NCBI RefSeq assembly: GCF_012932215.1 | Contig: NZ_CP048788.1 | Coordinates: 2,542,001 to 2,606,000 of the forward strand | Length of the DNA: 64,000 nt | Direction: 5' to 3' | Source: Roseobacter ponti | GTDB lineage: Bacteria > Pseudomonadota > Alphaproteobacteria > Rhodobacterales > Rhodobacteraceae | In this document: piece by piece, positions 1-64,000 of the stretch | How the letters are laid out: each line of letters starts with the position of its first letter | How positions within the stretch are numbered: the stretch's first letter is position 1 | Made by a program: the position numbers and the translations under genes | The notes under the pieces: generated by a model | Databases searched by the model: none | Told to the model about the DNA's origin: nothing | The model's input: only the letters and a program-made list of their open reading frames with translations

Positions 1-27
1 CATCACTCTGACCAAAGGGAGAAAAGC

Positions 28-463
28 ATGAACAGCAACCTCATTCTCGTTATCGGCGCGACCGGAAAACCGCCAGCCGCGTCGGCGCAAAACCGGACGC
101 AGGGGGCGCCTGCGTGCGCCGTGCGTCGCGCCGTTCGGTGACCCCTCTCGACCGGGAAGTGCCCGAAACCCGGGCTCCGGCCCTTCAGGGCGTGACGGCA
201 GCCTGTATCACCTTTTTCCCCGATCCGGCTTTCCAGGGTGCTGTGGACAGGCCGGACTTGCTTTGTGAGGCCGCAAAAGACGCCGGTGTCAGGCATCTCG
301 TCCTGCTCTCCTCGCACGACATCCGGCACATCCCGATCAGCTTTGCAGATTTTCGCGCAGATATTGCCCGGTCCGGAGGCGCGCTCGGGGACGTCCGCCA
401 CGCGACCTTGCCGGTCTTGCCAGACGCGCGGCTCTGTCAGGTTGCTGGCCGGTTGCGGCCTGA
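28..463 (+). pseudogene. Broken NmrA-family NAD(P)-binding protein
   Basis: A good ribosome binding site (AAGGGAG) precedes an ATG that opens with a Rossmann-type start (LILVIGATGK). The frame then closes quickly. Removing the effect of about one missing A near position 73 restores TASRVGAK and a run ending AGVRHLVLLSS, which resembles NmrA/SDR-like oxidoreductases. The next readable piece, HIPISFADF, belongs near the family's C-terminal third, so roughly 100 residues appear to be missing. The expected end (RPPRDLAGLARRAALSGCW) is found in a third frame and stops at 461-463. Two frameshifts plus an internal deletion make this a pseudogene. The family assignment is from memory of NmrA sequences. 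Confidence 0.75.
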
Positions 464-867
464 ACGCCTGTTCACGTCCTCTCCGCAAGGACCTGATATG
501 ACCTTCACAGGTTTTGAAATCCCGGTTTCGCTGTCACCGGCGTCACGGTCGCCGGCATTGCTCGCTTCCTCCCTGCCGCACCGCAGGCTTTCTCTGCGAG
601 CTACGACATCACGCCCGTTCAGGAACCCGGTTTGCTCAGCAGGGTTCGGGCACCGGCGGCGGGGCCTTCTGCTCCTGGCGTGCTGATGCTGCAAGCCATT
701 CTGCGTCCCTGCTGCTCGCAGGGCTTCAGTGCGCCGGTCCTGCGCTGCCGGCATCAAACGGCAGGCCGTGCTGTCCGGGGTCGCGATAATAAAGTCAGCT
801 GCAGCCCCTGCCCTGCCCATCCTGTGCGGCACGGCAGGCCCTTATCCGGAAGCGATCTTCACCCGCC
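464..867. other. Gene-free stretch, possibly degraded coding DNA
   Basis: No intact gene is supported here. Pieces in different frames look faintly membrane-protein-like (for example AAGIKRQAVLSGV near 730-770), so this may be a second decayed gene following the NmrA remnant. No repeat, RNA gene or clear terminator was found. Confidence 0.35.
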
Positions 868-2496
868 CTATGGCAGAAGCATCCCGCGGATCATGAAGAA
901 GAACATCGCGGCAAGCACCGCCGCGACCGGCACGGTGATGATCCAGGCCGCAGCAATGCGCAGCAGCAGGTTACGCTTCACCAGTTCGACACGGTGCACC
1001 CGACCCAGACCACGTCTTTCCTGTTTGCCAAGCAGGCGGTCGGCAGAGGCCTGAGCTTTCATGTCGCGCAGCATTTCCCCCTTTGCGCCCACGTCCGCCG
1101 CATCGAACTGCGCGAGGAAGTCCTCGACAGCTTTCGGGTCACTGTCGGCATGATGGCTGCGTATGTCATCAAGCATGCGCGCATAGCTCGACTTGATATA
1201 TTCGCGCAGAAACCCGACACCGAAGACACCACCCACAGCAATATGGGTCGAGCTGACGGGCAACCCGAGCTGTGATGCGATAATCACCGTGATCGCCGCC
1301 GCCATGGCGATGCAGAAGGCACGGATCTTGTCGAGTTCGGTGATCTCGCTGCCAACCGTGCGGATGAGTTTTGGTCCATAAAGCGCCAGCCCCAGCGAAA
1401 TACCGATGGCCCCGACCGCCATGACCCAGATGGGGATGCCGGCCCTGGCGGAGATGCCACCCTGAGAAATGGCTTCGTTGATACCGGCAAGGGGCCCTAC
1501 CGCATTGGCGACGTCATTCGCTCCGTGCGCAAAGCTCAAAAGAGCCGCGGCAAAGATCAAAGGCACCGTAAAAAGCTCGTTCACACTCGCTTTGCGGTTT
1601 TCCAGACGCCCGGTCATCCGCCTGATATAGGGCCGCATGATCACGTAAACAGCAACGGCCACGGCGCATCCGATCAGGACCGCCACGGGGAACGGGACCT
1701 GCACCAGCTTTTTCACACCCTTCAGCATCAGGTATGTGGCGAATGCCCAGGCCATAAATGCCACCAGTACGGGCACCATCCGGTTGGCGGCCGCGAGGAC
1801 GTCGCGCTTGTAGGTGATAGAATGCTTGATCAGATAGAGGAACCCTGCTGCGATCAGCCCGCCCATCAGCGGCGAAATCACCCAGCTTGCCGCGATCTTG
1901 CCCACCACGGACCAGTCGGCGATACCCCAGCCTGAGGCCGCGATCCCCGCGCCCAGAACACCGCCGACAATCGAATGGGTTGTCGACACCGGTGCGCCAA
2001 TGACGGTGGCAAAATTCAGCCAGACCGCAGCCGCCAGCAGCGCAGCTATCATCAGCCAGATGAAAGTGTCCCGGTCCGCGACCAGATCAGGATCGATAAT
2101 CCCACTTTTGATCGTCCCGACGACATCCCCGCCGGCCACAAGTGCACCACCGGCCTCAAAAAATGCCGCGATGAATATGGCGCCGGTCAGTGTTATGGCC
2201 TGCGATCCGACGGCAGGTCCGACATTGTTGGCGACATCGTTCGCGCCGATGTTCATGGCCATATAGCCGCCGATCATAGCCGCGGCGACCATCAGGATGC
2301 CGTCTATGCCCCCATCGGTCCGGACAATGGTAAAAAGCATGATCCCCACGATGAAGATCAGCGCCGTTCCGAAGCGGAACAACTCGTCACGGTTTCGCTG
2401 AACGGCATGCTCAATATTTTCGGTTCGCAACACGGCAGGGCCCCCAAATTTTCTGCTAGCGGTAAGGCCATCATCGCAAGTCACAAAAGAGCTCAT
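868..2496 (-). CDS. pit: Inorganic phosphate permease, PiT family
   Basis: This 542-residue inner-membrane protein is a low-affinity phosphate (metal-phosphate) symporter of the PiT family. It carries the two family signature repeats, GANDVANNVGPAVGS in the N-terminal half and GANDVANAVGPLAGI in the C-terminal half, embedded in many hydrophobic helices. A hydrophilic segment of roughly 80 residues (SSYARMLDDIRSHH onward) lies before the last helix. The first ATG at 2496 lacks a convincing ribosome binding site; a GTG at 2433 would remove about 21 residues. It is divergent from the Na/Pi-type gene at 2656, which may share the 160-base control region. No PhoU gene is adjacent, although PhoU-like helices are fused to the neighbouring transporter. 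Confidence 0.93.
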   Translation of the reverse strand: MSSFVTCDDGLTASRKFGGPAVLRTENIEHAVQRNRDELFRFGTALIFIVGIMLFTIVRTDGGIDGILMVAAAMIGGYMAMNIGANDVANNVGPAVGSQAITLTGAIFIAAFFEAGGALVAGGDVVGTIKSGIIDPDLVADRDTFIWLMIAALLAAAVWLNFATVIGAPVSTTHSIVGGVLGAGIAASGWGIADWSVVGKIAASWVISPLMGGLIAAGFLYLIKHSITYKRDVLAAANRMVPVLVAFMAWAFATYLMLKGVKKLVQVPFPVAVLIGCAVAVAVYVIMRPYIRRMTGRLENRKASVNELFTVPLIFAAALLSFAHGANDVANAVGPLAGINEAISQGGISARAGIPIWVMAVGAIGISLGLALYGPKLIRTVGSEITELDKIRAFCIAMAAAITVIIASQLGLPVSSTHIAVGGVFGVGFLREYIKSSYARMLDDIRSHHADSDPKAVEDFLAQFDAADVGAKGEMLRDMKAQASADRLLGKQERRGLGRVHRVELVKRNLLLRIAAAWIITVPVAAVLAAMFFFMIRGMLLP

Positions 2497-2655
2497 ATGA
2501 CCCAGATCAATGAGGCCCTTCTGACTGTAGATATGTTTCCTGAATGCAACGCACTGCAGGGGGGGACGATTGATGAAGAAAAGGACGGTTCATGTCGCGC
2601 TGCCCGCGCGGAGGCGGCACCTGCACGCGCATGATTTCTCTGCCGGCCTGCCAGC

Positions 2656-4506
2656 ATGAGGCGTTGTTATCTTCCGGTCACAATCGGCGCGCTGCTGCTG
2701 ACATTCTGGTTCAGCCCTGATGCACAGGAAATTGCCGCCGGGGTCGCGATATTTCTTTTCGGTATGCTGATGCTGGAGGACGGCTTCAAGCTGCTCGGTG
2801 GGGGCACCCTTGAAAAGATTCTGGAGCGCTCAACGGCCTCGACACCCCGTGCGATCGGGTTCGGGATTTTTTCGACCACACTGTTGCAGTCCAGTTCCCT
2901 TGTCTCGATCGTGACCATATCATTTCTGAGCGCCGGGCTGATCTCGCTGACCGGCGGTGTGGGGGTCATATTCGGCGCGAACATCGGGACGACAACGGGT
3001 GCCTGGCTGGTTGCGGGGCTGGGCCTGAAAGTCAACATCGCGGCATATGCGATGCCGATGATCGCACTCAGTATTGTGCTCGTCTTCCAGAAACCGAGGG
3101 TCTTCCGGGGCATCGGTTATGCGCTCGGTGGACTGGGGTTTCTGTTCCTCGGCATCCATTACATGAAGGAAGGGTTTGACGCCTTTAAGGATCAGATCGA
3201 TCTTACGCGCTTTGCCCTGTCCGGTCTGGCGGGACTGTTCGTCTATTCCCTCATCGGCACCGCCGCCACCGTGATTATGCAGTCGAGCCACGCAACGATG
3301 GTTCTGATCCTCACGGCTCTCGCGGCCGGACAGATCAGCTACGAGAATGCGTTGGCACTGGCGATCGGCGCCAATATCGGAACAACAGTTACTGCAATCA
3401 TAGGCTCGCTCGGGGCAAACTTTCAGGGCAGGCGCCTCGCGCTGGCACATCTCATATTCAATATGGCAACTGCGATTGTCGCGCTGGCTTTCATCACACC
3501 TCTGCGCGGAACTGTGGACCGGATCAGCGATCTGGCGGGCATCGCCGCAACTGATTACACGATGAAACTCGCGGTGTTTCATACGATATTCAATGTTCTC
3601 GGCGTTGCACTTATGCTGCCGTTTCTGAGCCGGCTCATTCATTTTCTGGAACACCGCATACCCGAGCCGGCCCCGGATGTGAGCCGCCCGCGTTATCTCA
3701 ATGAGGCAGTCGACGAATTCCCGCAGGCCCTCGAGATCGCGCTGCGCAAAGAAGTGTTGCACCTATATGAAAACGCGGCGGAGCTTATTCTGCACGGGCT
3801 GAACCTGCATCGTGAGCAGGTTTATGCAACCGATGACGTCGCAGGGCTCGTCCGGAAGAGCCGTAAGCCCCTCGAAATTGACATCAACGAGGGCTATGAG
3901 CGCCGTGTAAAGACGCTGTATTCCGGCATCGTGGAGTTCAGCACGCGCGCCGGTGACAAGCGGATCGCGCCGGAGATTGCCGAACGCATATATTCCCTGC
4001 GCGACGTGGCGAGCAATATCGTGCAGGCGGTAAAATCCATCAAACATCTGCGCAAGAATATCCTGCGCTACACCGTCCGGTCGCATGGCGCGACGACGGA
4101 GCTTTATGACGAACTGCGCACAGAGATTGCCCGTATCGCGGTAGAAATCAGGAAGCTCGGCCTTGCCGAACCGCAGGGCCGCACCGCGCTCTGGCTCGAC
4201 CAGGAGCGTGCCCGGATCGAAGAAGACGCGCGCTCGGCATCACGGCGGGTTGAAACCCTCATCCGCACCGGCCAGCTGGATCCCACTGCCGCCACATCTT
4301 TCATGAACGATGCCGGATACGCCTACGACGCCATGCGCGATCTGATCGAAGCGGCCCGCAGCTATTACGTCGAAAGTGACACTGCGATGGCTGAAGTGGA
4401 ACGTATTCTTGCGCTCGACGAAGAAGAGCTCGATGAGGCATTGTCCGGCCGTCAGGGCAGCGGGAGTTCTCCCCCGCCGGAGTCAACGGTCACGAAACCG
4501 TCATGA
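2656..4506 (+). CDS. Na/Pi-cotransporter family protein with PhoU-like tail
   Basis: This 616-residue protein has two regions. Residues 1 to about 330 are hydrophobic with the duplicated NptA/NaPi-II motifs: TTLLQSSSLVSIV and VIMQSSHATMVLI, each followed by a GANIGTT motif. Residues from about 350 to 600 are charged and helical, resembling the PhoU-type helical domains seen in YjbB-like proteins. The family couples Na+ to phosphate movement; bacterial YjbB acts in phosphate export, so direction here is open. The first ATG is used although no strong ribosome binding site precedes it. It is divergent from the PiT permease and is followed closely by a small helical protein. Together with phn and ugp genes downstream it belongs to a phosphorus-related neighbourhood. 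Confidence 0.88.
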   Translation: MRRCYLPVTIGALLLTFWFSPDAQEIAAGVAIFLFGMLMLEDGFKLLGGGTLEKILERSTASTPRAIGFGIFSTTLLQSSSLVSIVTISFLSAGLISLTGGVGVIFGANIGTTTGAWLVAGLGLKVNIAAYAMPMIALSIVLVFQKPRVFRGIGYALGGLGFLFLGIHYMKEGFDAFKDQIDLTRFALSGLAGLFVYSLIGTAATVIMQSSHATMVLILTALAAGQISYENALALAIGANIGTTVTAIIGSLGANFQGRRLALAHLIFNMATAIVALAFITPLRGTVDRISDLAGIAATDYTMKLAVFHTIFNVLGVALMLPFLSRLIHFLEHRIPEPAPDVSRPRYLNEAVDEFPQALEIALRKEVLHLYENAAELILHGLNLHREQVYATDDVAGLVRKSRKPLEIDINEGYERRVKTLYSGIVEFSTRAGDKRIAPEIAERIYSLRDVASNIVQAVKSIKHLRKNILRYTVRSHGATTELYDELRTEIARIAVEIRKLGLAEPQGRTALWLDQERARIEEDARSASRRVETLIRTGQLDPTAATSFMNDAGYAYDAMRDLIEAARSYYVESDTAMAEVERILALDEEELDEALSGRQGSGSSPPPESTVTKPS

Positions 4507-4551
4507 AACATGTCCACCATCCACCCGAAGGTCAGGACCGGAGCATATAGT

Positions 4552-4800
4552 ATGGGTCTCAAAAAGCTTGCTGCGAAAGTCGACGATTATAATGCACGTC
4601 TCGAGAGCGGAAAGGCGCACAAAATAACGTCACACCATGTGCAGAAGGTGCTCGAAAAACTTCGCTCGAAATCGATCGCGCTTGAGGCTGAAATCTCGGA
4701 TGCGACCTCAGCGGACAGGAAAGCGCGGCTTGAAAGCAAGCTTCAGATCGCGCGTGCGCATATCGAACGGGCAGAATGGCTGCTTAAGGAACTGGCCTGA
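4552..4800 (+). CDS. Small helical protein of unknown function
   Basis: An 82-residue, highly charged protein starting MGLKKLAAK, with predicted long helices (KVLEKLRSKSIALEAEI and KLQIARAHIERAEWLLKEL) typical of a short coiled coil. I chose the ATG at 4552, which has a GGAG about 12 bases upstream. An earlier in-frame ATG at 4510, four bases after the Na/Pi-type gene stop, would add 14 residues but has no ribosome binding site. The tight spacing suggests co-transcription with the transporter. I do not recognise a named domain and propose no function. Confidence 0.7.
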   Translation: MGLKKLAAKVDDYNARLESGKAHKITSHHVQKVLEKLRSKSIALEAEISDATSADRKARLESKLQIARAHIERAEWLLKELA

Positions 4801-5001
4801 CCAAACGGGGTCGCGCGGGCGTCCGCCGCGAAGAATAACCGGGGCGTTTCGGAGTCACCGGGTTGCGCATGCAACAGAAGAACTTTCGCGGTCACGGACC
4901 AGTTTGTCGGTTCCTGCCCCGCCAGCAGCACCCGCGACTTAAGTATAGACAGAACCGGCCATGATCTGATTGCCTTGAAAGCAGCTGAGGGGCCATTGTT
5001 T

Positions 5002-8000
5002 TTGATTCGTAAACTCCGAAATTTAGCGATCGGACTGTGCTTCGCCACGGGTCTTGCCCTTCCGGAAATCACTTCTGCGCAAACCTGGCAGCCGCTGCTG
5101 CCGGAATTCGGAACGGGTGGAGGTGTGTGCACGGCAAACGGGGCGGAAACTGTGTGCTTATCATTTCAGTGCCATCCGCAGCGCGGTCTCGAATTTCAGA
5201 TTTTCCGGTCGTCTGTGCCGCGGAACGTACCCGCACAGGCCGCCGTTCAGATTGATACCGGCCCGGTGCGTATCATGAACTTTCGCGCCACTGACGGAGT
5301 TCAGGGGCTGGTTGCCAATCTCGATGTGGCTGGAAACGGCAGCGACATACTGCTGGATATGTCCAGCGGCAGAAGCATGGTTCTTCAGTCCGACCAGCGG
5401 TTCGTATTCCCGCTGACTGATGCCCGCGACCATATCTCGCGCGCGCTCGACCGCTGTCCGACGCACCGGTACGCGCGGCTGGAGAGTTTTTCTGATCTGG
5501 TGCGCACAGTGGAAGAGAAATCCGCACCCGACAAAGACACCACCCGTCTGGTTTATATGAACAGGACAGACAGTATCGGCCACGACCTGAGAACGGGTCG
5601 CACCGACGCAGGTCTGCGGGGCATCGTGGAAACAGACTGCATCGCGGCCTGTATTGCAGATCGCGACTGCGCACTGGCGGCGTATAATGAAAGCACGCGT
5701 ATCTGCTCGTTGAAATCCACCTTTGGTTCGCTGACAGAGAATACGAATGTTACAACGACTTATGTGCAGCACCGTCCGGCCATCCCTCCCGCGCCCCTGA
5801 TTCCGGGTCCGCCCGTGGTCCGGATTGAGCAGTTACGCGCGGTCGCGGGAGAGCCGGCGGGGGCTTACAAAAACCGGCTGCGCACCGCCTCCACAGGTCT
5901 CGGCGGGGATTGCCGTGCAGAAGCAGATGCCGCGCAACACGTAATCTCCGGGCTCAGGCTCGATGTGCCGGAAAGGCAGGCGCAGGCAGGTGGAAAAGTT
6001 GCTCTGAGCTGGGCTGTCGGTCTTATGTCAGAACGCGTGCCCCTCTGGCTCGTTGTGGCAGTCGACAGGCCGGCACGGTTTGCGGGTACAGGTTTTTTCG
6101 GTCTGAACGCCGGTGCCATGGGTCCTTTTGGCCTGCAGCAGGATGAAGAATTTCAGCGCGCATTCGTGCCGCTGTTTGAGGGTGAGCATGTTCAGAACGG
6201 AAAACTGGATCTGATCCCGCTTGAGGCCGGATCTTACACCATACGCATCACAGCACTCGCATATCTGCGCCGGTGTCAGCATGAACTGCCGCTCGGACAG
6301 TCAGAATTCCAGCTGACCGTGGCTCCAGCAGCGCCGGAAGTTGTGCTGCGTGATTTCACCGACGTCAATCCTTTTGACCGCAGAACAGATGTTCCCGAAT
6401 TCAACCGGCGCATCGACCTCAGTGATACCCGGTTTCAGATCCGGAACCTGTCGGACGGCAGTGAAGTCCTGTCGCGCGAGGGTAAAAACCTGGCTCTGTC
6501 GCCCACAAAGCGGTTCGTCGTCATTCATGACAATGCAAAATACGAGATCATCGATCTGGTCGATGGCGAGACGCTCGCGCAGGTCGACGGCGAGAGTCTG
6601 GCCTTCTGGAACGCAGACAGCTTCTTTATCAGCCAGGCCAGCAGCATGGGGGAGATCGGACTTGGCCAGACGATGCGGCCTTCGGTTTTTGTAAATCAGT
6701 ACCGGACCGGCCCGGCGTGTTGCGCCAATCGCGGGATGTCACATGTGTCAGTCAGCGTGGAAAACAGCCTGGTCCGCATCGCGGACCCGATCTGGAGTGA
6801 AAGTACGGCTGCCTGGTCCCTGCTTGACGGCACACGGATGGGCGCAGGGGACGTGGTCAGCTACGTTCCGGAGCGCAAACATCTGATATCAAAATCCTTC
6901 GGGCGGGATGTTCTGCGCACTGTTGGTATGGTCGCACCTCTGGATATCTCTGAAAAATGGGACATGCCTCTTGGCCCTCTGTTTGTGCACGGGCACGGCG
7001 TGACATATTCGAACGACGTCGAAGATGCGGAAGAGCGCGCGATCTTTGACATGGCACGGACCGGAGTTCAGACAGTCCCGATTGCGAAATCCGGGTTTGC
7101 CCCGTTTCAGACGGTGAGTGCCTCGACCATCCCCGCCGTGCTTCGGGGAATGTCTCCGGCTTCGACGGTGCGCCAGGCTGTCGGGTTTCAGTCTGCTCTG
7201 AGGCGCACCGGTCTTGACCTTGCTGATGCTCAACAGCCTGTCACCTGGCTGGATAAGCCGGTTCAGACGCCTTTGCGACCGGATACAGAGCCTGACCCGG
7301 AATTCGCAGCGACGATCAGCAAGGTGGAACAGGATCTCGCAAGGATTGGTCTGAAGGCGAACTGGGCGAAACACAATTTTGACAAAGGTGTGGCATCTTA
7401 CTGCGAACACCTCCCTTCGCCCGGCGATGTTACAACCCCGCTTCTGGCGGCCTATGAACTGGAACTTGCGCAGCGCTTTGATATCCTCGACCGGGTGATC
7501 TGGGTTCTTCGGGCACGGTGCGATGGTGGTGCCACGGCATCCTCTGTCAACCACCGGACAATCGTATCTGTTTTTGACAATCAGGCACCGGGGACTGCGC
7601 TTGGCAGCTATGCCGTTGAAGAAGGCGGCAGCTTCGGAGGTTCAAGAAAACCTTCAATCCTTGATGCAGGATACACCTCAAAAATCTTTGGAGAAAAGCT
7701 TCTGGTCTTCTTTGCCCCCGGAGAAGGGGCTCTTATGGTTTACGACCTGACGGGCCGGGAATTTCTGATGCAGCTGGACTATTCTGATCGCGGGGATCTG
7801 ATGTCAGACGTCTTCGTTGATGCAAGTCTGCAGCATCTTATTCAGCTTAATTCGGAAGGCAGCCTCGCGGTTTACCGGCTGGCGGACGGCGATCTGATAC
7901 TAAGGGGTCGGTATCTGGATGACGAACTGGTCTTCTGGACGGACGACTTTCAGTTTGATGCAACCGAAGAAGGGGCGGCCTTTGTCGAGCTTCGCTTTCC

Positions 8001-9123
8001 GGGCCGAGCCGGCCAGTTCAGTTTGCAGCAGTTTGATGACGCCCTGCGGGTGCCCGGGCTCTTACAGCGCGTGCTGGCAGGTGAGACCATTCCGCAGGCT
8101 GCGGCTTTCCCCGGGATACCACCGGAGATCACCGGTATCCTGAACGCAGATGACGGAAAAATCCACGGGATTGCCAATGTCATCACAAAAGGTTCTGCAG
8201 TTGCCGTCCGGCTCTTTCAGGATGGTGTGCTGACGGACAGTTTTGTTCCCGATGACGAGGGGCAGATTGTGATGTCATCTGTGCGCAAAAAAGGCGCACG
8301 CTGGGCTTCCCTTGTTGCTGAAGATCACAACGGGCTGGTCAGCCTGCCGGTAAATACTGATCTGGGGGCTGATCCGGGGGGGCTCGCGGATACCTTTTTT
8401 CTGGGGGTCGGTATCGATTACTACAAAGATGACCGGCTTGAGGATCTGAATTATGCCAAGGTGGATGCACTGCGCCTGTCAGACACTTTTTCGGCGCTCA
8501 GCGGCAGGACCATCAGTCTTGTTGAAAATGCGATCCTGACCGACCGGCGCGCGGGGCGCGAAGAGATACTCGCACAGATCAACCGTATAACGGGTTCGGC
8601 AAAGCCGGGAGACCACGTTGTGATGTTTTTTGCAGGCCACGGGCTCACAGATGATGACGGAGTATTTTATCTCGGTCTGTCCGGAACTGACCTGGATGAT
8701 CTGCCGGGAACCGCGTTGCGATGGTCTGAGATCGCAGAGCAGGTTGCTGATACAGGCGTCCGGATAACGGTGCTGCTGGATGCCTGTCATTCAGGTGCAG
8801 CCGCATCCGGTGCTTTTGCAACCAACGATTCCGCTGTCGAAGATCTTACAGGCTCTCTGTCGGGAACCGTTACCATTCTCGCGGCAGCCAAGGGCCGGCA
8901 GTTTTCCGGCGAGAGCCCGGATGCCGGCGGTGGTTACTTTACAGGTGCAATCAGCAAGGTTCTTGGCGACAAACGGGCCTTGTTCGACCAGAATGCAAAC
9001 GGCGTGCTCGAAGTCACCGAGCTTTATCGCGGCGTGAAGCATCTGGTTGTTGCACAACGGGGCCGGCATCAGACCCCATGGCTATCACGAAACAAACTGG
9101 TCGGAGAACATGGGCTCTTTTAA
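5002..9123 (+). CDS. Giant secreted caspase-family (peptidase C14) protein
   Basis: About 1373 residues. The TTG at 5002 is preferred because GAGGGG lies nine bases upstream and a clean signal peptide follows (basic RK, hydrophobic core, cleavage after TSA). An in-frame TTG at 4975 is the alternative. Residues about 187-256 contain a cysteine pattern (TDCIAACIADRDC, then ICSLKS) resembling a PAN/Apple module. The long middle, about 450-1130, is beta-rich and looks propeller-like (LALSPTKRFVVIHDN, FINQ-type strands). Residues 1131-1373 form a caspase/metacaspase domain with the catalytic pair H1213 (FFAGHG) and C1262 (LLDACHSG). Family knowledge gives cysteine protease activity; location outside the cytoplasm follows from the signal peptide. 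It overlaps the next gene by 14 bases, indicating translational coupling. Confidence 0.85.
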   Translation: MIRKLRNLAIGLCFATGLALPEITSAQTWQPLLPEFGTGGGVCTANGAETVCLSFQCHPQRGLEFQIFRSSVPRNVPAQAAVQIDTGPVRIMNFRATDGVQGLVANLDVAGNGSDILLDMSSGRSMVLQSDQRFVFPLTDARDHISRALDRCPTHRYARLESFSDLVRTVEEKSAPDKDTTRLVYMNRTDSIGHDLRTGRTDAGLRGIVETDCIAACIADRDCALAAYNESTRICSLKSTFGSLTENTNVTTTYVQHRPAIPPAPLIPGPPVVRIEQLRAVAGEPAGAYKNRLRTASTGLGGDCRAEADAAQHVISGLRLDVPERQAQAGGKVALSWAVGLMSERVPLWLVVAVDRPARFAGTGFFGLNAGAMGPFGLQQDEEFQRAFVPLFEGEHVQNGKLDLIPLEAGSYTIRITALAYLRRCQHELPLGQSEFQLTVAPAAPEVVLRDFTDVNPFDRRTDVPEFNRRIDLSDTRFQIRNLSDGSEVLSREGKNLALSPTKRFVVIHDNAKYEIIDLVDGETLAQVDGESLAFWNADSFFISQASSMGEIGLGQTMRPSVFVNQYRTGPACCANRGMSHVSVSVENSLVRIADPIWSESTAAWSLLDGTRMGAGDVVSYVPERKHLISKSFGRDVLRTVGMVAPLDISEKWDMPLGPLFVHGHGVTYSNDVEDAEERAIFDMARTGVQTVPIAKSGFAPFQTVSASTIPAVLRGMSPASTVRQAVGFQSALRRTGLDLADAQQPVTWLDKPVQTPLRPDTEPDPEFAATISKVEQDLARIGLKANWAKHNFDKGVASYCEHLPSPGDVTTPLLAAYELELAQRFDILDRVIWVLRARCDGGATASSVNHRTIVSVFDNQAPGTALGSYAVEEGGSFGGSRKPSILDAGYTSKIFGEKLLVFFAPGEGALMVYDLTGREFLMQLDYSDRGDLMSDVFVDASLQHLIQLNSEGSLAVYRLADGDLILRGRYLDDELVFWTDDFQFDATEEGAAFVELRFPGRAGQFSLQQFDDALRVPGLLQRVLAGETIPQAAAFPGIPPEITGILNADDGKIHGIANVITKGSAVAVRLFQDGVLTDSFVPDDEGQIVMSSVRKKGARWASLVAEDHNGLVSLPVNTDLGADPGGLADTFFLGVGIDYYKDDRLEDLNYAKVDALRLSDTFSALSGRTISLVENAILTDRRAGREEILAQINRITGSAKPGDHVVMFFAGHGLTDDDGVFYLGLSGTDLDDLPGTALRWSEIAEQVADTGVRITVLLDACHSGAAASGAFATNDSAVEDLTGSLSGTVTILAAAKGRQFSGESPDAGGGYFTGAISKVLGDKRALFDQNANGVLEVTELYRGVKHLVVAQRGRHQTPWLSRNKLVGEHGLF

Positions 9124-9508
9124 ACATTTCATACTCATAGCGGCCCTTGTACCCTGGCCTTCGACCGCCCTCGCCCAGTGCCGCGTCTGTGACGAAGTGA
9201 TTGAACTGAACTCGGATTACGCCCGGTGTTTTAATTCAGCTTTCGAGGAAATTCTGGCTGAGGCTGCAACCTCACCCAACGGGCGCGCCAGAGTGGACCT
9301 TGCCAGCTGCGATGACGGGACCGGCGAAAAAGACAGAGGCGGGCTGCTTGTTATGCCGTCCGTGCCGGGGCCGCAGAAAATATCCAAGTCGGTTTACCTG
9401 CTGGATGAAACATACATTATCTGCCTCAAAGAACTGCTGTCCCGGCATGCGGATGAGCTTGATCCCACGCGGACATTCGACCTCTACGAGGAATGCCGGG
9501 ATGGCTGA
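9110..9508 (+). CDS. Secreted six-cysteine protein in caspase operon
   Basis: A 132-residue protein beginning MGSFKHFILIAALV with a signal peptide ending ALA before QCRVC. The mature part has six cysteines (QC, VC, RC, SC, IC and EC contexts), which could make three disulfides in the periplasm. The ATG at 9110 lies inside the end of the caspase gene and has CGGAG just upstream; longer in-frame starts would run deep into that gene and lack a signal peptide at the N terminus. It overlaps the next gene by eight bases. No domain is recognised. Co-translation with a caspase-like protease suggests a partner, substrate or inhibitor, which is inference. Confidence 0.78.
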   Translation: MGSFKHFILIAALVPWPSTALAQCRVCDEVIELNSDYARCFNSAFEEILAEAATSPNGRARVDLASCDDGTGEKDRGGLLVMPSVPGPQKISKSVYLLDETYIICLKELLSRHADELDPTRTFDLYEECRDG

Positions 9509-10055
9509 AGACAGGGAATCCGGCATATCCTTGTGGTTGCGCCGGTTTCTGGGGACCGGCGCAGGCATCGCAACGGCGGCCGGGGTCGTTCTGGGGGTGT
9601 GGGAATACCGGCAGCGCGGCGACCTGACCCGGGCCCGTGAGACAATGGACATGATCACGGTATGGGAACAGCAGGGAGCACGTGATGCGTACCGGGCCCT
9701 TTCCCGCGATCTGGAGACTAAAATCGCCACTGAGCTTTCCGAGGCGGATGTTCTCGCTGCGGATCAGAGCAGGCGTGCGCAGCGCAACCTTTACGCCAAC
9801 ATATCCCGGTCCGTTCTGGCAACCGGTGATCAGAAACAGAACTTTGAGGACGTCGTCTATTTTTTCTCCAGACTAAGCCTGTGCATTGATGCGGGCCTTT
9901 GTGACGACAGAATTTCCAAAGTTTTCTTCGGAGACACATTTCACAGCTTCGTTTTAGTGTTCAGCACGCAGATTTCCGCAAGAGAACAGGTGATCGCGGG
10001 ATTTGACGATGCGCTCGTCAATCTGGAACGCACATTTGCGCGGATTGAAGAGTAA
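9501..10055 (+). CDS. Single-helix membrane protein in caspase operon
   Basis: A 184-residue protein from an ATG at 9501 that overlaps the preceding stop (ATGGCTGA arrangement). One membrane helix is predicted at about residues 14-34 (FLGTGAGIATAAGVVLGVW) after an RR pair, which suggests the N terminus is inside. What follows is hydrophilic and helical (RETMDMITVWEQQGARDAYR and later YFFSRLSLCIDAGLC), somewhat like DUF4760-type proteins, but that resemblance is weak. Topology alone does not settle whether the main domain is cytoplasmic or periplasmic. It is the last gene of the caspase operon. Confidence 0.75.
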   Translation: MAEDRESGISLWLRRFLGTGAGIATAAGVVLGVWEYRQRGDLTRARETMDMITVWEQQGARDAYRALSRDLETKIATELSEADVLAADQSRRAQRNLYANISRSVLATGDQKQNFEDVVYFFSRLSLCIDAGLCDDRISKVFFGDTFHSFVLVFSTQISAREQVIAGFDDALVNLERTFARIEE

Positions 10056-10190
10056 TAAGCCCTGAGCACCATCGAAAGCTGGCCGGATGCTGTACATCCA
10101 GCGTTCTGCTCCTGCCAGCGCAGTTAGCGCGGTGTACAGGTCGCGTAATCGCCTGACGGGTTTCGCCGGACGCCGGGGGTCAGCAGGCAC

Positions 10191-10207
10191 GGCACCGTGG
10201 TGGTGCC
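10191..10207 (+). terminator. Short GC hairpin in convergent intergenic region
   Basis: GGCACC and GGTGCC arms of six bases flank a five-base loop, followed by a modest T-rich run (CCCTTGTTATT). It lies between the end of the caspase operon and a minus-strand gene, where a terminator is expected. The stem is short, so this is tentative. Confidence 0.35.
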
Positions 10208-10317
10208 CTTGTTATTATGACAGGACAGAGGCGCGCAGATGCCCGTCGGGCAGACATGCTCATTCCGGGCTATGCTGCACCATATAGACAGATAACCCTA
10301 TCCCTGAAAGATCTGCA

Positions 10318-10806
10318 TCAGCGACAGCGACGGAATGAGATTGAGGCCAGCGTGTACTGTGCAGCAGCGTCAACATCAGCATCGGCGCCATTGCTCCAGA
10401 GTGTATCGACATCTTCAGCGACAGTTTCTGTGTACAGGTTTTCCGGATCAGAAACACCAGAACGATCGGCGGGGACGACCACAGTCATTTTTTTCTGATT
10501 CCCATCATCATCTTCGGCCACGGTGATTTTGAGGATTTTGGTGCCGTTATTCTCACAGTTTATATTATCGCTGTTTCCGACCTGTGCGACGCTGGTGATA
10601 ACAGTGTCAACCTGGTTTACCCTGACAAGGAGATCATGGTCGTTGCTCTGAACGCAGGTATTAAGTGCTGCAGCGACAGCTTCGGCTGTACCGGTAATAT
10701 TTTTGAGCTTATCTGAATATGTTTTTCCCAGAAAAACGAGCCCTGCCCGAAGCTTATCTCTCTCAGACAGGTTCTGATCTTTAGATTTACAGACAATTGA
10801 AGGCAT
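10318..10806 (-). CDS. Hypothetical protein downstream of heme peroxidase
   Basis: A 162-residue protein without a signal peptide or membrane helix. The start is placed at the second of two nearby ATGs (10806) because AAAGGAG sits seven bases before it; the first ATG at 10812 is too close to that site. The N-terminal half is helical (ERDKLRAGLVFLGKTYSDKL), and the middle has beta-like stretches (TKILKITVAEDDDG, KKMTVVVPAD). It lies about 25 bases after the heme peroxidase stop on the same strand, so they are likely one operon. No known domain was recognised. A substrate or accessory role for the peroxidase is only a guess. Confidence 0.65.
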   Translation of the reverse strand: MPSIVCKSKDQNLSERDKLRAGLVFLGKTYSDKLKNITGTAEAVAAALNTCVQSNDHDLLVRVNQVDTVITSVAQVGNSDNINCENNGTKILKITVAEDDDGNQKKMTVVVPADRSGVSDPENLYTETVAEDVDTLWSNGADADVDAAAQYTLASISFRRCR

Positions 10807-10830
10807 TTTCATTCTCCTTTGAACGTAAAA

Positions 10831-12486
10831 TTAGATTTTGGTCGCGTAATCAATAAGTTCAACCAGTCCGAACTCGTTACTACCGTTCTGCAGCTCCTTG
10901 ATCGGAGCATCGTCAGGTCCGGATGACGGCGTGTTCAGAATACCGTCCGGATCTTCAGCAATCGCAGCGTAGATGGTTTCAATTATAACACGTCCGGTCA
11001 CAGGTCCGAACAGGCTCCCGCACTTTTTCTGAGACACGGCAGATTCCCGGAGGCAATAAAACCATAACGGTGTGCTGTTTCTGAAGACCTGACCTGCTCC
11101 GTCGTTCAGGAACGCTTTCAGTTCCGGCGCGTGCACATCCGCAATCTGATCGCCTGTCAGAACATCCGGGAGGGCGCCTTTCAGTTTTACCTGCAGCGCC
11201 TGGTGAAAGCACTGTGCGTCCGGTAAATCGACCTGTGCGCCCCGCAGCAGTGTCTGCACGGCCAGGCTGAAGGTGGCCGCGTTGCCCGCCCTGGCCGGCG
11301 CACCAGGTCGCAGAACTTCATCGACGGCATCTGCGTTCAGTGCTGCAAGGCCCTCGGCAAGATGTTCACCCGCCCGATGTGCAAAATTAACCGGTGTATC
11401 CTTTATCCCCGGTCGGGGGATCATACTGCTCCAGTGAACCGCCCAGTCCTGCCTCAGACGGTGTTCGGTCGCGCCGCGGATCTGCACCGCCTCAAGCCGG
11501 CCGTTTCCGTTGCTATACACATGTTCCAGAAGGTCAGTGAGGCCAGCGGTCGTATCGCTCCAGTCACGATAGCGGTTACGCACCATGCTGTGTCCCACTC
11601 TGAAGCAGGCCATGGAAAACTCACGGGATACAAAGAACGGGTCGGTTGTCACACAGGCGGGCCCGTTAACCATCACGTCATCACAGGTGTCCGCATCAAT
11701 TACCCGTGGCAGGTAATCATACAGAACGACATGCTGGAGGTGACGCACGGTTGCGCGCCTTGCCGCCTGTTCGTTGCCCCCGTGGTACTGCTGCATCTTC
11801 CAGTAAAACCGGGTCAAAACCACCGCAAGCTGGGCAACTGCCAGATTATGATCATTTCGGGCATCTGCAATCTGCGCTTCGCCAGGAGGAGAGCGTGGCA
11901 GATCCCTCAGGTCGGCGTGCTCAGCACTTGTGTTTCCGAGCGCCAGACACCCGTGAGTTTCGGAGGTTCCGGCGAGGCCGTGCGTCTGCGCGTCCACTTG
12001 TCCGAACACACTGTCAAGATCCAGAACCGGCGTTCTGAGACTTAGGACCCCGCCGTTTTCAGCAACAGACAACCGCCCGAGGTCATGGGCAATGAACTGG
12101 CCGAGGTAGGTATAAGCCGCGGGTAAAGCTGAATCCTCTCGCGTCTGCGACGGGTTGCCGGCAGAAATGGCCTCGCCCAGTGCCGAAAGCAGTTCGGGGT
12201 CATGCTCTGCGTGTTTCACCCCTTCGAGGAATTCGTCATAAATCTGAGCGCGCGACAGGGCTTTAGTTATCGCACCGGCATCATCGCCTGCACGAAATGT
12301 GATGTCCCCGAGAAAAGTCCGGAGCGTTGCGCGATCCATGACGACTGCTTTTGCTGCAGGATCATATGTCAGGGTTGCAACTTCATCGGAGTTCCGGTCG
12401 GGAAATGTCACGGCGATTTCTTCCGCAGACCTTTCACTTTCCCTGGCTCGCAGGGCCCGCAGAGCGGATCCGTGTTTTCCTGGCAT
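10831..12486 (-). CDS. Animal-type heme peroxidase
   Basis: A 551-residue member of the animal heme peroxidase (cyclooxygenase-peroxidase) superfamily. The distal site is YLGQFIAHDLG, with H134, and the proximal heme ligand is H299 in FRVGHSMVRNRY, spaced as in bacterial peroxidockerin and peroxinectin-like proteins. The ATG at 12486 has AAGGAG at good spacing; an upstream start would add residues of poor character. No signal peptide is seen, so it is cytoplasmic or exported by a leaderless route. These enzymes use H2O2 to oxidise halides or organic substrates. The small gene behind it shares the same GGAG-then-two-ATG start layout. Confidence 0.87.
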   Translation of the reverse strand: MPGKHGSALRALRARESERSAEEIAVTFPDRNSDEVATLTYDPAAKAVVMDRATLRTFLGDITFRAGDDAGAITKALSRAQIYDEFLEGVKHAEHDPELLSALGEAISAGNPSQTREDSALPAAYTYLGQFIAHDLGRLSVAENGGVLSLRTPVLDLDSVFGQVDAQTHGLAGTSETHGCLALGNTSAEHADLRDLPRSPPGEAQIADARNDHNLAVAQLAVVLTRFYWKMQQYHGGNEQAARRATVRHLQHVVLYDYLPRVIDADTCDDVMVNGPACVTTDPFFVSREFSMACFRVGHSMVRNRYRDWSDTTAGLTDLLEHVYSNGNGRLEAVQIRGATEHRLRQDWAVHWSSMIPRPGIKDTPVNFAHRAGEHLAEGLAALNADAVDEVLRPGAPARAGNAATFSLAVQTLLRGAQVDLPDAQCFHQALQVKLKGALPDVLTGDQIADVHAPELKAFLNDGAGQVFRNSTPLWFYCLRESAVSQKKCGSLFGPVTGRVIIETIYAAIAEDPDGILNTPSSGPDDAPIKELQNGSNEFGLVELIDYATKI

Positions 12487-12642
12487 TGGCATTCTCCTTC
12501 CCGTCTTATGGGCGCGAAATTCCGTGCTGTTGCCGGCAAATCCGGGATACGCGGCGCAGTCTACCACATTTTGCAGCATTCCGGGCCCCAGCGCCCGGCT
12601 GCCGCCGGGGTTCAGGGATTTCAGCACCTTGCGTAAAGGTAA

Positions 12643-13530
12643 TCAGGGACGTTCGAGGATATAATCCGGCCGGATGCCCGAAGCGCTGACCGGTCCTTCA
12701 ATCTCATGACCGGCAAAAAAGCCATATCCGGCGATCAGGGCTGTTTTAATGCCGGCGGCCTGCCCGCCCAGAATGTCGGTGTGAAGACTGTCACCGACCA
12801 TCACGGTCCGGGCAGGGTCAAAGTGGCCCAGCCGTGCAAATGTCAGATCGAACACATTCCCGAAGGGTTTGCCAAAAAAGCGCGGCTCCACGCCGGTGGC
12901 ATCGGCAAGCTGATGCGCGAATTTGCCCGGCTCAACGGAAAATCCGACTTCGCGGGGCGCCACGATATCGGGATTGCCCACGATCACCGGGCGCGGGTTT
13001 CTCAGAAGAGAGGCCTCCAGCAACGCCTGCCGCTGCCCGGTCCAGACGGCGCTGCCCATCAGGATGAAGCCCTCTGCCACGTCATAAACGGACGGATCTT
13101 CGGCCAGATAGGTGATGTCGAGATGCTCAAGATCCTGACGGCCAAGGCTCTCAGTTGCCATGAGACCCCACCGCGTCGCGGGCATGTCTGCCAGCCCTGC
13201 GAGAGTGGCTTTGCGGCTTGTTATAACGTCGTCGGGATCAAAATCGTAACCGAGACGCCGGTACTTCCGCATCAGACCGGCATGCGGATTTCCGGCGGCA
13301 TTGGAGACGACAATCACGCGCTTGCCGGCCTTCTGCAGGCCTGCGACACGCTCCGGCACACCGGGTATTGCAGTGTCACCGATGTTCAGCACACCGAAGG
13401 CGTCAAGCAGGAAAACATCCGTGTCGCCGGCAATGGAATCCAGATCGGCCAGCCGCTGACAGGCCCCTTCCCGCGTGACATCCGGAAGGCGCGCGCGCAC
13501 CCGCTCGTAGGCGGCAAAGGCCTCTTCCAT
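12643..13530 (-). CDS. HAD-IIA (NagD-like) phosphatase in phn operon
   Basis: A 295-residue HAD-superfamily subclass IIA hydrolase. It has the nucleophile motif FLLDAFGVLN, a motif II region VIVVSNAAGNP, a GNPD loop and the C-terminal acidic motif VMVGDSLHTDILGG. HAD-IIA enzymes dephosphorylate small sugar or alcohol phosphates, including glycerol-3-phosphate-like compounds. The ATG at 13530 starts two bases after the second phnE stop, so it is in the same transcript as the transporter. A direct role in processing the imported phosphorus compound is inferred from that position. No phosphonate-cleaving enzyme (C-P lyase, phosphonatase) is present in the window. Confidence 0.85.
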   Translation of the reverse strand: MEEAFAAYERVRARLPDVTREGACQRLADLDSIAGDTDVFLLDAFGVLNIGDTAIPGVPERVAGLQKAGKRVIVVSNAAGNPHAGLMRKYRRLGYDFDPDDVITSRKATLAGLADMPATRWGLMATESLGRQDLEHLDITYLAEDPSVYDVAEGFILMGSAVWTGQRQALLEASLLRNPRPVIVGNPDIVAPREVGFSVEPGKFAHQLADATGVEPRFFGKPFGNVFDLTFARLGHFDPARTVMVGDSLHTDILGGQAAGIKTALIAGYGFFAGHEIEGPVSASGIRPDYILERP

Positions 13531-13532
13531 CT

Positions 13533-14348
13533 TCAAATGATCGCACCCCGGACCTTGGCAGAGACCCATTCCGAAATGACAACCGCCGCAAGGATCACCA
13601 ACAGGATCAGTGACACCTGCGGCCAGGCGAGGACATTGAGGGACGACGAAAGCTGCAACCCGATACCGCCCGCCCCCACAAGGCCCAGAACAGTGCTTTC
13701 GCGGATGTTGATATCCCAGCGGAAAACCGCGATGCCGGCAAAGGCAGGCAGGATCTGTGGCACGATGCCATAGGCCATGACCTGCCAGCGTGAGGCACCG
13801 GTCGCTGTGATCGCCTCAACCTGCGTTTCGTTGATCTCCTCGATCGCCTCATAGAGCAGCTTGGCGCAGAACCCGATTGAACGGATGGCGATCGCGATGA
13901 CCCCGGCAAAGACACCGGGGCCGATGATGGCGATCAGCAGCAGCGCCCAGATCAGCGAGTTGATGGACCGTGTGGATACGATGATCAGCAGGGCGATGGG
14001 CCGGATGATGAACCGCGACGGCGTGGTATTGCGCGCCGCCAGAAAGGCCACGGGCACTGCAAGGATCAGGGCAAAAATCGTGCCCAGCGTTGCGATGTTG
14101 AGCGTGTCCCAGATCGGTTTTCCGAGCTGGGTGATGTACTCCCAGCGGGGCGGCGTCGCGCGTGTCCAGATGTCATTAGCGATGCGCGGTGCGTCCCAGA
14201 CAAAAAACCACGTGGTCGCCGCGGAAATCTGCTGCCAGCAATATGCGAAGATCGCCACGCCGATCAGCCACATCACCCAGTGCGCGAGGCTTTCCCGACC
14301 GGAGCGCCTTTGCCAGAGCGGACGGCCTTTGATATCCTGAACCGGCAT
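13533..14348 (-). CDS. phnE: Phosphonate-type ABC permease, second copy
   Basis: A 271-residue integral membrane permease of the PhnE family with about five or six helices and the conserved cytoplasmic EAA-type loop (EEINETQVEAITATGAS). It begins in a TAATG overlap with the upstream phnE, so the two are translationally coupled. Pairs of different PhnE subunits are common in phnCDEE systems and presumably form a heterodimeric channel that docks on PhnC. The C-terminal motif [13 protein letters not shown] is typical of the family. Its substrate is set by PhnD. Confidence 0.93.
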   Translation of the reverse strand: MPVQDIKGRPLWQRRSGRESLAHWVMWLIGVAIFAYCWQQISAATTWFFVWDAPRIANDIWTRATPPRWEYITQLGKPIWDTLNIATLGTIFALILAVPVAFLAARNTTPSRFIIRPIALLIIVSTRSINSLIWALLLIAIIGPGVFAGVIAIAIRSIGFCAKLLYEAIEEINETQVEAITATGASRWQVMAYGIVPQILPAFAGIAVFRWDINIRESTVLGLVGAGGIGLQLSSSLNVLAWPQVSLILLVILAAVVISEWVSAKVRGAII

Positions 14349-15157
14349 TACTGCACCCTCTCGCGGATGATGCCCGACAGGTATTCAAGCGCCATGACGA
14401 TCAGAATAATCATTAGCAGGATCGCGGCCGCCGTATCGTATTCATAGCGGTCGAAAGCCGTGTTGAGCGTAGCACCAATGCCCCCTGCCCCCACGAGCCC
14501 CAGAATGGCGCTTTCGCGGAAATTGATGTCGAGGCGGTATATCGACAGACCAATCAGACGCGGCATGACCTGCGGCTGCACTCCATAGTTTATCCACTGC
14601 GTCCACCTGGCACCGGAAGCTTTGATCGCTTCGGCCTGGACGCGATCCATGCTCTCAATATCTTCGGCCAGCAGTTTCGACAAAAAGCCGATAGTGGCAA
14701 AGCTCAGCGTCAGAAAACCCGCAAGCGGGCCGAACCCGAAGATCGCCACGAGCAGAATGGCCACGATGATCTCCTGCAGGGCCCGGCTGACCGCGATGAT
14801 CGACCGGCAGATCAGATAGACGGGCAATGGCGCGATGTTGCGCGCGGCCCCGAGGGCGATCGGGATGGAGATGGCGATACCGACGACCGAGGAGGCAACC
14901 GTCATGATGATGCTCTCGATCATGCCTTCCCAGATATCGCCTGAGCGTGAGGTGAAATCAGGGCTCGTGAAGGCCAGCACAAACTGTTTGCCGCGCTCAA
15001 GCCCCTCATAGACCCGCGCCCAGTTAACTTCGATGGTCATGAAAGCCGCGATCAGATAGGCCACAAACCCGATCAGAAGCGCCCAGCGCAGCCAGGGGCG
15101 CTGCACAAAGGGTGGTTTTTTCCACGGCCTGCCGACGAGGGTCTGCAGCTCGCTCAT
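14348..15157 (-). CDS. phnE: Phosphonate-type ABC permease, first copy
   Basis: A 269-residue PhnE permease with the family loop ([20 protein letters not shown]) and the C-terminal signature [14 protein letters not shown]. The start overlaps the phnC stop by four bases (ATGA) and its own stop overlaps the next phnE start by one base. A long N-terminal segment with one early helix precedes the transport domain. It is expected to pair with the second PhnE in the inner membrane. Confidence 0.93.
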
Positions 15158-15942
15158 TCGGCGGCCTCACTCTCGTCATCAACCTTTTCAATCGTCGCTT
15201 CCCAGTCCTCTTCGCCGTAGATCGTGGTCAGAACATCGGGTGTCAGACCTTCGGGCAGACCATCAAACTCAACCGCACCAAGGCGCAGCCCGATGACGCG
15301 CTGCACGAACATCTGCGCGAGGGCCACGTCATGGATGTTAATGATAGCTGCAAGCCCGCGCTCTTTGCAGAGCTCACAGATCAGCCGCATGATCTGGCGC
15401 GAAGTCTTGGGATCCAGCGAGGCCGTAGGCTCGTCGACCAGCAGCAATGCCGGGTTCTGAATGAGCGCGCGGCAGATGCCGACCCTCTGGCGTTGCCCGC
15501 CGGAAAGCTCATCCGCGCGTTTGTCGGCCATATGCACCAGCCCCACCCGGTCGAGCAGGCGGAAGGCCTCATCCACGTCCGATTGCGGAAATCTGCGCAG
15601 GAAACTGCGCCAGAAACCAACATAACCAAGGCGACCGGAGAGCACATTCTCCATCACCGTCAGCCGTTCAACGAGTGCGTATTCCTGAAAGATCATCCCC
15701 ATCCGGCGGCGTTCGCGGCGCAGCGCACCCGATGACAGCCCCGTGAGTTCGACATCACCGAGGTACACCTTGCCGGATGTCGGCTCAACCAGCCGGTTGA
15801 TACAGCGAATAAGGGTGGATTTGCCGGCGCCGGATGGCCCGATCAGCGCCAGCACCTGGCCCTCGGGCACATCAAGATCAACGGCCTTCAGCGCCTGATC
15901 CCCGGTCTTGTAGGTCTTTACCAGCTTCTCAAGACGCAGCAT
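15154..15942 (-). CDS. phnC: Phosphonate-type ABC transporter ATPase
   Basis: A 262-residue ABC ATPase. Walker A is [14 protein letters not shown] near residues 34-47, the signature is [16 protein letters not shown], and Walker B is [13 protein letters not shown]. The full set of motifs suggests an active ATPase that powers uptake through the two PhnE subunits. It follows phnD after a stem-loop and overlaps phnE by four bases. The family assignment is clear from operon context; substrate could be phosphonate, phosphite or a phosphate ester. Confidence 0.94.
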
Positions 15943-15978
15943 GAGAGCTCCCCCCGCCTCTGTTATTCTTTTTGGAAA

Positions 15979-16000
15979 CGGCGGGCCCGGAGACCCGCCG
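15979..16000 (-). terminator. Intercistronic stem-loop between phnD and phnC
   Basis: A perfect seven-base-pair stem (CGGCGGG with CCCGCCG) closes an eight-base loop nine bases after the phnD stop. No long T-run follows in the transcript direction, so it is more likely an mRNA-stabilising or partial-termination element than a full terminator. Comparable elements follow ugpB and potD. Confidence 0.6.
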
Positions 16001-16009
16001 GATCAGTCT

Positions 16010-16984
16010 TTATTCGCAGGAATAGCTGACGCCGTTCGCCGCATCGATTTTGCGGATCACGTCCCAGAATTCCTTGTAGGTCATCGGCAGGAACTGGCCC
16101 TCGTTCGATTTCTCAAACTCGGCCTGAAGCGATGTGCCTTCCCACTCGAAACTGAAAAATGCGTTTTTGATCTTCTCTTTCAGTTCCGGCGTGAGGTTAT
16201 GCGCCGTGCCGAAACCCGTCGTCGGGAAGGTCTGCGATTTATAGATGGTCACGACCTGATCTTCGGTGATGACGTCCCGGCTCAGCATCCGTGCCTTTAC
16301 CGAGTTGGCGATGGAGGCGGCCATATAGTCTTTGTTGGCGACACCGAGAATCGAGTTGTCATGCTTGCCGGAATAGACCGGTTCAAAGTCACGTTCGGGC
16401 AGCATGTCGAAATCACCCTTCAGGATCGCGCTCGGTGCTTTGAAACCCGAATTCGATGTAGGCGAGGTGAAAGCCAGTTGCTTGCCCTTGATGTCCTCGA
16501 CCTTTTCGATGCCGGAACCCGGATAGGTGATGATCTCCATCTCATAGCCGAAATTGCCATCCTCGGAGGCCATGATCGTAAAGGGGTTAAAGCCCGCACA
16601 GTTCACCGCAAGCGGGTTTGATCCGGTGTTAAAGCCCGCAATATGCAGACGGCCCGAGCGCATCGCCTCAATCTGGGCCGCGTTGTTCTGTACGGGGAAG
16701 AAGACAACCGACTTGCCGGTTTCAGCCTCCAGGTGCGTCAGGAAATCGGACCAGGCTTCTTTGTAAACCGCCGGGTCTTCGACCGGAGTGTAGGCAAAGA
16801 TCAGAGTGTCCGGATCCACCAGTTCGGCCGGATCTGTGGGCGTGTCCGCGATCAGGTCGCCGTCAACGTCGCAGAAACGCTGGTCCAGATCGCCGCGCGG
16901 GCAATCCTGTGCTGCCACCGGACCGGCAAGTGTCAGAACGGCGGCAAGAGCTGCGCCGGACAAAAGTGTATTCATCAGTTTCAT
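16010..16984 (-). CDS. phnD: Phosphonate/phosphite-type periplasmic binding protein
   Basis: A 324-residue PhnD-family substrate-binding protein with a signal peptide (cleavage near VAAQ) and a strong ribosome binding site (GGGAGG). The binding fold begins around DTLIFAYTPVEDPAVY; GRLHIAGFNTG and LAFTSPTSNSGFK match ligand-loop regions of the family. Before the fold lies an unusual extension of about 35 residues with two cysteines (CPRGDLDQRFC) and an EF-like acidic loop (DVDGDLIAD). Another cysteine pair occurs in NCAG and at the C-terminal end (SYSCE). The ligand cannot be decided from sequence. It leads the transporter operon. Confidence 0.92.
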   Translation of the reverse strand: MKLMNTLLSGAALAAVLTLAGPVAAQDCPRGDLDQRFCDVDGDLIADTPTDPAELVDPDTLIFAYTPVEDPAVYKEAWSDFLTHLEAETGKSVVFFPVQNNAAQIEAMRSGRLHIAGFNTGSNPLAVNCAGFNPFTIMASEDGNFGYEMEIITYPGSGIEKVEDIKGKQLAFTSPTSNSGFKAPSAILKGDFDMLPERDFEPVYSGKHDNSILGVANKDYMAASIANSVKARMLSRDVITEDQVVTIYKSQTFPTTGFGTAHNLTPELKEKIKNAFFSFEWEGTSLQAEFEKSNEGQFLPMTYKEFWDVIRKIDAANGVSYSCE

Positions 16985-17357
16985 GTAATTTTCCTCCCAG
17001 AGGTCAAAGGCTATCCGGAATACACAGATTTACAAGGTGGATATTTCAACCTCGCTGATGATTGCGATGCCACCTGCTGACCGGGGTGCACGGCGCTCTG
17101 AAACCGGCAGTCCGGGCGCCGGGCAACGACACGTCCCTGAGCGTGCAAAAGAAGTCGGGTTTCAACCAAGTTGACGATAATGCAGGCGATGTTGCCGGTG
17201 CAAAAATGGTGCACCGGACACCGAAAGCGACGGCAGACAGCAGTACGAAGCGGGATGACCGCCTTTTCAGTCGGCACTTTAACCTGCTACCCCGGGTGCC
17301 CGGCTCTGAGCGTTGCGGTCCGGCAGGCTCAGAACGGAGTGAACCGGGTGGCTCGCG
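16985..17357. other. Intergenic control region upstream of phnD
   Basis: About 370 bases without a supported gene. It must contain the phnD promoter reading leftward and the end of the small lipoprotein gene on the same strand. The only clear structure is the inverted repeat at 17195-17217. I looked for paired CTGTCAT-type Pho-box repeats and found no convincing match. Confidence 0.5.
17195..17217. promoter_or_regulatory. Perfect inverted repeat, candidate operator
   Basis: CCGGTGCA and TGCACCGG are perfect eight-base arms around a seven-base spacer (AAAATGG). It lies about 210 bases upstream of phnD and 140 bases after the lipoprotein stop. No poly-T follows on either strand, so an operator is as likely as a terminator. 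Confidence 0.4.
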
Positions 17358-17618
17358 CTACACACTGTACCCGCGTGCGATCCGGGCCTTGTGGTTTGCC
17401 AGTGCCGCTTCGAAAGTGGTGAGATAATCGACCTCCCGCTCCCACTCCTGCTTAAAAGCTTCATATCTGGGGCATCTGGATTCATTCTTCTGGCAGGCAA
17501 TCATCAGCCGCTCACCCTTGTCGAATTCCCGGCTTAGTTTTCCCGCAACATCAGCCGGATCATGAATCGCGCAGCCCGCGAGGAGCGCGGTCATGATGAG
17601 AGGTGCCAGGTATTTCAT
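17358..17618 (-). CDS. Small lipoprotein
   Basis: An 86-residue protein with a classic lipoprotein signal (hydrophobic TALLAGC, lipobox LAGC), so the mature protein begins at C16 and is lipid-anchored. The remainder is charged and helical, with two further cysteines (IACQKNESRC) that may pair. It lies between the ugp and phn operons on the same strand, about 115 bases after ugpC. No family was recognised. Confidence 0.75.
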   Translation of the reverse strand: MKYLAPLIMTALLAGCAIHDPADVAGKLSREFDKGERLMIACQKNESRCPRYEAFKQEWEREVDYLTTFEAALANHKARIARGYSV

Positions 17619-17734
17619 AATTGGCCTCAGAAGTTGTTTGCCTGTGTTCGGTGACAGTGAAAGCGATGCCGAGCCTGCGCAACCGGTTTCTGCTTCGGAA
17701 AGGCAGCAGAACTCCGCACCGCCTGATACGCCGG

Positions 17735-18790
17735 TTACTTCGTGCGGCGCAGGCCCGTTTCGACGTCAAAGAGATGCGATTTACCGGTCTGGATGGAAAA
17801 CCGCAGGGTGGAGTCCGCGCGGTTCAGGGTATGAACACCAGGCAGGCTGGCTGTGAAGCTTTCTTTTGTCCCGGTCAGTTCACAATGTAGCAACGTGTTG
17901 GCACCCAGCGGTTCTGCCATTTTTGCGTTCACGCGGATGGGGCCGGTGTCTCCGGCAATCAGATGTTCCGGGCGGATGCCGAATTTGACAGGTCCAACCG
18001 GACCGGTGGCCTCAACGATGCGTTCTCCGCCCAGCATAACCCAACCGTCCGTAATCTCTGCGTCCAGAATGTTCATCGCCGGGCTGCCGATGAACTGCGC
18101 GGCAAAAAGAGTGCGCGGGGTCTCATAGACTTCGAGCGGGGTGCCGATCTGCTCGGCGATGCCACCGTTCATAACGATCATCCGGTCGGCCATGGTCATC
18201 GCCTCGACCTGATCATGAGTTACATAAAGCGCCGTGATGCCCAGTTTGGACTGCAGCTCTTTGATCTCCAGACGCATCTGAACCCGCAGTTTGGCGTCGA
18301 GGTTCGACAGCGGCTCATCAAAGAGGAAAACAGCGGGTTCGCGCACGATGGCGCGCCCCATGGCAACGCGCTGGCGCTGTCCGCCGGAGAGCTCTCTGGG
18401 TTTGCGGTCCAGCAGAGGTTCGAGCTGCAACATCCGTGCGGCTTTGAGCACCTTGGCCGTAATTTCGTCTTTGGGCAGACCTGCGATTTTCAATCCGTAA
18501 CCCATGTTCTGACGCACGGACATATGCGGATAAAGGGCGTAGTTCTGGAACACCATCGCGATGTCGCGGTCCATCGGTTCTTTGTCATTGGCCCGCACGC
18601 CACCGATCATCACGTCGCCCGCTGTCACTGTCTCCAGCCCCGCGACCATGCGCAGCAGCGTGGATTTTCCACAGCCCGATGGCCCGACGATGACGATGAA
18701 TTCGCCATCAGCAATATCGGTACTGATGCCGTGGATCACATCCGTGGGGCCAAAACTTTTCTTGATGTCCTGCAGGGAAACCGTCGCCAT
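17735..18790 (-). CDS. ugpC: Glycerol-3-phosphate-type ABC ATPase
   Basis: A 351-residue ABC ATPase of the UgpC/MalK type. Walker A is [14 protein letters not shown], the signature is [16 protein letters not shown], and Walker B is [13 protein letters not shown]. The C-terminal part from about residue 235 is a regulatory OB-fold (TOBE-like) domain ([10 protein letters not shown]). It begins three bases after the ugpE stop. In the known Ugp system this subunit energises uptake of sn-glycerol-3-phosphate and glycerophosphodiesters, which is consistent with the phosphorus-rich surroundings. Confidence 0.93.
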
Positions 18791-18793
18791 GTG

Positions 18794-19651
18794 CTATTTC
18801 TCGCTGTCTACAAGGCCGCGGATAAACAGCCGTTGCATGCCCACGACAACGATCACCGGCGGGATCATCGCGAGGATGGAGGTCGCCATGATCGTCGGCC
18901 AGTGGGCAAAATCATCGCCGCTGGGAAACATCTGTTTGATGCCCATGACGATGGTGTTCATTTCGGGGTCGGTGGTGATCAGCAGCGGCCAGAGATACTG
19001 GTTCCAGCCATAGATGAAGAGGATCACAAAAAGTGCGGCGATATTGGTCCGGCTCATCGGCACGACGATGTCCCAGAAGAACCGCATGGGGCGTGCGCCG
19101 TCCACCCGGGCGGCCTCGGCCAGCTCATCCGGGATGGTCAGAAAGAACTGGCGGAAAAGGAACGTTGCCGTGGCGGAAGCAATCAGCGGAAAGATCAGCC
19201 CTGAATAGGAGTTCAGCATCCCGAAGCCGGCCACGACCTCATAGGTGGGTACGATCCGCACCTCGACGGGCAGCATCAGGGTCAGAAAGATCAGCCAGAA
19301 GAACAGGTTCCGACCCGGGAAATTGAAATAGACGATCGCAAAAGCGGAAAGAAGCGAGATGATGATTTTACCCACCGCGATGCCGATTGCCATCACCAGG
19401 CTGTTAAAAAGCATTGTGCCGACCGGCACGTTGATGCCGGAGAAAAGCGCGTTTTTATAGTTGGTCCAGAGCTGATCACCGGGCCAGACGGGCATGGGCG
19501 GGCGGATGATATCGGCCTGGGTGACCGTCGAGGCAACGAAGGCCAGCCAGATCGGAAAGAAGATCACCAGCACACCGAGGATCATAAACACATGCGTGAG
19601 CCAGAGGCCCGATCCGCGCTTTTCAACCATGCCGTGGACTTCGCGCGCCAT
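18794..19651 (-). CDS. ugpE: Glycerol-3-phosphate-type ABC permease
   Basis: A 285-residue carbohydrate-type (MalG-like) permease with about six helices. The EAA loop [20 protein letters not shown] is clear. The start overlaps the ugpA stop in a TGATG arrangement. The gene order B-A-E-C and the sequence type indicate UgpE rather than a sugar-specific permease. It partners UgpA in the inner membrane. Confidence 0.92.
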
Positions 19652-20532
19652 CAGTAATGCACCCGCTTTTCGATGAACTTGAACTGCAGCACGGTCAGCA
19701 GCCCGACAACGATCAGCAGGATAACCGATTGCGCCGCGGATGAGCCGAGATCCTGGCTCACGAACCCGTCGGAATAGACCTTATATACCAGGATTGTGGT
19801 CGTCTGCTGCGGGCCGCCTCCGGTAATCGTGTGGATCACGCCAAAGGTCTCGAAGAAGGAATAGACGATGTTGACGACCAGCAGAAAGAAGGTCGTGGGC
19901 GACAAAAGTGGCAGCACAATTGTCCGGAACCGCAGCCAGAAGTGTGCCCCATCGATGGCCGCAGCCTCAATCACCGATTTCGGCACGGCCTGAAGGGCTG
20001 CAAAGAAAAACAGGAAGTTGTAGCTGATCCGCCCCCAGGCAGAAGCCACTACCACAAGCCCCATCGCCTCGCCGCCATTGAGGACATGGTTCCAGTCGTA
20101 GCCCAGCTGTCCCAGATACCAGGAGACAACGCCCACCCGGGTATTGAACATAAAGAGCCAGAGCACACCCGCGATCGCGGGCGCCACGGCATAGGGCCAG
20201 ATCAGCAGTGTCCGGTAAACGCCGGACCCTTTGATCAGACGGTCGGCGATGACCGCCAGAAACAGCGCGGGCACCATAGAGCAAAGCGTCACGAGAACGG
20301 AAAAAACCGCCGTGGTGACAAAAGACGCACGATAGAACGGATCAGAGAGCAGAAATTCGAAGTTTCCAAGGCCCACATACTGCATTGAGAGGCCGAAAGG
20401 GTCCGGAATGAAGAGCGATTGCCAGATTGCCTGCCCCGCGGGATAGAAAAAGAATACAGCCGAGATCACCACCTGCGGCGCAATCAGCAGCAGCGGCAGC
20501 AGCCAGCCGCGAAACCTGACCCGTTTTTCCAT
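19651..20532 (-). CDS. ugpA: Glycerol-3-phosphate-type ABC permease
   Basis: A 293-residue MalF-like permease with an N-terminal helix ([21 protein letters not shown]) and a conserved EAA loop ([20 protein letters not shown]). A GGGGGG ribosome binding site lies just before the ATG. It follows ugpB across a 54-base gap that contains a perfect stem-loop, so ugpA is probably expressed at a lower level than ugpB. Confidence 0.92.
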
Positions 20533-20546
20533 CGATCCCCCCTGCC

Positions 20547-20576
20547 GACAGGGCAGGCCACAAAACCCGCCCTGTC
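20547..20576 (-). terminator. Intercistronic stem-loop between ugpB and ugpA
   Basis: GACAGGGC and GCCCTGTC form a perfect eight-base-pair stem with a 14-base loop, ten bases after the ugpB stop. No strong T-tract follows in the transcript direction, favouring a stabilising or partially terminating role. Confidence 0.6.
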
Positions 20577-20586
20577 AGATGCTTTA

Positions 20587-21894
20587 TCAGTTAGCGGATT
20601 CGAACCGGCGCAGCAGCGCGTCGCCGCGTTCCTTTGCGCTGTCCATCGCTTCCTGAGCGGACTTGTCACCGGCCCAGATCGCCTCGAGCTCTTCGTCGAT
20701 GATGCCCCGGATCTGGTCAAATGACCCCAGACGCAGACCTTTGGAGTTTGCTGTGGGCTCTTTCGCGGTCATCTGGATCACGGCGATATCGGTGCCGGGG
20801 TTTTCGTCATAGAACCCGGCCTCGCGTGTCGCTTCACCCGCGGCTGTCGTGATCGGCAGATAGCCGGTATCCTGGTGCCATTGTGCCTGCACATCGGTTG
20901 AAGACAGATACGCGAGGAATTCACCGACGCCGGTGTATTCCTCATCCTCGTGGCCTTCCATCACCCAGAGCGATGCACCGCCAATGATGGTGTTCTGCGG
21001 CGCATTACCGACGCCTTCCCAGTAGGGCAGCGGCCGTACGTCGAAATCAAACTCCGCTTCGGCTTTGATCCCGGCATAGCCTGCAGAGCTTTCTGTGAAG
21101 AGCGCGCATTCACCGGAGCGGAAGTTTGCACCGCCTTCGTTGCGGCGACCCGTATAGATGAATTTACCGTCCTGTGCCCATTCGCCCATCGCGGTCAGAT
21201 GTGCGACCTGCGCCTCGCCGTTCAGCATCAACTCGGTGTCGAGACCGGCAAACCCGTTGTCCTGGCTGGCGAACGGTACGTCATGATAGGCCGAGAGGTT
21301 TTCCAGGTGAATCCAGCTTTGCCAGGCGGTGACGAGCGGGCATTCAGACCCGCCGGCTTTCAGTGCGTCGAGCGTTTCGCCGACGTTCTGCCAGGTCGAC
21401 AGATCCGTGTCAGGATCCACGCCTGCCGCTTCAAACGCATCGCGGTTGACCCACAAAACAGGTGTCGAAGAGTTGAATGGCAGGGACAGCATGTCGCCGT
21501 CGGTAGTGGTGTAATAGCCTTTTACCGATCCGATATAGGCGTCCGGATCGAACTCTGCGCCGCTCTGGGCCATGACTTCATAAACGGGACGCGTGGCACC
21601 TTCAGCCGACATCATTGTCGCCGTGCCAACCTCAAAAACCATCAGAATGTGCGGCTGTTCGCCCGCACGGAATGCCGCGATGCCGGCGTTCAGCGTTTCG
21701 GAATAGTTGCCCTTGTGGCTTTGCACGACGGTGTAGTCGCTCTGGCCCGCATTGAACGCGTCCACCTGTGCGGCGACCAGCTCTCCCAGCCGTCCGGTGA
21801 AGGCGTGCCAGAACTGAATTTCGGTCTCTGCCATCGCCGCGACCGGCGACAGCACTGTGGATACGGCGAGAGCGCCGAGTATAGATTTTTGCAT
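20587..21894 (-). CDS. ugpB: Glycerol-3-phosphate-type periplasmic binding protein
   Basis: A 435-residue extracellular solute-binding protein with a signal peptide ending AMA before ETEIQFWHAF, the usual opening of UgpB. SLPFNSSTPVLWVNRDAFEAAG is the family hinge region, and a strong GGGAGG ribosome binding site is present. UgpB binds glycerol-3-phosphate or glycerophosphocholine in the periplasm. It is the first gene of the ugpBAEC operon. Confidence 0.93.
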   Translation of the reverse strand: MQKSILGALAVSTVLSPVAAMAETEIQFWHAFTGRLGELVAAQVDAFNAGQSDYTVVQSHKGNYSETLNAGIAAFRAGEQPHILMVFEVGTATMMSAEGATRPVYEVMAQSGAEFDPDAYIGSVKGYYTTTDGDMLSLPFNSSTPVLWVNRDAFEAAGVDPDTDLSTWQNVGETLDALKAGGSECPLVTAWQSWIHLENLSAYHDVPFASQDNGFAGLDTELMLNGEAQVAHLTAMGEWAQDGKFIYTGRRNEGGANFRSGECALFTESSAGYAGIKAEAEFDFDVRPLPYWEGVGNAPQNTIIGGASLWVMEGHEDEEYTGVGEFLAYLSSTDVQAQWHQDTGYLPITTAAGEATREAGFYDENPGTDIAVIQMTAKEPTANSKGLRLGSFDQIRGIIDEELEAIWAGDKSAQEAMDSAKERGDALLRRFESAN

Positions 21895-22371
21895 TAGTCC
21901 TCCCTTGCACCTTTTTTGGTGCTTTGTCCTGAAGCGCAGTATCCTGAGACCCGCGCAGATTGTTCGACGATGCGACGATACACCTGATCCTCAGATTATC
22001 AAGGCGCGACGATCATCCCTTTCCTAACTCCGGTTTGCGTCATCTGTGCGACAGGTACGGATCGCTCTTCGGGTCTGTTTACGGAACCTTTGCACGCGGC
22101 GTCCGCGTCCGTCGGACGATGCAGTCACAATGGGTGCCGTCGCGGAATTTGAACGCGCAGCACCCCGGCAGGGGCAGTTTCGGGGGCCGTCTGATTCTGG
22201 CTTATCGCGCCCGCTAGGGTCTGCATCCGGCGCACCCCGATGCCCGCCGCGGCCCTCTGTACAGCCCCGGGAATTCCTGAGAAGCTGATCAGCGCCGCCG
22301 GCACAGACACCGGCCGGCTTCCACGGCCACGGGTCCGGGGACAGCATGTATCAGATAAAAAGGGTTGCCTT
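21895..22371. promoter_or_regulatory. Divergent control region of ugpB and rhodanese gene
   Basis: About 475 bases separate ugpB (leftward) from the rhodanese gene (rightward). Directly before the ugpB ribosome binding site is a small hairpin at 21907-21922 (GCACC and GGTGC around six Ts), which could affect translation or early elongation. A CTGTCGC-like half site occurs near 22045 on the minus strand, but its partner repeat is poor, so a Pho box is not claimed. Nothing else coding is seen. Confidence 0.45.
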
Positions 22372-22749
22372 ATGAAAACCGCCACAGACTACCTCGAAGA
22401 AGCCAATGCCGTCGTGCCGAAAATCTCCGCCGAAGAGGGCATCGCGAAACATAAATCCGGTGGCACGCTGTTTGTCGATGTCAGGGACAGCGCCGATATC
22501 GCGGCCTCCGGTACGATTGCCGGTGCCGAGCGGATTGCGCGGGGCATGATCGAATTCAGGGCCGACGACACCCACGCCATGCACAATCCCGCCCTGAAAA
22601 AAGATGCCGAGATCGTGCTGATCTGCGGCGCTGGCGGACAGGCGGCTCTCAGCGGTAAAACGCTGATCGATATGGGGTTCACCAATGTCTCAAACGTCGG
22701 CGGATTCCCTGCGTGGAAAGATGCCGGTGGACCGGTCGAAGCGGGTTGA
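22372..22749 (+). CDS. Rhodanese-like protein
   Basis: A 125-residue single rhodanese domain. TLFVDVRDSADIAASGTI is the usual N-terminal element and the active-site loop is LICGAGGQAALSG, with the candidate persulfide cysteine at residue 86. The end (VSNVGGFPAWKDAGGPVE) is typical. The ATG at 22372 follows AAAAGGG. It could act as a sulfur carrier or transferase. The next gene, on the same strand after about 65 bases, encodes an exported protein. Confidence 0.87.
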   Translation: MKTATDYLEEANAVVPKISAEEGIAKHKSGGTLFVDVRDSADIAASGTIAGAERIARGMIEFRADDTHAMHNPALKKDAEIVLICGAGGQAALSGKTLIDMGFTNVSNVGGFPAWKDAGGPVEAG

Positions 22750-22813
22750 TTAAACTCACACCAGCCGACGGTTTTCCCGGCTTTTCCGGATACAGCAGAG
22801 GAGTAAATCCAAC

Positions 22814-23323
22814 ATGAACCTTATTCGCATTACCGGGACCGCGGCGGTCATTTCGGCGGCAATGTCGCTGAGTGCCGGCGCCGACACCTTCCTGAAGTAC
22901 GGAGAAGTCGAGGGCTGGAAAGTCTTTATCGATCAGGAGAAGAAATCCTGTTTGATCGAGGCGGTCGACGGCGCTGAAAACGTCGTTCAGATGGGCCTGA
23001 CCGAAGACCGCGGGGTCGGGTATCTCGGCGTATTTACCAAGGGCGAAACCAGCCTGAAATCCGGCGAGGAAGAAGCCGTTGCCATTCTGATCGGGGACAA
23101 CATGTACCTTGGCACCGCGACCGGTATGCGCGGCAATATCACCAAAGGATATTCCGGTGGCTATGTCCTGAGCGACAGCCCGCAGTTTGCCGAGGATCTT
23201 GCGCAGCAGTACGTCATGACCGTTTTTCCCGAGAAGGATTACGGCTTTACCGTCGATCTCAGCGGCACAAAAAAGGCAATGGAAATGGCCCGCGAATGTA
23301 ACGACAAACAGATCGGCGGCTGA
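22814..23323 (+). CDS. Exported protein of unknown function
   Basis: A 169-residue protein with an N-terminal signal sequence (LIRITGTAAVISAAMSLSAGA before DTFLKYGEV) and a good AGAGGAG ribosome binding site. The mature part has a beta-rich pattern (WKVFIDQEKKSCLIEA, GYLGVFTKG, VAILIGDNMYLGTATG) and two cysteines, one near each end. It vaguely resembles invasion-associated-locus-B type periplasmic proteins, but I cannot confirm this. Confidence 0.72.
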   Translation: MNLIRITGTAAVISAAMSLSAGADTFLKYGEVEGWKVFIDQEKKSCLIEAVDGAENVVQMGLTEDRGVGYLGVFTKGETSLKSGEEEAVAILIGDNMYLGTATGMRGNITKGYSGGYVLSDSPQFAEDLAQQYVMTVFPEKDYGFTVDLSGTKKAMEMARECNDKQIGG

Positions 23324-23442
23324 CCCTTTCCGACCCGTGCAATGACACTGTCTGAGACACAGGCAGATCCGGTCATCGGAACGGCACAAAGCGGATCTCC
23401 GGACGCCCGGGTATCCGCAGTCATCTGCAAAAAGTAAAAACG

Positions 23443-24273
23443 TTGGACACGCTCTTTCTTATTGCCGGCAAGGCGGTCTGGTTTTTTCTGCGGCCGGAAA
23501 CGCTGTTGCTTTTGCTTTTCGCACTTCCTCTCTTTCTGCTCTGGCGCGGCCGCGTAGCCGGCGCACGGCGATGGCTGACGGTCGGTCTCTGCGCCGCGAT
23601 TATCTCAGGCGCAGTTCCGGTCGGCAATCTGGTTCTCAATCCGCTGGAACGGGCCTATCCCGCCCGTCCTCAGGTTGCCAACCCCGCAGGCATCATCGTG
23701 CTGGGCGGCATGGAGGATCTGTCGCCCGCATACACCGGGCGGATGGCGCAGGTGAACGACGCAGGTGAACGGCTGATTGTGGCGACTGAGCTTGCCCGTC
23801 GGTTCCCGGAAGCGGTTGTGCTGTATTCCGGCGGGCAGCTGGCACTGGCCCCTGTGGATAAAGGAGCGTTCGAGATCGGCCCTGATATCCTGCGCCGTCT
23901 TGGCCTGCCCGAAAACCGGCTGCTTGTCGAAGGCCGGTCGCGCTCGACGGCGGAGAACGCCACCTTTTCCCGCGCGCTTGTGCCCGATCAGGACGAGAGG
24001 CCCTGGCTGCTGGTAACCAGCGCCTTTCATATGCCCCGGGCGCTCGGATCTTTCTGTGCCGCGGGCTGGCGCAACCTGACGCCCTGGCCCGTGGATTATC
24101 GTGGGGGTGAGCTGCTGGAAAACATCGGCTGGGATCTGGCAGGCCACCTGCACGCGCTGAACACAGGCGTCAAAGAATGGATCGGCTTACTGGCCTATCG
24201 CCAGACCGGGCGGACCGGCAGCTTTTTTCCCGATGGGTGCAGCTCACCTGCTGCGCGCCCTGCACAGGACTGA
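23443..24273 (+). CDS. YdcF-like membrane protein (DUF218)
   Basis: A 276-residue protein with two N-terminal membrane helices (AGKAVWFFLRPETLLLLLFALPL and a second near 45-60), then a DUF218/YdcF domain. Diagnostic pieces are AGIIVLGG, VLYSGGQ, ENRLLVEGRSRSTAENA and LLVTSAFHMPRAL. The domain is linked in other bacteria to envelope and polysaccharide metabolism. A TTG start at 23443 is the only usable start at the hydrophobic N terminus, and it has only a weak A/G-rich leader. Confidence 0.85.
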   Translation: MDTLFLIAGKAVWFFLRPETLLLLLFALPLFLLWRGRVAGARRWLTVGLCAAIISGAVPVGNLVLNPLERAYPARPQVANPAGIIVLGGMEDLSPAYTGRMAQVNDAGERLIVATELARRFPEAVVLYSGGQLALAPVDKGAFEIGPDILRRLGLPENRLLVEGRSRSTAENATFSRALVPDQDERPWLLVTSAFHMPRALGSFCAAGWRNLTPWPVDYRGGELLENIGWDLAGHLHALNTGVKEWIGLLAYRQTGRTGSFFPDGCSSPAARPAQD

Positions 24274-24436
24274 ACCTCCTGCCACCGGTCACCGCAGAAC
24301 AAACTGACTGCCGACCTTTCGGTATGAGGCGCGTGCCGGACCTGACAGTCTGTACGCCGGATTACCGCCGACCTTGTCACAGATCAACGCATGTGATGCT
24401 TTCTGCTATAATGTGCGCAATAAAGGGAGACGCATC

Positions 24437-24973
24437 ATGGCCAAGCGAAAACGCGCTTCAGACACCGGTGACGAAGCGGTGAAGAAATCTGTTCAGGAAC
24501 TGCTCGAAATCCGCAAAGAGCACGAAAAGAAAATCGGGCAGGTCGACAAAGACATCGAAGAGACGCTTCAGGAAGAATTCCACGAAGTCTGGGAAGACAG
24601 GATCAGACCTGCTCTTGAGCGGTTCAAGGAAACGGCAGACGAGTTGCTGCACAGGTTCAGCGATTTCGAGGATGATTTCAGAGGCTACCTGAGAGACCGC
24701 GAGCCCGATGTAAAACCCGGTCTGCTGGCCGAAATCTATGGCGACAGTCTGAAAAACGCTTTTGGCGCAGCAAAGAATAAGAACGGCAGAAAGCGGCGCT
24801 GGTCACCGGAAGTCAAAAAGAAACTTCTCGCAGACTTTGAGAAGGCGAAAGAAAAGGGCCAGGGAGCGGAATATCTCAAATCCCACGGCCTGACATATAA
24901 CCACATCACCAACTGGAAGCGCAGCCTGCTCAAGGCAGCACAGGCCGCGGAAGGCATGACGGATAAACCCTGA
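24437..24973 (+). CDS. Coiled-coil protein with transposase-like HTH tail
   Basis: A 178-residue, very basic and charged protein. Residues about 10-80 form long helices (QELLEIRKEHEKKIGQVDKD). The C-terminal 60 residues begin RKRRWSPEVKKKLLADF and continue to SHGLTYNHITNWKRSLLKA. That layout copies the helix-turn-helix of IS3-family OrfA proteins (WSPE, then a terminal W-R segment). No transposase catalytic part or inverted repeats are nearby, so it looks like a domesticated DNA-binding domain. The ATG at 24437 has GGGAGA upstream. It is 70 bases before mnmH. Confidence 0.7.
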   Translation: MAKRKRASDTGDEAVKKSVQELLEIRKEHEKKIGQVDKDIEETLQEEFHEVWEDRIRPALERFKETADELLHRFSDFEDDFRGYLRDREPDVKPGLLAEIYGDSLKNAFGAAKNKNGRKRRWSPEVKKKLLADFEKAKEKGQGAEYLKSHGLTYNHITNWKRSLLKAAQAAEGMTDKP

Positions 24974-25045
24974 TCGCACCGCAAACCGGTGCAGACAGAG
25001 CAGCTTCGTCTTTCCTCTCTGAACAGAAGTGCGGTATGGGGCGGC

Positions 25046-26101
25046 ATGTTTTCTCCGTCCTCTCTCACCGATCTGCGCAACACTGGCTTTGACCAGATCA
25101 TCGACGTGCGCAGCCCTTCGGAATTTGCCGAAGATCATGTGCCGGGCGCGATCAACCTTCCGGTACTTGACGATGCGGAGCGTGCGCGTGTCGGCACTCT
25201 TTATAAGCAGGTCTCGCCCTTTGATGCGCGCAAGACCGGTGCGGCCCTGGTTTTCCGCAATGCCGCAACGCATATCGACACGGCCCTGGCCGGGTATGAA
25301 GGGGGCTGGAAGCCTCTCGTCTATTGCTGGCGCGGCGGGCAGCGGTCGGGCGCTTTCGCATGGATGCTGCGCGAGATCGGCTGGCCGGCCGAGACGATTG
25401 CGGGGGGATACAAAACCTATCGCCGGCTGATCGTCAAAGCGCTCTACGAGGGCGATCTGAACGTCCGGCTGATCCGCATCGGCGGCTATACCGGCACCGC
25501 CAAAACGGAAATCCTCGGGCGGCTCAGCGCTCTGGGAATTCAGGTGATCGATCTTGAGGCCATGGCCCGGCATCGCGGCTCGCTTCTGGGCGGGCTTGAT
25601 GTGCCGCAGCCCAGCCAGAAAGGATTCGAGACAGACCTGATCACCGCGCTCGACCGGCTGAATCTGTCAAAGCCGGTGATTGTGGAGGCGGAAAGCAGTA
25701 AGATCGGCGCCATTACCCTGCCCCCCGCGCTCTGGGGCGCGATGAAATCCGCGCCCGTGATCGAAATCTCCGCGCCGCTGGAGGCCAGGGCGCGCTATCT
25801 CGCGCAGGCTTATGAAAGCGTTCTGAGGGACGGTGAGGCGCTGAAAGACAAACTCTCTCCGCTAAGTGCGCACCGCAGCAGGGAACTGATGCAGCTCTGG
25901 AGCGACCTGATCGACCGCGATGACCGGGTGGCGCTCTGCCGGTCGCTTGCCGCCGATCACTATGACCCGTCCTATGAAAAATCCGCCGGTGCATTCAGAG
26001 AATTCATTGCCGCGCGCTTTGACACCCCTGATCTCACACCTGCCGCGCAGGACAGGCTGGCCGACCGTATCGCCGGATGGCTTCAGTCCGCCACGATCTG
26101 A
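25046..26101 (+). CDS. mnmH: tRNA 2-selenouridine/geranyl-2-thiouridine synthase
   Basis: A 351-residue MnmH (SelU). The N-terminal rhodanese domain has IIDVRSPSEFAEDHVPGA and the active cysteine C94 in YCWRGGQRSG, which agrees with C97 of the E. coli enzyme. The C-terminal part has a P-loop-like GGYTGTAKTE, where the usual glycine before lysine is alanine. It replaces sulfur with selenium in the wobble uridine of certain tRNAs, using selenophosphate. The ATG at 25046 was chosen because it gives the usual N terminus; 24989 is an alternative. Its 3' end overlaps the convergent selD fusion by 19 bases. Confidence 0.92.
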   Translation: MFSPSSLTDLRNTGFDQIIDVRSPSEFAEDHVPGAINLPVLDDAERARVGTLYKQVSPFDARKTGAALVFRNAATHIDTALAGYEGGWKPLVYCWRGGQRSGAFAWMLREIGWPAETIAGGYKTYRRLIVKALYEGDLNVRLIRIGGYTGTAKTEILGRLSALGIQVIDLEAMARHRGSLLGGLDVPQPSQKGFETDLITALDRLNLSKPVIVEAESSKIGAITLPPALWGAMKSAPVIEISAPLEARARYLAQAYESVLRDGEALKDKLSPLSAHRSRELMQLWSDLIDRDDRVALCRSLAADHYDPSYEKSAGAFREFIAARFDTPDLTPAAQDRLADRIAGWLQSATI

Positions 26102-28212
26102 CCTGCCTGCCCGGTGATCTCACCGATCACGGCAGCGGTGAATCCTCCGGCGCGGAGCTCCGCGCAGAGAGCATCCGCATCGCCCGGGACAGCTGCCAGC
26201 AACCCTCCGGCGGTTTGCGGATCAAACAGTAGTGCGGCGCGGGGATGATCCGGCACATCGGCAAAACCTGCGCGGTTCTCGGGCCAGAGCGTCGACCGGA
26301 TGCCCTGTTCCGACAGCATCAGTGCGCCGTTCATCAGCGGGATCTTTGCTGTATCAATCCGCGCGCCCGTGCCGGATGCCGCGCAGATGTTGCGCAGATG
26401 CCCCGCCAGCCCGAAGCCGGTGACATCCGTCATCGCAGAGGCGCGGGCAAGGATGCGGGCCGCGGGGCCCTGAGGTTTCATCATTTCCGCCTGCGCTGCG
26501 ATCACATCGGCGCCCGCCGCCCGCCCCTGCATATGGGCGGCCATGATGACACCGCTGCCCAGAGGTTTTGTCAGGATCAGCCGGTCGCCGGGTCTGGCAC
26601 CGGCCAGCGTCACCGGATCCCGCGAACACAGCCCTGTCACCGTAAACCCGATGGTCAGCTCTGCGCCCAGGGTGCTGTGACCGCCGGTGATCTCAGCACC
26701 TGCCGCCTGCATTACCTCCTGCGCTGCCTGCATGATTTCGGCGAGCTGTCTTTCGGCCAGTGCCGGTGACTGATGCGGCAGGATCACCGACGCCAGAGCC
26801 GCCTGCGGATCCGCCCCCATGGCCCAGATATCTCCCAGCGCGTGCACCGCGGCGATGCGGGTCATCACCACCGGGTCGCTGACAAAGGCGCGCAGGTGGT
26901 CGGTGCTGATCACCTGCTTCTGATTGCCGGTCTGCAACACGGCGGCATCATCACCGGTCTGCCCGGTGCCAAGCGCATTCTGCAGGGTTTGCGGCCCGAT
27001 TTTTGACCCGCAGCCCCCGCACACGGTCTGTTCGCCTGTTGTGGCCCCTGCGCCGGCAGCGCGCGGCCAGGGCAGAGCCGCGGCGGCCGGCGGTGTCAGA
27101 CGGTCGAACCGGTCCATGAACTTGCGGTCGATGTGGTCTTTCCAGCGCCACAGCAACGGGCCGGCGAAGGCCCGCCCGAAGCGTTCGGCCAGCGCCGATT
27201 GCCGCCCCAGAGAGATCAGCTTCAGATAGTCCTTCTGCGGATGATAGGGTTTCATCCCGCCAGTCTCTGAAAGCGCCGCGCGCAGGTTCTGCAACAGAAC
27301 CGGCGCCTGGCGCACGGCAAAGACACCCGCTTTGGGCCGTGGCGATGCGGTCATTTCTGCGCAGTCACCCACAGCAAAAATCACCGGATCGCGGCTGCGC
27401 AGGCGCGTATCGACCGGAATAAATCCGGCCTCATCCGTAAGCCCGGTGCGGGCCAGCCAGTCCCAGGGCCGCGCGCCCGCAGCACCCGTCACGAACCCTG
27501 CGGCAACAACGGCGCCGGTGTCGAGCACCACGCGGTCGCTGTGAATTTCTGTGGCCCTGCAGTGTTCCATCAGGCGAATGCCCTGCGCGTTCAGAGTATC
27601 CCGGATGCGCTGCGCCGCGCTGTCTCCCAGCGCGCTCAGTGCGACGCTCTGTTCAATGATGGTGACCGCAGCCTCACGTCCGGATGTGCGCAACCGGTGC
27701 GCCATCGCCATTGCAAGTTCCGCCCCTGCGACCCCGCCTCCGAGGACAGCCACCTCTGCAGGGCCGCTCTCCTGCGCAAACTGCGACCAGGCGCTGGCAA
27801 AAGCGCTCAGTGGTTTCGCCGGCACCGCGTGACGGGAAAATCCTTCGAGATCAGGCATCTCGCTCGTGATCCCGACATCGACCGAGAGAACATCGTATCC
27901 CACGGCAGGATGCCCCTCGATCTGAACGAGGCGCCGCGCGCGGTCGATCCCCGAGGCCCTGCCCGTCACAAGCCGCGCACCGGCATGCTGCGCCAGCCTT
28001 ACCAGATCAATATCAAGTTCTTCGCGGGTATAGTGCCCCGCGATAAACCCCGGAAGCATCCCGGAGTAAGCCGCGCGCGGATCTGGGTTGATGACCGTCA
28101 CACGCGTCCCCGGTAACGGGTCCATCGCCCAGCGTCTGAGGATCAGCGCATGAGTATGCCCGCCCCCGATGAGCACCAGATCGCGGGTATATGGTATGGT
28201 TTGGCTCTGCAC
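26083..28212 (-). CDS. selD: FAD oxidoreductase-selenophosphate synthase fusion
   Basis: A 709-residue two-domain protein. Residues 1 to about 370 are a pyridine-nucleotide-disulfide-type oxidoreductase (LVLIGGGHTHALIL, later VFAVGDCAEM). Residues about 390-709 are SelD, which makes selenophosphate from selenide and ATP. The active-site region is VCGGCGSKIG, where C401 and K404 correspond to C17 and K20 of E. coli SelD, and GDDAAVLQ and GGHSTLG are conserved. Such fusions are known in several bacteria, and the reductase part may supply reduced selenium. It sits tail to tail with mnmH, the user of selenophosphate. Confidence 0.93.
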   Translation of the reverse strand: MQSQTIPYTRDLVLIGGGHTHALILRRWAMDPLPGTRVTVINPDPRAAYSGMLPGFIAGHYTREELDIDLVRLAQHAGARLVTGRASGIDRARRLVQIEGHPAVGYDVLSVDVGITSEMPDLEGFSRHAVPAKPLSAFASAWSQFAQESGPAEVAVLGGGVAGAELAMAMAHRLRTSGREAAVTIIEQSVALSALGDSAAQRIRDTLNAQGIRLMEHCRATEIHSDRVVLDTGAVVAAGFVTGAAGARPWDWLARTGLTDEAGFIPVDTRLRSRDPVIFAVGDCAEMTASPRPKAGVFAVRQAPVLLQNLRAALSETGGMKPYHPQKDYLKLISLGRQSALAERFGRAFAGPLLWRWKDHIDRKFMDRFDRLTPPAAAALPWPRAAGAGATTGEQTVCGGCGSKIGPQTLQNALGTGQTGDDAAVLQTGNQKQVISTDHLRAFVSDPVVMTRIAAVHALGDIWAMGADPQAALASVILPHQSPALAERQLAEIMQAAQEVMQAAGAEITGGHSTLGAELTIGFTVTGLCSRDPVTLAGARPGDRLILTKPLGSGVIMAAHMQGRAAGADVIAAQAEMMKPQGPAARILARASAMTDVTGFGLAGHLRNICAASGTGARIDTAKIPLMNGALMLSEQGIRSTLWPENRAGFADVPDHPRAALLFDPQTAGGLLAAVPGDADALCAELRAGGFTAAVIGEITGQAGQIVAD

Positions 28213-28481
28213 GGCTATGAGCTAACACTTTCTGCAAATCCCGCCCATAGCGATCTTTGCCTGCCCCTGCCCTGACTGCCTTCCCGGATGCGCCGGCAGT
28301 GCACCTTTGGGGTTTCGATACAGGCTTTGGCGCGGTTGTGCTGACTTTCGCGCACAGCGACCGATCCCCGCCGCGCACCTCATCGACGCTATGGCGCCTG
28401 CCTGCACTCTGTGCCGCCGGACACGCGGGCGTGACGTACCGCGAACCGGCCTGACCTGCGGTTACCCTCGTTGGGATTCTG

Positions 28482-29399
28482 TCACACAGCCGTCTGAAAA
28501 TGCTCACGTTTTTCTTGAGCCACAGATTTTATGATTTCACCGATCTGCAACAATTTCTCGCCCAGGGGGTCGGATCTGCGCCAGACCATACCGATGGTTC
28601 GCGCAGGGCCCGGCGGCGGAAAGCGGCTGACTGAGACATCCGCAGAGCGCGTCTCAAGCGGCAGCGCCATCTCGGGGATCAGCGTCACACCGATGCCCGC
28701 ACCGACCATCTGCACCAGCGTGGACAGCGAACTGCCCTCCATAAGCTCACGGGGTTTTGACCCGGTCATCCGGCAAAAGGACAGCGCCTGTTCCCGAAAA
28801 CAATGCCCCTCTTCGAGCAGCAGCAGACGCATCTGCTTCAGGCTCGAGACCCCGGGCACAGGCGTCTCCGCCTCGGACGCCGGGCGCACCAGCAGGAAGT
28901 CTTCGTCAAAAAGCGCAAACTCGCGCAGCGCAGGCTCAGACACCGGCAGAGCAACCAGTGCCACATCGAGATGCGCAGAGAGCAGACTGTCCACCAGCGA
29001 TTGTGTCACCGCCTCTCTGGGTTGCAGATCAAGGCCGGGGAAACGGTCCGACAGCGCCCGTATCACACCGGAAAGCAGATAGGGTGCGACGGTCGGGATG
29101 ACCCCGATCCGCAACCTGCCGGAAAGCGGCCCCGCCGATGAGCGGGCCAGGTTTTCAAGCTCATCGACCCGGACAATGATCTCACGCGCCCGCGCCAGAA
29201 AATCCTCACCAAGTGCGGTCAGCCGCATCTGCCTCGCATTGCGCTCAACCAGCGGCGCGCCGATCAGTGTCTCCAGCTCTTTGACCTGCAAAGAGAGCGC
29301 AGGTTGCGATATACTGCAGGCCGCCGCTGCGCGGCCGAAGTGCCCGTGCGCCGCCAGCGCTTCGAAATAACGGATATGTTTCAGGGTCAGTCCTATCAT
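28482..29399 (-). CDS. oxyR: Peroxide-sensing LysR regulator OxyR
   Basis: A 305-residue LysR-family regulator. The N-terminal HTH is LKHIRYFEALAAHGHFGRAA. The redox pair is present: EEGHCFREQALSFC places cysteines at 200 and 209, matching C199 and C208 of E. coli OxyR, whose disulfide activates the protein. It is divergent from katG with a 109-base intergenic region, the classic target arrangement. Expected to induce katG under peroxide stress and regulate itself. Confidence 0.95.
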   Translation of the reverse strand: MIGLTLKHIRYFEALAAHGHFGRAAAACSISQPALSLQVKELETLIGAPLVERNARQMRLTALGEDFLARAREIIVRVDELENLARSSAGPLSGRLRIGVIPTVAPYLLSGVIRALSDRFPGLDLQPREAVTQSLVDSLLSAHLDVALVALPVSEPALREFALFDEDFLLVRPASEAETPVPGVSSLKQMRLLLLEEGHCFREQALSFCRMTGSKPRELMEGSSLSTLVQMVGAGIGVTLIPEMALPLETRSADVSVSRFPPPGPARTIGMVWRRSDPLGEKLLQIGEIIKSVAQEKREHFQTAV

Positions 29400-31692
<2,293 letters not shown>

Positions 31693-31717
31693 AACACCTG
31701 GTTGCTAAAAACCATCA

Positions 31718-31742
31718 GTCCGGGCGGCTCTGCTGCCCGGAC
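31718..31742 (+). terminator. Stem-loop after katG
   Basis: GTCCGGGC and GCCCGGAC form a perfect eight-base-pair stem with a nine-base loop, about 25 bases past the katG stop. It lacks a T-tract, so it is a Rho-aided or weak terminator candidate. A ten-base direct repeat (CCTGGTTGCT) spans the katG stop and recurs at about 31697. Confidence 0.5.
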
Positions 31743-31988
31743 ACCCCCCGACACGGGATCGCCTCGCATCGATGTCATGACGGATCACACCGGCGGTGCG
31801 ACGTCCGGTCCGCAGGATATCCGGGCGCCGGGCCCCTTGCCGACAGCAGTTTCCCGACATCCCTGCACCGTCGGCGTTTTATTGCTCCGCTTCCACCCGG
31901 CAGGCGGCTGCACGGCGAATTGCGTTGCTCCGGGCAATTGCATCCGGCAATCATGACACCTGAACACCCCCCTTCCAAAGGAGATATC

Positions 31989-33125
31989 ATGCTGCTGACA
32001 CGTCGCCATTTCGGGTTTAGTGCCGCCGCCCTGAGCCTTTCTGCCTGTGCCGGTGGCATCACGGGAAGTTCCGGCGCATCAGGTGGCGTCTCCTCTGACC
32101 TTGTGCCTGCTGCCAACGGTAAATATGACGCCTGGGTCGCGTCGTTTCGTACCAGAGCTGCGCAGCAGGGGATCTCAGATCAGGTCCTCACGGCAGGCTT
32201 TCGCGGCGCGGGGTACTTGCCCGGTGTGGTGACACGTGACCGCAACCAGACAGAGTTCAAACGCAGCCTCGAAGATTACCTGTCGATCGCCGTTTCAGAC
32301 GAGCGGGTCAGCCAGGGCCGCGCCGCACTCAGCCGCCATCGCGGGGTTCTGAACGCCATCGAAAGCCAGTACGGCGTGGATGCGGAAATCGTCACGGCGA
32401 TCTGGGGGCTGGAGAGCTTTTACGGCGCACGCCGGGGCAGCGTTCCGGTCATTTCGGCAACCTCGACGCTCGCGTTTGACGGGCGGCGCGGGGCATTCTT
32501 TGAAAAACAACTGATTGCGGCGCTCCGTATCCTGCAGAACGGTGACATTACCGCAGATCGCATGACCGGCAGCTGGGCCGGTGCCATGGGGCACACGCAG
32601 TTTATCCCGACCTCATATCAGACCTTTGCGGTGGATTTCACCGGTGACGGGCGACGTGACATCTGGTCAGATGATCCGTCTGATGCGCTGGCGTCAGCGG
32701 CCGCATATCTGCAGCGCAACGGCTGGACAAGGGGGCAAAGCTGGGGCCGGGAGGTCGCGCCAGGTGCTTCCGGAGGCACGCTGCAGCCACAGGCGGGCGG
32801 GCCACGCTTTGCGACCACCTCCAATTTCCGCGTGATCAAGCGTTACAACAACTCTGACGCCTATGCGATCGGAGTTGGCCATCTGGCGGACCGTATCGGC
32901 GGTGCGGGCCCTCTGCGCACCGCTTTTCCGCCGGATGCCGACGGGCTGACAAAAAATGATCGTATCGCTCTGCAGGAAGGCCTGAGCAGACGCGGCTATG
33001 ACACCGGAGGATCAGACGGGGTGATCGGGCCGAACACGCGAAAGGCGATCAGCGCCTACCAGTCCGGTCAGGGTCTGCCCGTGACCGGCGACCCCTCTCA
33101 GGAGCTTCTGCAGCGTCTGAACTGA
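31989..33125 (+). CDS. MltB-type lytic murein transglycosylase lipoprotein
   Basis: A 378-residue protein. The N terminus is a lipoprotein signal (AAALSLSAC lipobox). The SLT_2/MltB domain runs from about residue 45 to 290 with the catalytic glutamate in IWGLESFYG and the AMGHTQFIPTSY motif. The C-terminal 55 residues form a peptidoglycan-binding domain (LSRRGYDTGGSDGVIGPNTRKAI, shortened here as RRGYDTGGSDG). It cleaves peptidoglycan at the outer membrane. The ATG at 31989 has AAAGGAG at ideal spacing; an earlier in-frame start would spoil the signal sequence. Confidence 0.93.
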   Translation: MLLTRRHFGFSAAALSLSACAGGITGSSGASGGVSSDLVPAANGKYDAWVASFRTRAAQQGISDQVLTAGFRGAGYLPGVVTRDRNQTEFKRSLEDYLSIAVSDERVSQGRAALSRHRGVLNAIESQYGVDAEIVTAIWGLESFYGARRGSVPVISATSTLAFDGRRGAFFEKQLIAALRILQNGDITADRMTGSWAGAMGHTQFIPTSYQTFAVDFTGDGRRDIWSDDPSDALASAAAYLQRNGWTRGQSWGREVAPGASGGTLQPQAGGPRFATTSNFRVIKRYNNSDAYAIGVGHLADRIGGAGPLRTAFPPDADGLTKNDRIALQEGLSRRGYDTGGSDGVIGPNTRKAISAYQSGQGLPVTGDPSQELLQRLN

Positions 33126-33740
33126 CGCCACGAAGGCGGTTTCAGGATGTACGTGGGGTAAAAGGCCCGGCCGACCAGCGCTGAGTGAGAGTAGAAACAG
33201 CGCAGTGGTCGCCGGCCGGGAGATGAACCAGAACCGGATATCCGGTACTCGTATATACGGGAACCTTTGGAGAGTTCTTGGAAGCAGAGTACCGGAAACG
33301 CGACCGGTCCGCCCATTATCATTCTGATCTTTTTGAAATTTTTGACCGAAGGGTGATAACTGTTGCGACGGAGACTCACTTTGGCGCGGTAATTCCCGGC
33401 CTGCGTGTATATATGCATGTCCGTTGCGGTGAAGGCATGTCATGTGGGTGCTTATCTCTGAATGTTTTCTCTTGCACGGCGCTGCGGCGGAAGTGCCCGG
33501 CACGTCAGACATATTGTGGCACCGGCGTTTTTCAGCCAGCAGCAAACCCCGTGCGCCAGACAATGCTCCACCGCGGATATCGTTCGGAAGAAACGCCCGA
33601 ACGCAATTGTTTCGCACAGAAATCCCTGCCGGTGGCCATCGCGCATACGCACTCCATCCGCAGGTCCGCGCAAGTGCTTTGACACCGTGCCTCTGTCCGG
33701 TAAGACCGTCTTACCAACAACACAGGAAACCCGGTTGCAA
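33126..33740. other. 615-base intergenic region with strong inverted repeats
   Basis: No credible gene is present. A large imperfect hairpin lies at 33166-33220 and two adjacent palindromes at 33233-33246 (ACCGGATATCCGGT) and 33250-33259 (CGTATATACG). A TTG-started frame of 134 residues at 33278-33682 has unlikely amino-acid makeup (many Cys, Arg, Thr) and no family resemblance, and was not called. Confidence 0.55.
33166..33220. repeat. Large imperfect hairpin downstream of lytic transglycosylase
   Basis: The left arm at 33166-33183 pairs with the right arm at 33198-33220 through CCCGGCC/GGCCGGG, ACCA/TGGT and GCGCTG/CAGCGC, with small bulges and a 14-base loop. On the minus strand the stem is followed by CCTTTTACC, so a terminator could work there; on the plus strand no T-run follows. 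It may also be a structured RNA. Confidence 0.55.
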
Positions 33741-34145
33741 ATGCCTCGTGAAGACACGTCCTTTCCTTATGTCCGCCAGCGGCGCGTACTTGCTCTTGGC
33801 ACCACGCTCGCGGTGGGTGTGCTGATCGGGTACTTCACGCTGACACCAGTGAACATGCCACAGGGTATGCCGGTCTCGGATAAGTTCTGGCATGTGGTCG
33901 CCTTTGCTGCGCTGACCTTTCCCGCCGCGCTGATCTATCGCCGCGCCTGCCGCTGGGTGGCGCCCCTGGCTCTGCTCTACGGCGTCGTGATCGAACTCAT
34001 TCAGCCGCATGTCGGCCGTTCCGGCGAGCTTGCGGATGTTTATGCTGATGCATTCGGCGCGTTGCTGGGCCTGGCTCTGGGCATGATCTTCAACGAATAT
34101 CTGATCCGCCCCGCCGCGCGTCGCAGACTGGCGCGCGACACATGA
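33741..34145 (+). CDS. VanZ-like membrane protein
   Basis: A 134-residue protein with four hydrophobic segments and VanZ-family landmarks: SDKFWHVVAFAAL, then VVIELIQPHVGRSGELADVYAD (here the E-Q-R-D pattern IELIQ and GRSGE..D). VanZ relatives occur in envelope contexts but their biochemical role is poorly defined. The ATG at 33741 is preferred; an AGGAAA lies 14 bases upstream. Longer in-frame starts would extend into low-quality sequence. It converges with the phosphohexomutase gene. Confidence 0.82.
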   Translation: MPREDTSFPYVRQRRVLALGTTLAVGVLIGYFTLTPVNMPQGMPVSDKFWHVVAFAALTFPAALIYRRACRWVAPLALLYGVVIELIQPHVGRSGELADVYADAFGALLGLALGMIFNEYLIRPAARRRLARDT

Positions 34146-34158
34146 ACCCTGCTGCCTT

Positions 34159-35553
34159 CTAGCCAGCGCTTTCCGCCCATTCTGAATGCCTGCGCGAGAT
34201 TTCCGCCAGCCCGCCGGCCAGCAGCTTTTGCGCGGCTGTGCTGTTTTCAGCCTCGGTATAAAGGCGCAGTTCGGGCGCATTGCCCGACGGGCGCACATGC
34301 AGCACTGAGCCGTCCGTCAGCGTCATACGCACACCATCGGTAAGATCGAGTGCGGCCTCACGCGCGCCCAGAGTGCGCAGAAATTCCGCGCGCACGGCCT
34401 CCTGCCCCGCCAGGGCGTCGACGAACCAGGTGGAAAAAGCCTGTGGCACATTCTGCAAGCGGTCGGCCATGGCAACCACCGGCGGCTCCTGCCCTACCCG
34501 CTGCGAAAGCGTGCCGCCGCGCGCAGCAATGAGCCCGATTACAAGCGGCAGAACGCAGTCGCGCGTCATCAGCGGCGCAAGCGGACCCGTCCGGCCCTCG
34601 GCAGTATATCCGAGCAAAAAGCCGCCGTTCGCCTCATATCCGGCCACCTTGCCGGTGGCCTCCTGCATGGCCGCGATCACGTAAGGAGACCCGATCCGCG
34701 TGCGGATGACCGTGCCGAAGCCTTTGCGCGACACGCCGCTGTTGGAAGAGACCGGGGTGACGACAGTCTCCGCCCCCAGTGCTTCGGCCACGATCTGTCC
34801 CAGGATGTCGCCCGGCACGATCGCCCCCGTTTCATCTGCCAGCAAAGGCCTGTCCGCATCGCCGTCCGATGAAACGAGCGCATCCAGTGCGTGTTCTGAT
34901 GACCAGCTACGGATCATATCGCGCACATCCGGTGCCACAGCTTCGGTATCCACAGGGATGAAGTTTTCCGAGCGCCCCAGTTCCACAACCTCAGCCCCAA
35001 GCCCGCTCAGCACCCGGGTGATCAGGTCGCGACCGACGGAGGAATGTGTGTAGTGGCCGATCTTCATGCCCGCAAGCGCGTCCTGACCGCAGGCACTCAG
35101 ATACCGCTCTGCAAACCGTGCGCCGGCCCCGTCATCAGTTTCCACAGACCCTGGTGCAGCAGCACCTTGCACGGCACCGGGATGCGCGTTGATCGCCGTC
35201 TCATCTGATTTTGAAATCTCACCGGCGCGGGAATAAAACTTGATCCCGTTGCGGTCGGCCGGGATATGGCTGCCGGTGATCATAACCGCCCCTGCCCCGC
35301 GCGACTGTGCCGCCAGAGCCAGTGCCGGGGTCGGCACTGCACCGCAGTCAATGACCGTAAACCCGCAGGCCACTGCCGCCCGGGCCACGTCCTGTGCAAT
35401 CTGTGGCGACGAGGGTCTCAGATCACGGCCGAGACAGATCGCGCCGCCGGTATCGCAGGCCCCCAGAAATGCCGCGGTATAGTCGCCCACGAGCCCGGCG
35501 GTCAGCTCTGTCACCAGACCGCGCAGGCCACTTGTGCCGAATTTTGGTGGCAT
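34159..35553 (-). CDS. Phosphomannomutase/phosphoglucomutase family enzyme
   Basis: A 464-residue alpha-D-phosphohexomutase. It has KFGTSGLRG at the start, the phosphoserine loop VMITGSHIPADRNGIK, the Mg2+ loop SSDGDADRPLL, the sugar-specificity region KVAGYEANGGFLLG and the C-terminal phosphate-binding RPSGNAPELRLY. The phosphoserine loop is TGSH rather than the commoner TASH, as in some rhizobial relatives. It converts hexose-6-phosphate to hexose-1-phosphate for polysaccharide synthesis; mannose versus glucose preference is undecided. The ATG at 35553 follows AGGAAAG. Confidence 0.9.
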   Translation of the reverse strand: MPPKFGTSGLRGLVTELTAGLVGDYTAAFLGACDTGGAICLGRDLRPSSPQIAQDVARAAVACGFTVIDCGAVPTPALALAAQSRGAGAVMITGSHIPADRNGIKFYSRAGEISKSDETAINAHPGAVQGAAAPGSVETDDGAGARFAERYLSACGQDALAGMKIGHYTHSSVGRDLITRVLSGLGAEVVELGRSENFIPVDTEAVAPDVRDMIRSWSSEHALDALVSSDGDADRPLLADETGAIVPGDILGQIVAEALGAETVVTPVSSNSGVSRKGFGTVIRTRIGSPYVIAAMQEATGKVAGYEANGGFLLGYTAEGRTGPLAPLMTRDCVLPLVIGLIAARGGTLSQRVGQEPPVVAMADRLQNVPQAFSTWFVDALAGQEAVRAEFLRTLGAREAALDLTDGVRMTLTDGSVLHVRPSGNAPELRLYTEAENSTAAQKLLAGGLAEISRRHSEWAESAG

Positions 35554-35668
35554 GCTCTTTCCTGTATTCCGCTCTGATGGTCTGATCTCGTGGCCCGGCG
35601 ACCGGGGCCGGCCCTTCACGTGCGCTGCCGCGGCCTGCGTTCATGATGACGCCCGCCTCCCGGCCGCG

Positions 35669-36748
35669 TCAGCCCATCTGATATCCGGGTGTGGATTGCG
35701 AGATTTTCATCTCATCCTCGTTCATGTCCTCGGCGATGCCCTCAAAAAGCGGTGTCGAGAGATAACGCTCGCCGGTGTCGGGCAGCATGCACAGGATCAC
35801 CGATCCCGCAGGGGCTGTTTCAGCAATTTTCTGCGATACCGCAAAGGTTGATCCGCCGGAAATACCGGTGAAAATCCCCTCCCTGCCGGCCAGTTCGCGT
35901 GCCCAGTGGATACCATCGGCACCTGCCACCGGGATCAGATCATCATAGAGACCGCCGTCGATGGCCTCCTGCAACACGGCAGGGATAAAATCAGGTGTCC
36001 AGCCCTGGATGGGATGCGGTTCAAATGCCGGATGGCTTGACGCCGGGGCGTGTTCTGCGGTGCGCTCCTGTGCATGACCGCTGCCGACAAGCTGCGCGTT
36101 GGCAGGCTCAGTGAGGATGATCTTTATCTCCGGGCGCTCTTTGCGCAGCACCCGCCCGAGACCGGTGACCGTGCCGCCGGTGCCGTATCCGGTAACCAGA
36201 TAGTCGAGCTTATGCCCGTCAAAATCACCCAGCACTTCGCGCGCAGTGGTTGCCGCGTGGATATTCGCGTTGGCCTCTGTTTCGAACTGCCGGGCGAGAA
36301 ACCAGCCGTGTTTTTCCGCGAGTTCTGCCGCTTTGCGGTACATGCCGAAACCTTTTTCAGCACGCGGGGTCAGTACGACCTTTGCCCCAAGCATCCGCAT
36401 CAGACGCCGGCGCTCGACCGAAAAGCTGTCGGCCATGGTCACCACCAGGGGATAGCCCTTCTGTGCGCAGACCATGGCAAGCCCGATACCGGTGTTGCCG
36501 CTTGTCGCCTCAACCACGGTCTGGCCGGGTTTCAGCTTTCCGGACCGTTCGGCCGCCTCGATGATATTGACGGCAAGACGGTCTTTGACCGATGCGCCCG
36601 GGTTAAAGAATTCCGCTTTGACGTAGATCGTGACGCCCTCGGGTGCGAGGTTGTTGATGCGGATCGCAGGCGTGTTGCCAATGGTGTCCAGTACGCTGTC
36701 GTAAAGGCGTCCGCGTCCGTCTGTGGTCCGAATTGAGTTATCCGTCAT
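35669..36748 (-). CDS. cysK: Cysteine synthase-type PLP enzyme
   Basis: A 359-residue fold-type II PLP enzyme of the O-acetylserine sulfhydrylase group. The PLP lysine lies in NPGASVKDRLAV, the substrate loop is EATSGNTGIGLA, and the phosphate-binding glycine loop is TGYGTGGTVTG. The C-terminal tail (DEMKISQSTPGYQMG) is longer than in CysK. It should make cysteine from O-acetylserine and sulfide. The ATG at 36748 was chosen for its spacing from GGGGGG; the ATG at 36757 is directly against that site. A related cystathionine-synthase activity cannot be ruled out. Confidence 0.88.
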   Translation of the reverse strand: MTDNSIRTTDGRGRLYDSVLDTIGNTPAIRINNLAPEGVTIYVKAEFFNPGASVKDRLAVNIIEAAERSGKLKPGQTVVEATSGNTGIGLAMVCAQKGYPLVVTMADSFSVERRRLMRMLGAKVVLTPRAEKGFGMYRKAAELAEKHGWFLARQFETEANANIHAATTAREVLGDFDGHKLDYLVTGYGTGGTVTGLGRVLRKERPEIKIILTEPANAQLVGSGHAQERTAEHAPASSHPAFEPHPIQGWTPDFIPAVLQEAIDGGLYDDLIPVAGADGIHWARELAGREGIFTGISGGSTFAVSQKIAETAPAGSVILCMLPDTGERYLSTPLFEGIAEDMNEDEMKISQSTPGYQMG

Positions 36749-36974
36749 CGCTGCCATCCCCCCGGGGCTGAGTGTCGAGGCCGCCATCGTTCAGCGCATG
36801 GCGGAACAAGTCAACCCGGTACGCACCCGGGCGTGATCGTCTGTGACAGGTGCCGGCCCGAACAGTCTCTGCCCTCCGCAGGCAGACCTCTGCCGCGTGG
36901 AGGGACGCGGGCCGGGTTTTAGCAACGCGATACCACGCCGGATGATGCAGAGCCGCGCCCCACCGGCGACAGGT

Positions 36975-38792
36975 TCAGAAATCACCCTCAAGAATAACGG
37001 CGTGACCGTGAATACCGGCGCCGTCAAACCACTGTGTGGCCTGCACAGAAGAGAGATCCGCGCGGCCCCGGCGCTCATACTGATACTGCGCGTAGTGTTT
37101 GTCGCCGCGCCCGTGCCGCTGGTCCGGCTTGCCGGGCAGCCAGTTTTCATATCGCAAAGGCTCGCCGCTGAACCAGCGCCAGCCGATCACCGCATTGTTC
37201 TCACCGCGATCTTTGCGCAGGCCGAAATAAGGGCCGGATTTATAGCTGGTGTTTGTGTTGCTGTCATAACCCATGCTGACAAAACCCGGATCAGAACTGA
37301 ACATACGCACCACGAACGCGTTTTCCGCCGCTGACGTGACAGAGGCGAGATCAAGACCGCATTTCTGAGCATCGGCGCGCGCCGATGCAACACTGCCGGA
37401 CCGTACGACAGCAACGTAAAGCCGGCCCTGGTAAACACCGTACACGCTTTTGCGCAGCCCCAGGCAGCCGAGAATATCAGTGATCTGCGGGTCCTCTCCG
37501 ATCATACGCAATGCGGCCGGGTTGTGACGGGTGGCAAAGGGGGCCGAGATAAAACTCCCTCCCGGGTCCTCTGCGAGTGCGATGTTCAGTGTCGCGAGCA
37601 GCGCCGGACCGGCGACACCGGTCTCCGGCAGGCCCGCGCCACTCTGAACCATGCGGATGCCCGCGCGTGTTTTCGGGCCGAAGACACCGTCCGGTGTCCC
37701 CACGTCTGCCCCCGCCTGGTTCAGTGCTGCCTGAAAATCGCGGCGCGCCTCTCTGTCAGGCAGCAGGAATTCTTCCATCACCTTATCATTTCCGGCAGCG
37801 ATCCATTTCGGGGTCATCCCGCGGATGTGCTCCAGCGCTGCCGGGTCGGAGAAAGCGCGCTCGTCGGTGGTGCGGGCATAGAGCGACCAGCCCCGCAGCG
37901 TGTTCACTTTCGCGGCCGCTTCTAAGGGGGTGGCCGGTGCCGCCTGCCCGGGCACCGGGGCACGGCTTACCGGGGCGGGTGCCGGCATCGCCACCTTTTC
38001 GACGGGCGGCACCAGAAAGATATCCTCGCCCGGCAAAGATCCGTAGGTAAAGGGCTCCTGAAACCCGTCCGTGGTCTGATAGACCCGGTCACGCACCTTG
38101 CGGAACAGTTTGCCAAGCTCCAGTCCGGGCTCATCAATATACTCCAGCAGTGCTGCGGCATAGGGACTGTTGCGCCCGTCGCCGTCCTGCGCCAGCGTGC
38201 CGCCACGCGCGGCGTATCCGACAACAACTCCCCCGGGCTCGATTGCCGCGAGACCATTCCCGATGGACCGCGTGGCCCCCGCGCGGCTCATCTGTGACAG
38301 AAAGGGATTGTTCCGGCAGGCATCGACGAGGATCAACTTCAGCCCCCCGGTATCCGCCACCGCATTCACCACAGAATCCAGTCGGATGGCTTCAAATTCT
38401 ACGTCTCTGTCGCTTTTCAGGGTGGCATTCACCGGGATCAGATAGTTGGTGTTTTCGATCTCAATCCCGTGGCCGGCAAAATAAATCAGCACCACATCGG
38501 CGCCCACAGCCGCCGCGGTGAAATCCCGCACCGCAAGCCGCATACCGGTGTAATCCAGATCAAGCCCGGAGGTGACCTCAAACCCGATGCCGGTCAGTTT
38601 GCGGGCAAGATCCGCCGCATCATTGGCAGGGTTGCTCAGCGTGGAAACGTGTTCATAATCCGCGTTTCCAATCACAAGGGCCACGCGTTTGCCATTGGCC
38701 GCAGACACAGGAGCGGCGCCAGTGCTGAAGATCACGATGAACGAAATCAGCGAGATAAATGCGCGTGCGGTCTGCGCTGCTCTGCGTTTCAT
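36975..38792 (-). CDS. Caspase / peptidoglycan-binding / C-type-lectin protein
   Basis: About 605 residues with a signal-like N terminus (AFISLISFIVIFSTGAAPVSA). The caspase domain (about 35-260) has the catalytic pair H108 (YFAGHG) and C159 (LVDACRNN). A peptidoglycan-binding-like repeat lies near 345-405 (LNQAGADVGTPDGVFGPKTR, cut short). The C-terminal 120 residues have C-type-lectin hallmarks: WRWFSGEPLRYENWLPG. The order protease, cell-wall anchor and carbohydrate-recognition suggests a periplasmic or surface-sensing protease; that is inference. It is the last gene after the cyclase and DUF928 genes, 31 bases behind the latter. Start at 38792 is favoured by AAAGGGG spacing; 38798 is possible. 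Confidence 0.85.
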   Translation of the reverse strand: MKRRAAQTARAFISLISFIVIFSTGAAPVSAANGKRVALVIGNADYEHVSTLSNPANDAADLARKLTGIGFEVTSGLDLDYTGMRLAVRDFTAAAVGADVVLIYFAGHGIEIENTNYLIPVNATLKSDRDVEFEAIRLDSVVNAVADTGGLKLILVDACRNNPFLSQMSRAGATRSIGNGLAAIEPGGVVVGYAARGGTLAQDGDGRNSPYAAALLEYIDEPGLELGKLFRKVRDRVYQTTDGFQEPFTYGSLPGEDIFLVPPVEKVAMPAPAPVSRAPVPGQAAPATPLEAAAKVNTLRGWSLYARTTDERAFSDPAALEHIRGMTPKWIAAGNDKVMEEFLLPDREARRDFQAALNQAGADVGTPDGVFGPKTRAGIRMVQSGAGLPETGVAGPALLATLNIALAEDPGGSFISAPFATRHNPAALRMIGEDPQITDILGCLGLRKSVYGVYQGRLYVAVVRSGSVASARADAQKCGLDLASVTSAAENAFVVRMFSSDPGFVSMGYDSNTNTSYKSGPYFGLRKDRGENNAVIGWRWFSGEPLRYENWLPGKPDQRHGRGDKHYAQYQYERRGRADLSSVQATQWFDGAGIHGHAVILEGDF

Positions 38793-38829
38793 CTGCATCC
38801 CCTTTCCGGCGCACAGGGCGCCCTTAAGA

Positions 38830-39522
38830 TCACTCTGCCCCGGGCAGTCCCGTTATGCCCGCCGAAGACACGAGCCCGGCAAAGCCGGGGCCCGGCTCAA
38901 TGCGCACCCTGCCTGAAAGCCCGATGCGCACGAATGCCCCGAGCGCGTCGAACCACAATCCGGCCGCGGCAAGGGCCGCAGGGTCATCGCCCGTCTGAAG
39001 CCCGCCGGGCTGCCGTTCCACATAGGTGCGCGCATCTGCGATCACGTCGCCGTCCGGTCCCGTCAGCAGCAGCACCTTCCATTCGTAAATCTTCCCGGGC
39101 TCCAGCGTCATCTGAGACCGGGCAAGGTCAAGGGCGTAGTATCCTTTGCGCAGGGGGCCCTCGCTCATGCGGGCCACACCGGTTCCGGTACCCTCCACCG
39201 GAACGATCTGCGCCTGCACTGAGCCTTTGAAGTTCTCGCTCAGATACCAGACCAGTGCTGGCTGCGCAGAGCGGGTAAGTCCGCCACCCTCGGGGGCCAG
39301 CAACACCAGCGCACCGTGGTCCCGGGCAAGATCGCGCGTGCCTGCGCCCACCCGGTCGGCAGGGGCTCCGGCGTCCGGGGGCACAAAGACCACCTCGCCT
39401 GGTGCGGCGTCTGTACTCCCGGTCGCCTGCTCACCGCGCGCCGCTGATGCACATAGAACGGCCAGGGACAGCAGGGCCGCGACCCCCCGGGACATCATAG
39501 CGTATTGCCGGTTCTGTCCCAT
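38830..39522 (-). CDS. DUF928-type exported protein
   Basis: A 230-residue protein with a signal sequence (GVAALLSLAVLCASAARG). The mature part has the DUF928 pattern: RVGAGTRD, ALVLLAPEGGGLTRSAQPALVWYLSE and a WKVLLLTG strand. DUF928 is a beta-rich domain that in many bacteria is found beside CHASE2 proteins and caspase- or CHAT-type proteases, as here. Its start codon overlaps the cyclase stop (TGATG) behind a GGAGG, so it is translationally coupled. Its function is unknown; a periplasmic partner between cyclase and protease is a reasonable guess. Confidence 0.82.
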   Translation of the reverse strand: MGQNRQYAMMSRGVAALLSLAVLCASAARGEQATGSTDAAPGEVVFVPPDAGAPADRVGAGTRDLARDHGALVLLAPEGGGLTRSAQPALVWYLSENFKGSVQAQIVPVEGTGTGVARMSEGPLRKGYYALDLARSQMTLEPGKIYEWKVLLLTGPDGDVIADARTYVERQPGGLQTGDDPAALAAAGLWFDALGAFVRIGLSGRVRIEPGPGFAGLVSSAGITGLPGAE

Positions 39523-41447
39523 CAGATGTGATCCTCCGGCATTCCGCCCGGTGCGGAAGGCCTGCCCGTCAGTTCATAGATCTCAAACGCGCTCTGCCCG
39601 TCATCATGCGCCATCCGCCCCGCCGGTCGGAGGCTCTCCCGCGACGGTAAGAGCTGTGCAGTGGTATCGCTTAAACATATGACAACAGGGCTTTGCTGTC
39701 GATCTCCCAGCGTTTTGCCGAAAGCTTCGATGCGCGCGGCGATGTTCACGGTGTCTCCCATCACATTGTACTGCAGGCTGCCGGTTGTCCCGAGAGTCCC
39801 GCTCAGAACCTCGCCGCTGTGCAGACCGATCCGCACCCGGTACGGTGCGAGCAGGCCGGGGTCAGCGTTAAAACGTTCCACCGCGCGGACAATTTCCGAG
39901 GCGGCCTGACAGGCGCGCGAGGCATCGCGTGATCTGGCACCGGGCGCCTCCGAGGGCACCGGCGCGCCAAAGACCACAAGGATCCCGTCGCCGGTGAATT
40001 TTTCAACAAATCCGCCCTGCGCGCGGGAAATCCGGCTCATCTCATCCAGAAGCGTGCTGGCCCATGTCATGAAAGCTTCGGGCTCTGCGGTACCGCCCAC
40101 GGTTGTGGAACCGGCCAGATCGGCAAACAGGATGGTGGTGTAAAGCCGCATGGGTACAGGTTTGCCGCCCGACAGCAGGACATCGCGGCTCTGCCAGATC
40201 TGAGCCGAAAGCTCAGGCGACATATGATCGGAAAACAGCGTGGCGATGGTGCGCCGCTGCTGGCGCGCCAGCACGCTGATGATGGTAAAGACGACGAGAA
40301 AGCCTGCAAACCAGGCAAAGGCGACCGGCACCGCGGGCAGCCAGAGGCCGCGTGCGAGCGCCACCGAGGCGGCTGCGCCGAAAGCCAGCGCCAGACCGGG
40401 GCCAAAGAAAATACCGCCCGCGAGCGACCTCGCGAAATACCCCGCACCCGCCCCGGCCAGTGCCGCGGCAAGGATCATCACAAGATGCACGGGGGCCGGC
40501 GGTGAGCGCAGGGGGCGAAGTCTGCCCGCCGAGATGTCGATCAGTTGCTGGACCACGGCGGCATGCACCGCGACACCATAGGAAAAAGGCGGGTGCGGAG
40601 GTCGGTTCAGCGGGGTGCGGAAATTATCCTTGATTGAGATGCTGGTCAGCCCGAGCACAACGACACGGCCTCCAATCTCCGCGGTGCCGGCGCGCCCTTC
40701 CAGCAGGTCTGCGGCGGAAATCACCTGTGCCACGGGCGGGCCGTTCCGCCAGGCAACCGCGATCTGATATCCGGTGTCATCGATCCCGCGGTAGCTGCCG
40801 GAGCCGTCACGCAGGCGCGGCACCGGTGTGTCGCCGAAAAGAAGCACCGAAGGATCGTCAGGAAGGGGTTTCAAACCTGCCTGCCCGGTTGCCAGAAACG
40901 CCAGTCGCGCCGCAAAGGAAAGCGAAACGCCGGTGCCGTCACTGGTCAGCAGCAGCGCGCGGCGCACAACACCGTCAGGATCGACCGGCACATCGGCAAA
41001 TCCCGTGCTGTCTGTGCTCTCGGCAAAGGCCGGACCGCGGATCGCATTGGCGCCCGACGCGCCCAGCATCGTTATCCAGACAGATCTGCTGTCGTCAAAG
41101 GCCCGCGTCAGCGCCGCGCTGCCAGGTGCCACAGGGTTGTCGCGATAGATATCCACGCCGATGGCTGTGGCCCCGGCCTCCTTCAACGCTTCAAGAAGCT
41201 CTGCCAGTTTTTCGTCGGGCAAAGGCCAGCCCCAGCGGGCCAGATCCTCTTCGCCGATTGCGACAATGACCACATCCCCGGCGGGTGCGTTATCGGCCAG
41301 GCGCGCAACCGTCCGGTCATACTGCACCAGTTCGATCCGCTGCAACGCCCCCGCCGCGCGCAACCCGGCGATAACCGCAAAGACGGCACAACCCGCCGCG
41401 AGGATCAGCAGGGCGGCGTGAAGCGGGCTCAGGATGTGTTTGTTCAT
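39522..41447 (-). CDS. CHASE2-domain class III nucleotide cyclase
   Basis: About 641 residues. A short N-terminal helix (LHAALLILAAGCAVFAVI) leads to an extracytoplasmic CHASE2 sensor (about 35-320), then three membrane helices (about 320-400) and a cytoplasmic class III cyclase domain (about 430-600). Metal-binding aspartates D443 (ILFADLAGST) and D487 (EKFTGDGIL) are both present. The lysine in EKFTGD and aspartate in MGDTVNIAARIE are the adenine-specifying type, so cAMP is the likely product. It starts the operon that continues with DUF928 and the caspase-lectin gene. The ATG at 41447 is used; a TTG at 41468 is possible. Confidence 0.9.
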   Translation of the reverse strand: MNKHILSPLHAALLILAAGCAVFAVIAGLRAAGALQRIELVQYDRTVARLADNAPAGDVVIVAIGEEDLARWGWPLPDEKLAELLEALKEAGATAIGVDIYRDNPVAPGSAALTRAFDDSRSVWITMLGASGANAIRGPAFAESTDSTGFADVPVDPDGVVRRALLLTSDGTGVSLSFAARLAFLATGQAGLKPLPDDPSVLLFGDTPVPRLRDGSGSYRGIDDTGYQIAVAWRNGPPVAQVISAADLLEGRAGTAEIGGRVVVLGLTSISIKDNFRTPLNRPPHPPFSYGVAVHAAVVQQLIDISAGRLRPLRSPPAPVHLVMILAAALAGAGAGYFARSLAGGIFFGPGLALAFGAAASVALARGLWLPAVPVAFAWFAGFLVVFTIISVLARQQRRTIATLFSDHMSPELSAQIWQSRDVLLSGGKPVPMRLYTTILFADLAGSTTVGGTAEPEAFMTWASTLLDEMSRISRAQGGFVEKFTGDGILVVFGAPVPSEAPGARSRDASRACQAASEIVRAVERFNADPGLLAPYRVRIGLHSGEVLSGTLGTTGSLQYNVMGDTVNIAARIEAFGKTLGDRQQSPVVICLSDTTAQLLPSRESLRPAGRMAHDDGQSAFEIYELTGRPSAPGGMPEDHI

Positions 41448-41600
41448 AGAGATCGGACCCGGCGGCAATCGCGCCCGTCAGGCGCAGCCTTACCTTAGCC
41501 GCAGAGACCTGCGGGATCGACTCTTTCCCTCTGCCGCCAGTCAGCTTGCACCATCCGCAGTCCCGCAGTGCTGCGCAGGATAGACAGAACGGGGTGCGTC

Positions 41601-41616
41601 AGTTACATCCGCAACA
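41601..41616. promoter_or_regulatory. Candidate MarR operator before marR gene
   Basis: AGTTAC, a four-base spacer and GCAACA, 28 bases before the marR ATG. It resembles the perfect palindrome before hmgA at 48357-48372 (AGTTAC, four bases, GTAACT), with matching left half and four of six right-half bases. This fits autoregulation by the MarR protein, which is inference. Confidence 0.5.
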
Positions 41617-41643
41617 ATTCATTGCCCAGTCTCCGGAGATGTC

Positions 41644-42072
41644 ATGTCCTTCGTTCTGCCGCAGTTCCTTCCCTATCTGCTCAACCAGGCCGCAGAAGCT
41701 GTCAGCCGGGATTTTCAGGGGTATTACCGCGACCGCTACGGCATGCTGCGCACAGAGTGGCGGGTGCTGTTTCATCTGGGATGTTACGGCGAAATGACAG
41801 CCGGGCGCATCTGCGGGCTGGCCTCGATCCACAAAACCAAGGTGAGCCGTGCTGTGCGGGCGCTCGAAGTGAAACGCTATCTCAGACGCACCACGTCCGC
41901 GCAGGACCGGCGTGTCGAGACGCTGGCGCTCACGCCGTCCGGACAGCGGGTGTTCCGAGATCTGCAGGCCGCCGCAGAGCAGTATGAACGCGACATCACC
42001 AGCGTGCTGTCACCCACGGAAGTTTCAAGCCTGCGCAGCATGCTGCTGAAACTGGAAAAAGGCGCCGGCTGA
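41644..42072 (+). CDS. MarR-family regulator of homogentisate genes
   Basis: A 142-residue winged-helix regulator. The central HTH reads GEMTAGRICGLASIHKTKVS and the wing is RRTTSAQDRRVETLAL, both typical of MarR. MarR proteins usually repress divergent or nearby operons and release DNA on binding an aromatic ligand. Its location next to the homogentisate cluster and the shared AGTTAC operator candidate suggest it senses homogentisate or a related compound. The ATG at 41644 follows CGGAG. Confidence 0.88.
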   Translation: MSFVLPQFLPYLLNQAAEAVSRDFQGYYRDRYGMLRTEWRVLFHLGCYGEMTAGRICGLASIHKTKVSRAVRALEVKRYLRRTTSAQDRRVETLALTPSGQRVFRDLQAAAEQYERDITSVLSPTEVSSLRSMLLKLEKGAG

Positions 42073-42249
42073 AACGGACGACGTCAGATAGAGCCGGTTG
42101 ATTGCTGCCCGCGCCGACGGAGGGCATGCACCGGACATGAAACGGGGGCCTGCGGTTATCCCGTGCGTCATCTCTGAGCGGCGGGGCCACGGGCGCGGCC
42201 CCTGACGCACCGCCCGCCTGATCCTGCAGGGTGCCGGCTGGCCTGGTGC

Positions 42250-42444
42250 TCAGCCCTCAACTGCGCGGGCAGCAACAAGCGCAGCGTTCAATACCTCCGG
42301 GTCGCCGATGTGGTTGGCAAGCAGCAGAATAAGCCGCGCATTCAGCGCATCACTTTCATCATCTGTACGGCCTTCATGCGCAGCGAGAAGCGCGTCATAA
42401 AACCCGTCAGGATCCGGTATATTGGGGGTGAGATTAAGGTCCAC
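42250..42444 (-). CDS. DUF2783 protein
   Basis: A 64-residue protein matching DUF2783 as I remember it: MDLNLTPNIPDPDGFYDALL and LNARLILLLANHIGD. It starts three bases after the FAD monooxygenase stop and is the last gene of the operon. DUF2783 genes regularly accompany this type of flavin monooxygenase, so it may be a small subunit or assembly partner. No catalytic motif is visible. Confidence 0.82.
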   Translation of the reverse strand: MDLNLTPNIPDPDGFYDALLAAHEGRTDDESDALNARLILLLANHIGDPEVLNAALVAARAVEG

Positions 42445-42447
42445 CGG

Positions 42448-44091
42448 TCATTTCTCCCTGCCTGTTGCGCGCCGCAGCGCAGCGGCAATATCCGCCGTCT
42501 GCACCGCAGGCCAGCGTGCTGTCACGTGCTGATCCGGCCGGATCAGATAAATGGCCTGTTCAGCCTCACCCAGATAGCGCGTCCGCAGCGCACCTGAAGG
42601 ATCATCGGTTTGCGTGTTCAGAACAAGGGTGCCGACGTCCACGCCCGCCCCGTCACCCGGATCAGGCGGAGGCGTGTTGATCGCAAGCAGAGTGAAACCC
42701 ACCGAGAGCCGGTCGAGCAGAAAACCCTCGCGGAGCGGCGCGTCAGGACAGGGCGCGCCGGGGCGGGTTCTGGCCGGGCCGTTCAGCGCATCAGAGCCGT
42801 TCAGCGCGAGGCCGTCATAAACGCAGGGCACCGAGAGCCGCCCCGAATTGACAAGCGGACGAGCAAAGCTGTGCGCGCGCGCAAGCTCCAGAACCGCGTC
42901 CCGGAAAACCCGGCTCATCCGTGTTTTGGGGGTCAGGAAATCCGTGGACCGCGTGGAATTTAGGATGTTTTCATCGGCCCCGTGTTCGCGTTCGGCGCAG
43001 TAGCTGTCGAGCAGGTTTTCCGGCGCCTGCCCCCGAACCACGAGATCCAGCTTCCAGGCAAGATTTTCCGCATCCTGCACACCCGAATTGGCCCCCCGCG
43101 CGCCGAAGGGAGAAACCTGATGGGCCGCGTCACCGGCAAAGAGCACGCGACCCTGGCGGAATGTGTGCATGCGCCGGCACTGAAATCTGTAAACCGAGGT
43201 CCAGACGAGCTCGTATTCCGCCCCCTCACCCAGCATGGCATCAACGCGCGCGCGCACGCGCGCCGGATCAAGCTCTGCGTCGCGGTCAATGTCCCGACCC
43301 AGCTGAAAATCGATCCGCCAGATGTCATCGGGTTGTTTGTGCAGTAACGCAGACTGGCCCGCGTCCTTAAAAGGCGGCTCGAACCAGAACCACCGCTCGG
43401 TCGGAAAATCAGCCTTCATCCGCACATCGGCGATCAGAAAATTATCCTCAAAGACCCGCCCCTCAAAGCTCTGGCCGGTCATTTCGCGCAGGGCTGAGCG
43501 CGCACCATCACAGGCCAGGCACCAGTCCGCCCGCAGGTCATACGCACCGTCGGGCGTGTCAACGCCGAGCGACACACCGTCCTTCTGCACTGAAATACCC
43601 GTCACTCTGTTGCCGCCCCTGATCTCCACCGGCGCGCCTTCCTTCTGCGCCCGCCGGATCGCTTCGACGAGAAACTTCTCAAAATACGGCTGTTGCAGGT
43701 TGATGAAAGCCGGATGCCGGTGTCCTTCTTCAGGCTGCAGGTTAAACTTAAATATCCGGTCCGGCCCGTGGAAGACCCTGCCCGTATTCCACACCACACC
43801 CTTTTTCAGCATCGCGTCTCCCGCGCCGAGCCGCTGCGCAATCTGCAGGGTGCGTTGCGAAAAACATATGGCCCGGCTGCCCTGCCCCGGACCAGTACCT
43901 GCATCCAGCACCAGAACAGGCGTGCCACGCCGTGCCAGATCAAGCGCGGTTGCAAGGCCCACCGGCCCGGCGCCCACAACCACCACCGGGTGGTGCTCCG
44001 GTCCTGCGCCAGGTGTGCTGCGTTTTTCGTACGAGTACAGACGAAACGCCGGTTCCTGCGCATCATCCGTCCGTGCAGTCTCCCGGCTCAT
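42448..44091 (-). CDS. FAD-dependent aromatic monooxygenase (MhpA-like)
   Basis: A 547-residue group A flavin monooxygenase. The FAD dinucleotide fold is VVVVGAGPVGLATALDLARRG, the DG motif is WCLACDGARSALRE and the FAD-phosphate motif is GRVLFAGDAAHQVSPFGARG. The C-terminal thioredoxin-like part lacks obvious cysteines. Such enzymes hydroxylate phenols or hydroxyaromatic acids with NAD(P)H and O2. In the homogentisate operon it likely prepares a substrate for ring cleavage, but the aromatic substrate is unknown. The ATG at 44091 overlaps the previous stop by ATGA; a GTG at 44109 would add six residues. Confidence 0.9.
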   Translation of the reverse strand: MSRETARTDDAQEPAFRLYSYEKRSTPGAGPEHHPVVVVGAGPVGLATALDLARRGTPVLVLDAGTGPGQGSRAICFSQRTLQIAQRLGAGDAMLKKGVVWNTGRVFHGPDRIFKFNLQPEEGHRHPAFINLQQPYFEKFLVEAIRRAQKEGAPVEIRGGNRVTGISVQKDGVSLGVDTPDGAYDLRADWCLACDGARSALREMTGQSFEGRVFEDNFLIADVRMKADFPTERWFWFEPPFKDAGQSALLHKQPDDIWRIDFQLGRDIDRDAELDPARVRARVDAMLGEGAEYELVWTSVYRFQCRRMHTFRQGRVLFAGDAAHQVSPFGARGANSGVQDAENLAWKLDLVVRGQAPENLLDSYCAEREHGADENILNSTRSTDFLTPKTRMSRVFRDAVLELARAHSFARPLVNSGRLSVPCVYDGLALNGSDALNGPARTRPGAPCPDAPLREGFLLDRLSVGFTLLAINTPPPDPGDGAGVDVGTLVLNTQTDDPSGALRTRYLGEAEQAIYLIRPDQHVTARWPAVQTADIAAALRRATGREK

Positions 44092-45038
44092 CCCTGCAAC
44101 TGCTCCCACATCTCCAGATCGCGCTTGTCGGTCCAGATGCGGGGCGTATCCATACCGCGGGCTTCATCGTAGGCGCGCGAGACATTGAAGGGCAGGCAGT
44201 GCTCGTAGATGGCATAATCCGAAAACTTCGGATCGCAGGTGGCGCGCACCGCGTCCCAGGCGTCTTTGAGGCTGCCCCCCCGGGCCGCGACGCGGGCAGC
44301 AGGCGCATAGGTGCTGTCGAGGAAGTCACGTGTGGAAGTGATGGCGCGTGCGACGTCTTTTCTGCCGGTCAAAGCACCGCCGCGGCCCGGCGCGATGGCA
44401 TCGACATCACGGGCCGCGATCACGTCGAGCGTACGACCCCAGTCGCTGAAATGCCCGTCACCGCAATAGCAGGCCGACCGGTCCTCGACGATGTCACCGG
44501 TGAACATGACGTTCTGATCGGGCACAAAGACCACCGCGTCACCTGCCGTATGGGCGCGCCCGGGGTGGCTGATGTCGACCCGGCGCCTGCCGAGATAAAC
44601 CGTCATCGACCCGCTGAAAGTCGTCGTGGGCCAGGTGAGGCCCGGGATGCTTTCATGACCTTCAAAAAGGCGGGGGAAGCGCTGAAATTCGCTGTCCCAG
44701 TCTTCCTGGCCGCGTTCTGCCACCATCGCGCGCGCGGTGTCGGACATGATGATCTGATCGGCCCCGTAGGCTGACGCGCCCAGCACGCGGACCGCGTGGT
44801 AATGGGTCAGCACCAGGTGGGTGATCGGTTTGTCAGTGACGCTGCGCACCTTTTCGATGACCTTTCCGGCCAGACGTGGTGTCGCCTGGGCCTCGATGAT
44901 CATGACGCTGTCATCCCCGATGATTACGCCGGAGTTGGGATCACCCTCGGCGGTAAAGGCCCAGAGCCCCTCGCCGATTTCGTCAAAAGTGATCGCTTTT
45001 TCCGTCATATCCCCCTGTGAGGCGAAGGCTTTGGCCAT
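44088..45038 (-). CDS. MBL-fold protein with degenerate metal motif
   Basis: A 316-residue metallo-beta-lactamase-fold protein. The first metal motif is LTHYHAVRVLG, which keeps HxH but lacks the usual D and H that complete HxHxDH. Later family elements remain: HPGRAHTAGDAVVFVP and MFTGDIVEDRS. A single-metal or altered site is therefore likely. It has an AAGGAG ribosome binding site and overlaps the monooxygenase by four bases. Hydrolysis of a lactone or thioester intermediate in aromatic breakdown is a guess. Confidence 0.85.
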   Translation of the reverse strand: MAKAFASQGDMTEKAITFDEIGEGLWAFTAEGDPNSGVIIGDDSVMIIEAQATPRLAGKVIEKVRSVTDKPITHLVLTHYHAVRVLGASAYGADQIIMSDTARAMVAERGQEDWDSEFQRFPRLFEGHESIPGLTWPTTTFSGSMTVYLGRRRVDISHPGRAHTAGDAVVFVPDQNVMFTGDIVEDRSACYCGDGHFSDWGRTLDVIAARDVDAIAPGRGGALTGRKDVARAITSTRDFLDSTYAPAARVAARGGSLKDAWDAVRATCDPKFSDYAIYEHCLPFNVSRAYDEARGMDTPRIWTDKRDLEMWEQLQG

Positions 45039-45070
45039 GTCAGTCTCCTTTTCCGCCGCCAGGGCGTGTC

Positions 45071-46330
45071 TTATGTTTCGTTCCGGGCATACGGGTCTTT
45101 CACGGCCGGCAGCACACGGCCCGTGCAGCTGCCAAAGCCCACGCAGTAGCCGTCCCCTGTCGCCGCACCCCGCAGGGTCAGCCGGTCGCCGTCTTCGATA
45201 AAGCTCCGCGGCTCGCCGGTGTCGAGCGTCAGCGGTTCTTTTCCACCCCAGCTGAGTTCAAGCAGAGAACCGCGGTTTTCCTTTTGCGGCCCTGAGATCG
45301 TGCCGGAGCCCAGCAGATCGCCGGTGCGCATCGGACAGCCGCAGGTCGTGTGATGCGCAAGCTGCTGGGCGGCAGAGTAATACATCTCACTGTAATTCGT
45401 GCGGGTGATGACTGTTCCGGCCTTTCCCTGAGGGGCCAGCGACACCTCAAGATCGATGTCAAAGAGCATCGGCCCCGCGTCGCGCAGATGGTCGGGGAGC
45501 GGCACCCCGCGTGCCGGCGTGTCACAGCGGAACGGCGCGAGGGCCCCGCTCATCACAATCCAGGGGCTGATTGAGGTGGCGGTCGCCTTGGCCTGAAAGG
45601 GCCCCAGCGGCTGATATTCCCAGGCCTGGATATCGCGCGCAGACCAGTCGTTGAGCAGCACATAGCCAAAGATGGCCGCATCCGCCTCTGCGACGCTCAG
45701 CGGATGGTCGCTGGCCAGACCGACCACAGCGCCAAGCTCCAGTTCAATGTCAAAGCGCGCAGATGGGGCAAAGCGCGGCGCGCTCTCGTCGGGGCCTTTC
45801 ACCTGGCCCCAGGGGCGGCGCACATCTGTGCCCGAAATGACCACTGAGGACGCCCGACCGTTATAGCCGATCGGCATATGCATCCAGTTGGGCGGCAGCG
45901 CGTTTTCCGCCCCCCGGAACATGGTGCCGACGTTGGTTGCGTGATGACGGCTGGCGTAGAAATCAGTGTATTCCGCAACGCGAAAGGGCATGTGCAGGAC
46001 GGCGCCCTCCTGCGGGCAGAGGAACGGGCGCACCTCATCCTGATTTTCACGCCCTTCAGCCAGAAGCGCTGTAACATCGCGGCGTAGCCTGCTCCAGGCT
46101 TCCGGACCAAGCGCCATAAAAGCCGTCCAGTCGCTGGTCTGCAGCGTGCCACCGAACTGCAAAAACCCCCAAGCCTCCAGCGCCTCCACGTCAAGAATGC
46201 TGTCGCCAATGGCCATCCCGCAGCGCGGCGGCTTTTCGTCGGAGAAAACGCCGCAGGGCAGATTGTTGAGGGGAAACTGCGTCCCGGCTGAATTGGCCGT
46301 GGCGACAAAAGACCGGATCAGCCCGCTCAT
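45071..46330 (-). CDS. fahA: Fumarylacetoacetase
   Basis: A 419-residue fumarylacetoacetate hydrolase, the last step of homogentisate breakdown, giving fumarate and acetoacetate. It has the N-terminal domain (FPLNNLPCGVF) and the catalytic metal core with DFYASRHHATNVGTMF, FDIELELGAVVG and FGYVLLNDWSARDIQAWEY. The last residues of maiA overlap its ATG by four bases. Length is normal for the family. Confidence 0.95.
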   Translation of the reverse strand: MSGLIRSFVATANSAGTQFPLNNLPCGVFSDEKPPRCGMAIGDSILDVEALEAWGFLQFGGTLQTSDWTAFMALGPEAWSRLRRDVTALLAEGRENQDEVRPFLCPQEGAVLHMPFRVAEYTDFYASRHHATNVGTMFRGAENALPPNWMHMPIGYNGRASSVVISGTDVRRPWGQVKGPDESAPRFAPSARFDIELELGAVVGLASDHPLSVAEADAAIFGYVLLNDWSARDIQAWEYQPLGPFQAKATATSISPWIVMSGALAPFRCDTPARGVPLPDHLRDAGPMLFDIDLEVSLAPQGKAGTVITRTNYSEMYYSAAQQLAHHTTCGCPMRTGDLLGSGTISGPQKENRGSLLELSWGGKEPLTLDTGEPRSFIEDGDRLTLRGAATGDGYCVGFGSCTGRVLPAVKDPYARNET

Positions 46331-46968
46331 GGGGCGGGCTCAGCGTCGGGTTGGTTTTCGGGCAGCGCCGCAACAATCGCAGGCACCTGAAGGCAGGCGG
46401 CCTCAACGCGGCGCACCCCGGGCCAGGGTGCAAGATCCAGACCGAAACGATGCGCGTTGATCGTCTGGCCGGTCACACAGAGGTCACAGATATCCGGCGT
46501 GGCGCCGAAGGAAAACGCTGTGTCCGGGTCCAGCTGCGCCTCAAGCGTTGTGAACCCCTCGCGCATCCAGTGGTGCATCCAGTCGCGGATCTGGTCCTCT
46601 GTTGCGCCAAAACGGCTGCGCAGCTCTGCCAGCAGGCGCAGGTTGTTGGCCGGGTGAATATCAAGCGCGACCGTGTGGGCGGCGGCCAGAACGCGCGCGC
46701 GCAGCACAGGGTCAGCGGGCACCAGCCGCGGCTCGGGCCAGGTCGCCTCGATATAGTCGAGAATGGCCATCGACTGGGTCAGGATGCGCCCGTCGCCGGG
46801 CTCGAGCGCCGGCACGCCACGCCCGGGATTAATCGCAGCAAAACTATCGCTGAGCTGTTCATGCTGCATCAGATTGACGGAGAGGGTCTCAAAGGGCACG
46901 CCCTTGAGCCCGAGGGCGGCACGTACCCGGAACGATGTGGTCGAGCGCCAGAAGGACCAGAGTTTCAT
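46327..46968 (-). CDS. maiA: Maleylacetoacetate isomerase
   Basis: A 213-residue zeta-class glutathione S-transferase-like isomerase. The N terminus [20 protein letters not shown] carries the SSxxR-type glutathione/active site (here STTSFRVR). It converts maleylacetoacetate to fumarylacetoacetate using glutathione. It overlaps both hmgA and fahA by four bases, which fixes its start. Confidence 0.95.
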
Positions 46969-48326
46969 TTTGTGCCCGGTGTCCCGTCGAATTTCTTCTC
47001 TAAGCTCTCCCAGCAGTCGATGTAATCATCCTGAAGCGGCGCCTCCCTGCCCGCAAACGCCGTCAGATGCTGCGGGAAGCGGGTCTCGAACATAAACGAC
47101 ATGGTGTTGTCGAGTTTTACCGCCTGCAGATCTGCACTGGATGCGCCTTCAAAAGCGTTTTTGTCGGGTCCGTGCGGCAGCATCATATTGTGCAGGCTGA
47201 TCCCGCCCGGCACGAAGCCTTTGGGCTTGGCATCATACTGGCCGTAGATGTTGCCCATCAGCTCAGACATGATGTTCTTGTGATACCAAGGCGGACGGAA
47301 AGTGTTTTCGGCCACCATCCAGCGCTCGCGGAAGAGCACAAAATCGATATTTGCCGTGCCGGGCTGGCCCGACGGCGCCGTGAGCACCGTAAAGATCGAC
47401 GGGTCGGGGTGGTCGAAAAGTACGGCCCCGACCGGGCAATAGGTCGAAAGGTCATATTTCACCGGGGTATAGTTGCCATGCCAGGCGACCACGTCGAGCG
47501 GGGACTGTGCGATCTGCGTCTCGTGAAACTGCCCGCACCATTTGATGGTCACCACCGAGGGCACGTCGCGGTCCTCAAAGGCCGCGACCGGCGCTTTGAA
47601 ATCGCGCCGGTTCGCCATGCAGTTGGCGCCGATAGGGCCCCTGCCCGGCAGCTCGAACTTCTGGCCGTAGTTTTCGCAGACAAAACCGCGACAGGGGCCT
47701 TCGGTGACCTCCACACGGTAAAGGAGTCCGCGCGGCAGAATGGCGATCTCGCCCGGCGCGATATCGAGAATGCCAAGCTCGGTGCAGAACCGCAGCCGCC
47801 CCTCCTGTGGCACGACCAGCATTTCACTGTCCGCAGAGAAGAAATAAGCGTCTTTCATGCTCTGCGTCACGAGATAGATGTGACTGGCCATGCCCACCTG
47901 CGTGTTCACGTCGCCGGCGGTGGTCATCGTGCGCATGCCGGTGATCCAGGTCAGCGGCTGATCGCTGTGCGGCACCGGATTCCAGCGGTACTGTCCGAGG
48001 CTGGTCACATCGTCCACCACATGTGGCGCGGTTTTCCAGTGCGGCACGTCGAGGCGGGCATAGCGGTGCGAATGCTTTACGGATGGCCGGATCCGGTAGC
48101 ACCAGGTGCGTTCGTTCTGATGGCCGGGCGCGGTGAAAGCCGTGCCGCTCAGCTGCTCGCCGTAAAGGCCGTAGTTACACTTCTGCGGGCTGTTCATGCC
48201 CTGCGGCAGCGCCCCGGGCAGCGCCTCGGTCTCGAAATCATTGCCGAAGCCGGGCATATAGCCTGCGTGCGGGCCGGGCAGCGACGGGGCCTGGGTGAGA
48301 CCTGAAAAATCAGCCAGTGTGTTCAT
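46965..48326 (-). CDS. hmgA: Homogentisate 1,2-dioxygenase
   Basis: A 453-residue non-heme Fe(II) dioxygenase that opens homogentisate to maleylacetoacetate. Family landmarks are [20 protein letters not shown] (shortened), [11 protein letters not shown] and the C-terminal metal-site region [18 protein letters not shown]. The ATG at 48326 follows GGGAGGA; longer starts would enter the promoter. It is the first gene of the hmgA-maiA-fahA operon. A palindrome 31 bases upstream is a candidate regulator site. Confidence 0.96.
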
Positions 48327-48356
48327 GAGATCCTCCCGTTTACGTGATGGCCTAAC

Positions 48357-48372
48357 AGTTACTTTTGTAACT
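48357..48372. promoter_or_regulatory. Candidate MarR operator before hmgA
   Basis: A perfect palindrome AGTTAC-TTTT-GTAACT, 31 bases upstream of the hmgA ATG, placed where a repressor would block transcription. It matches the half-palindrome before marR at 41601-41616. Confidence 0.55.
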
Positions 48373-48679
48373 AACAACGCAAAGAAATGCGACCGGTGTT
48401 CCGGTCTGGTATTCTCACCGACACCCGGACACCCCTGGCCGGTTCCCGGCCTTCATACAATGCTGCAACCTGCCCGTCAGGCTGTGCCGGTCGCCATAGT
48501 CAGACACCCGCGGCACAGCTTTGCCGGTATCCCTGCGCGGCGCCCGCAGAGATCCCACGGCACGGAACGGCCGCTCGGCGGCAATTTGCGGGCACGGAAC
48601 CGAAAATCCCCGCTCTCCTGTGGACCCCGGCCAGGCAATTGTTTAATCCGGGGGCAGCATCAGGAAAGGCTCAGAGAAC
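48373..48679. other. Divergent intergenic region between hmgA and icd
   Basis: About 300 bases with no supported gene. It should carry the icd promoter rightward and part of the hmgA promoter leftward. The segment 48661-48669 holds the AGGAAAGG ribosome binding site of icd. No further repeat was noticed. Confidence 0.5.
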
Positions 48680-50902
48680 ATGTCGGATCAAAACAACGCG
48701 GATATCATTTACACCAGAGTGGACGAAGCACCTGAACTGGCGTCAGCGTCTTTGCTGCCGGTCATCCGGACCTTTGCTGCCGCGGCAGGTGTCACCGTGG
48801 GCACGCGCGATATCTCGCTGGCCGGACGTATTATCGCCGCCTTCCCCGAGGGGCTGACGGAAGCGCAGCGCCAGAGCGACGATCTGGCGATCCTGGGCAG
48901 GCTGGTAAAAACGCCCGATGCCAATGTGATCAAACTTCCGAATATCTCGGCCTCAGTGCCGCAGCTGACGGCGGCGGTGAAAGAGCTGCAGTCGCAGGGC
49001 TATGACATCCCAGATTATCCCGAGACGCCGCAGACAGATGCGGAAAAAGAGGCCCGCAAGCGCTATGACGCCATCAAAGGCTCGGCGGTGAACCCGGTGC
49101 TGCGCGAAGGCAACTCCGACCGTCGCGCCGCCGTGGCCGTCAAAAATTACGCGCAGTCCAACCCGCATTCCATGGGCACATGGAGCGCGGACAGCAAGAC
49201 CGTGGTCTCGACCATGTCCTCGGGTGATTTCCGCTCCAATGAAAAATCCGCGACGCTGACAGCAGATCAGGCCGGCCCGGTGCGCATCGAGCATGAAGCC
49301 GCAGACGGCACTGTGACCGTGCTGAAAGATGGCGTGGAGTTTCCCGAAGGCTGTGTGGTGGATGCCACGTTCATGTCGGCGGCAGCACTCAGCGCCTTTC
49401 TCGAAGAGCAGATCGCCGAAACAAAAGACGCGGGCACGCTTTTCTCCATTCACCTCAAAGCGACGATGATGAAGGTATCCGACCCCATCATTTTCGGCCA
49501 CGCGGTCAAAGCCTTTCTCAAGCCGGTCTTTGAGAAATACGGCGCAGAGCTTGAGGCGGCGGGGGTCAACCCCAACTCCGGCCTTGGCGCCCTGCTCGAC
49601 ACTGTGAAGGACGCGCCGAAATCGGGTGAGATCCTGGCAGAGATCGACAGCGTTATGAAAGCGCGCCCTCCGATGTATATGGTCAACTCCGACAAGGGCA
49701 TCAGCAACCTGCATGTGCCCTCGGATGTGATCATCGATGCCTCAATCCCCGCGCTCATTCGCGCAGGCGGCAAGGGCTGGGGCCCGGACGGCAAAGAGGC
49801 GGATGCCAACTGCGTCATCCCCGACAGCTCTTATGCGGCGGTCTATGATGAGACGATCCGCTACTTCAAAGAAACCGGTGCGCTGGACCCGACCACCGCA
49901 GGCACCGTTCAGAACATCGGCCTGATGGCGCAGAAAGCCGAGGAATACGGCTCCCACCCAACGACCTTTGAAATCGCAGCTGCGGGCACGGTACGGATGG
50001 TGCTTGCCAATGGCGATGTGCTGCATGAGCACAGCGTTGAAAAAGGCGATATCTGGCGCTCTGCATCAACGCGCAAGGCGCCCATCGAAGACTGGGTGCA
50101 ACTGGCGATTGACAGGCAGGCGGCGGAAGGCTGCGAAGCGATCTTCTGGCTGGATGAGACCCGCGCGCATGACGCGGAACTGATCCGCTATGTCCGCCCG
50201 ATCCTCGATGCAAAGGGTGTTGCCGACCGCTTTCAGATCCTTGCCCCGCGTGAGGCCACGCGCGCCACGCTGGAGACGATCCGCAAGGGTGATACCTCGG
50301 TTGCGGTCACCGGAAACGTGCTGCGCGACTATCTCACCGATCTCTTCCCGATCCTTGAGCTCGGCACCTCGGCCAAGATGCTGTCGATTGTTAAGCTGAT
50401 GAACGGCGGCGGGCTTTTCGAGACAGGTGCCGGTGGCTCTGCGCCCAAGCACGTGCAGCAGCTGATGGAGGAAAACCACCTCCGCTGGGATTCACTTGGC
50501 GAGTTCTGTGCGCTCGGGGAAAGCCTCAAGTTTCTGGCGGACGTGCGCAGCAATCCCAAGGCGCGCGTGCTGGGCAAGGCTGTCGATGTGGCGACACAGG
50601 GCATTCTGGACAACAACAAATCGCCCGGTCGCCGCGTGGGCCAGCCTGACAACCGCGACAGCCACTATTACTTTGCGCTTTACTGGGCCGAAGCTCTGGC
50701 GGCACAGACCGAAGATGCTGATCTGGCGGCCCATTTCGCACCCATTGCCAAAGCACTGGCAGAGAACGAAGAGACAATCGTGGCGGATTTCGCAGCCGTC
50801 CAGGGGCGTCCGGCAGATACCGGCGGATACTACCACACTGATCCGGAGAAAACCGAAAACGTGATGCGCCCGTCCTCTGCGCTGAACGGGATCATCGGCT
50901 GA
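48680..50902 (+). CDS. icd: Monomeric NADP isocitrate dehydrogenase
   Basis: A 740-residue monomeric-type isocitrate dehydrogenase that makes 2-oxoglutarate, CO2 and NADPH. Recognisable features are [16 protein letters not shown] at the start, [20 protein letters not shown] in the middle and [10 protein letters not shown]. The length is right for the monomeric class rather than the roughly 400-residue dimeric enzyme. The ATG at 48680 follows AGGAAAGG. No partner gene is needed. Confidence 0.95.
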
Positions 50903-50977
50903 TCTGAACGGGGATGAAAACGGTCAAAGCCCGCGTTGCTGACAAAGCTGCTCGGGTTTTTCGTGCCGGTCCGGGTA

Positions 50978-51730
50978 TCAGAAAAGATCAGTCAGCAGTG
51001 CGAAAAGCTCGGCCTGCGATGAAATCATGAGCTTGCGGTAAATGTTGCGTCTGTGGACCTTAGCGGTCTCGCGCGATATCCCCAGCGCGAAGGCGGCCGA
51101 CAGGTTCGAATGCCCCTGCAGGATCAGCGCCGACACCTGCGCCTCACGCGGCGTCAGCGAGGTGGCACGGGTGGAGCGCAGATGCGCGCGGATAAGCTCT
51201 TCGAGCGGGCGCGGGGCACGGGTCACAGGCCGGGCTACCTGCCCCGACGCCCGCGAGGATACGTACTGGCGCAACAGCTCTGAGATCAGCGGGCTGAAAT
51301 GGCGCAGACACTGCAGTTCGCGACGGCGGTATGACCCGGAACCATCCAGCCTGCTCATCGACAGATGTGCGACGGACCCGTCGGCAGTCCGGGCCAGAAA
51401 GCCCACCTCATCGCGGATCCGTGTCTGCTGATAATACTGCAGATAATACTCGCCGGCAAAAAACCGGTCGGGTGCGATATCGGCAAGGCGGAACATACCA
51501 TCCGCCGCCACCTGGTCACGGTGCCGGAAAAACGGGTCGAGCCGGTAGGCGCCATCAAGATACTGATCGGGGTATTTACGTCTGAGCGACGGATCGGCAA
51601 GCCAGTAGTCATGGGCTTCGGGGCGGCCTTCCGGGCCAAAGCGCAGGATCAGAAAGGTGTCAAACTTCAGCCGCGCTCTGAGCAGATTGCGAAAATGCCC
51701 GAAAAACGTCGAATCCGCAGTATGTGCCAT
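50978..51730 (-). CDS. LuxR-type transcription regulator
   Basis: About 250 residues. The C-terminal HTH_LuxR is TSLTPREAQVSALILQGHSN with ISRETAKVHRRNIYRKL after it. The N-terminal part is a helical/alpha-beta sensor region without clear autoinducer-synthase partner; no luxI is present. The ATG at 51730 is used. An upstream stretch (VEILEKLRPKDVARLQT) looks coding, so a start near 51790 with a non-ATG codon is possible. A longer frame to 51958 would overlap the potA start and is rejected. It is divergent from the PotABCD-type operon and probably controls it. Confidence 0.78.
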   Translation of the reverse strand: MAHTADSTFFGHFRNLLRARLKFDTFLILRFGPEGRPEAHDYWLADPSLRRKYPDQYLDGAYRLDPFFRHRDQVAADGMFRLADIAPDRFFAGEYYLQYYQQTRIRDEVGFLARTADGSVAHLSMSRLDGSGSYRRRELQCLRHFSPLISELLRQYVSSRASGQVARPVTRAPRPLEELIRAHLRSTRATSLTPREAQVSALILQGHSNLSAAFALGISRETAKVHRRNIYRKLMISSQAELFALLTDLF

Positions 51731-51812
51731 AGCCGTTTGCAGGCGCGCGACGTCTTTTGGTCTGAGCTTTTCCAGTATTTCTACCCCGGAATGATGCCAA
51801 ATCAGGCAGTCT

Positions 51813-51830
51813 ATACCCCTGTGGGGGTAT
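51813..51830. promoter_or_regulatory. Palindrome between LuxR gene and potA
   Basis: ATACCCC and GGGGTAT are perfect seven-base arms around TGTG. It sits roughly 80-95 bases from both divergent start codons and is the only strong dyad there, so it is a good candidate operator for the LuxR-type regulator. Confidence 0.55.
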
Positions 51831-51923
51831 TTTTCTGGTAAAACATCCACGCAATGATCACAAGCGGGTGGACGAATACGGATCCCGGTCCGAGTATCGA
51901 CACCCAAACCGGGGGCTAATGAC

Positions 51924-53003
51924 GTGACACCTGCGATCAGTGCGCGCGATCTGCGCAAAGTCTATCCTGGCGACCCGCCCGTTGTGGCGCTCGACGGGGT
52001 GAGCATAGACATCAGAGACAATGAGTTCTTTACCCTGCTGGGTCCTTCGGGCTGCGGAAAGACAACACTTTTGCGCATGATTGCGGGCTTTGAACACCCT
52101 ACCGCAGGCACGCTGTCGATGCATGGCGACAATCTGCTCGACAGCCCGCCGCACAAGCGCCCGGTGAACACGGTCTTTCAGAGCTATGCGCTTTTCCCGC
52201 ATCTGACTGTGGCACAAAACATCAGCTTTGGTCTGGAGATGCTGGGTAAACCGGCGGATGAGATCAAAGCGACAGTGGATGAGATGCTGGCGCTGGTGAA
52301 GATGGAGGCGATGGCCGACCGCCAGACCAGTCAGATCTCCGGGGGTCAGCAGCAGCGCGTGGCGCTGGCCCGTGCGCTGGCGCCGCGCCCCCGGGTGCTG
52401 CTCCTGGATGAGCCGCTCAGTGCCCTGGATTTCAAGCTGCGCAAGGAAATGCAGCTTGAACTCAAACGGTTGCAGACCGAGACCGGCATTACCTTTATCT
52501 TCGTCACCCATGATCAGGAAGAAGCGCTGACCATGTCGGACCGCATTGCGGTGATGAATGCAGGCTCCGTGCGCCAGATCGGGCGGCCGCGTGATATCTA
52601 TGACCACCCCGCCGAGCGGTTCGTGGCCGATTTCATCGGCGATACCAATTTTCTCGCCGGCGAGATTGTCTCGACGGAAAACGGCCATGCTGAGGTGCGG
52701 TTGACGTCGGGCAAAACCGTGCCCGCCCCCGCACCGGAAGAGACACAGAGCGGGCGCAAAATCACACTCGCCGTGAGGCCCGAGCACGCGGGCATCAGCG
52801 CGGGCAGTGACGGGCTGCTGAGCGGGGATCTGCGCGAGGTCGTCTACTTCGGCACAGACACCCATTTTCACGTGGCCCTCGATGATGGCACGGCCTTTGT
52901 GGTGCGCCGCCAGAACCGGCCTGATGTGGCCTCCGATCTGCAGGCCGGCGCCCGTGTCAGCGTGGATTTCCCGCCGCTGACGGGCCAGGTTCTGCGGGAC
53001 TGA
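51924..53003 (+). CDS. potA: Polyamine-type ABC transporter ATPase
   Basis: A 359-residue ABC ATPase of the PotA/CysA group. Walker A is [14 protein letters not shown], the signature is [16 protein letters not shown], Walker B is [12 protein letters not shown], and a TOBE-like C-terminal domain follows (LAVRPEHAG). The GTG start has GGGGG nine bases upstream. It energises uptake through the two permeases that follow. Homology gives a spermidine/putrescine-type system, but the operon suggests another amine or amide substrate. Confidence 0.92.
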
Positions 53004-53007
53004 TGCG

Positions 53008-53919
53008 ATGAGCGATCTCTCCTCAGCCGCCGATAAACTTGCCCGGCGCACCCGCTGGCTGCTGCTGACGCCGGCGCTGGTGATCCTGGTCTTTGCTGCG
53101 AGCGGTCCGCTGCTGATCACGCTGGTCTATTCTTTTCTGACGGCGGGTGCCTACGGCGGCGTGGAATGGCAGTTCTCCTGGGATGCCTGGTTCAACGTGG
53201 TTTTCGAGCGGGATATCTTTGAGGATACGCTGGGGTTTTCCGACGCGCATCTGAGCATCTTCTGGCGCTCGGTCAAACTCTCGCTGATGACGACGCTCTT
53301 TTGCATATTCTTCGGCTTTCCAACCGCTTACTTCATCGCGACGCGTCCGAAAAAGCAACGCGATCTGTGGATGCTGCTGATCATCATCCCGTTCTGGACC
53401 AACCTGCTGATCCGCACCTTTGCCGTGGTCGAGCTCATCCGCAACGAAGGTACGGTTAACACGGTACTGATCGCTCTGGGCATTATCGATGAACCGATAC
53501 AGATGCTGTTCACCGAATTCGCGATCCTGGTGGGCATGGTCTATGTCTATCTGCCGCTGATGGTGCTGCCGCTTTATGCCTCGATGGAGCGGCTGGATTT
53601 CAGCCTTGTTGAGGCAGGATATGACCTCTATGCGAACCGCCTGAAGGTGCTGCGCCGGGTGATCCTGCCGCTGGTGAAACCGGGGGTGATCGCGGGCTCC
53701 ATCCTCGTCTTTGTACCCTCGCTCGGGGCCTATGTGACGCCGCGCGTGATGGGCGGCGGCAACCAGCTGATGATCGGTAATCTGATCGAACTGCAGTTCG
53801 GTCAGGGCCGAAACTGGCCCCTCGGGGCGGCACTGTCGATCACATTGCTGGCGATCGTGATGATCGCGCTGATGGTCTACGTGCGCACCGCGGGTGAGGA
53901 CGAGGTGCGTCATGGCTGA
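53008..53919 (+). CDS. potB: Polyamine-type ABC permease
   Basis: A 303-residue inner-membrane permease with about six helices. The EAA-like loop is LVEAGYDLYANRLKVLRRV, and the C-terminal FVPSLGAYVTPRVMGGG is typical of PotB. It starts five bases after the potA stop and overlaps potC by eight bases. Confidence 0.92.
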   Translation: MSDLSSAADKLARRTRWLLLTPALVILVFAASGPLLITLVYSFLTAGAYGGVEWQFSWDAWFNVVFERDIFEDTLGFSDAHLSIFWRSVKLSLMTTLFCIFFGFPTAYFIATRPKKQRDLWMLLIIIPFWTNLLIRTFAVVELIRNEGTVNTVLIALGIIDEPIQMLFTEFAILVGMVYVYLPLMVLPLYASMERLDFSLVEAGYDLYANRLKVLRRVILPLVKPGVIAGSILVFVPSLGAYVTPRVMGGGNQLMIGNLIELQFGQGRNWPLGAALSITLLAIVMIALMVYVRTAGEDEVRHG

Positions 53920-54718
53920 GCGCGCGGGTTTCAGCATCCACCGCCAGCCGGGCTTCACCGCCATTGCGATGCTGTGTTTTGTGCTGCTCTATCTGCCGAT
54001 CATCCTGCTGGTCATCTATTCGTTTAACGCCGGCACGTCGATCGCGATCTGGGAAGGATTCAGCTGGCGCTGGTATCAGTCTGCCTGGGAAAACGAGCAG
54101 GTGCAGGAAGCCACGGTGCGCAGCCTTGTGATCGCGCTCTGGGCCTCGGTGATCTCCACCTCTGTGGCGGTGCTGGCAGCGCTTGCCACCACGCGCACCC
54201 GAAAATTCAAAGGCCAGTCGGCAGTTTTCGCAATGATCAACCAGCCGCTGATGGTGCCCGAGATTGTGACCGCCGTGGCGCTGCTGATCTTCTTTGCGAT
54301 GATCAAGGTCGCCACCGGTTACACCGGGCTGATGTATCTCATCATCGCGCATTCGGCCTTTTGCATTCCCTTTGCCTATCTGCCGATCCGCGCGCGCCTG
54401 CAGGGCATGGATCTGTCACTGGAACAGGCCGCAGCCGATCTTTATGCTACGCCCTTCCAGGTCTTCCGGCGTATAACCCTGCCGCAGCTCTGGCCCGGCA
54501 TTCTTGCCGGCGCTATGCTGGCTTTTGTGATCTCGCTTGATGATGTGGTCATCACGGAGTTTGTGAAATCCGCAGGCCAGGATACGCTGCCCACCTATAT
54601 GCTCGGCCAGCTGCGCCGCGTGGTGACACCCGAGGTCAACGCCATCTCCACGGCATTGCTCGCCATTTCGGTTGTGATGGTCATCGCCTTTACCGTGCTG
54701 AGCAAAATGAAGAACTGA
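53912..54718 (+). CDS. potC: Polyamine-type ABC permease
   Basis: A 268-residue inner-membrane permease of the PotC type. The EAA loop is LEQAAADLYATPFQVFRRI, followed by SLDDVVITEFV. The ATG overlaps the potB stop (ATGGCTGA); a GAGG lies upstream. It pairs with PotB. Confidence 0.92.
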   Translation: MAERAGFSIHRQPGFTAIAMLCFVLLYLPIILLVIYSFNAGTSIAIWEGFSWRWYQSAWENEQVQEATVRSLVIALWASVISTSVAVLAALATTRTRKFKGQSAVFAMINQPLMVPEIVTAVALLIFFAMIKVATGYTGLMYLIIAHSAFCIPFAYLPIRARLQGMDLSLEQAAADLYATPFQVFRRITLPQLWPGILAGAMLAFVISLDDVVITEFVKSAGQDTLPTYMLGQLRRVVTPEVNAISTALLAISVVMVIAFTVLSKMKN

Positions 54719-54751
54719 ACGAAACAACAAAAAACCAACAGGAGTACAAGA

Positions 54752-55777
54752 ATGAAAAAGGCACTTATAACCACCGCGCTTACGCTGGGCTTTGTGACGC
54801 CCGCGCTCGCTGAGGGAGAGCTCAACATCTATAACTGGGGCAACTACACCAGCCCTGAGATGATCGAAAAGTTTGAGGCCGAGACCGGCATCAAGGTGAC
54901 GATCACCGATTACGACAGCAACGACACTGCCCTTGCCAAGATCAAAGCCGGTGGCCACGGGTTTGATATCGTTGTGCCCTCCGGCACCTACATCCCGATT
55001 TTCGTGGGCGAAGGCCTGCTGATGGAATCCAACCCCAACGAGATGGAAAACTTCAAAAACATGGACCCGCAGTGGATCGATGTGGAATTCGATCCGGGCC
55101 GGAAATACACCGTGCCATGGCAGTGGGGCACCGTCGGGGTGACCGTGAACACCGCCGTTTATGACGGCGACATCAACACCGCCGCTGTGGTATTTGACCC
55201 GCCCGAAGAGCTCAAAGGCAAGATCAACGTGGTTCCTGAGATGAACGACGTGATGGGCATGGCAATCCACTATGTCGGTGGTGATCAGTGCACAGCCGAC
55301 AAAGAGGTGCTCAAGCAGGTCCGCGACGTTCTGCAGGCCGCCAAACCCAACTGGCTGTCGATGGATTACGGCAACATCGAGAAATACGCCAAGGGTGACC
55401 TTGCCGCCGGTGTGAACTGGAACGGTGCGTCTTTCCGCGCGCGCAACCAGAACAAGGACATCGCTTTTGGCTATCCGCAGGAGGGCTTCCCCGTGTGGAT
55501 GGACAACGCGGCCATCCTGTCGGACGCCCAGAACGTGGAAGAGGCCAAGACCTTCCTCAACTTTATCATGGCGCCTGAGAATGCGGCGATGCTGTCGTCC
55601 TTTGCGCGCTATGCCAACGGCATCAAAGGCTCCGAGGAATTCATGCCCGACGACATGAAGACCGCGCCCGAAGTGGTTGTGCCGGACGATCTCAAAGCGG
55701 CGGCCTATGTGGCTAAAACCTGCCCGCCTGAGGCGACCAAGCTTTACACCGCCATCTGGACCGAGCTTCAGAAGTAA
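54752..55777 (+). CDS. potD: Polyamine-type periplasmic binding protein
   Basis: A 341-residue substrate-binding protein with a signal peptide ([10 protein letters not shown]) and an ACAGGAG ribosome binding site. [20 protein letters not shown] is the usual PotD opening, and [13 protein letters not shown] forms part of the ligand pocket. Conserved acidic residues of polyamine pockets cannot be judged fully by eye, so substrate is uncertain. It is followed by a perfect stem-loop before the amidohydrolase. Confidence 0.92.
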
Positions 55778-55783
55778 ACAGCC

Positions 55784-55812
55784 TGCGGCCCTGCCCGAAG
55801 CGCGGGGCCGCA
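55784..55812 (+). terminator. Stem-loop after potD
   Basis: TGCGGCCC and GGGCCGCA form a perfect eight-base-pair stem with a 13-base loop seven bases after the potD stop. Without a T-tract, partial termination or 3'-end protection of the potD message is more likely than a full stop. Confidence 0.6.
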
Positions 55813-55834
55813 CACCACTATGGAGACGTCAAAT

Positions 55835-57520
55835 ATGACCAGCGCCCCCGATATCGTGGTCCTCAACGGGGCCCTGATCACATTTGACGACGCGAAGCCG
55901 GGCGGTGAGGCCCTGGCCATCACCGGCAATACAATCGCGGCGGTCGGCAGCAACGATGAGATCCGCGCTATGGCCGGGCCGCAGACGCGGGTGATCGATG
56001 CAAAGGGTGCAACCGTGCTGCCCGGGTTTATCGACAGCCATGTGCATCTTTTCGGTGGCTCGTTCGAGCTCAGCTGTCTGAACCTTTACGGCGTGCACGG
56101 ACGCGATGAGATGGCAGAGAAAATCCGCCCCTTTGCTGCGGCAAACCCCGACGACAGGCTCATTTTCTGCGTCATGGCCGATTATGCGATCCTCGGCACG
56201 GGCAAAAACCTCACCCGTCACGACCTCGATACTATCCTGCCCGACCGGCCTCTGGCGATGTTTGCGCCTGATCACCATACCGCTTGGGCCAATACCCCGG
56301 CGCTGGAAGCTGCCGGCCTGTTGCAGGGCGGCGAGGTTGATGCCGGATCAGAGATCGTCATGGGCGAGGATGGCCTTGCCAGCGGCGAGCTGCTGGAGCC
56401 CGGGGCCTACGGCCCGATCCTTGCGCTGACAAACCACGGCGGGCGCGAGATGACGGGTCTCGTGACCGGTCGCGATCCTTTACCCACACCCTCTGAGGCC
56501 GAGCGGGCCGCCGACAGGGATGTGATTGCTGCAGGCCTCAGGCACTGCGCGAAACAGGGTATTACCGGACTGCACTGCATGGACGGCAACCGCTATCAGC
56601 TGGAACTGCTGAGCGATCTGGAACGCGAGGGCCGCCTGCACTGCCGCGTGGCCGTGCCCTTTCATCTCAAAGGCACTGACCAGGTTGAGCGTCTCACCGA
56701 AGAAACCGTCTCAATGCACGCCGATTACACCGGCGAAAAGGTCTGGTGCAGCCATGTGAAGATGTTCATCGACGGTGTGGTCGAAAGTGGCACCGCACTG
56801 ATGCTCGAACCCTACCCCGGACCGATGGGGGCGAACGGGAATGCGGGCGATGAGGTCTTTACTCAAGAGCACTTCGTGGCCGCCTGTGTCGAAGCGGACC
56901 GGCTCGGGTTTCAGATCGCCGTGCATGCCATCGGCGATGCCGGTGTGCGCCGCACCATCGATGCGTATGAGACTGCGCTGAAAACCAACGGCAAACGCGA
57001 CAGCCGGCACCGGATCGAACATCTTGAGGTAATGCATACAGACGATATCCCGCGCCTTGCCGAACTGGATATCGTGGCCTCGATTCAGCCCGGGCACTCG
57101 CCAAAGGGGCATATTTTCCCGCCCACCGGCGTCAGCAAGTACCTGCATGACCACCAGATCCCCGGGGCTTATGCCACACAGGACATCCGCGAAGCCGGTG
57201 CGAGGGTCGTCTTTTCGACCGACTGGCCGGTGATGCCCGTCGATGTGATGCCCAATATCAAAGCCGCGATTGCACCGCTGGACATGGGTGAAAAATGGCG
57301 CGACCAGACGCAGAGCCTGACCGATACGCTGGCAAGCTATACCCGCGACAACGCCTGGGTGGAGTTCCGCGAAGATCGCAAGGGGCGTCTCAGACCAGGC
57401 ATGCTGGCCGATGTGGTGGTGATGGACCGTGATCTCACGGCGCTGGCCCCTGAGGATATCACTGAGGCCGCAGCACAGGTCACCATCTGTGACGGCGAGA
57501 TCACCTGGGAGCGTGGCTGA
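55835..57520 (+). CDS. YtcJ-like amidohydrolase
   Basis: A 561-residue metal-dependent amidohydrolase of the YtcJ/NfdA type. It has VLPGFIDSHVHLFGG (first metal motif HxH), AVHAIGDAGVRR, RIEHLEV and FSTDWPVMP, where the last aspartate binds metal. Substrates in this family are amides or formamides. The ATG at 55835 is preferred because GGAG lies nine bases upstream; an ATG at 55820 is possible. It follows potD in the transporter operon and precedes an amidase, suggesting a two-step attack on an imported amide. Cytoplasmic. Confidence 0.87.
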   Translation: MTSAPDIVVLNGALITFDDAKPGGEALAITGNTIAAVGSNDEIRAMAGPQTRVIDAKGATVLPGFIDSHVHLFGGSFELSCLNLYGVHGRDEMAEKIRPFAAANPDDRLIFCVMADYAILGTGKNLTRHDLDTILPDRPLAMFAPDHHTAWANTPALEAAGLLQGGEVDAGSEIVMGEDGLASGELLEPGAYGPILALTNHGGREMTGLVTGRDPLPTPSEAERAADRDVIAAGLRHCAKQGITGLHCMDGNRYQLELLSDLEREGRLHCRVAVPFHLKGTDQVERLTEETVSMHADYTGEKVWCSHVKMFIDGVVESGTALMLEPYPGPMGANGNAGDEVFTQEHFVAACVEADRLGFQIAVHAIGDAGVRRTIDAYETALKTNGKRDSRHRIEHLEVMHTDDIPRLAELDIVASIQPGHSPKGHIFPPTGVSKYLHDHQIPGAYATQDIREAGARVVFSTDWPVMPVDVMPNIKAAIAPLDMGEKWRDQTQSLTDTLASYTRDNAWVEFREDRKGRLRPGMLADVVVMDRDLTALAPEDITEAAAQVTICDGEITWERG

Positions 57521-57623
57521 ACAGAGCGCCTCACGGGAACAAGCGCCTGCCTGCCGGCCCGCCACAGCAACCGACATCTGCGGACCTGAGGCGCGCCGCC
57601 CGTCAACAGCGAAGGACACCCAC

Positions 57624-59009
57624 ATGACAGACCTTTTCCGCCAGTCCGCCGCCACGCTGGCCCGCATGATCAGAGAAAAGACCGTCTCGGCGGTTGAGGT
57701 CGCGCAGGCGCATATCGACCGCACGGACGCGGTAAACCCGGGGATCAACGCGGTGGTGCAGGATGCCCGGGACGAGGCTCTGATGACCGCCCGCGCTATC
57801 GACACAGAGATTGCAGCGGGAGAGGATCCGGGGCTTCTTGCGGGCGTGCCCTGCACGACCAAGGTCAATGTGGATCAGCAGGGCTTTGCCACCACCAACG
57901 GCCTGACGCTGCTCAAAGATGCCGTGGCGGCGGAGGACAGCCCTGTGATCGCAAATCTGCGCAAAGCGGGCGGCGTGATCACGGGGCGCACGAATACACC
58001 TGCTTTCTCGCTGCGGTGGTTCACAAAAAATAACCTGTACGGCCAGACGCTGAACCCGCGCAATCACGCTATCACGCCGGGTGGCTCCTCTGGCGGGGCG
58101 GCGGCGGCGGTGGCCAGCGGCATCTGTGCAGTGGCCCATGGCACGGATATCGCGGGGTCGGTGCGCTATCCGGCTTACGCCTGCGGGATACACGGTCTGC
58201 GACCGACCTTCGGGCGGGTGCCGACTTTTAACGCCACGGGCGGGGACCGGTTTATCGGTGCGCAGCTGATGGCCGTCTCAGGGCCGCTGGCGCGCACCAT
58301 CGAAGACATCGGGCTTGCCTTTGCCGCCATGTCCGCCCCGGATCCGCGCGATCCCTGGCATGTGCCGGTCAGCCATGCGCCGCAACCCTTTAAGAAAACC
58401 GCGGCCCTGACGCCGGCCCCGGACGGGATGCCTGTGGCCAGGGAGGTGACAGCGGCGGTGCAGGCCGCAGCACAGGCACTTGAAGCGAAGGGCTGGACGG
58501 TCGAAGAAGTCCCCTGCCCGCCGATGCGCGAGGCCGCCCGCATCAATGCAACGCTGTGGATGGCCGAAACCCGGTTCGCCGCAGAGACCATGATCCGCGA
58601 TGAAGGCGACCAGGATGCGCAAACCGTGTTTGAGTTCATGCGCCGGGATGCAGAGCCCGCTGATCTCGAGGCCGTTATGAAGGCGCTGCAGCGCCGCGCG
58701 GGGCTGGTCCGTGAATGGGCGCTCTTTTTTCAGAAGTATCCTCTGCTCCTCTGCCCTGTCTCTGGCGAGCTGCCGTTCGATCAGCAGTCCGACGTGCGTT
58801 CGGAGGAAGACTTTTACCGCATTTTTGAGGCGCAGCTGACCCAGCGCGGGTTGCCTTCACTGGGCGTGCCGGCACTGTCCGTGGCAACCGGCATGGCGGG
58901 CGACAGACCCGTGGGTGTGCAGCTTGTGAGCGACCGGTTCCGTGAGGATATTCTGCTTGCGGCGGGCGCAGTCATTGAGGCGGCCCATCCGCCGCTGCCG
59001 GTGATCTGA
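57624..59009 (+). CDS. Amidase-signature hydrolase
   Basis: A 461-residue amidase. The Ser-cisSer-Lys triad is K80 (CTTKVNVDQQG), S155 (GGSSGGAAAA) and S179 (GTDIAGSVRYPA), with the usual 24-residue spacing between the serines. It hydrolyses carboxamides to acid and ammonia. The ATG at 57624 follows AAGGACACC. It lies about 100 bases after the amidohydrolase on the same strand and converges with cobF. Specific substrate is unknown. Confidence 0.9.
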   Translation: MTDLFRQSAATLARMIREKTVSAVEVAQAHIDRTDAVNPGINAVVQDARDEALMTARAIDTEIAAGEDPGLLAGVPCTTKVNVDQQGFATTNGLTLLKDAVAAEDSPVIANLRKAGGVITGRTNTPAFSLRWFTKNNLYGQTLNPRNHAITPGGSSGGAAAAVASGICAVAHGTDIAGSVRYPAYACGIHGLRPTFGRVPTFNATGGDRFIGAQLMAVSGPLARTIEDIGLAFAAMSAPDPRDPWHVPVSHAPQPFKKTAALTPAPDGMPVAREVTAAVQAAAQALEAKGWTVEEVPCPPMREAARINATLWMAETRFAAETMIRDEGDQDAQTVFEFMRRDAEPADLEAVMKALQRRAGLVREWALFFQKYPLLLCPVSGELPFDQQSDVRSEEDFYRIFEAQLTQRGLPSLGVPALSVATGMAGDRPVGVQLVSDRFREDILLAAGAVIEAAHPPLPVI

Positions 59010-59015
59010 GCCGGC

Positions 59016-59774
59016 TCAGACTGCGGGGACCCCGTCGGGCAGGCGGCGCAGCAGATAGGTATCCATGATCCAGCCGTGCTCTGCACGTGCCGCCGCCCGA
59101 CGCTCAACAATACGGGTTGAAACGTCGCGCAGTCTCCCGTGTTCAGTAATCTGTTCCGGCATGCCGAGAAACGCACCCCACCAGATGTCAAAGCCGTCCT
59201 GGTCGAGATGCTGAAACCCCGCCTCCCCGTCGAGCATCACCACCAGCGTCTCCGCCCCCGCGGGCCAGCCGTGATCGCGAAGACGCCGGCCGGTTGTGAT
59301 CTCCACCGGACCGTTCACGGTGTTAAGCGGGATGGCATGGGCGGCCGTCAGCGCCTGAATTGCGGTGATGCCCGGCACCACCCGCAGCACGGGTGCAGGA
59401 TCCAGCCGCGCCGCGATGCGCATGGTGCTGTCGTAAAGCGACGGGTCCCCCCAGACGAGCAGCGCCACCGGCCCCTCCGGCGGGCGCTCAGCAAGGGCTG
59501 CCTGCCAGCGGCGGGCAATCTCGTCGTGCCAGGCGGAAACACGGATCTGATAGGGCAGCGCCGGGTCCCGCTCGGGATAATCAAAACGCACAAGCCGGGC
59601 GGTGGATCCGCTGTCGCGGATCAGACGGGTGCGGATCCCCGCGAGATCATCTTTGCCCGGGCCCTTTTGCGGCAGAAGGATCACCGCCGCCTTCCGCAAG
59701 GCATCGCGCCCCTCAAAGGTCAGATGCGCGAGGCTGCCCGTGCCGATACCGATGAGCCAGAGGTGCCCGATCAC
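59016..59774 (-). CDS. cobF: Precorrin-6A synthase (deacetylating)
   Basis: A 252-residue methyltransferase of the aerobic cobalamin route. It starts LWLIGIGTGSLAHLT and has GDPSLYDSTMRIA and VVPGITAIQALTAAHAIPLN, as in CobF, which methylates C1 and removes the acetyl group of precorrin-5. A GTG start at 59774 follows GGGAAA. A strong terminator ends only 12 bases upstream, so it may have its own promoter or rely on read-through. Confidence 0.93.
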   Translation of the reverse strand: MIGHLWLIGIGTGSLAHLTFEGRDALRKAAVILLPQKGPGKDDLAGIRTRLIRDSGSTARLVRFDYPERDPALPYQIRVSAWHDEIARRWQAALAERPPEGPVALLVWGDPSLYDSTMRIAARLDPAPVLRVVPGITAIQALTAAHAIPLNTVNGPVEITTGRRLRDHGWPAGAETLVVMLDGEAGFQHLDQDGFDIWWGAFLGMPEQITEHGRLRDVSTRIVERRAAARAEHGWIMDTYLLRRLPDGVPAV

Positions 59775-59785
59775 TGCGGTTTCCC

Positions 59786-59821
59786 AAAAAAAAGGCCCGG
59801 ACCTGACGACAGGTCCGGGCC
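59786..59821 (-). terminator. Rho-independent terminator after cbiM-like gene
   Basis: On the minus strand GGCCCGGACCTG and CAGGTCCGGGCC form a perfect 12-base-pair stem with a four-base loop, followed by eight Ts. It ends the riboswitch-controlled transcript 12 bases before the cobF start codon. Confidence 0.93.
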
Positions 59822-59835
59822 GGATGGTTCAGCGC

Positions 59836-60513
59836 TTATGCGCCTGCGTAAAGGCGCGGCGTGAAAAGACCGCCCAGAGAGGTTGTACGCAGCTTTTTCG
59901 CTGCCGCCAGGACCGCCAGATCTGCCAGAGGCTCAATCAGAACGACCAGCATGTAGGCGCCACCAAAGGCACCAACTGCCGCGAATGTTTCAGCACCCAC
60001 GCCCTGGCCGTAAAACGCCCAGAACGCGACCCATGCCACAACGCCGCCCTGGTAGACCGCGGACATTTTCAGAACGTCCGAATAGGCAAGATCAACATAG
60101 GCCCGGTCCCGCGGGATATAACGTCGCGCCAGCGCATCGACCGCAAAGAGCGGCACCAGAACCGTCGTCAGATTCACAAAGAACATCGGCAGATCGGTCG
60201 GCGCGAGGAATGTGCCCTGGATCAGCAGGCCCAACGCCAGGCCAAGGGCCGCAGGAGCTGCACCAAGCAGCAGGAAGAGCGTCGTTCCAAGGATAAAGTG
60301 TACTTCGGAAATCCCGGCCGGGAAGTGCGGCAGGACCTCGAAAAAGGCGAAAACACCGACCGTTGCCAGCACCGTGCGGGCGGCGAAAGACGCAATGTTG
60401 CTTTTGGCCAGATCGCCCATGACGAGTTTGGCGGAATAGCCCGCCGCACCGGCGGCTGTGCCATACGCCAGCACCATTTTTGCGCCGTCAACGACGCCCG
60501 GTTCGATATGCAT
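59836..60513 (-). CDS. Solo CbiM-family cobalt ECF permease component
   Basis: A 225-residue membrane protein with six or so helices. It begins MHIEPGVVDGAKMVL, where the Met-His start supplies the metal ligand in CbiM/NikM proteins. FAAFF-type and GGLFTPRLYAGA features agree with the energy-coupling-factor cobalt permease family. No cbiN, cbiQ or cbiO lies beside it, so it may act alone or with distant partners. It is directly downstream of the cobalamin riboswitch, and has an AAAGGGA ribosome binding site. Confidence 0.82.
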   Translation of the reverse strand: MHIEPGVVDGAKMVLAYGTAAGAAGYSAKLVMGDLAKSNIASFAARTVLATVGVFAFFEVLPHFPAGISEVHFILGTTLFLLLGAAPAALGLALGLLIQGTFLAPTDLPMFFVNLTTVLVPLFAVDALARRYIPRDRAYVDLAYSDVLKMSAVYQGGVVAWVAFWAFYGQGVGAETFAAVGAFGGAYMLVVLIEPLADLAVLAAAKKLRTTSLGGLFTPRLYAGA

Positions 60514-60581
60514 TGATAGTCCCTTTCATGTGACTGCCCCTCCGGCAGCGGGTGCCCACTTTCGTGAGCAGGATTTCGTTA

Positions 60582-60749
60582 GTACGGCAGGTCTCCTGAC
60601 TTGCGTGTCGCAGCGCGCCGGTCCTTCCCGGATTTGGTTTCCCAGTGGTTCTTTCCGTCGCGCTCTCCGCTTACAGTTGCGGGGGCAGTCCGGGAGTTTC
60701 ACCCGGTTCCCTGTTCAGCCACAGATGTGACACCGTAGCCTGACAGTAC
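60582..60749 (-). promoter_or_regulatory. Cobalamin riboswitch
   Basis: On the minus strand the leader contains GGGTGAAACTCCCGGACTG (the G-box region), then CCCGCAACTGTAAGCGG and the B12 box in GAACCACTGGGA. The ends pair as GTAC..CAGG with CCTG..GTAC, closing P1. It lies in the 274-base gap before the CbiM-like gene, so B12 should switch off cobalt uptake. Confidence 0.95.
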
Positions 60750-60787
60750 GGTATGTCAGAAAGACCGCACAAGTTAAAAAACGACCC

Positions 60788-61507
60788 TCACGGTTCTGCC
60801 AGCGGCCCATACAGGATCAGCGCGGGGTTTGTGCCGGTCCCGGCTTCGAGTTTAGCGGCCAGTGCCGCGATATCGGTGCGGGTTATCTGCTGATCGGGGG
60901 TGCTGACGTTCTCGGCGAGAATCGCCGGCGTCCCAGGCGGCAGGCCCCTGGCGATCAGGGCCCGCGCCAGTTGCGGGAATGTGCGTTTGCCCATGAAGAC
61001 CACGGTGCAGGCCGCCGGATCCGCAAGGGCGTCGAGGTTGAGATCGGCGGGCAGATTGCCGGTGACATCATGCCCGGTGAAGTACTGAACCCGTCGCGCG
61101 GTCATCCGGCGCGTGAGCGGAATACCAGCGGCGGCGGCGGCGGCGTTGGCGGAAGGTACGCCCGGGATGATCTCATAGGGGATCCCGGCGTCGCGCAGCG
61201 CGTCGAGTTCCTCTTCGAGCCGCCCGAAGAGACCGCCATCGCCGGATTTCAACCGTACGACACGCTGGTCAATACGCGCATAATCCACCAGCAGCCGGCT
61301 GACGTGATGTTGTTTGGGCGAGGCGCGCCCGGCCCGCTTGCCGACGCCCACCAGATCAGCGTCCCGGTGCGCATAGCCGAGGATCGGCCCTGAGGAAAGA
61401 TCGTCGAAAAGCACCGCATCCGCGCGTTTCAGGCGGTCCACTGCCTTCAGGGTCAGAAGCTCCGGATCGCCGGGGCCGGAGCCTACAAAGCTCACAAAAC
61501 CGGTCAT
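60788..61507 (-). CDS. cobA: Uroporphyrinogen-III C-methyltransferase
   Basis: A 239-residue SUMT that makes precorrin-2, the entry to cobalamin and siroheme. FVGSGPGDPELLTLKAVDRL and VRLKSGDGGLFGR are the family motifs. No siroheme CysG fusion is present. It overlaps cobB by four bases (ATGA) and is the last gene before the riboswitch region. Confidence 0.94.
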   Translation of the reverse strand: MTGFVSFVGSGPGDPELLTLKAVDRLKRADAVLFDDLSSGPILGYAHRDADLVGVGKRAGRASPKQHHVSRLLVDYARIDQRVVRLKSGDGGLFGRLEEELDALRDAGIPYEIIPGVPSANAAAAAAGIPLTRRMTARRVQYFTGHDVTGNLPADLNLDALADPAACTVVFMGKRTFPQLARALIARGLPPGTPAILAENVSTPDQQITRTDIAALAAKLEAGTGTNPALILYGPLAEP

Positions 61508-62823
61508 GCGGTCTCCTCGGCGGTGATCAGGTGAAAGAATGTGCCCGTCACACGTCCCCGGCGCGAACCTGTTTCGGGGACCGGGTTGCCGTCTGCGTCC
61601 GCGACCTCCGCGAGGGCGTCGTCGGGCTGCTCCAGGATGCTGGAATAATGGAACTCATGCCCGCGCAACCGCGACCCCGCCGCATGCCCCGGCAGGTCCG
61701 CGAGAAGCCGTGCCTGCCGGTATCCCAGATGGAATTTGCGCTTTTCATAGCTGGTCACAAGCCCCAGCAGGCCGGTCATTTCGTGGCGCTGGCCGTCCTT
61801 GTCGATGAGGCCGGCGCCCAGAACCATATAGCCACCGCATTCGCCGTGTACCGGGCGTGTCTGCGCATGTGAATGCAGGCCCGCGCGGAAACCTGCAGCG
61901 GCGGCAATGCGGCCGGCGTGCAGCTCCGGATACCCCCCCGGCAGCCATACCAGATCGGCGTCCCGGTCAGGTGCTTCGTCCGCAAGCGGGGAGAACGGCA
62001 GAACCTCGGCCCCTGCCGCGCGCCAGCCTTCGACCAGATGCGGGTAGGTAAAGGAAAAGGCCGCATCCTGTGCAAGTGCGATGCGCTGAGCGGGTGGTTT
62101 CGGCAGCGGCGCCGTGCTCTGCCCGCCCGGCGCTCCGCGCGCCGCCCCCCGGATGGCTGCAAGATCAACATGCCCGCGCAGGAAAGCGGCATAGCCCGCG
62201 ATCGCGGCTTCCAGATCGGGGTGCTCCACCGCCTGAATGAGCCCGAGGTGACGCTCGGGCAGCGCCAGGTCCCCGCGTCGCGGCAGCGCACCCAGCACCG
62301 TCAGGCCCGCCTTTTCCATGCCCAGCCGCGCCAGGCGTTCGTGTCGAGGAGAGGCCACGCGGTTCAGGATCACACCGGCAAATGGCAGATCCGGATTATA
62401 GGCCTGAAAGCCCAGGGCGGCGGCGGCGGCTGACTGTGCCTGACCGCTGACATCGACGACCAGAATGACGGGCCAGCCCATGCGCGCGGCGGTCTCGGCA
62501 CTGCTGCCAAAGCCGCTCTGACCACGCGTGGCAACGCCGTCATAAAGCCCCATGGACCCTTCCGCGATACAGATGTCCGCGCCTGTCGCGCGCGCGGCAA
62601 TCGCACCAAGCAACTGCCCGCCCATGGCCCAGGTATCGATGTTGAAAGAAGCCCTCCCGCTGGCCGCACGATGAAACGCCGGATCAATGTAATCCGGCCC
62701 GGATTTAAAGGGCTGGACCACCATGCCGTCCTCTGCCAGCGCACGCAGAAGGCCCAGCATCACGGTGGTCTTGCCTGTGCCGGAGGCCGGCGCGGACACG
62801 AGAAGGCCGGGGATATCAGTCAT
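61504..62823 (-). CDS. cobB: Hydrogenobyrinic/cobyrinic acid a,c-diamide synthase
   Basis: A 439-residue glutamine amidotransferase. The ATP loop is [17 protein letters not shown], near the start, and the C-terminal glutaminase site is [12 protein letters not shown], with the nucleophilic cysteine. It amidates the a and c side chains. The ATG at 62823 overlaps cobM by eight bases; a longer frame to 63096 is in cobM and rejected. Confidence 0.94.
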
Positions 62824-63610
62824 CGCCGTGGCTCCAGCCGGCCCAGGGGCTCTGAGCCGATTGCGGCCGGTAGCGCCGGTCGTAATCGGTTGCATAAAGG
62901 CAGGATTCGTCAAAGCCCTCGCCTTCCAGTGCGCGTCCGACAAGAATAAGGGCCGTGCGGGTGATGCCGCTGTCGACGCGGTCTGCGATATCGGCCAGCG
63001 TGCCGCGGATGATGCGCTCATCCGGCCAGCTTGCGCGCCAGACAATGGCCACGGGGCAGTCCGCGCCGTAAGACGGGGTGAGTTCTTTGACCACACGGTC
63101 GAGGTTCTGCACCGACAGATGCAGGGCCAGCGTGGCGCCGGTGGCCGCGAAGTTCTGCAGTGTTTCGCCTGCGGGCATGGTCGAGGCGCGGCCCTGCGTG
63201 CGGGTCAGCACAACCGATTGCGCCAGCCCCGGCAGCGTCAGTTCCGCACCCAGCGTTGCGGCGGCAGCGGCAAAGGACGGCACGCCAGGCGTGACAGATA
63301 CCGGGATGCCTTCCGCACGCAGACGCCGCAGTTGTTCGCCCATCGCGGACCACACCGACAGATCCCCCGAATGCAGCCGCGCCACATCCTCGCCAGCGTC
63401 ATGGGCGCGGCGCATCTCGGCGATAATGGCGTGAAGATCCATGTCGGCGGTGTTCACCACCCGGGCGCCTTCAGGACAATGGCCCAGCACTGCTTCGGGC
63501 ACCAGCGATCCTGCATAGAGGCAGACCGGACAGGCAGCGATCAGGTCGCGCCCCCTCAGGGTCAGCAGATCGGGCGCCCCCGGTCCCGCGCCGATGAAAT
63601 GGACTGTCAT
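62816..63610 (-). CDS. cobM: Precorrin-4 C11-methyltransferase
   Basis: A 264-residue S-adenosylmethionine methyltransferase of the cobalamin pathway. It opens [20 protein letters not shown] and has [19 protein letters not shown] and [20 protein letters not shown]. The ATG at 63610 overlaps cobE by four bases, whereas the longer frame is an extension through cobE. Confidence 0.93.
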
Positions 63611-63975
63611 ATCGTTTCTCCGATTGCAAAAGCGCAGGTTGCCATCCGGTCGTCCGACACCGCGCGCGGGCCGCAAAGCCGGGCGCCGGGTCCTGCGGCG
63701 GCCAGCGCTGCCGCCTCGGCGACACTGCCGGTGCCCCGGGCTGCCCGGGACGGCGCCGACTGTGTGACAGTCGGTTGCGCCGCAAGCTGATCTGCCGCGA
63801 CTGCGATGATGCGCAATCCGGTCTCCGTGGCGAGATCCCTGAGGGCGGTGCTGTCGCATTTTTCAGCGGCAGTCGCCAGCGCTGTGGCAGTCTTCCCTGC
63901 TGATGCGCGCTCAAAAGCGCTGCGCAGGCTTTGCGCACTGGCGCCCGTGCGGAACCCGAGACCCGCGACGATCAT
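63607..63975 (-). CDS. cobE: Cobalamin biosynthesis protein CobE
   Basis: A 122-residue protein matching the CobE/CbiG C-terminal domain, beginning [17 protein letters not shown] with [16 protein letters not shown] and ATSGVAEAAAL-like elements ([15 protein letters not shown]). The ATG at 63975 has GGAG nine bases upstream and overlaps the stop of an upstream gene by ATGA. Function in ring contraction/acetaldehyde loss is known for CbiG; CobE is less certain. Confidence 0.87.
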
Positions 63976-64000
63976 AGCGCCACACTCCACTGCACCAGCG
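63972..64000 (-). CDS. 3' end of an upstream gene, cut by window edge
   Basis: The frame overlapping cobE ends LVQWSVAL then TGA. The ATGA overlap shows an additional gene enters from the right edge, very likely another cobalamin gene, but too little is visible to name it. Confidence 0.45.

Follow-up and report, generated by a model that had tools for sequence, protein, structure and literature searches.

A rare lectin-caspase variant of the putative CHASE2–DUF928 envelope sensor in Roseobacter ponti

The stretch of Roseobacter ponti DNA analysed here (the window: 64,000 nt, assembly GCF_012932215.1, contig NZ_CP048788.1, positions 2,542,001–2,606,000 of the forward strand) carries on its minus strand, at 41447–36975, a three-gene set encoding a CHASE2-class III cyclase, a DUF928 protein and a C14 caspase. 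Judging from its domains and relatives, this operon is a rare lectin-caspase variant of a CHASE2–DUF928 envelope sensor with swappable outputs. We favour, at close to an even chance, the reading that it forms an envelope-facing cAMP receptor unit in which the signal would run from the outside in. Pfam lists DUF928 as a domain of unknown function, and its recurrent pairing with CHASE2, in loci that combine a caspase-clan protease with exchangeable outputs (cyclase, kinase, CHAT), gives it a testable role. The operon likewise offers a testable role other than cell death for exported bacterial caspases. Its parts (nucleotide positions in the window; residue numbers in the proteins) are listed below.

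39522–41447, minus strand: CHASE2-class III adenylate cyclase gene, 641 aa (ATG at 41447, stop at 39524–39522)
39522–39524, minus strand: overlap of cyclase stop and DUF928 start, TGATG, 1 base common to both
38830–39522, minus strand: DUF928 gene, 230 aa (ATG at 39522, stop ending at 38830)
38799–38829, minus strand: intergenic gap between DUF928 and caspase, 31 bases
36975–38798, minus strand: caspase gene, 607 aa (ATG at 38798)
Cyclase protein, minus strand: TM 11–29, CHASE2 22–333, TM 318–336, 342–360 and 375–393, cyclase 438–579 (TM helices by hydropathy only)
DUF928 protein, minus strand, all predicted: signal-peptide-like N-terminus; Ig/FN3-like β-sandwich about 67–175, then helices
Caspase protein, minus strand: signal-peptide-like N-terminus; Peptidase_C14 37–253 (H110, C161); PG_binding_1 349–404; C-type-lectin-like tail about 450–607

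The three-gene operon and its tight coupling had been described in the original prediction, and its coordinates are exact, as are the one-base overlap and the 31-base gap. The domain calls also held, with CHASE2, cyclase, DUF928, C14 and PG_binding_1 identified by Pfam and the lectin tail by a family profile. Base composition gives no sign of recent acquisition (G+C 0.61–0.66 in the operon and 0.59–0.65 in the flanks). A divergent MarR gene at 41644 is thought unlikely to regulate the operon because it adjoins FAD-enzyme, metallo-beta-lactamase-fold and fumarylacetoacetase genes.

CHASE2 receptors are widespread in bacteria, and partners are known for few of them. The cyclase (CHASE2, 162.4 bits; Guanylate_cyc, 56.9 bits) has the receptor architecture of a CHASE2 class III enzyme, in which an N-terminal TM helix, CHASE2, C-terminal TM helices and the cyclase domain follow one another (Pfam; hydropathy). 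Residues D443, K483, D487, D565, N568 and R572, which we take to be its metal-binding and adenine/transition-state residues, are all intact, as had been claimed. The same genome encodes 13 cNMP-binding matches and two further CHASE2 cyclases (L023 and L024), neither of which has a caspase or DUF928 gene within about 8–10 kb.

The DUF928 protein passes the Pfam cut-off (32.3 bits against 26). Its model has a best Z of 7.4 in structural comparison, which is a weak fold match, and its profile finds no significant match in the PDB, the top hits (E 0.026) being Ig domains of T-cell receptors. A search for plasmid relatives of this protein found none. Both DUF928 and the caspase begin with signal-peptide-like hydrophobic segments, by hydropathy only, in this operon and in two related ones described below.

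The caspase (Peptidase_C14, 125.3 bits; PG_binding_1, 50.9 bits) has a p20 fold with its His-Cys dyad present; H110 and C161, presumably the catalytic residues, are intact. The structure model of this protein (mean pLDDT 44.3) is too low in confidence to use. The window tail alone falls below the Pfam cut-off (E 0.057), but its assignment as a C-type lectin is firm at the level of the family: a profile built from 13 homologous tails hits C-type lectins of solved structure (E 1.6e-21), all 13 match Lectin_C at E ≤ 0.1, and the tail of a same-genome paralogue is narrowly above the curated cut-off (22.9 against 22.6). At the positions of EPN/QPD and WND, which we take to be the calcium-sugar motifs of C-type lectins, the window tail reads KPD (557–559) and WFD (590–592), while paralogue L025 retains EPN. 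The glycan ligand proposed originally is not supported, because these canonical motifs are degenerate. A search for the lectin tail across the class matched 8 of 385 genomes; 6 of these 8 belong to other families and gave weak matches. Two family genomes (G043, L068; G141, L069) fuse such a tail through a single TM helix (by hydropathy) to a class III cyclase. Lectin-tailed caspases recall published cyanobacterial targets of diversity-generating retroelements; this identity was rejected here because the genome has no RVT_1 reverse transcriptase match.

The idea of a sensor core comes from 20 DUF928 loci, a count that leaves out a weak below-cut-off match in genome G611 (its locus shows no module match). 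CHASE2 is present in 17 of them, on the same strand in 14. The outputs at these 17 loci are a cyclase (9), a Ser/Thr kinase (1), an HATPase just under its cut-off (1), CHASE2-fused CHAT (2), none found (3) and one that is cut; at L019, CHASE2 and the cyclase were called from local profiles. CHASE2 thus recurs with DUF928 whatever the output, which argues that DUF928 is tied to the CHASE2 head and not to the output. A caspase-clan protease, mostly CHAT, occurs in 15/20 loci, and together the two counts suggest a core CHASE2–DUF928 envelope sensor with swappable outputs. CHAT accounts for 12 loci, all other than the C14 operons, and the canonical His motif is missing in three of ten separate CHAT domains. 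In the remaining five (L019, L020, L021, L022 and L056) no caspase-clan protease was found within the locus sequence examined; L019, L021 and L022 belong to one genus, in which DUF928 and CHASE2 lie end to end on opposite strands. Members of the set had been said to occur together in cyanobacteria and other bacteria, and CHASE2 and DUF928 do co-occur in cyanobacteria, but the protease is CHAT rather than C14. The window has C14 and no CHAT match.

In the outside-in reading, the CHASE2 cyclase is predicted to span the inner membrane. DUF928, probably exported and Ig-like, would contact the CHASE2 head, with which gene linkage pairs it. The exported caspase would be held at the wall through PG_binding_1, its C-type-lectin-like tail serving as the putative recognition part. 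When it encounters damage, or a ligand in the envelope or at the surface, the caspase-lectin would cleave or bind either DUF928 or the head of CHASE2. The cyclase in the cytosol would respond by altering cAMP, to be read by at least one of the cNMP-binding proteins of the genome. More specifically, and in our estimate rather unlikely, the wall-anchored, lectin-tipped caspase may be a ligand-gated switch, such that binding outside leads it to cut DUF928 or CHASE2 and thereby sets cytosolic cAMP. If true, it would amount to second-messenger signalling gated by proteolysis, and the lectin-TM-cyclase fusions would be its one-piece counterpart. We counted against the outside-in reading the close caspase of genome G055, which has no DUF928 (see below), the lectin caspases outside the operon (8/11), the DUF928 loci lacking a caspase-clan protease (5/20), the opposite strands in L019, L021 and L022, the CHAT domains without the His motif (3/10), the solitary cyclases L023 and L024, and the weak DUF928 fold match.

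The reverse direction, which we consider doubtful, has CHASE2 sensing a wall or surface cue, cAMP rising, and the co-transcribed exported caspase remodelling the envelope or cutting surface proteins by way of transcription or co-regulation. The tight gene coupling and the intact His-Cys dyad fit it. Two-partner-secretion genes in 9/20 DUF928 loci suggest control of a surface product (the window has no ShlB/FHA match, with profiles from one and two sequences), and cyclase L023 adjoins a FecR/Ig/VWA/RTX exoprotein and type I secretion-like ORFs, the latter read by eye. However, its topology makes CHASE2 an input domain, lectins are also fused straight to cyclases, and cytosolic cAMP has no direct route to an exported protease. 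The original prediction, cAMP raised inside and proteolysis released outside, is not supported on this last point: both partner proteins of the cyclase start with export-type segments, and transcription was the one route seen from cAMP to an exported protease. Outside-in signalling is preferred because of the export-type partners, the cyclase-lectin fusions and published CHASE2-cyclase signalling.

Whether the caspase belongs to the sensor at all was judged among 198 genomes of the family. DUF928 was found by protein search in three, and all three genes are present in each, in the order CHASE2–DUF928–caspase in two operons and DUF928–caspase–CHASE2 in the third (L017); divergence is comparable for cyclase (54/43%), DUF928 (49/41%) and caspase (61/45%). 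The combination is therefore unusual, as predicted: lectin-tailed caspases are rare, and the set occurs in 3/198 genomes. It is unlikely, in our view, that a CHASE2–DUF928 sensor and an independent lectin-caspase are merely co-transcribed. Caspases are common in the family (C14 in at least 97 of 198 genomes), and of 11 lectin caspases sampled from the family, 8 lie outside the operon, in 4 genomes. G055 encodes a caspase (L063) close to that of the window (C14 79% and lectin tail 64% identical) and has no DUF928 by protein search or Pfam model; the closest CHASE2 cyclase in that genome is divergent and sits on the opposite strand at a distance of about 3 kb, separated from the caspase by an IS-like ORF. 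This argues against tight coupling of caspase to sensor and qualifies the co-conservation, which holds in the three DUF928-bearing genomes. Against mere co-transcription, the set is kept in shuffled order in L017, CHAT fills the protease slot in 12 other DUF928 loci, and CHASE2-C14 adjacency is beyond chance. With pairs chosen by eye among the matches listed, and with relatedness ignored, CHASE2 and C14 are no more than 3 kb apart in 5 places, where chance would give 0.185; leaving out this window, there are 4 where 0.171 would be expected. The 3-kb limit was set after the distances were seen. Widening it to 15 kb again gives 5 places, with 0.92 expected (Poisson P 0.003).

The suggested defence role is not supported. 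An anti-phage or programmed-death system, with infection signalled by the cyclase and killing done by the caspase, is improbable. In PADLOC, the cyclase domain is hit by Pycsar cyclase models (4.1e-18 for the best) and the caspase by a caspase model (4.3e-05), and caspases and CHAT occur in conflict systems according to excerpts of PMC10907252 and PMC9612521. These are generic domain matches only (PycC and caspase models), however; neither neighbour of the cyclase in the operon is recognised by a model for a Pycsar effector (PycTM/PycTIR), and export-type start and wall-binding domain of the caspase speak against this reading. Eight other window proteins that were scanned gave only a caspase model on the protein at 4801–9120 and one weak match on a FAD enzyme; none is in a recognisable defence system, and the neighbours scanned are mostly metabolic. 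A defence island thus has no support among the 11 window proteins scanned.

Several known systems resemble parts of the proposed outside-in receptor. MtxA of magnetotactic bacteria, in the excerpted text of PMC4439547, has a signal peptide and an Ig-like domain, and its gene adjoins that of a CHASE2 cyclase. The C-terminal domain of MtxA (4z29) ranks among the top structural matches to the DUF928 model, with Z 7.3 over 132 residues (Z below 8 may reflect a common arrangement only), and MtxA has no sequence match to DUF928 in the profile search. Prokaryotic caspase homologues (metacaspases/orthocaspases) share the C14 fold and His-Cys dyad with the window caspase. Passages of PMC3501461 and PMC2853523 describe a Trichodesmium protein in which caspase and CHASE2 are fused, and also caspases that carry peptidoglycan-binding domains. 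Unlike these homologues, the window has separate proteins, an export-type caspase start, a C-type lectin tail and a cyclase output. Cyanobacterial and proteobacterial CHASE2–DUF928–CHAT loci, some with two-partner secretion, place CHASE2 near DUF928 and a caspase-clan protease as the window does, but with CHAT where the window has C14 with peptidoglycan-binding and lectin parts. The functional precedent comes from S. meliloti, where, in extracts of PMC13001267 and PMC7529298, the outer-membrane protein NsrA signals through the CHASE2 cyclases CyaK/CyaD to Clr. CyaD1, CyaD2 and CyaK likewise join CHASE2 to a cyclase and convert an outside cue into cAMP (PMC13001267, in part); the outer partner is NsrA there, and DUF928 with the caspase-lectin would be its predicted counterpart here.

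The CHASE2 cyclase, DUF928 and caspase genes on the minus strand of the window form an operon that is real, conserved and rare:

39522..41447, minus strand, CHASE2–class III cyclase
38830..39522, minus strand, DUF928 protein
36975..38798, minus strand, caspase (C14, PG_binding_1 and C-type-lectin tail)

All three genes lie where the original prediction placed them, and the first two share one base (TGATG), with a 31-base gap before the third. Pfam finds a class III cyclase domain alongside CHASE2 in the first product, DUF928 in the second, and Peptidase_C14 and PG_binding_1 in the third. The active-site residues of the cyclase, as predicted, and of the caspase are intact, given the roles usually ascribed to them. 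By hydropathy, the cyclase protein has one transmembrane helix ahead of CHASE2 and three behind it, and the N-termini of the DUF928 protein and caspase resemble signal peptides in 3/3 operons (hydropathy only).

DUF928 was found in 3/198 family genomes with the window protein as query: the window genome and two relatives, G043 and G193. The proposed co-conservation holds in that all three genes occur in each of these genomes, but the caspase also occurs without DUF928 in another relative, G055. The caspase by itself is not tied to the three-gene set, because G055 carries a close copy (tail 64% and C14 79% identical to the window copy) and its genome has no DUF928 match; some 3 kb from this copy, the opposite strand bears a divergent CHASE2 cyclase, with an IS-like ORF between the two. 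Gene order in G043 is that of the window, and in G193 it is DUF928–caspase–CHASE2 cyclase. For the caspases of G043 and G193 and for the G193 cyclase, Pfam confirmed the domains save Lectin_C, which was below cut-off or absent. CHASE2 is present in 44 and C14 in 97 of the 198 family genomes. Among the matches listed, with pairs chosen by eye and statistics that ignore kinship, five CHASE2 places lie within 15 kb of C14 versus 0.92 expected (P 0.003; window left out, 4 versus 0.86, P 0.011), and five lie at ≤3 kb, a limit picked after the distances were seen, versus 0.185 expected (window left out, 4 versus 0.171).

Beyond the family, the Pfam DUF928 model matched 6/385 class and 6/398 phylum genomes, the window genome being counted in both. 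With a protein from genome G204 as query, 8/72,556 plasmid records carry DUF928, every one cyanobacterial; the window protein matched none of the 72,556. The resulting 20 loci (3 family, 5 class, 4 phylum and 8 plasmid) leave out a sub-threshold match in genome G611, and three class loci (L019, L021, L022) come from the same genus. Neighbours were identified with small profiles made from these loci, with Pfam on some, and from plasmid record annotation. CHASE2 occurs in 17/20 loci and shares the DUF928 strand in 14; in L019, L021 and L022 the two genes run end to end on opposite strands. The loci without CHASE2 are L051 and L052, where a nearby contig end truncates the module, and L054, which is not cut. 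DUF928 goes with the CHASE2 head rather than with its output, since the outputs vary: cyclase in nine, CHAT in two, Ser/Thr kinase in one (L049), HATPase in one (L061; 26.3 bits, slightly below the cut-off of 26.4), none found in three and cut in one. A strict motif search found the full set of three cyclase motifs in 5/9 cyclases, including that of the window.

The protease slot of these loci is usually filled by CHAT, and in the window by C14 with a lectin. Caspase-clan proteases, a clan that includes CHAT, occur in 15/20 loci (CHAT 12, C14-lectin 3). On two cyanobacterial plasmids CHAT and CHASE2 adjoin DUF928 as one protein:

L055, 6503-8833, CHAT fused to CHASE2
L059, 6082-8538, CHAT fused to CHASE2

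L058, L060 and L061 have their CHAT gene on the opposite strand. All 10 separate CHAT domains keep the Cys motif, and some may be inactive because 3/10 (L018, L050, L054) have no canonical His motif. Each of the three gene types is present in six loci from proteobacteria (window, L016, L017, L018, L049, L050), where the strand is common to them and the gene order varies. Two-partner-secretion genes (ShlB or FHA) occur in 9/20 loci. In L049 (164-2503), a CHASE2–Ser/Thr protein kinase stands beside DUF928, CHAT, ShlB and a TPS-domain protein.

The C-type-lectin assignment of the caspase tail is weak for the window copy alone (Pfam E 0.057; mannose receptor in the PDB, E 1.5e-4) and firm for the family: 13/13 tails match Lectin_C at E≤0.1, and their profile matches solved C-type lectins at 1.6e-21. 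Sugar binding by the window copy is doubtful, because the positions of the EPN and WND motifs, which mark calcium and sugar binding, read KPD and WFD while the tail of a paralogue in the same genome retains EPN. This paralogue (L025, 9958-12135) has C14, PG_binding_1 and a Lectin_C match barely above the Pfam cut-off; no cyclase match lies within about 8-10 kb. The tail was rejected as a diversity-generating target, since the window's genome gave no match to a reverse transcriptase.

The 198 family genomes hold 16 lectin-tail matches, spread over 8 genomes: 11 on C14 caspases, of which 3 lie inside the operon and 8 outside, two on class III cyclases and three on neither. In these cyclases (L068, 8184-9380; L069, 9587-10756), a single transmembrane helix connects the cyclase to the same tail. 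A tree of 15 C14 domains divides the 11 lectin caspases into two supported groups (7 rows, 98/98; 4 rows, 100/99) and did not recover the operon caspases as one supported clade.

Further caspases and CHASE2 cyclases were seen elsewhere. A second caspase of the window is encoded by a 1440-residue open frame (4801-9120, plus strand), or 1382 residues when counted from its first start; the C14 domain (54 bits) lies at the C-terminus, and PAN_1 matches below threshold. In L062 (9567-15207) and L063 of G055 (3819-15853), six C14 caspase genes, three lectin-tailed, occupy about 25 kb, and IS-like ORFs as well as a CHASE2 cyclase lie among them. L073 (6099-13709) has a CHASE2 cyclase between two C14 caspase genes, one with Sel1/TPR repeats and neither with a lectin-tail match. 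At L023 of the window's genome (4908-16461), a further CHASE2 cyclase adjoins a FecR/Ig/VWA/RTX exoprotein and ORFs resembling type I secretion genes.

The AlphaFold2 model of DUF928, made from three sequences, is of moderate reliability (mean pLDDT 67.5; blocks in residues 71 to 200 at 72-89) and predicts an Ig/FN3-like fold. VIA-align ranks a porphyran-binding module first (Z 7.4), followed by 4z29, the C-terminal domain of MtxA (Z 7.3, 132 residues), and, equally, a dextranase (Z 7.3); with Z under 8, these matches may reflect a common arrangement. The DUF928 profile search did not match MtxA.

The original prediction had a cue outside raise cAMP inside and release proteolysis in the envelope, perhaps in defence; the window proteins scanned do not support a defence role.

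In an open-access library, a scope outside which most subscription papers fall, CHASE2 and DUF928 were found together in only one paper, where a single cluster of the cyanobacterium NOSP7 (an abbreviation) is described and taken to act in signalling (PMC5587647). CHASE2 with 'CHAT domain', and CHASE2 with caspase and adenylate cyclase, were not found there, nor, by title, was the three-gene set. Caspases with CHASE2 or peptidoglycan-binding domains (PMC2853523, PMC3501461) and cyanobacterial caspase/C-type-lectin proteins (PMC7517822) are already described in earlier papers. In magnetotactic bacteria, the gene of MtxA, a protein with a signal peptide and an Ig-like domain, adjoins that of a CHASE2 cyclase (PMC4439547), and this makes MtxA a lead for DUF928. 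In S. meliloti, sensing of uL2, a ribosomal protein of the plant, via outer-membrane NsrA leads CHASE2 cyclases to raise cAMP, to which the CRP-family regulator Clr responds (PMC13001267, PMC7529298). By this analogy, and given the export-type starts of the DUF928 protein and caspase, outside-in signalling is the simplest reading. The sequence shows the domains, export-type starts, linkage and intact sites that such a route needs, along with 13 cNMP-binding matches in the genome; contact, cleavage, a ligand, a cAMP change and a receptor would be its further, inferred steps. The operon is a variant of an envelope sensor module in which the protease part is unusual and may act as a proteolytic gate.
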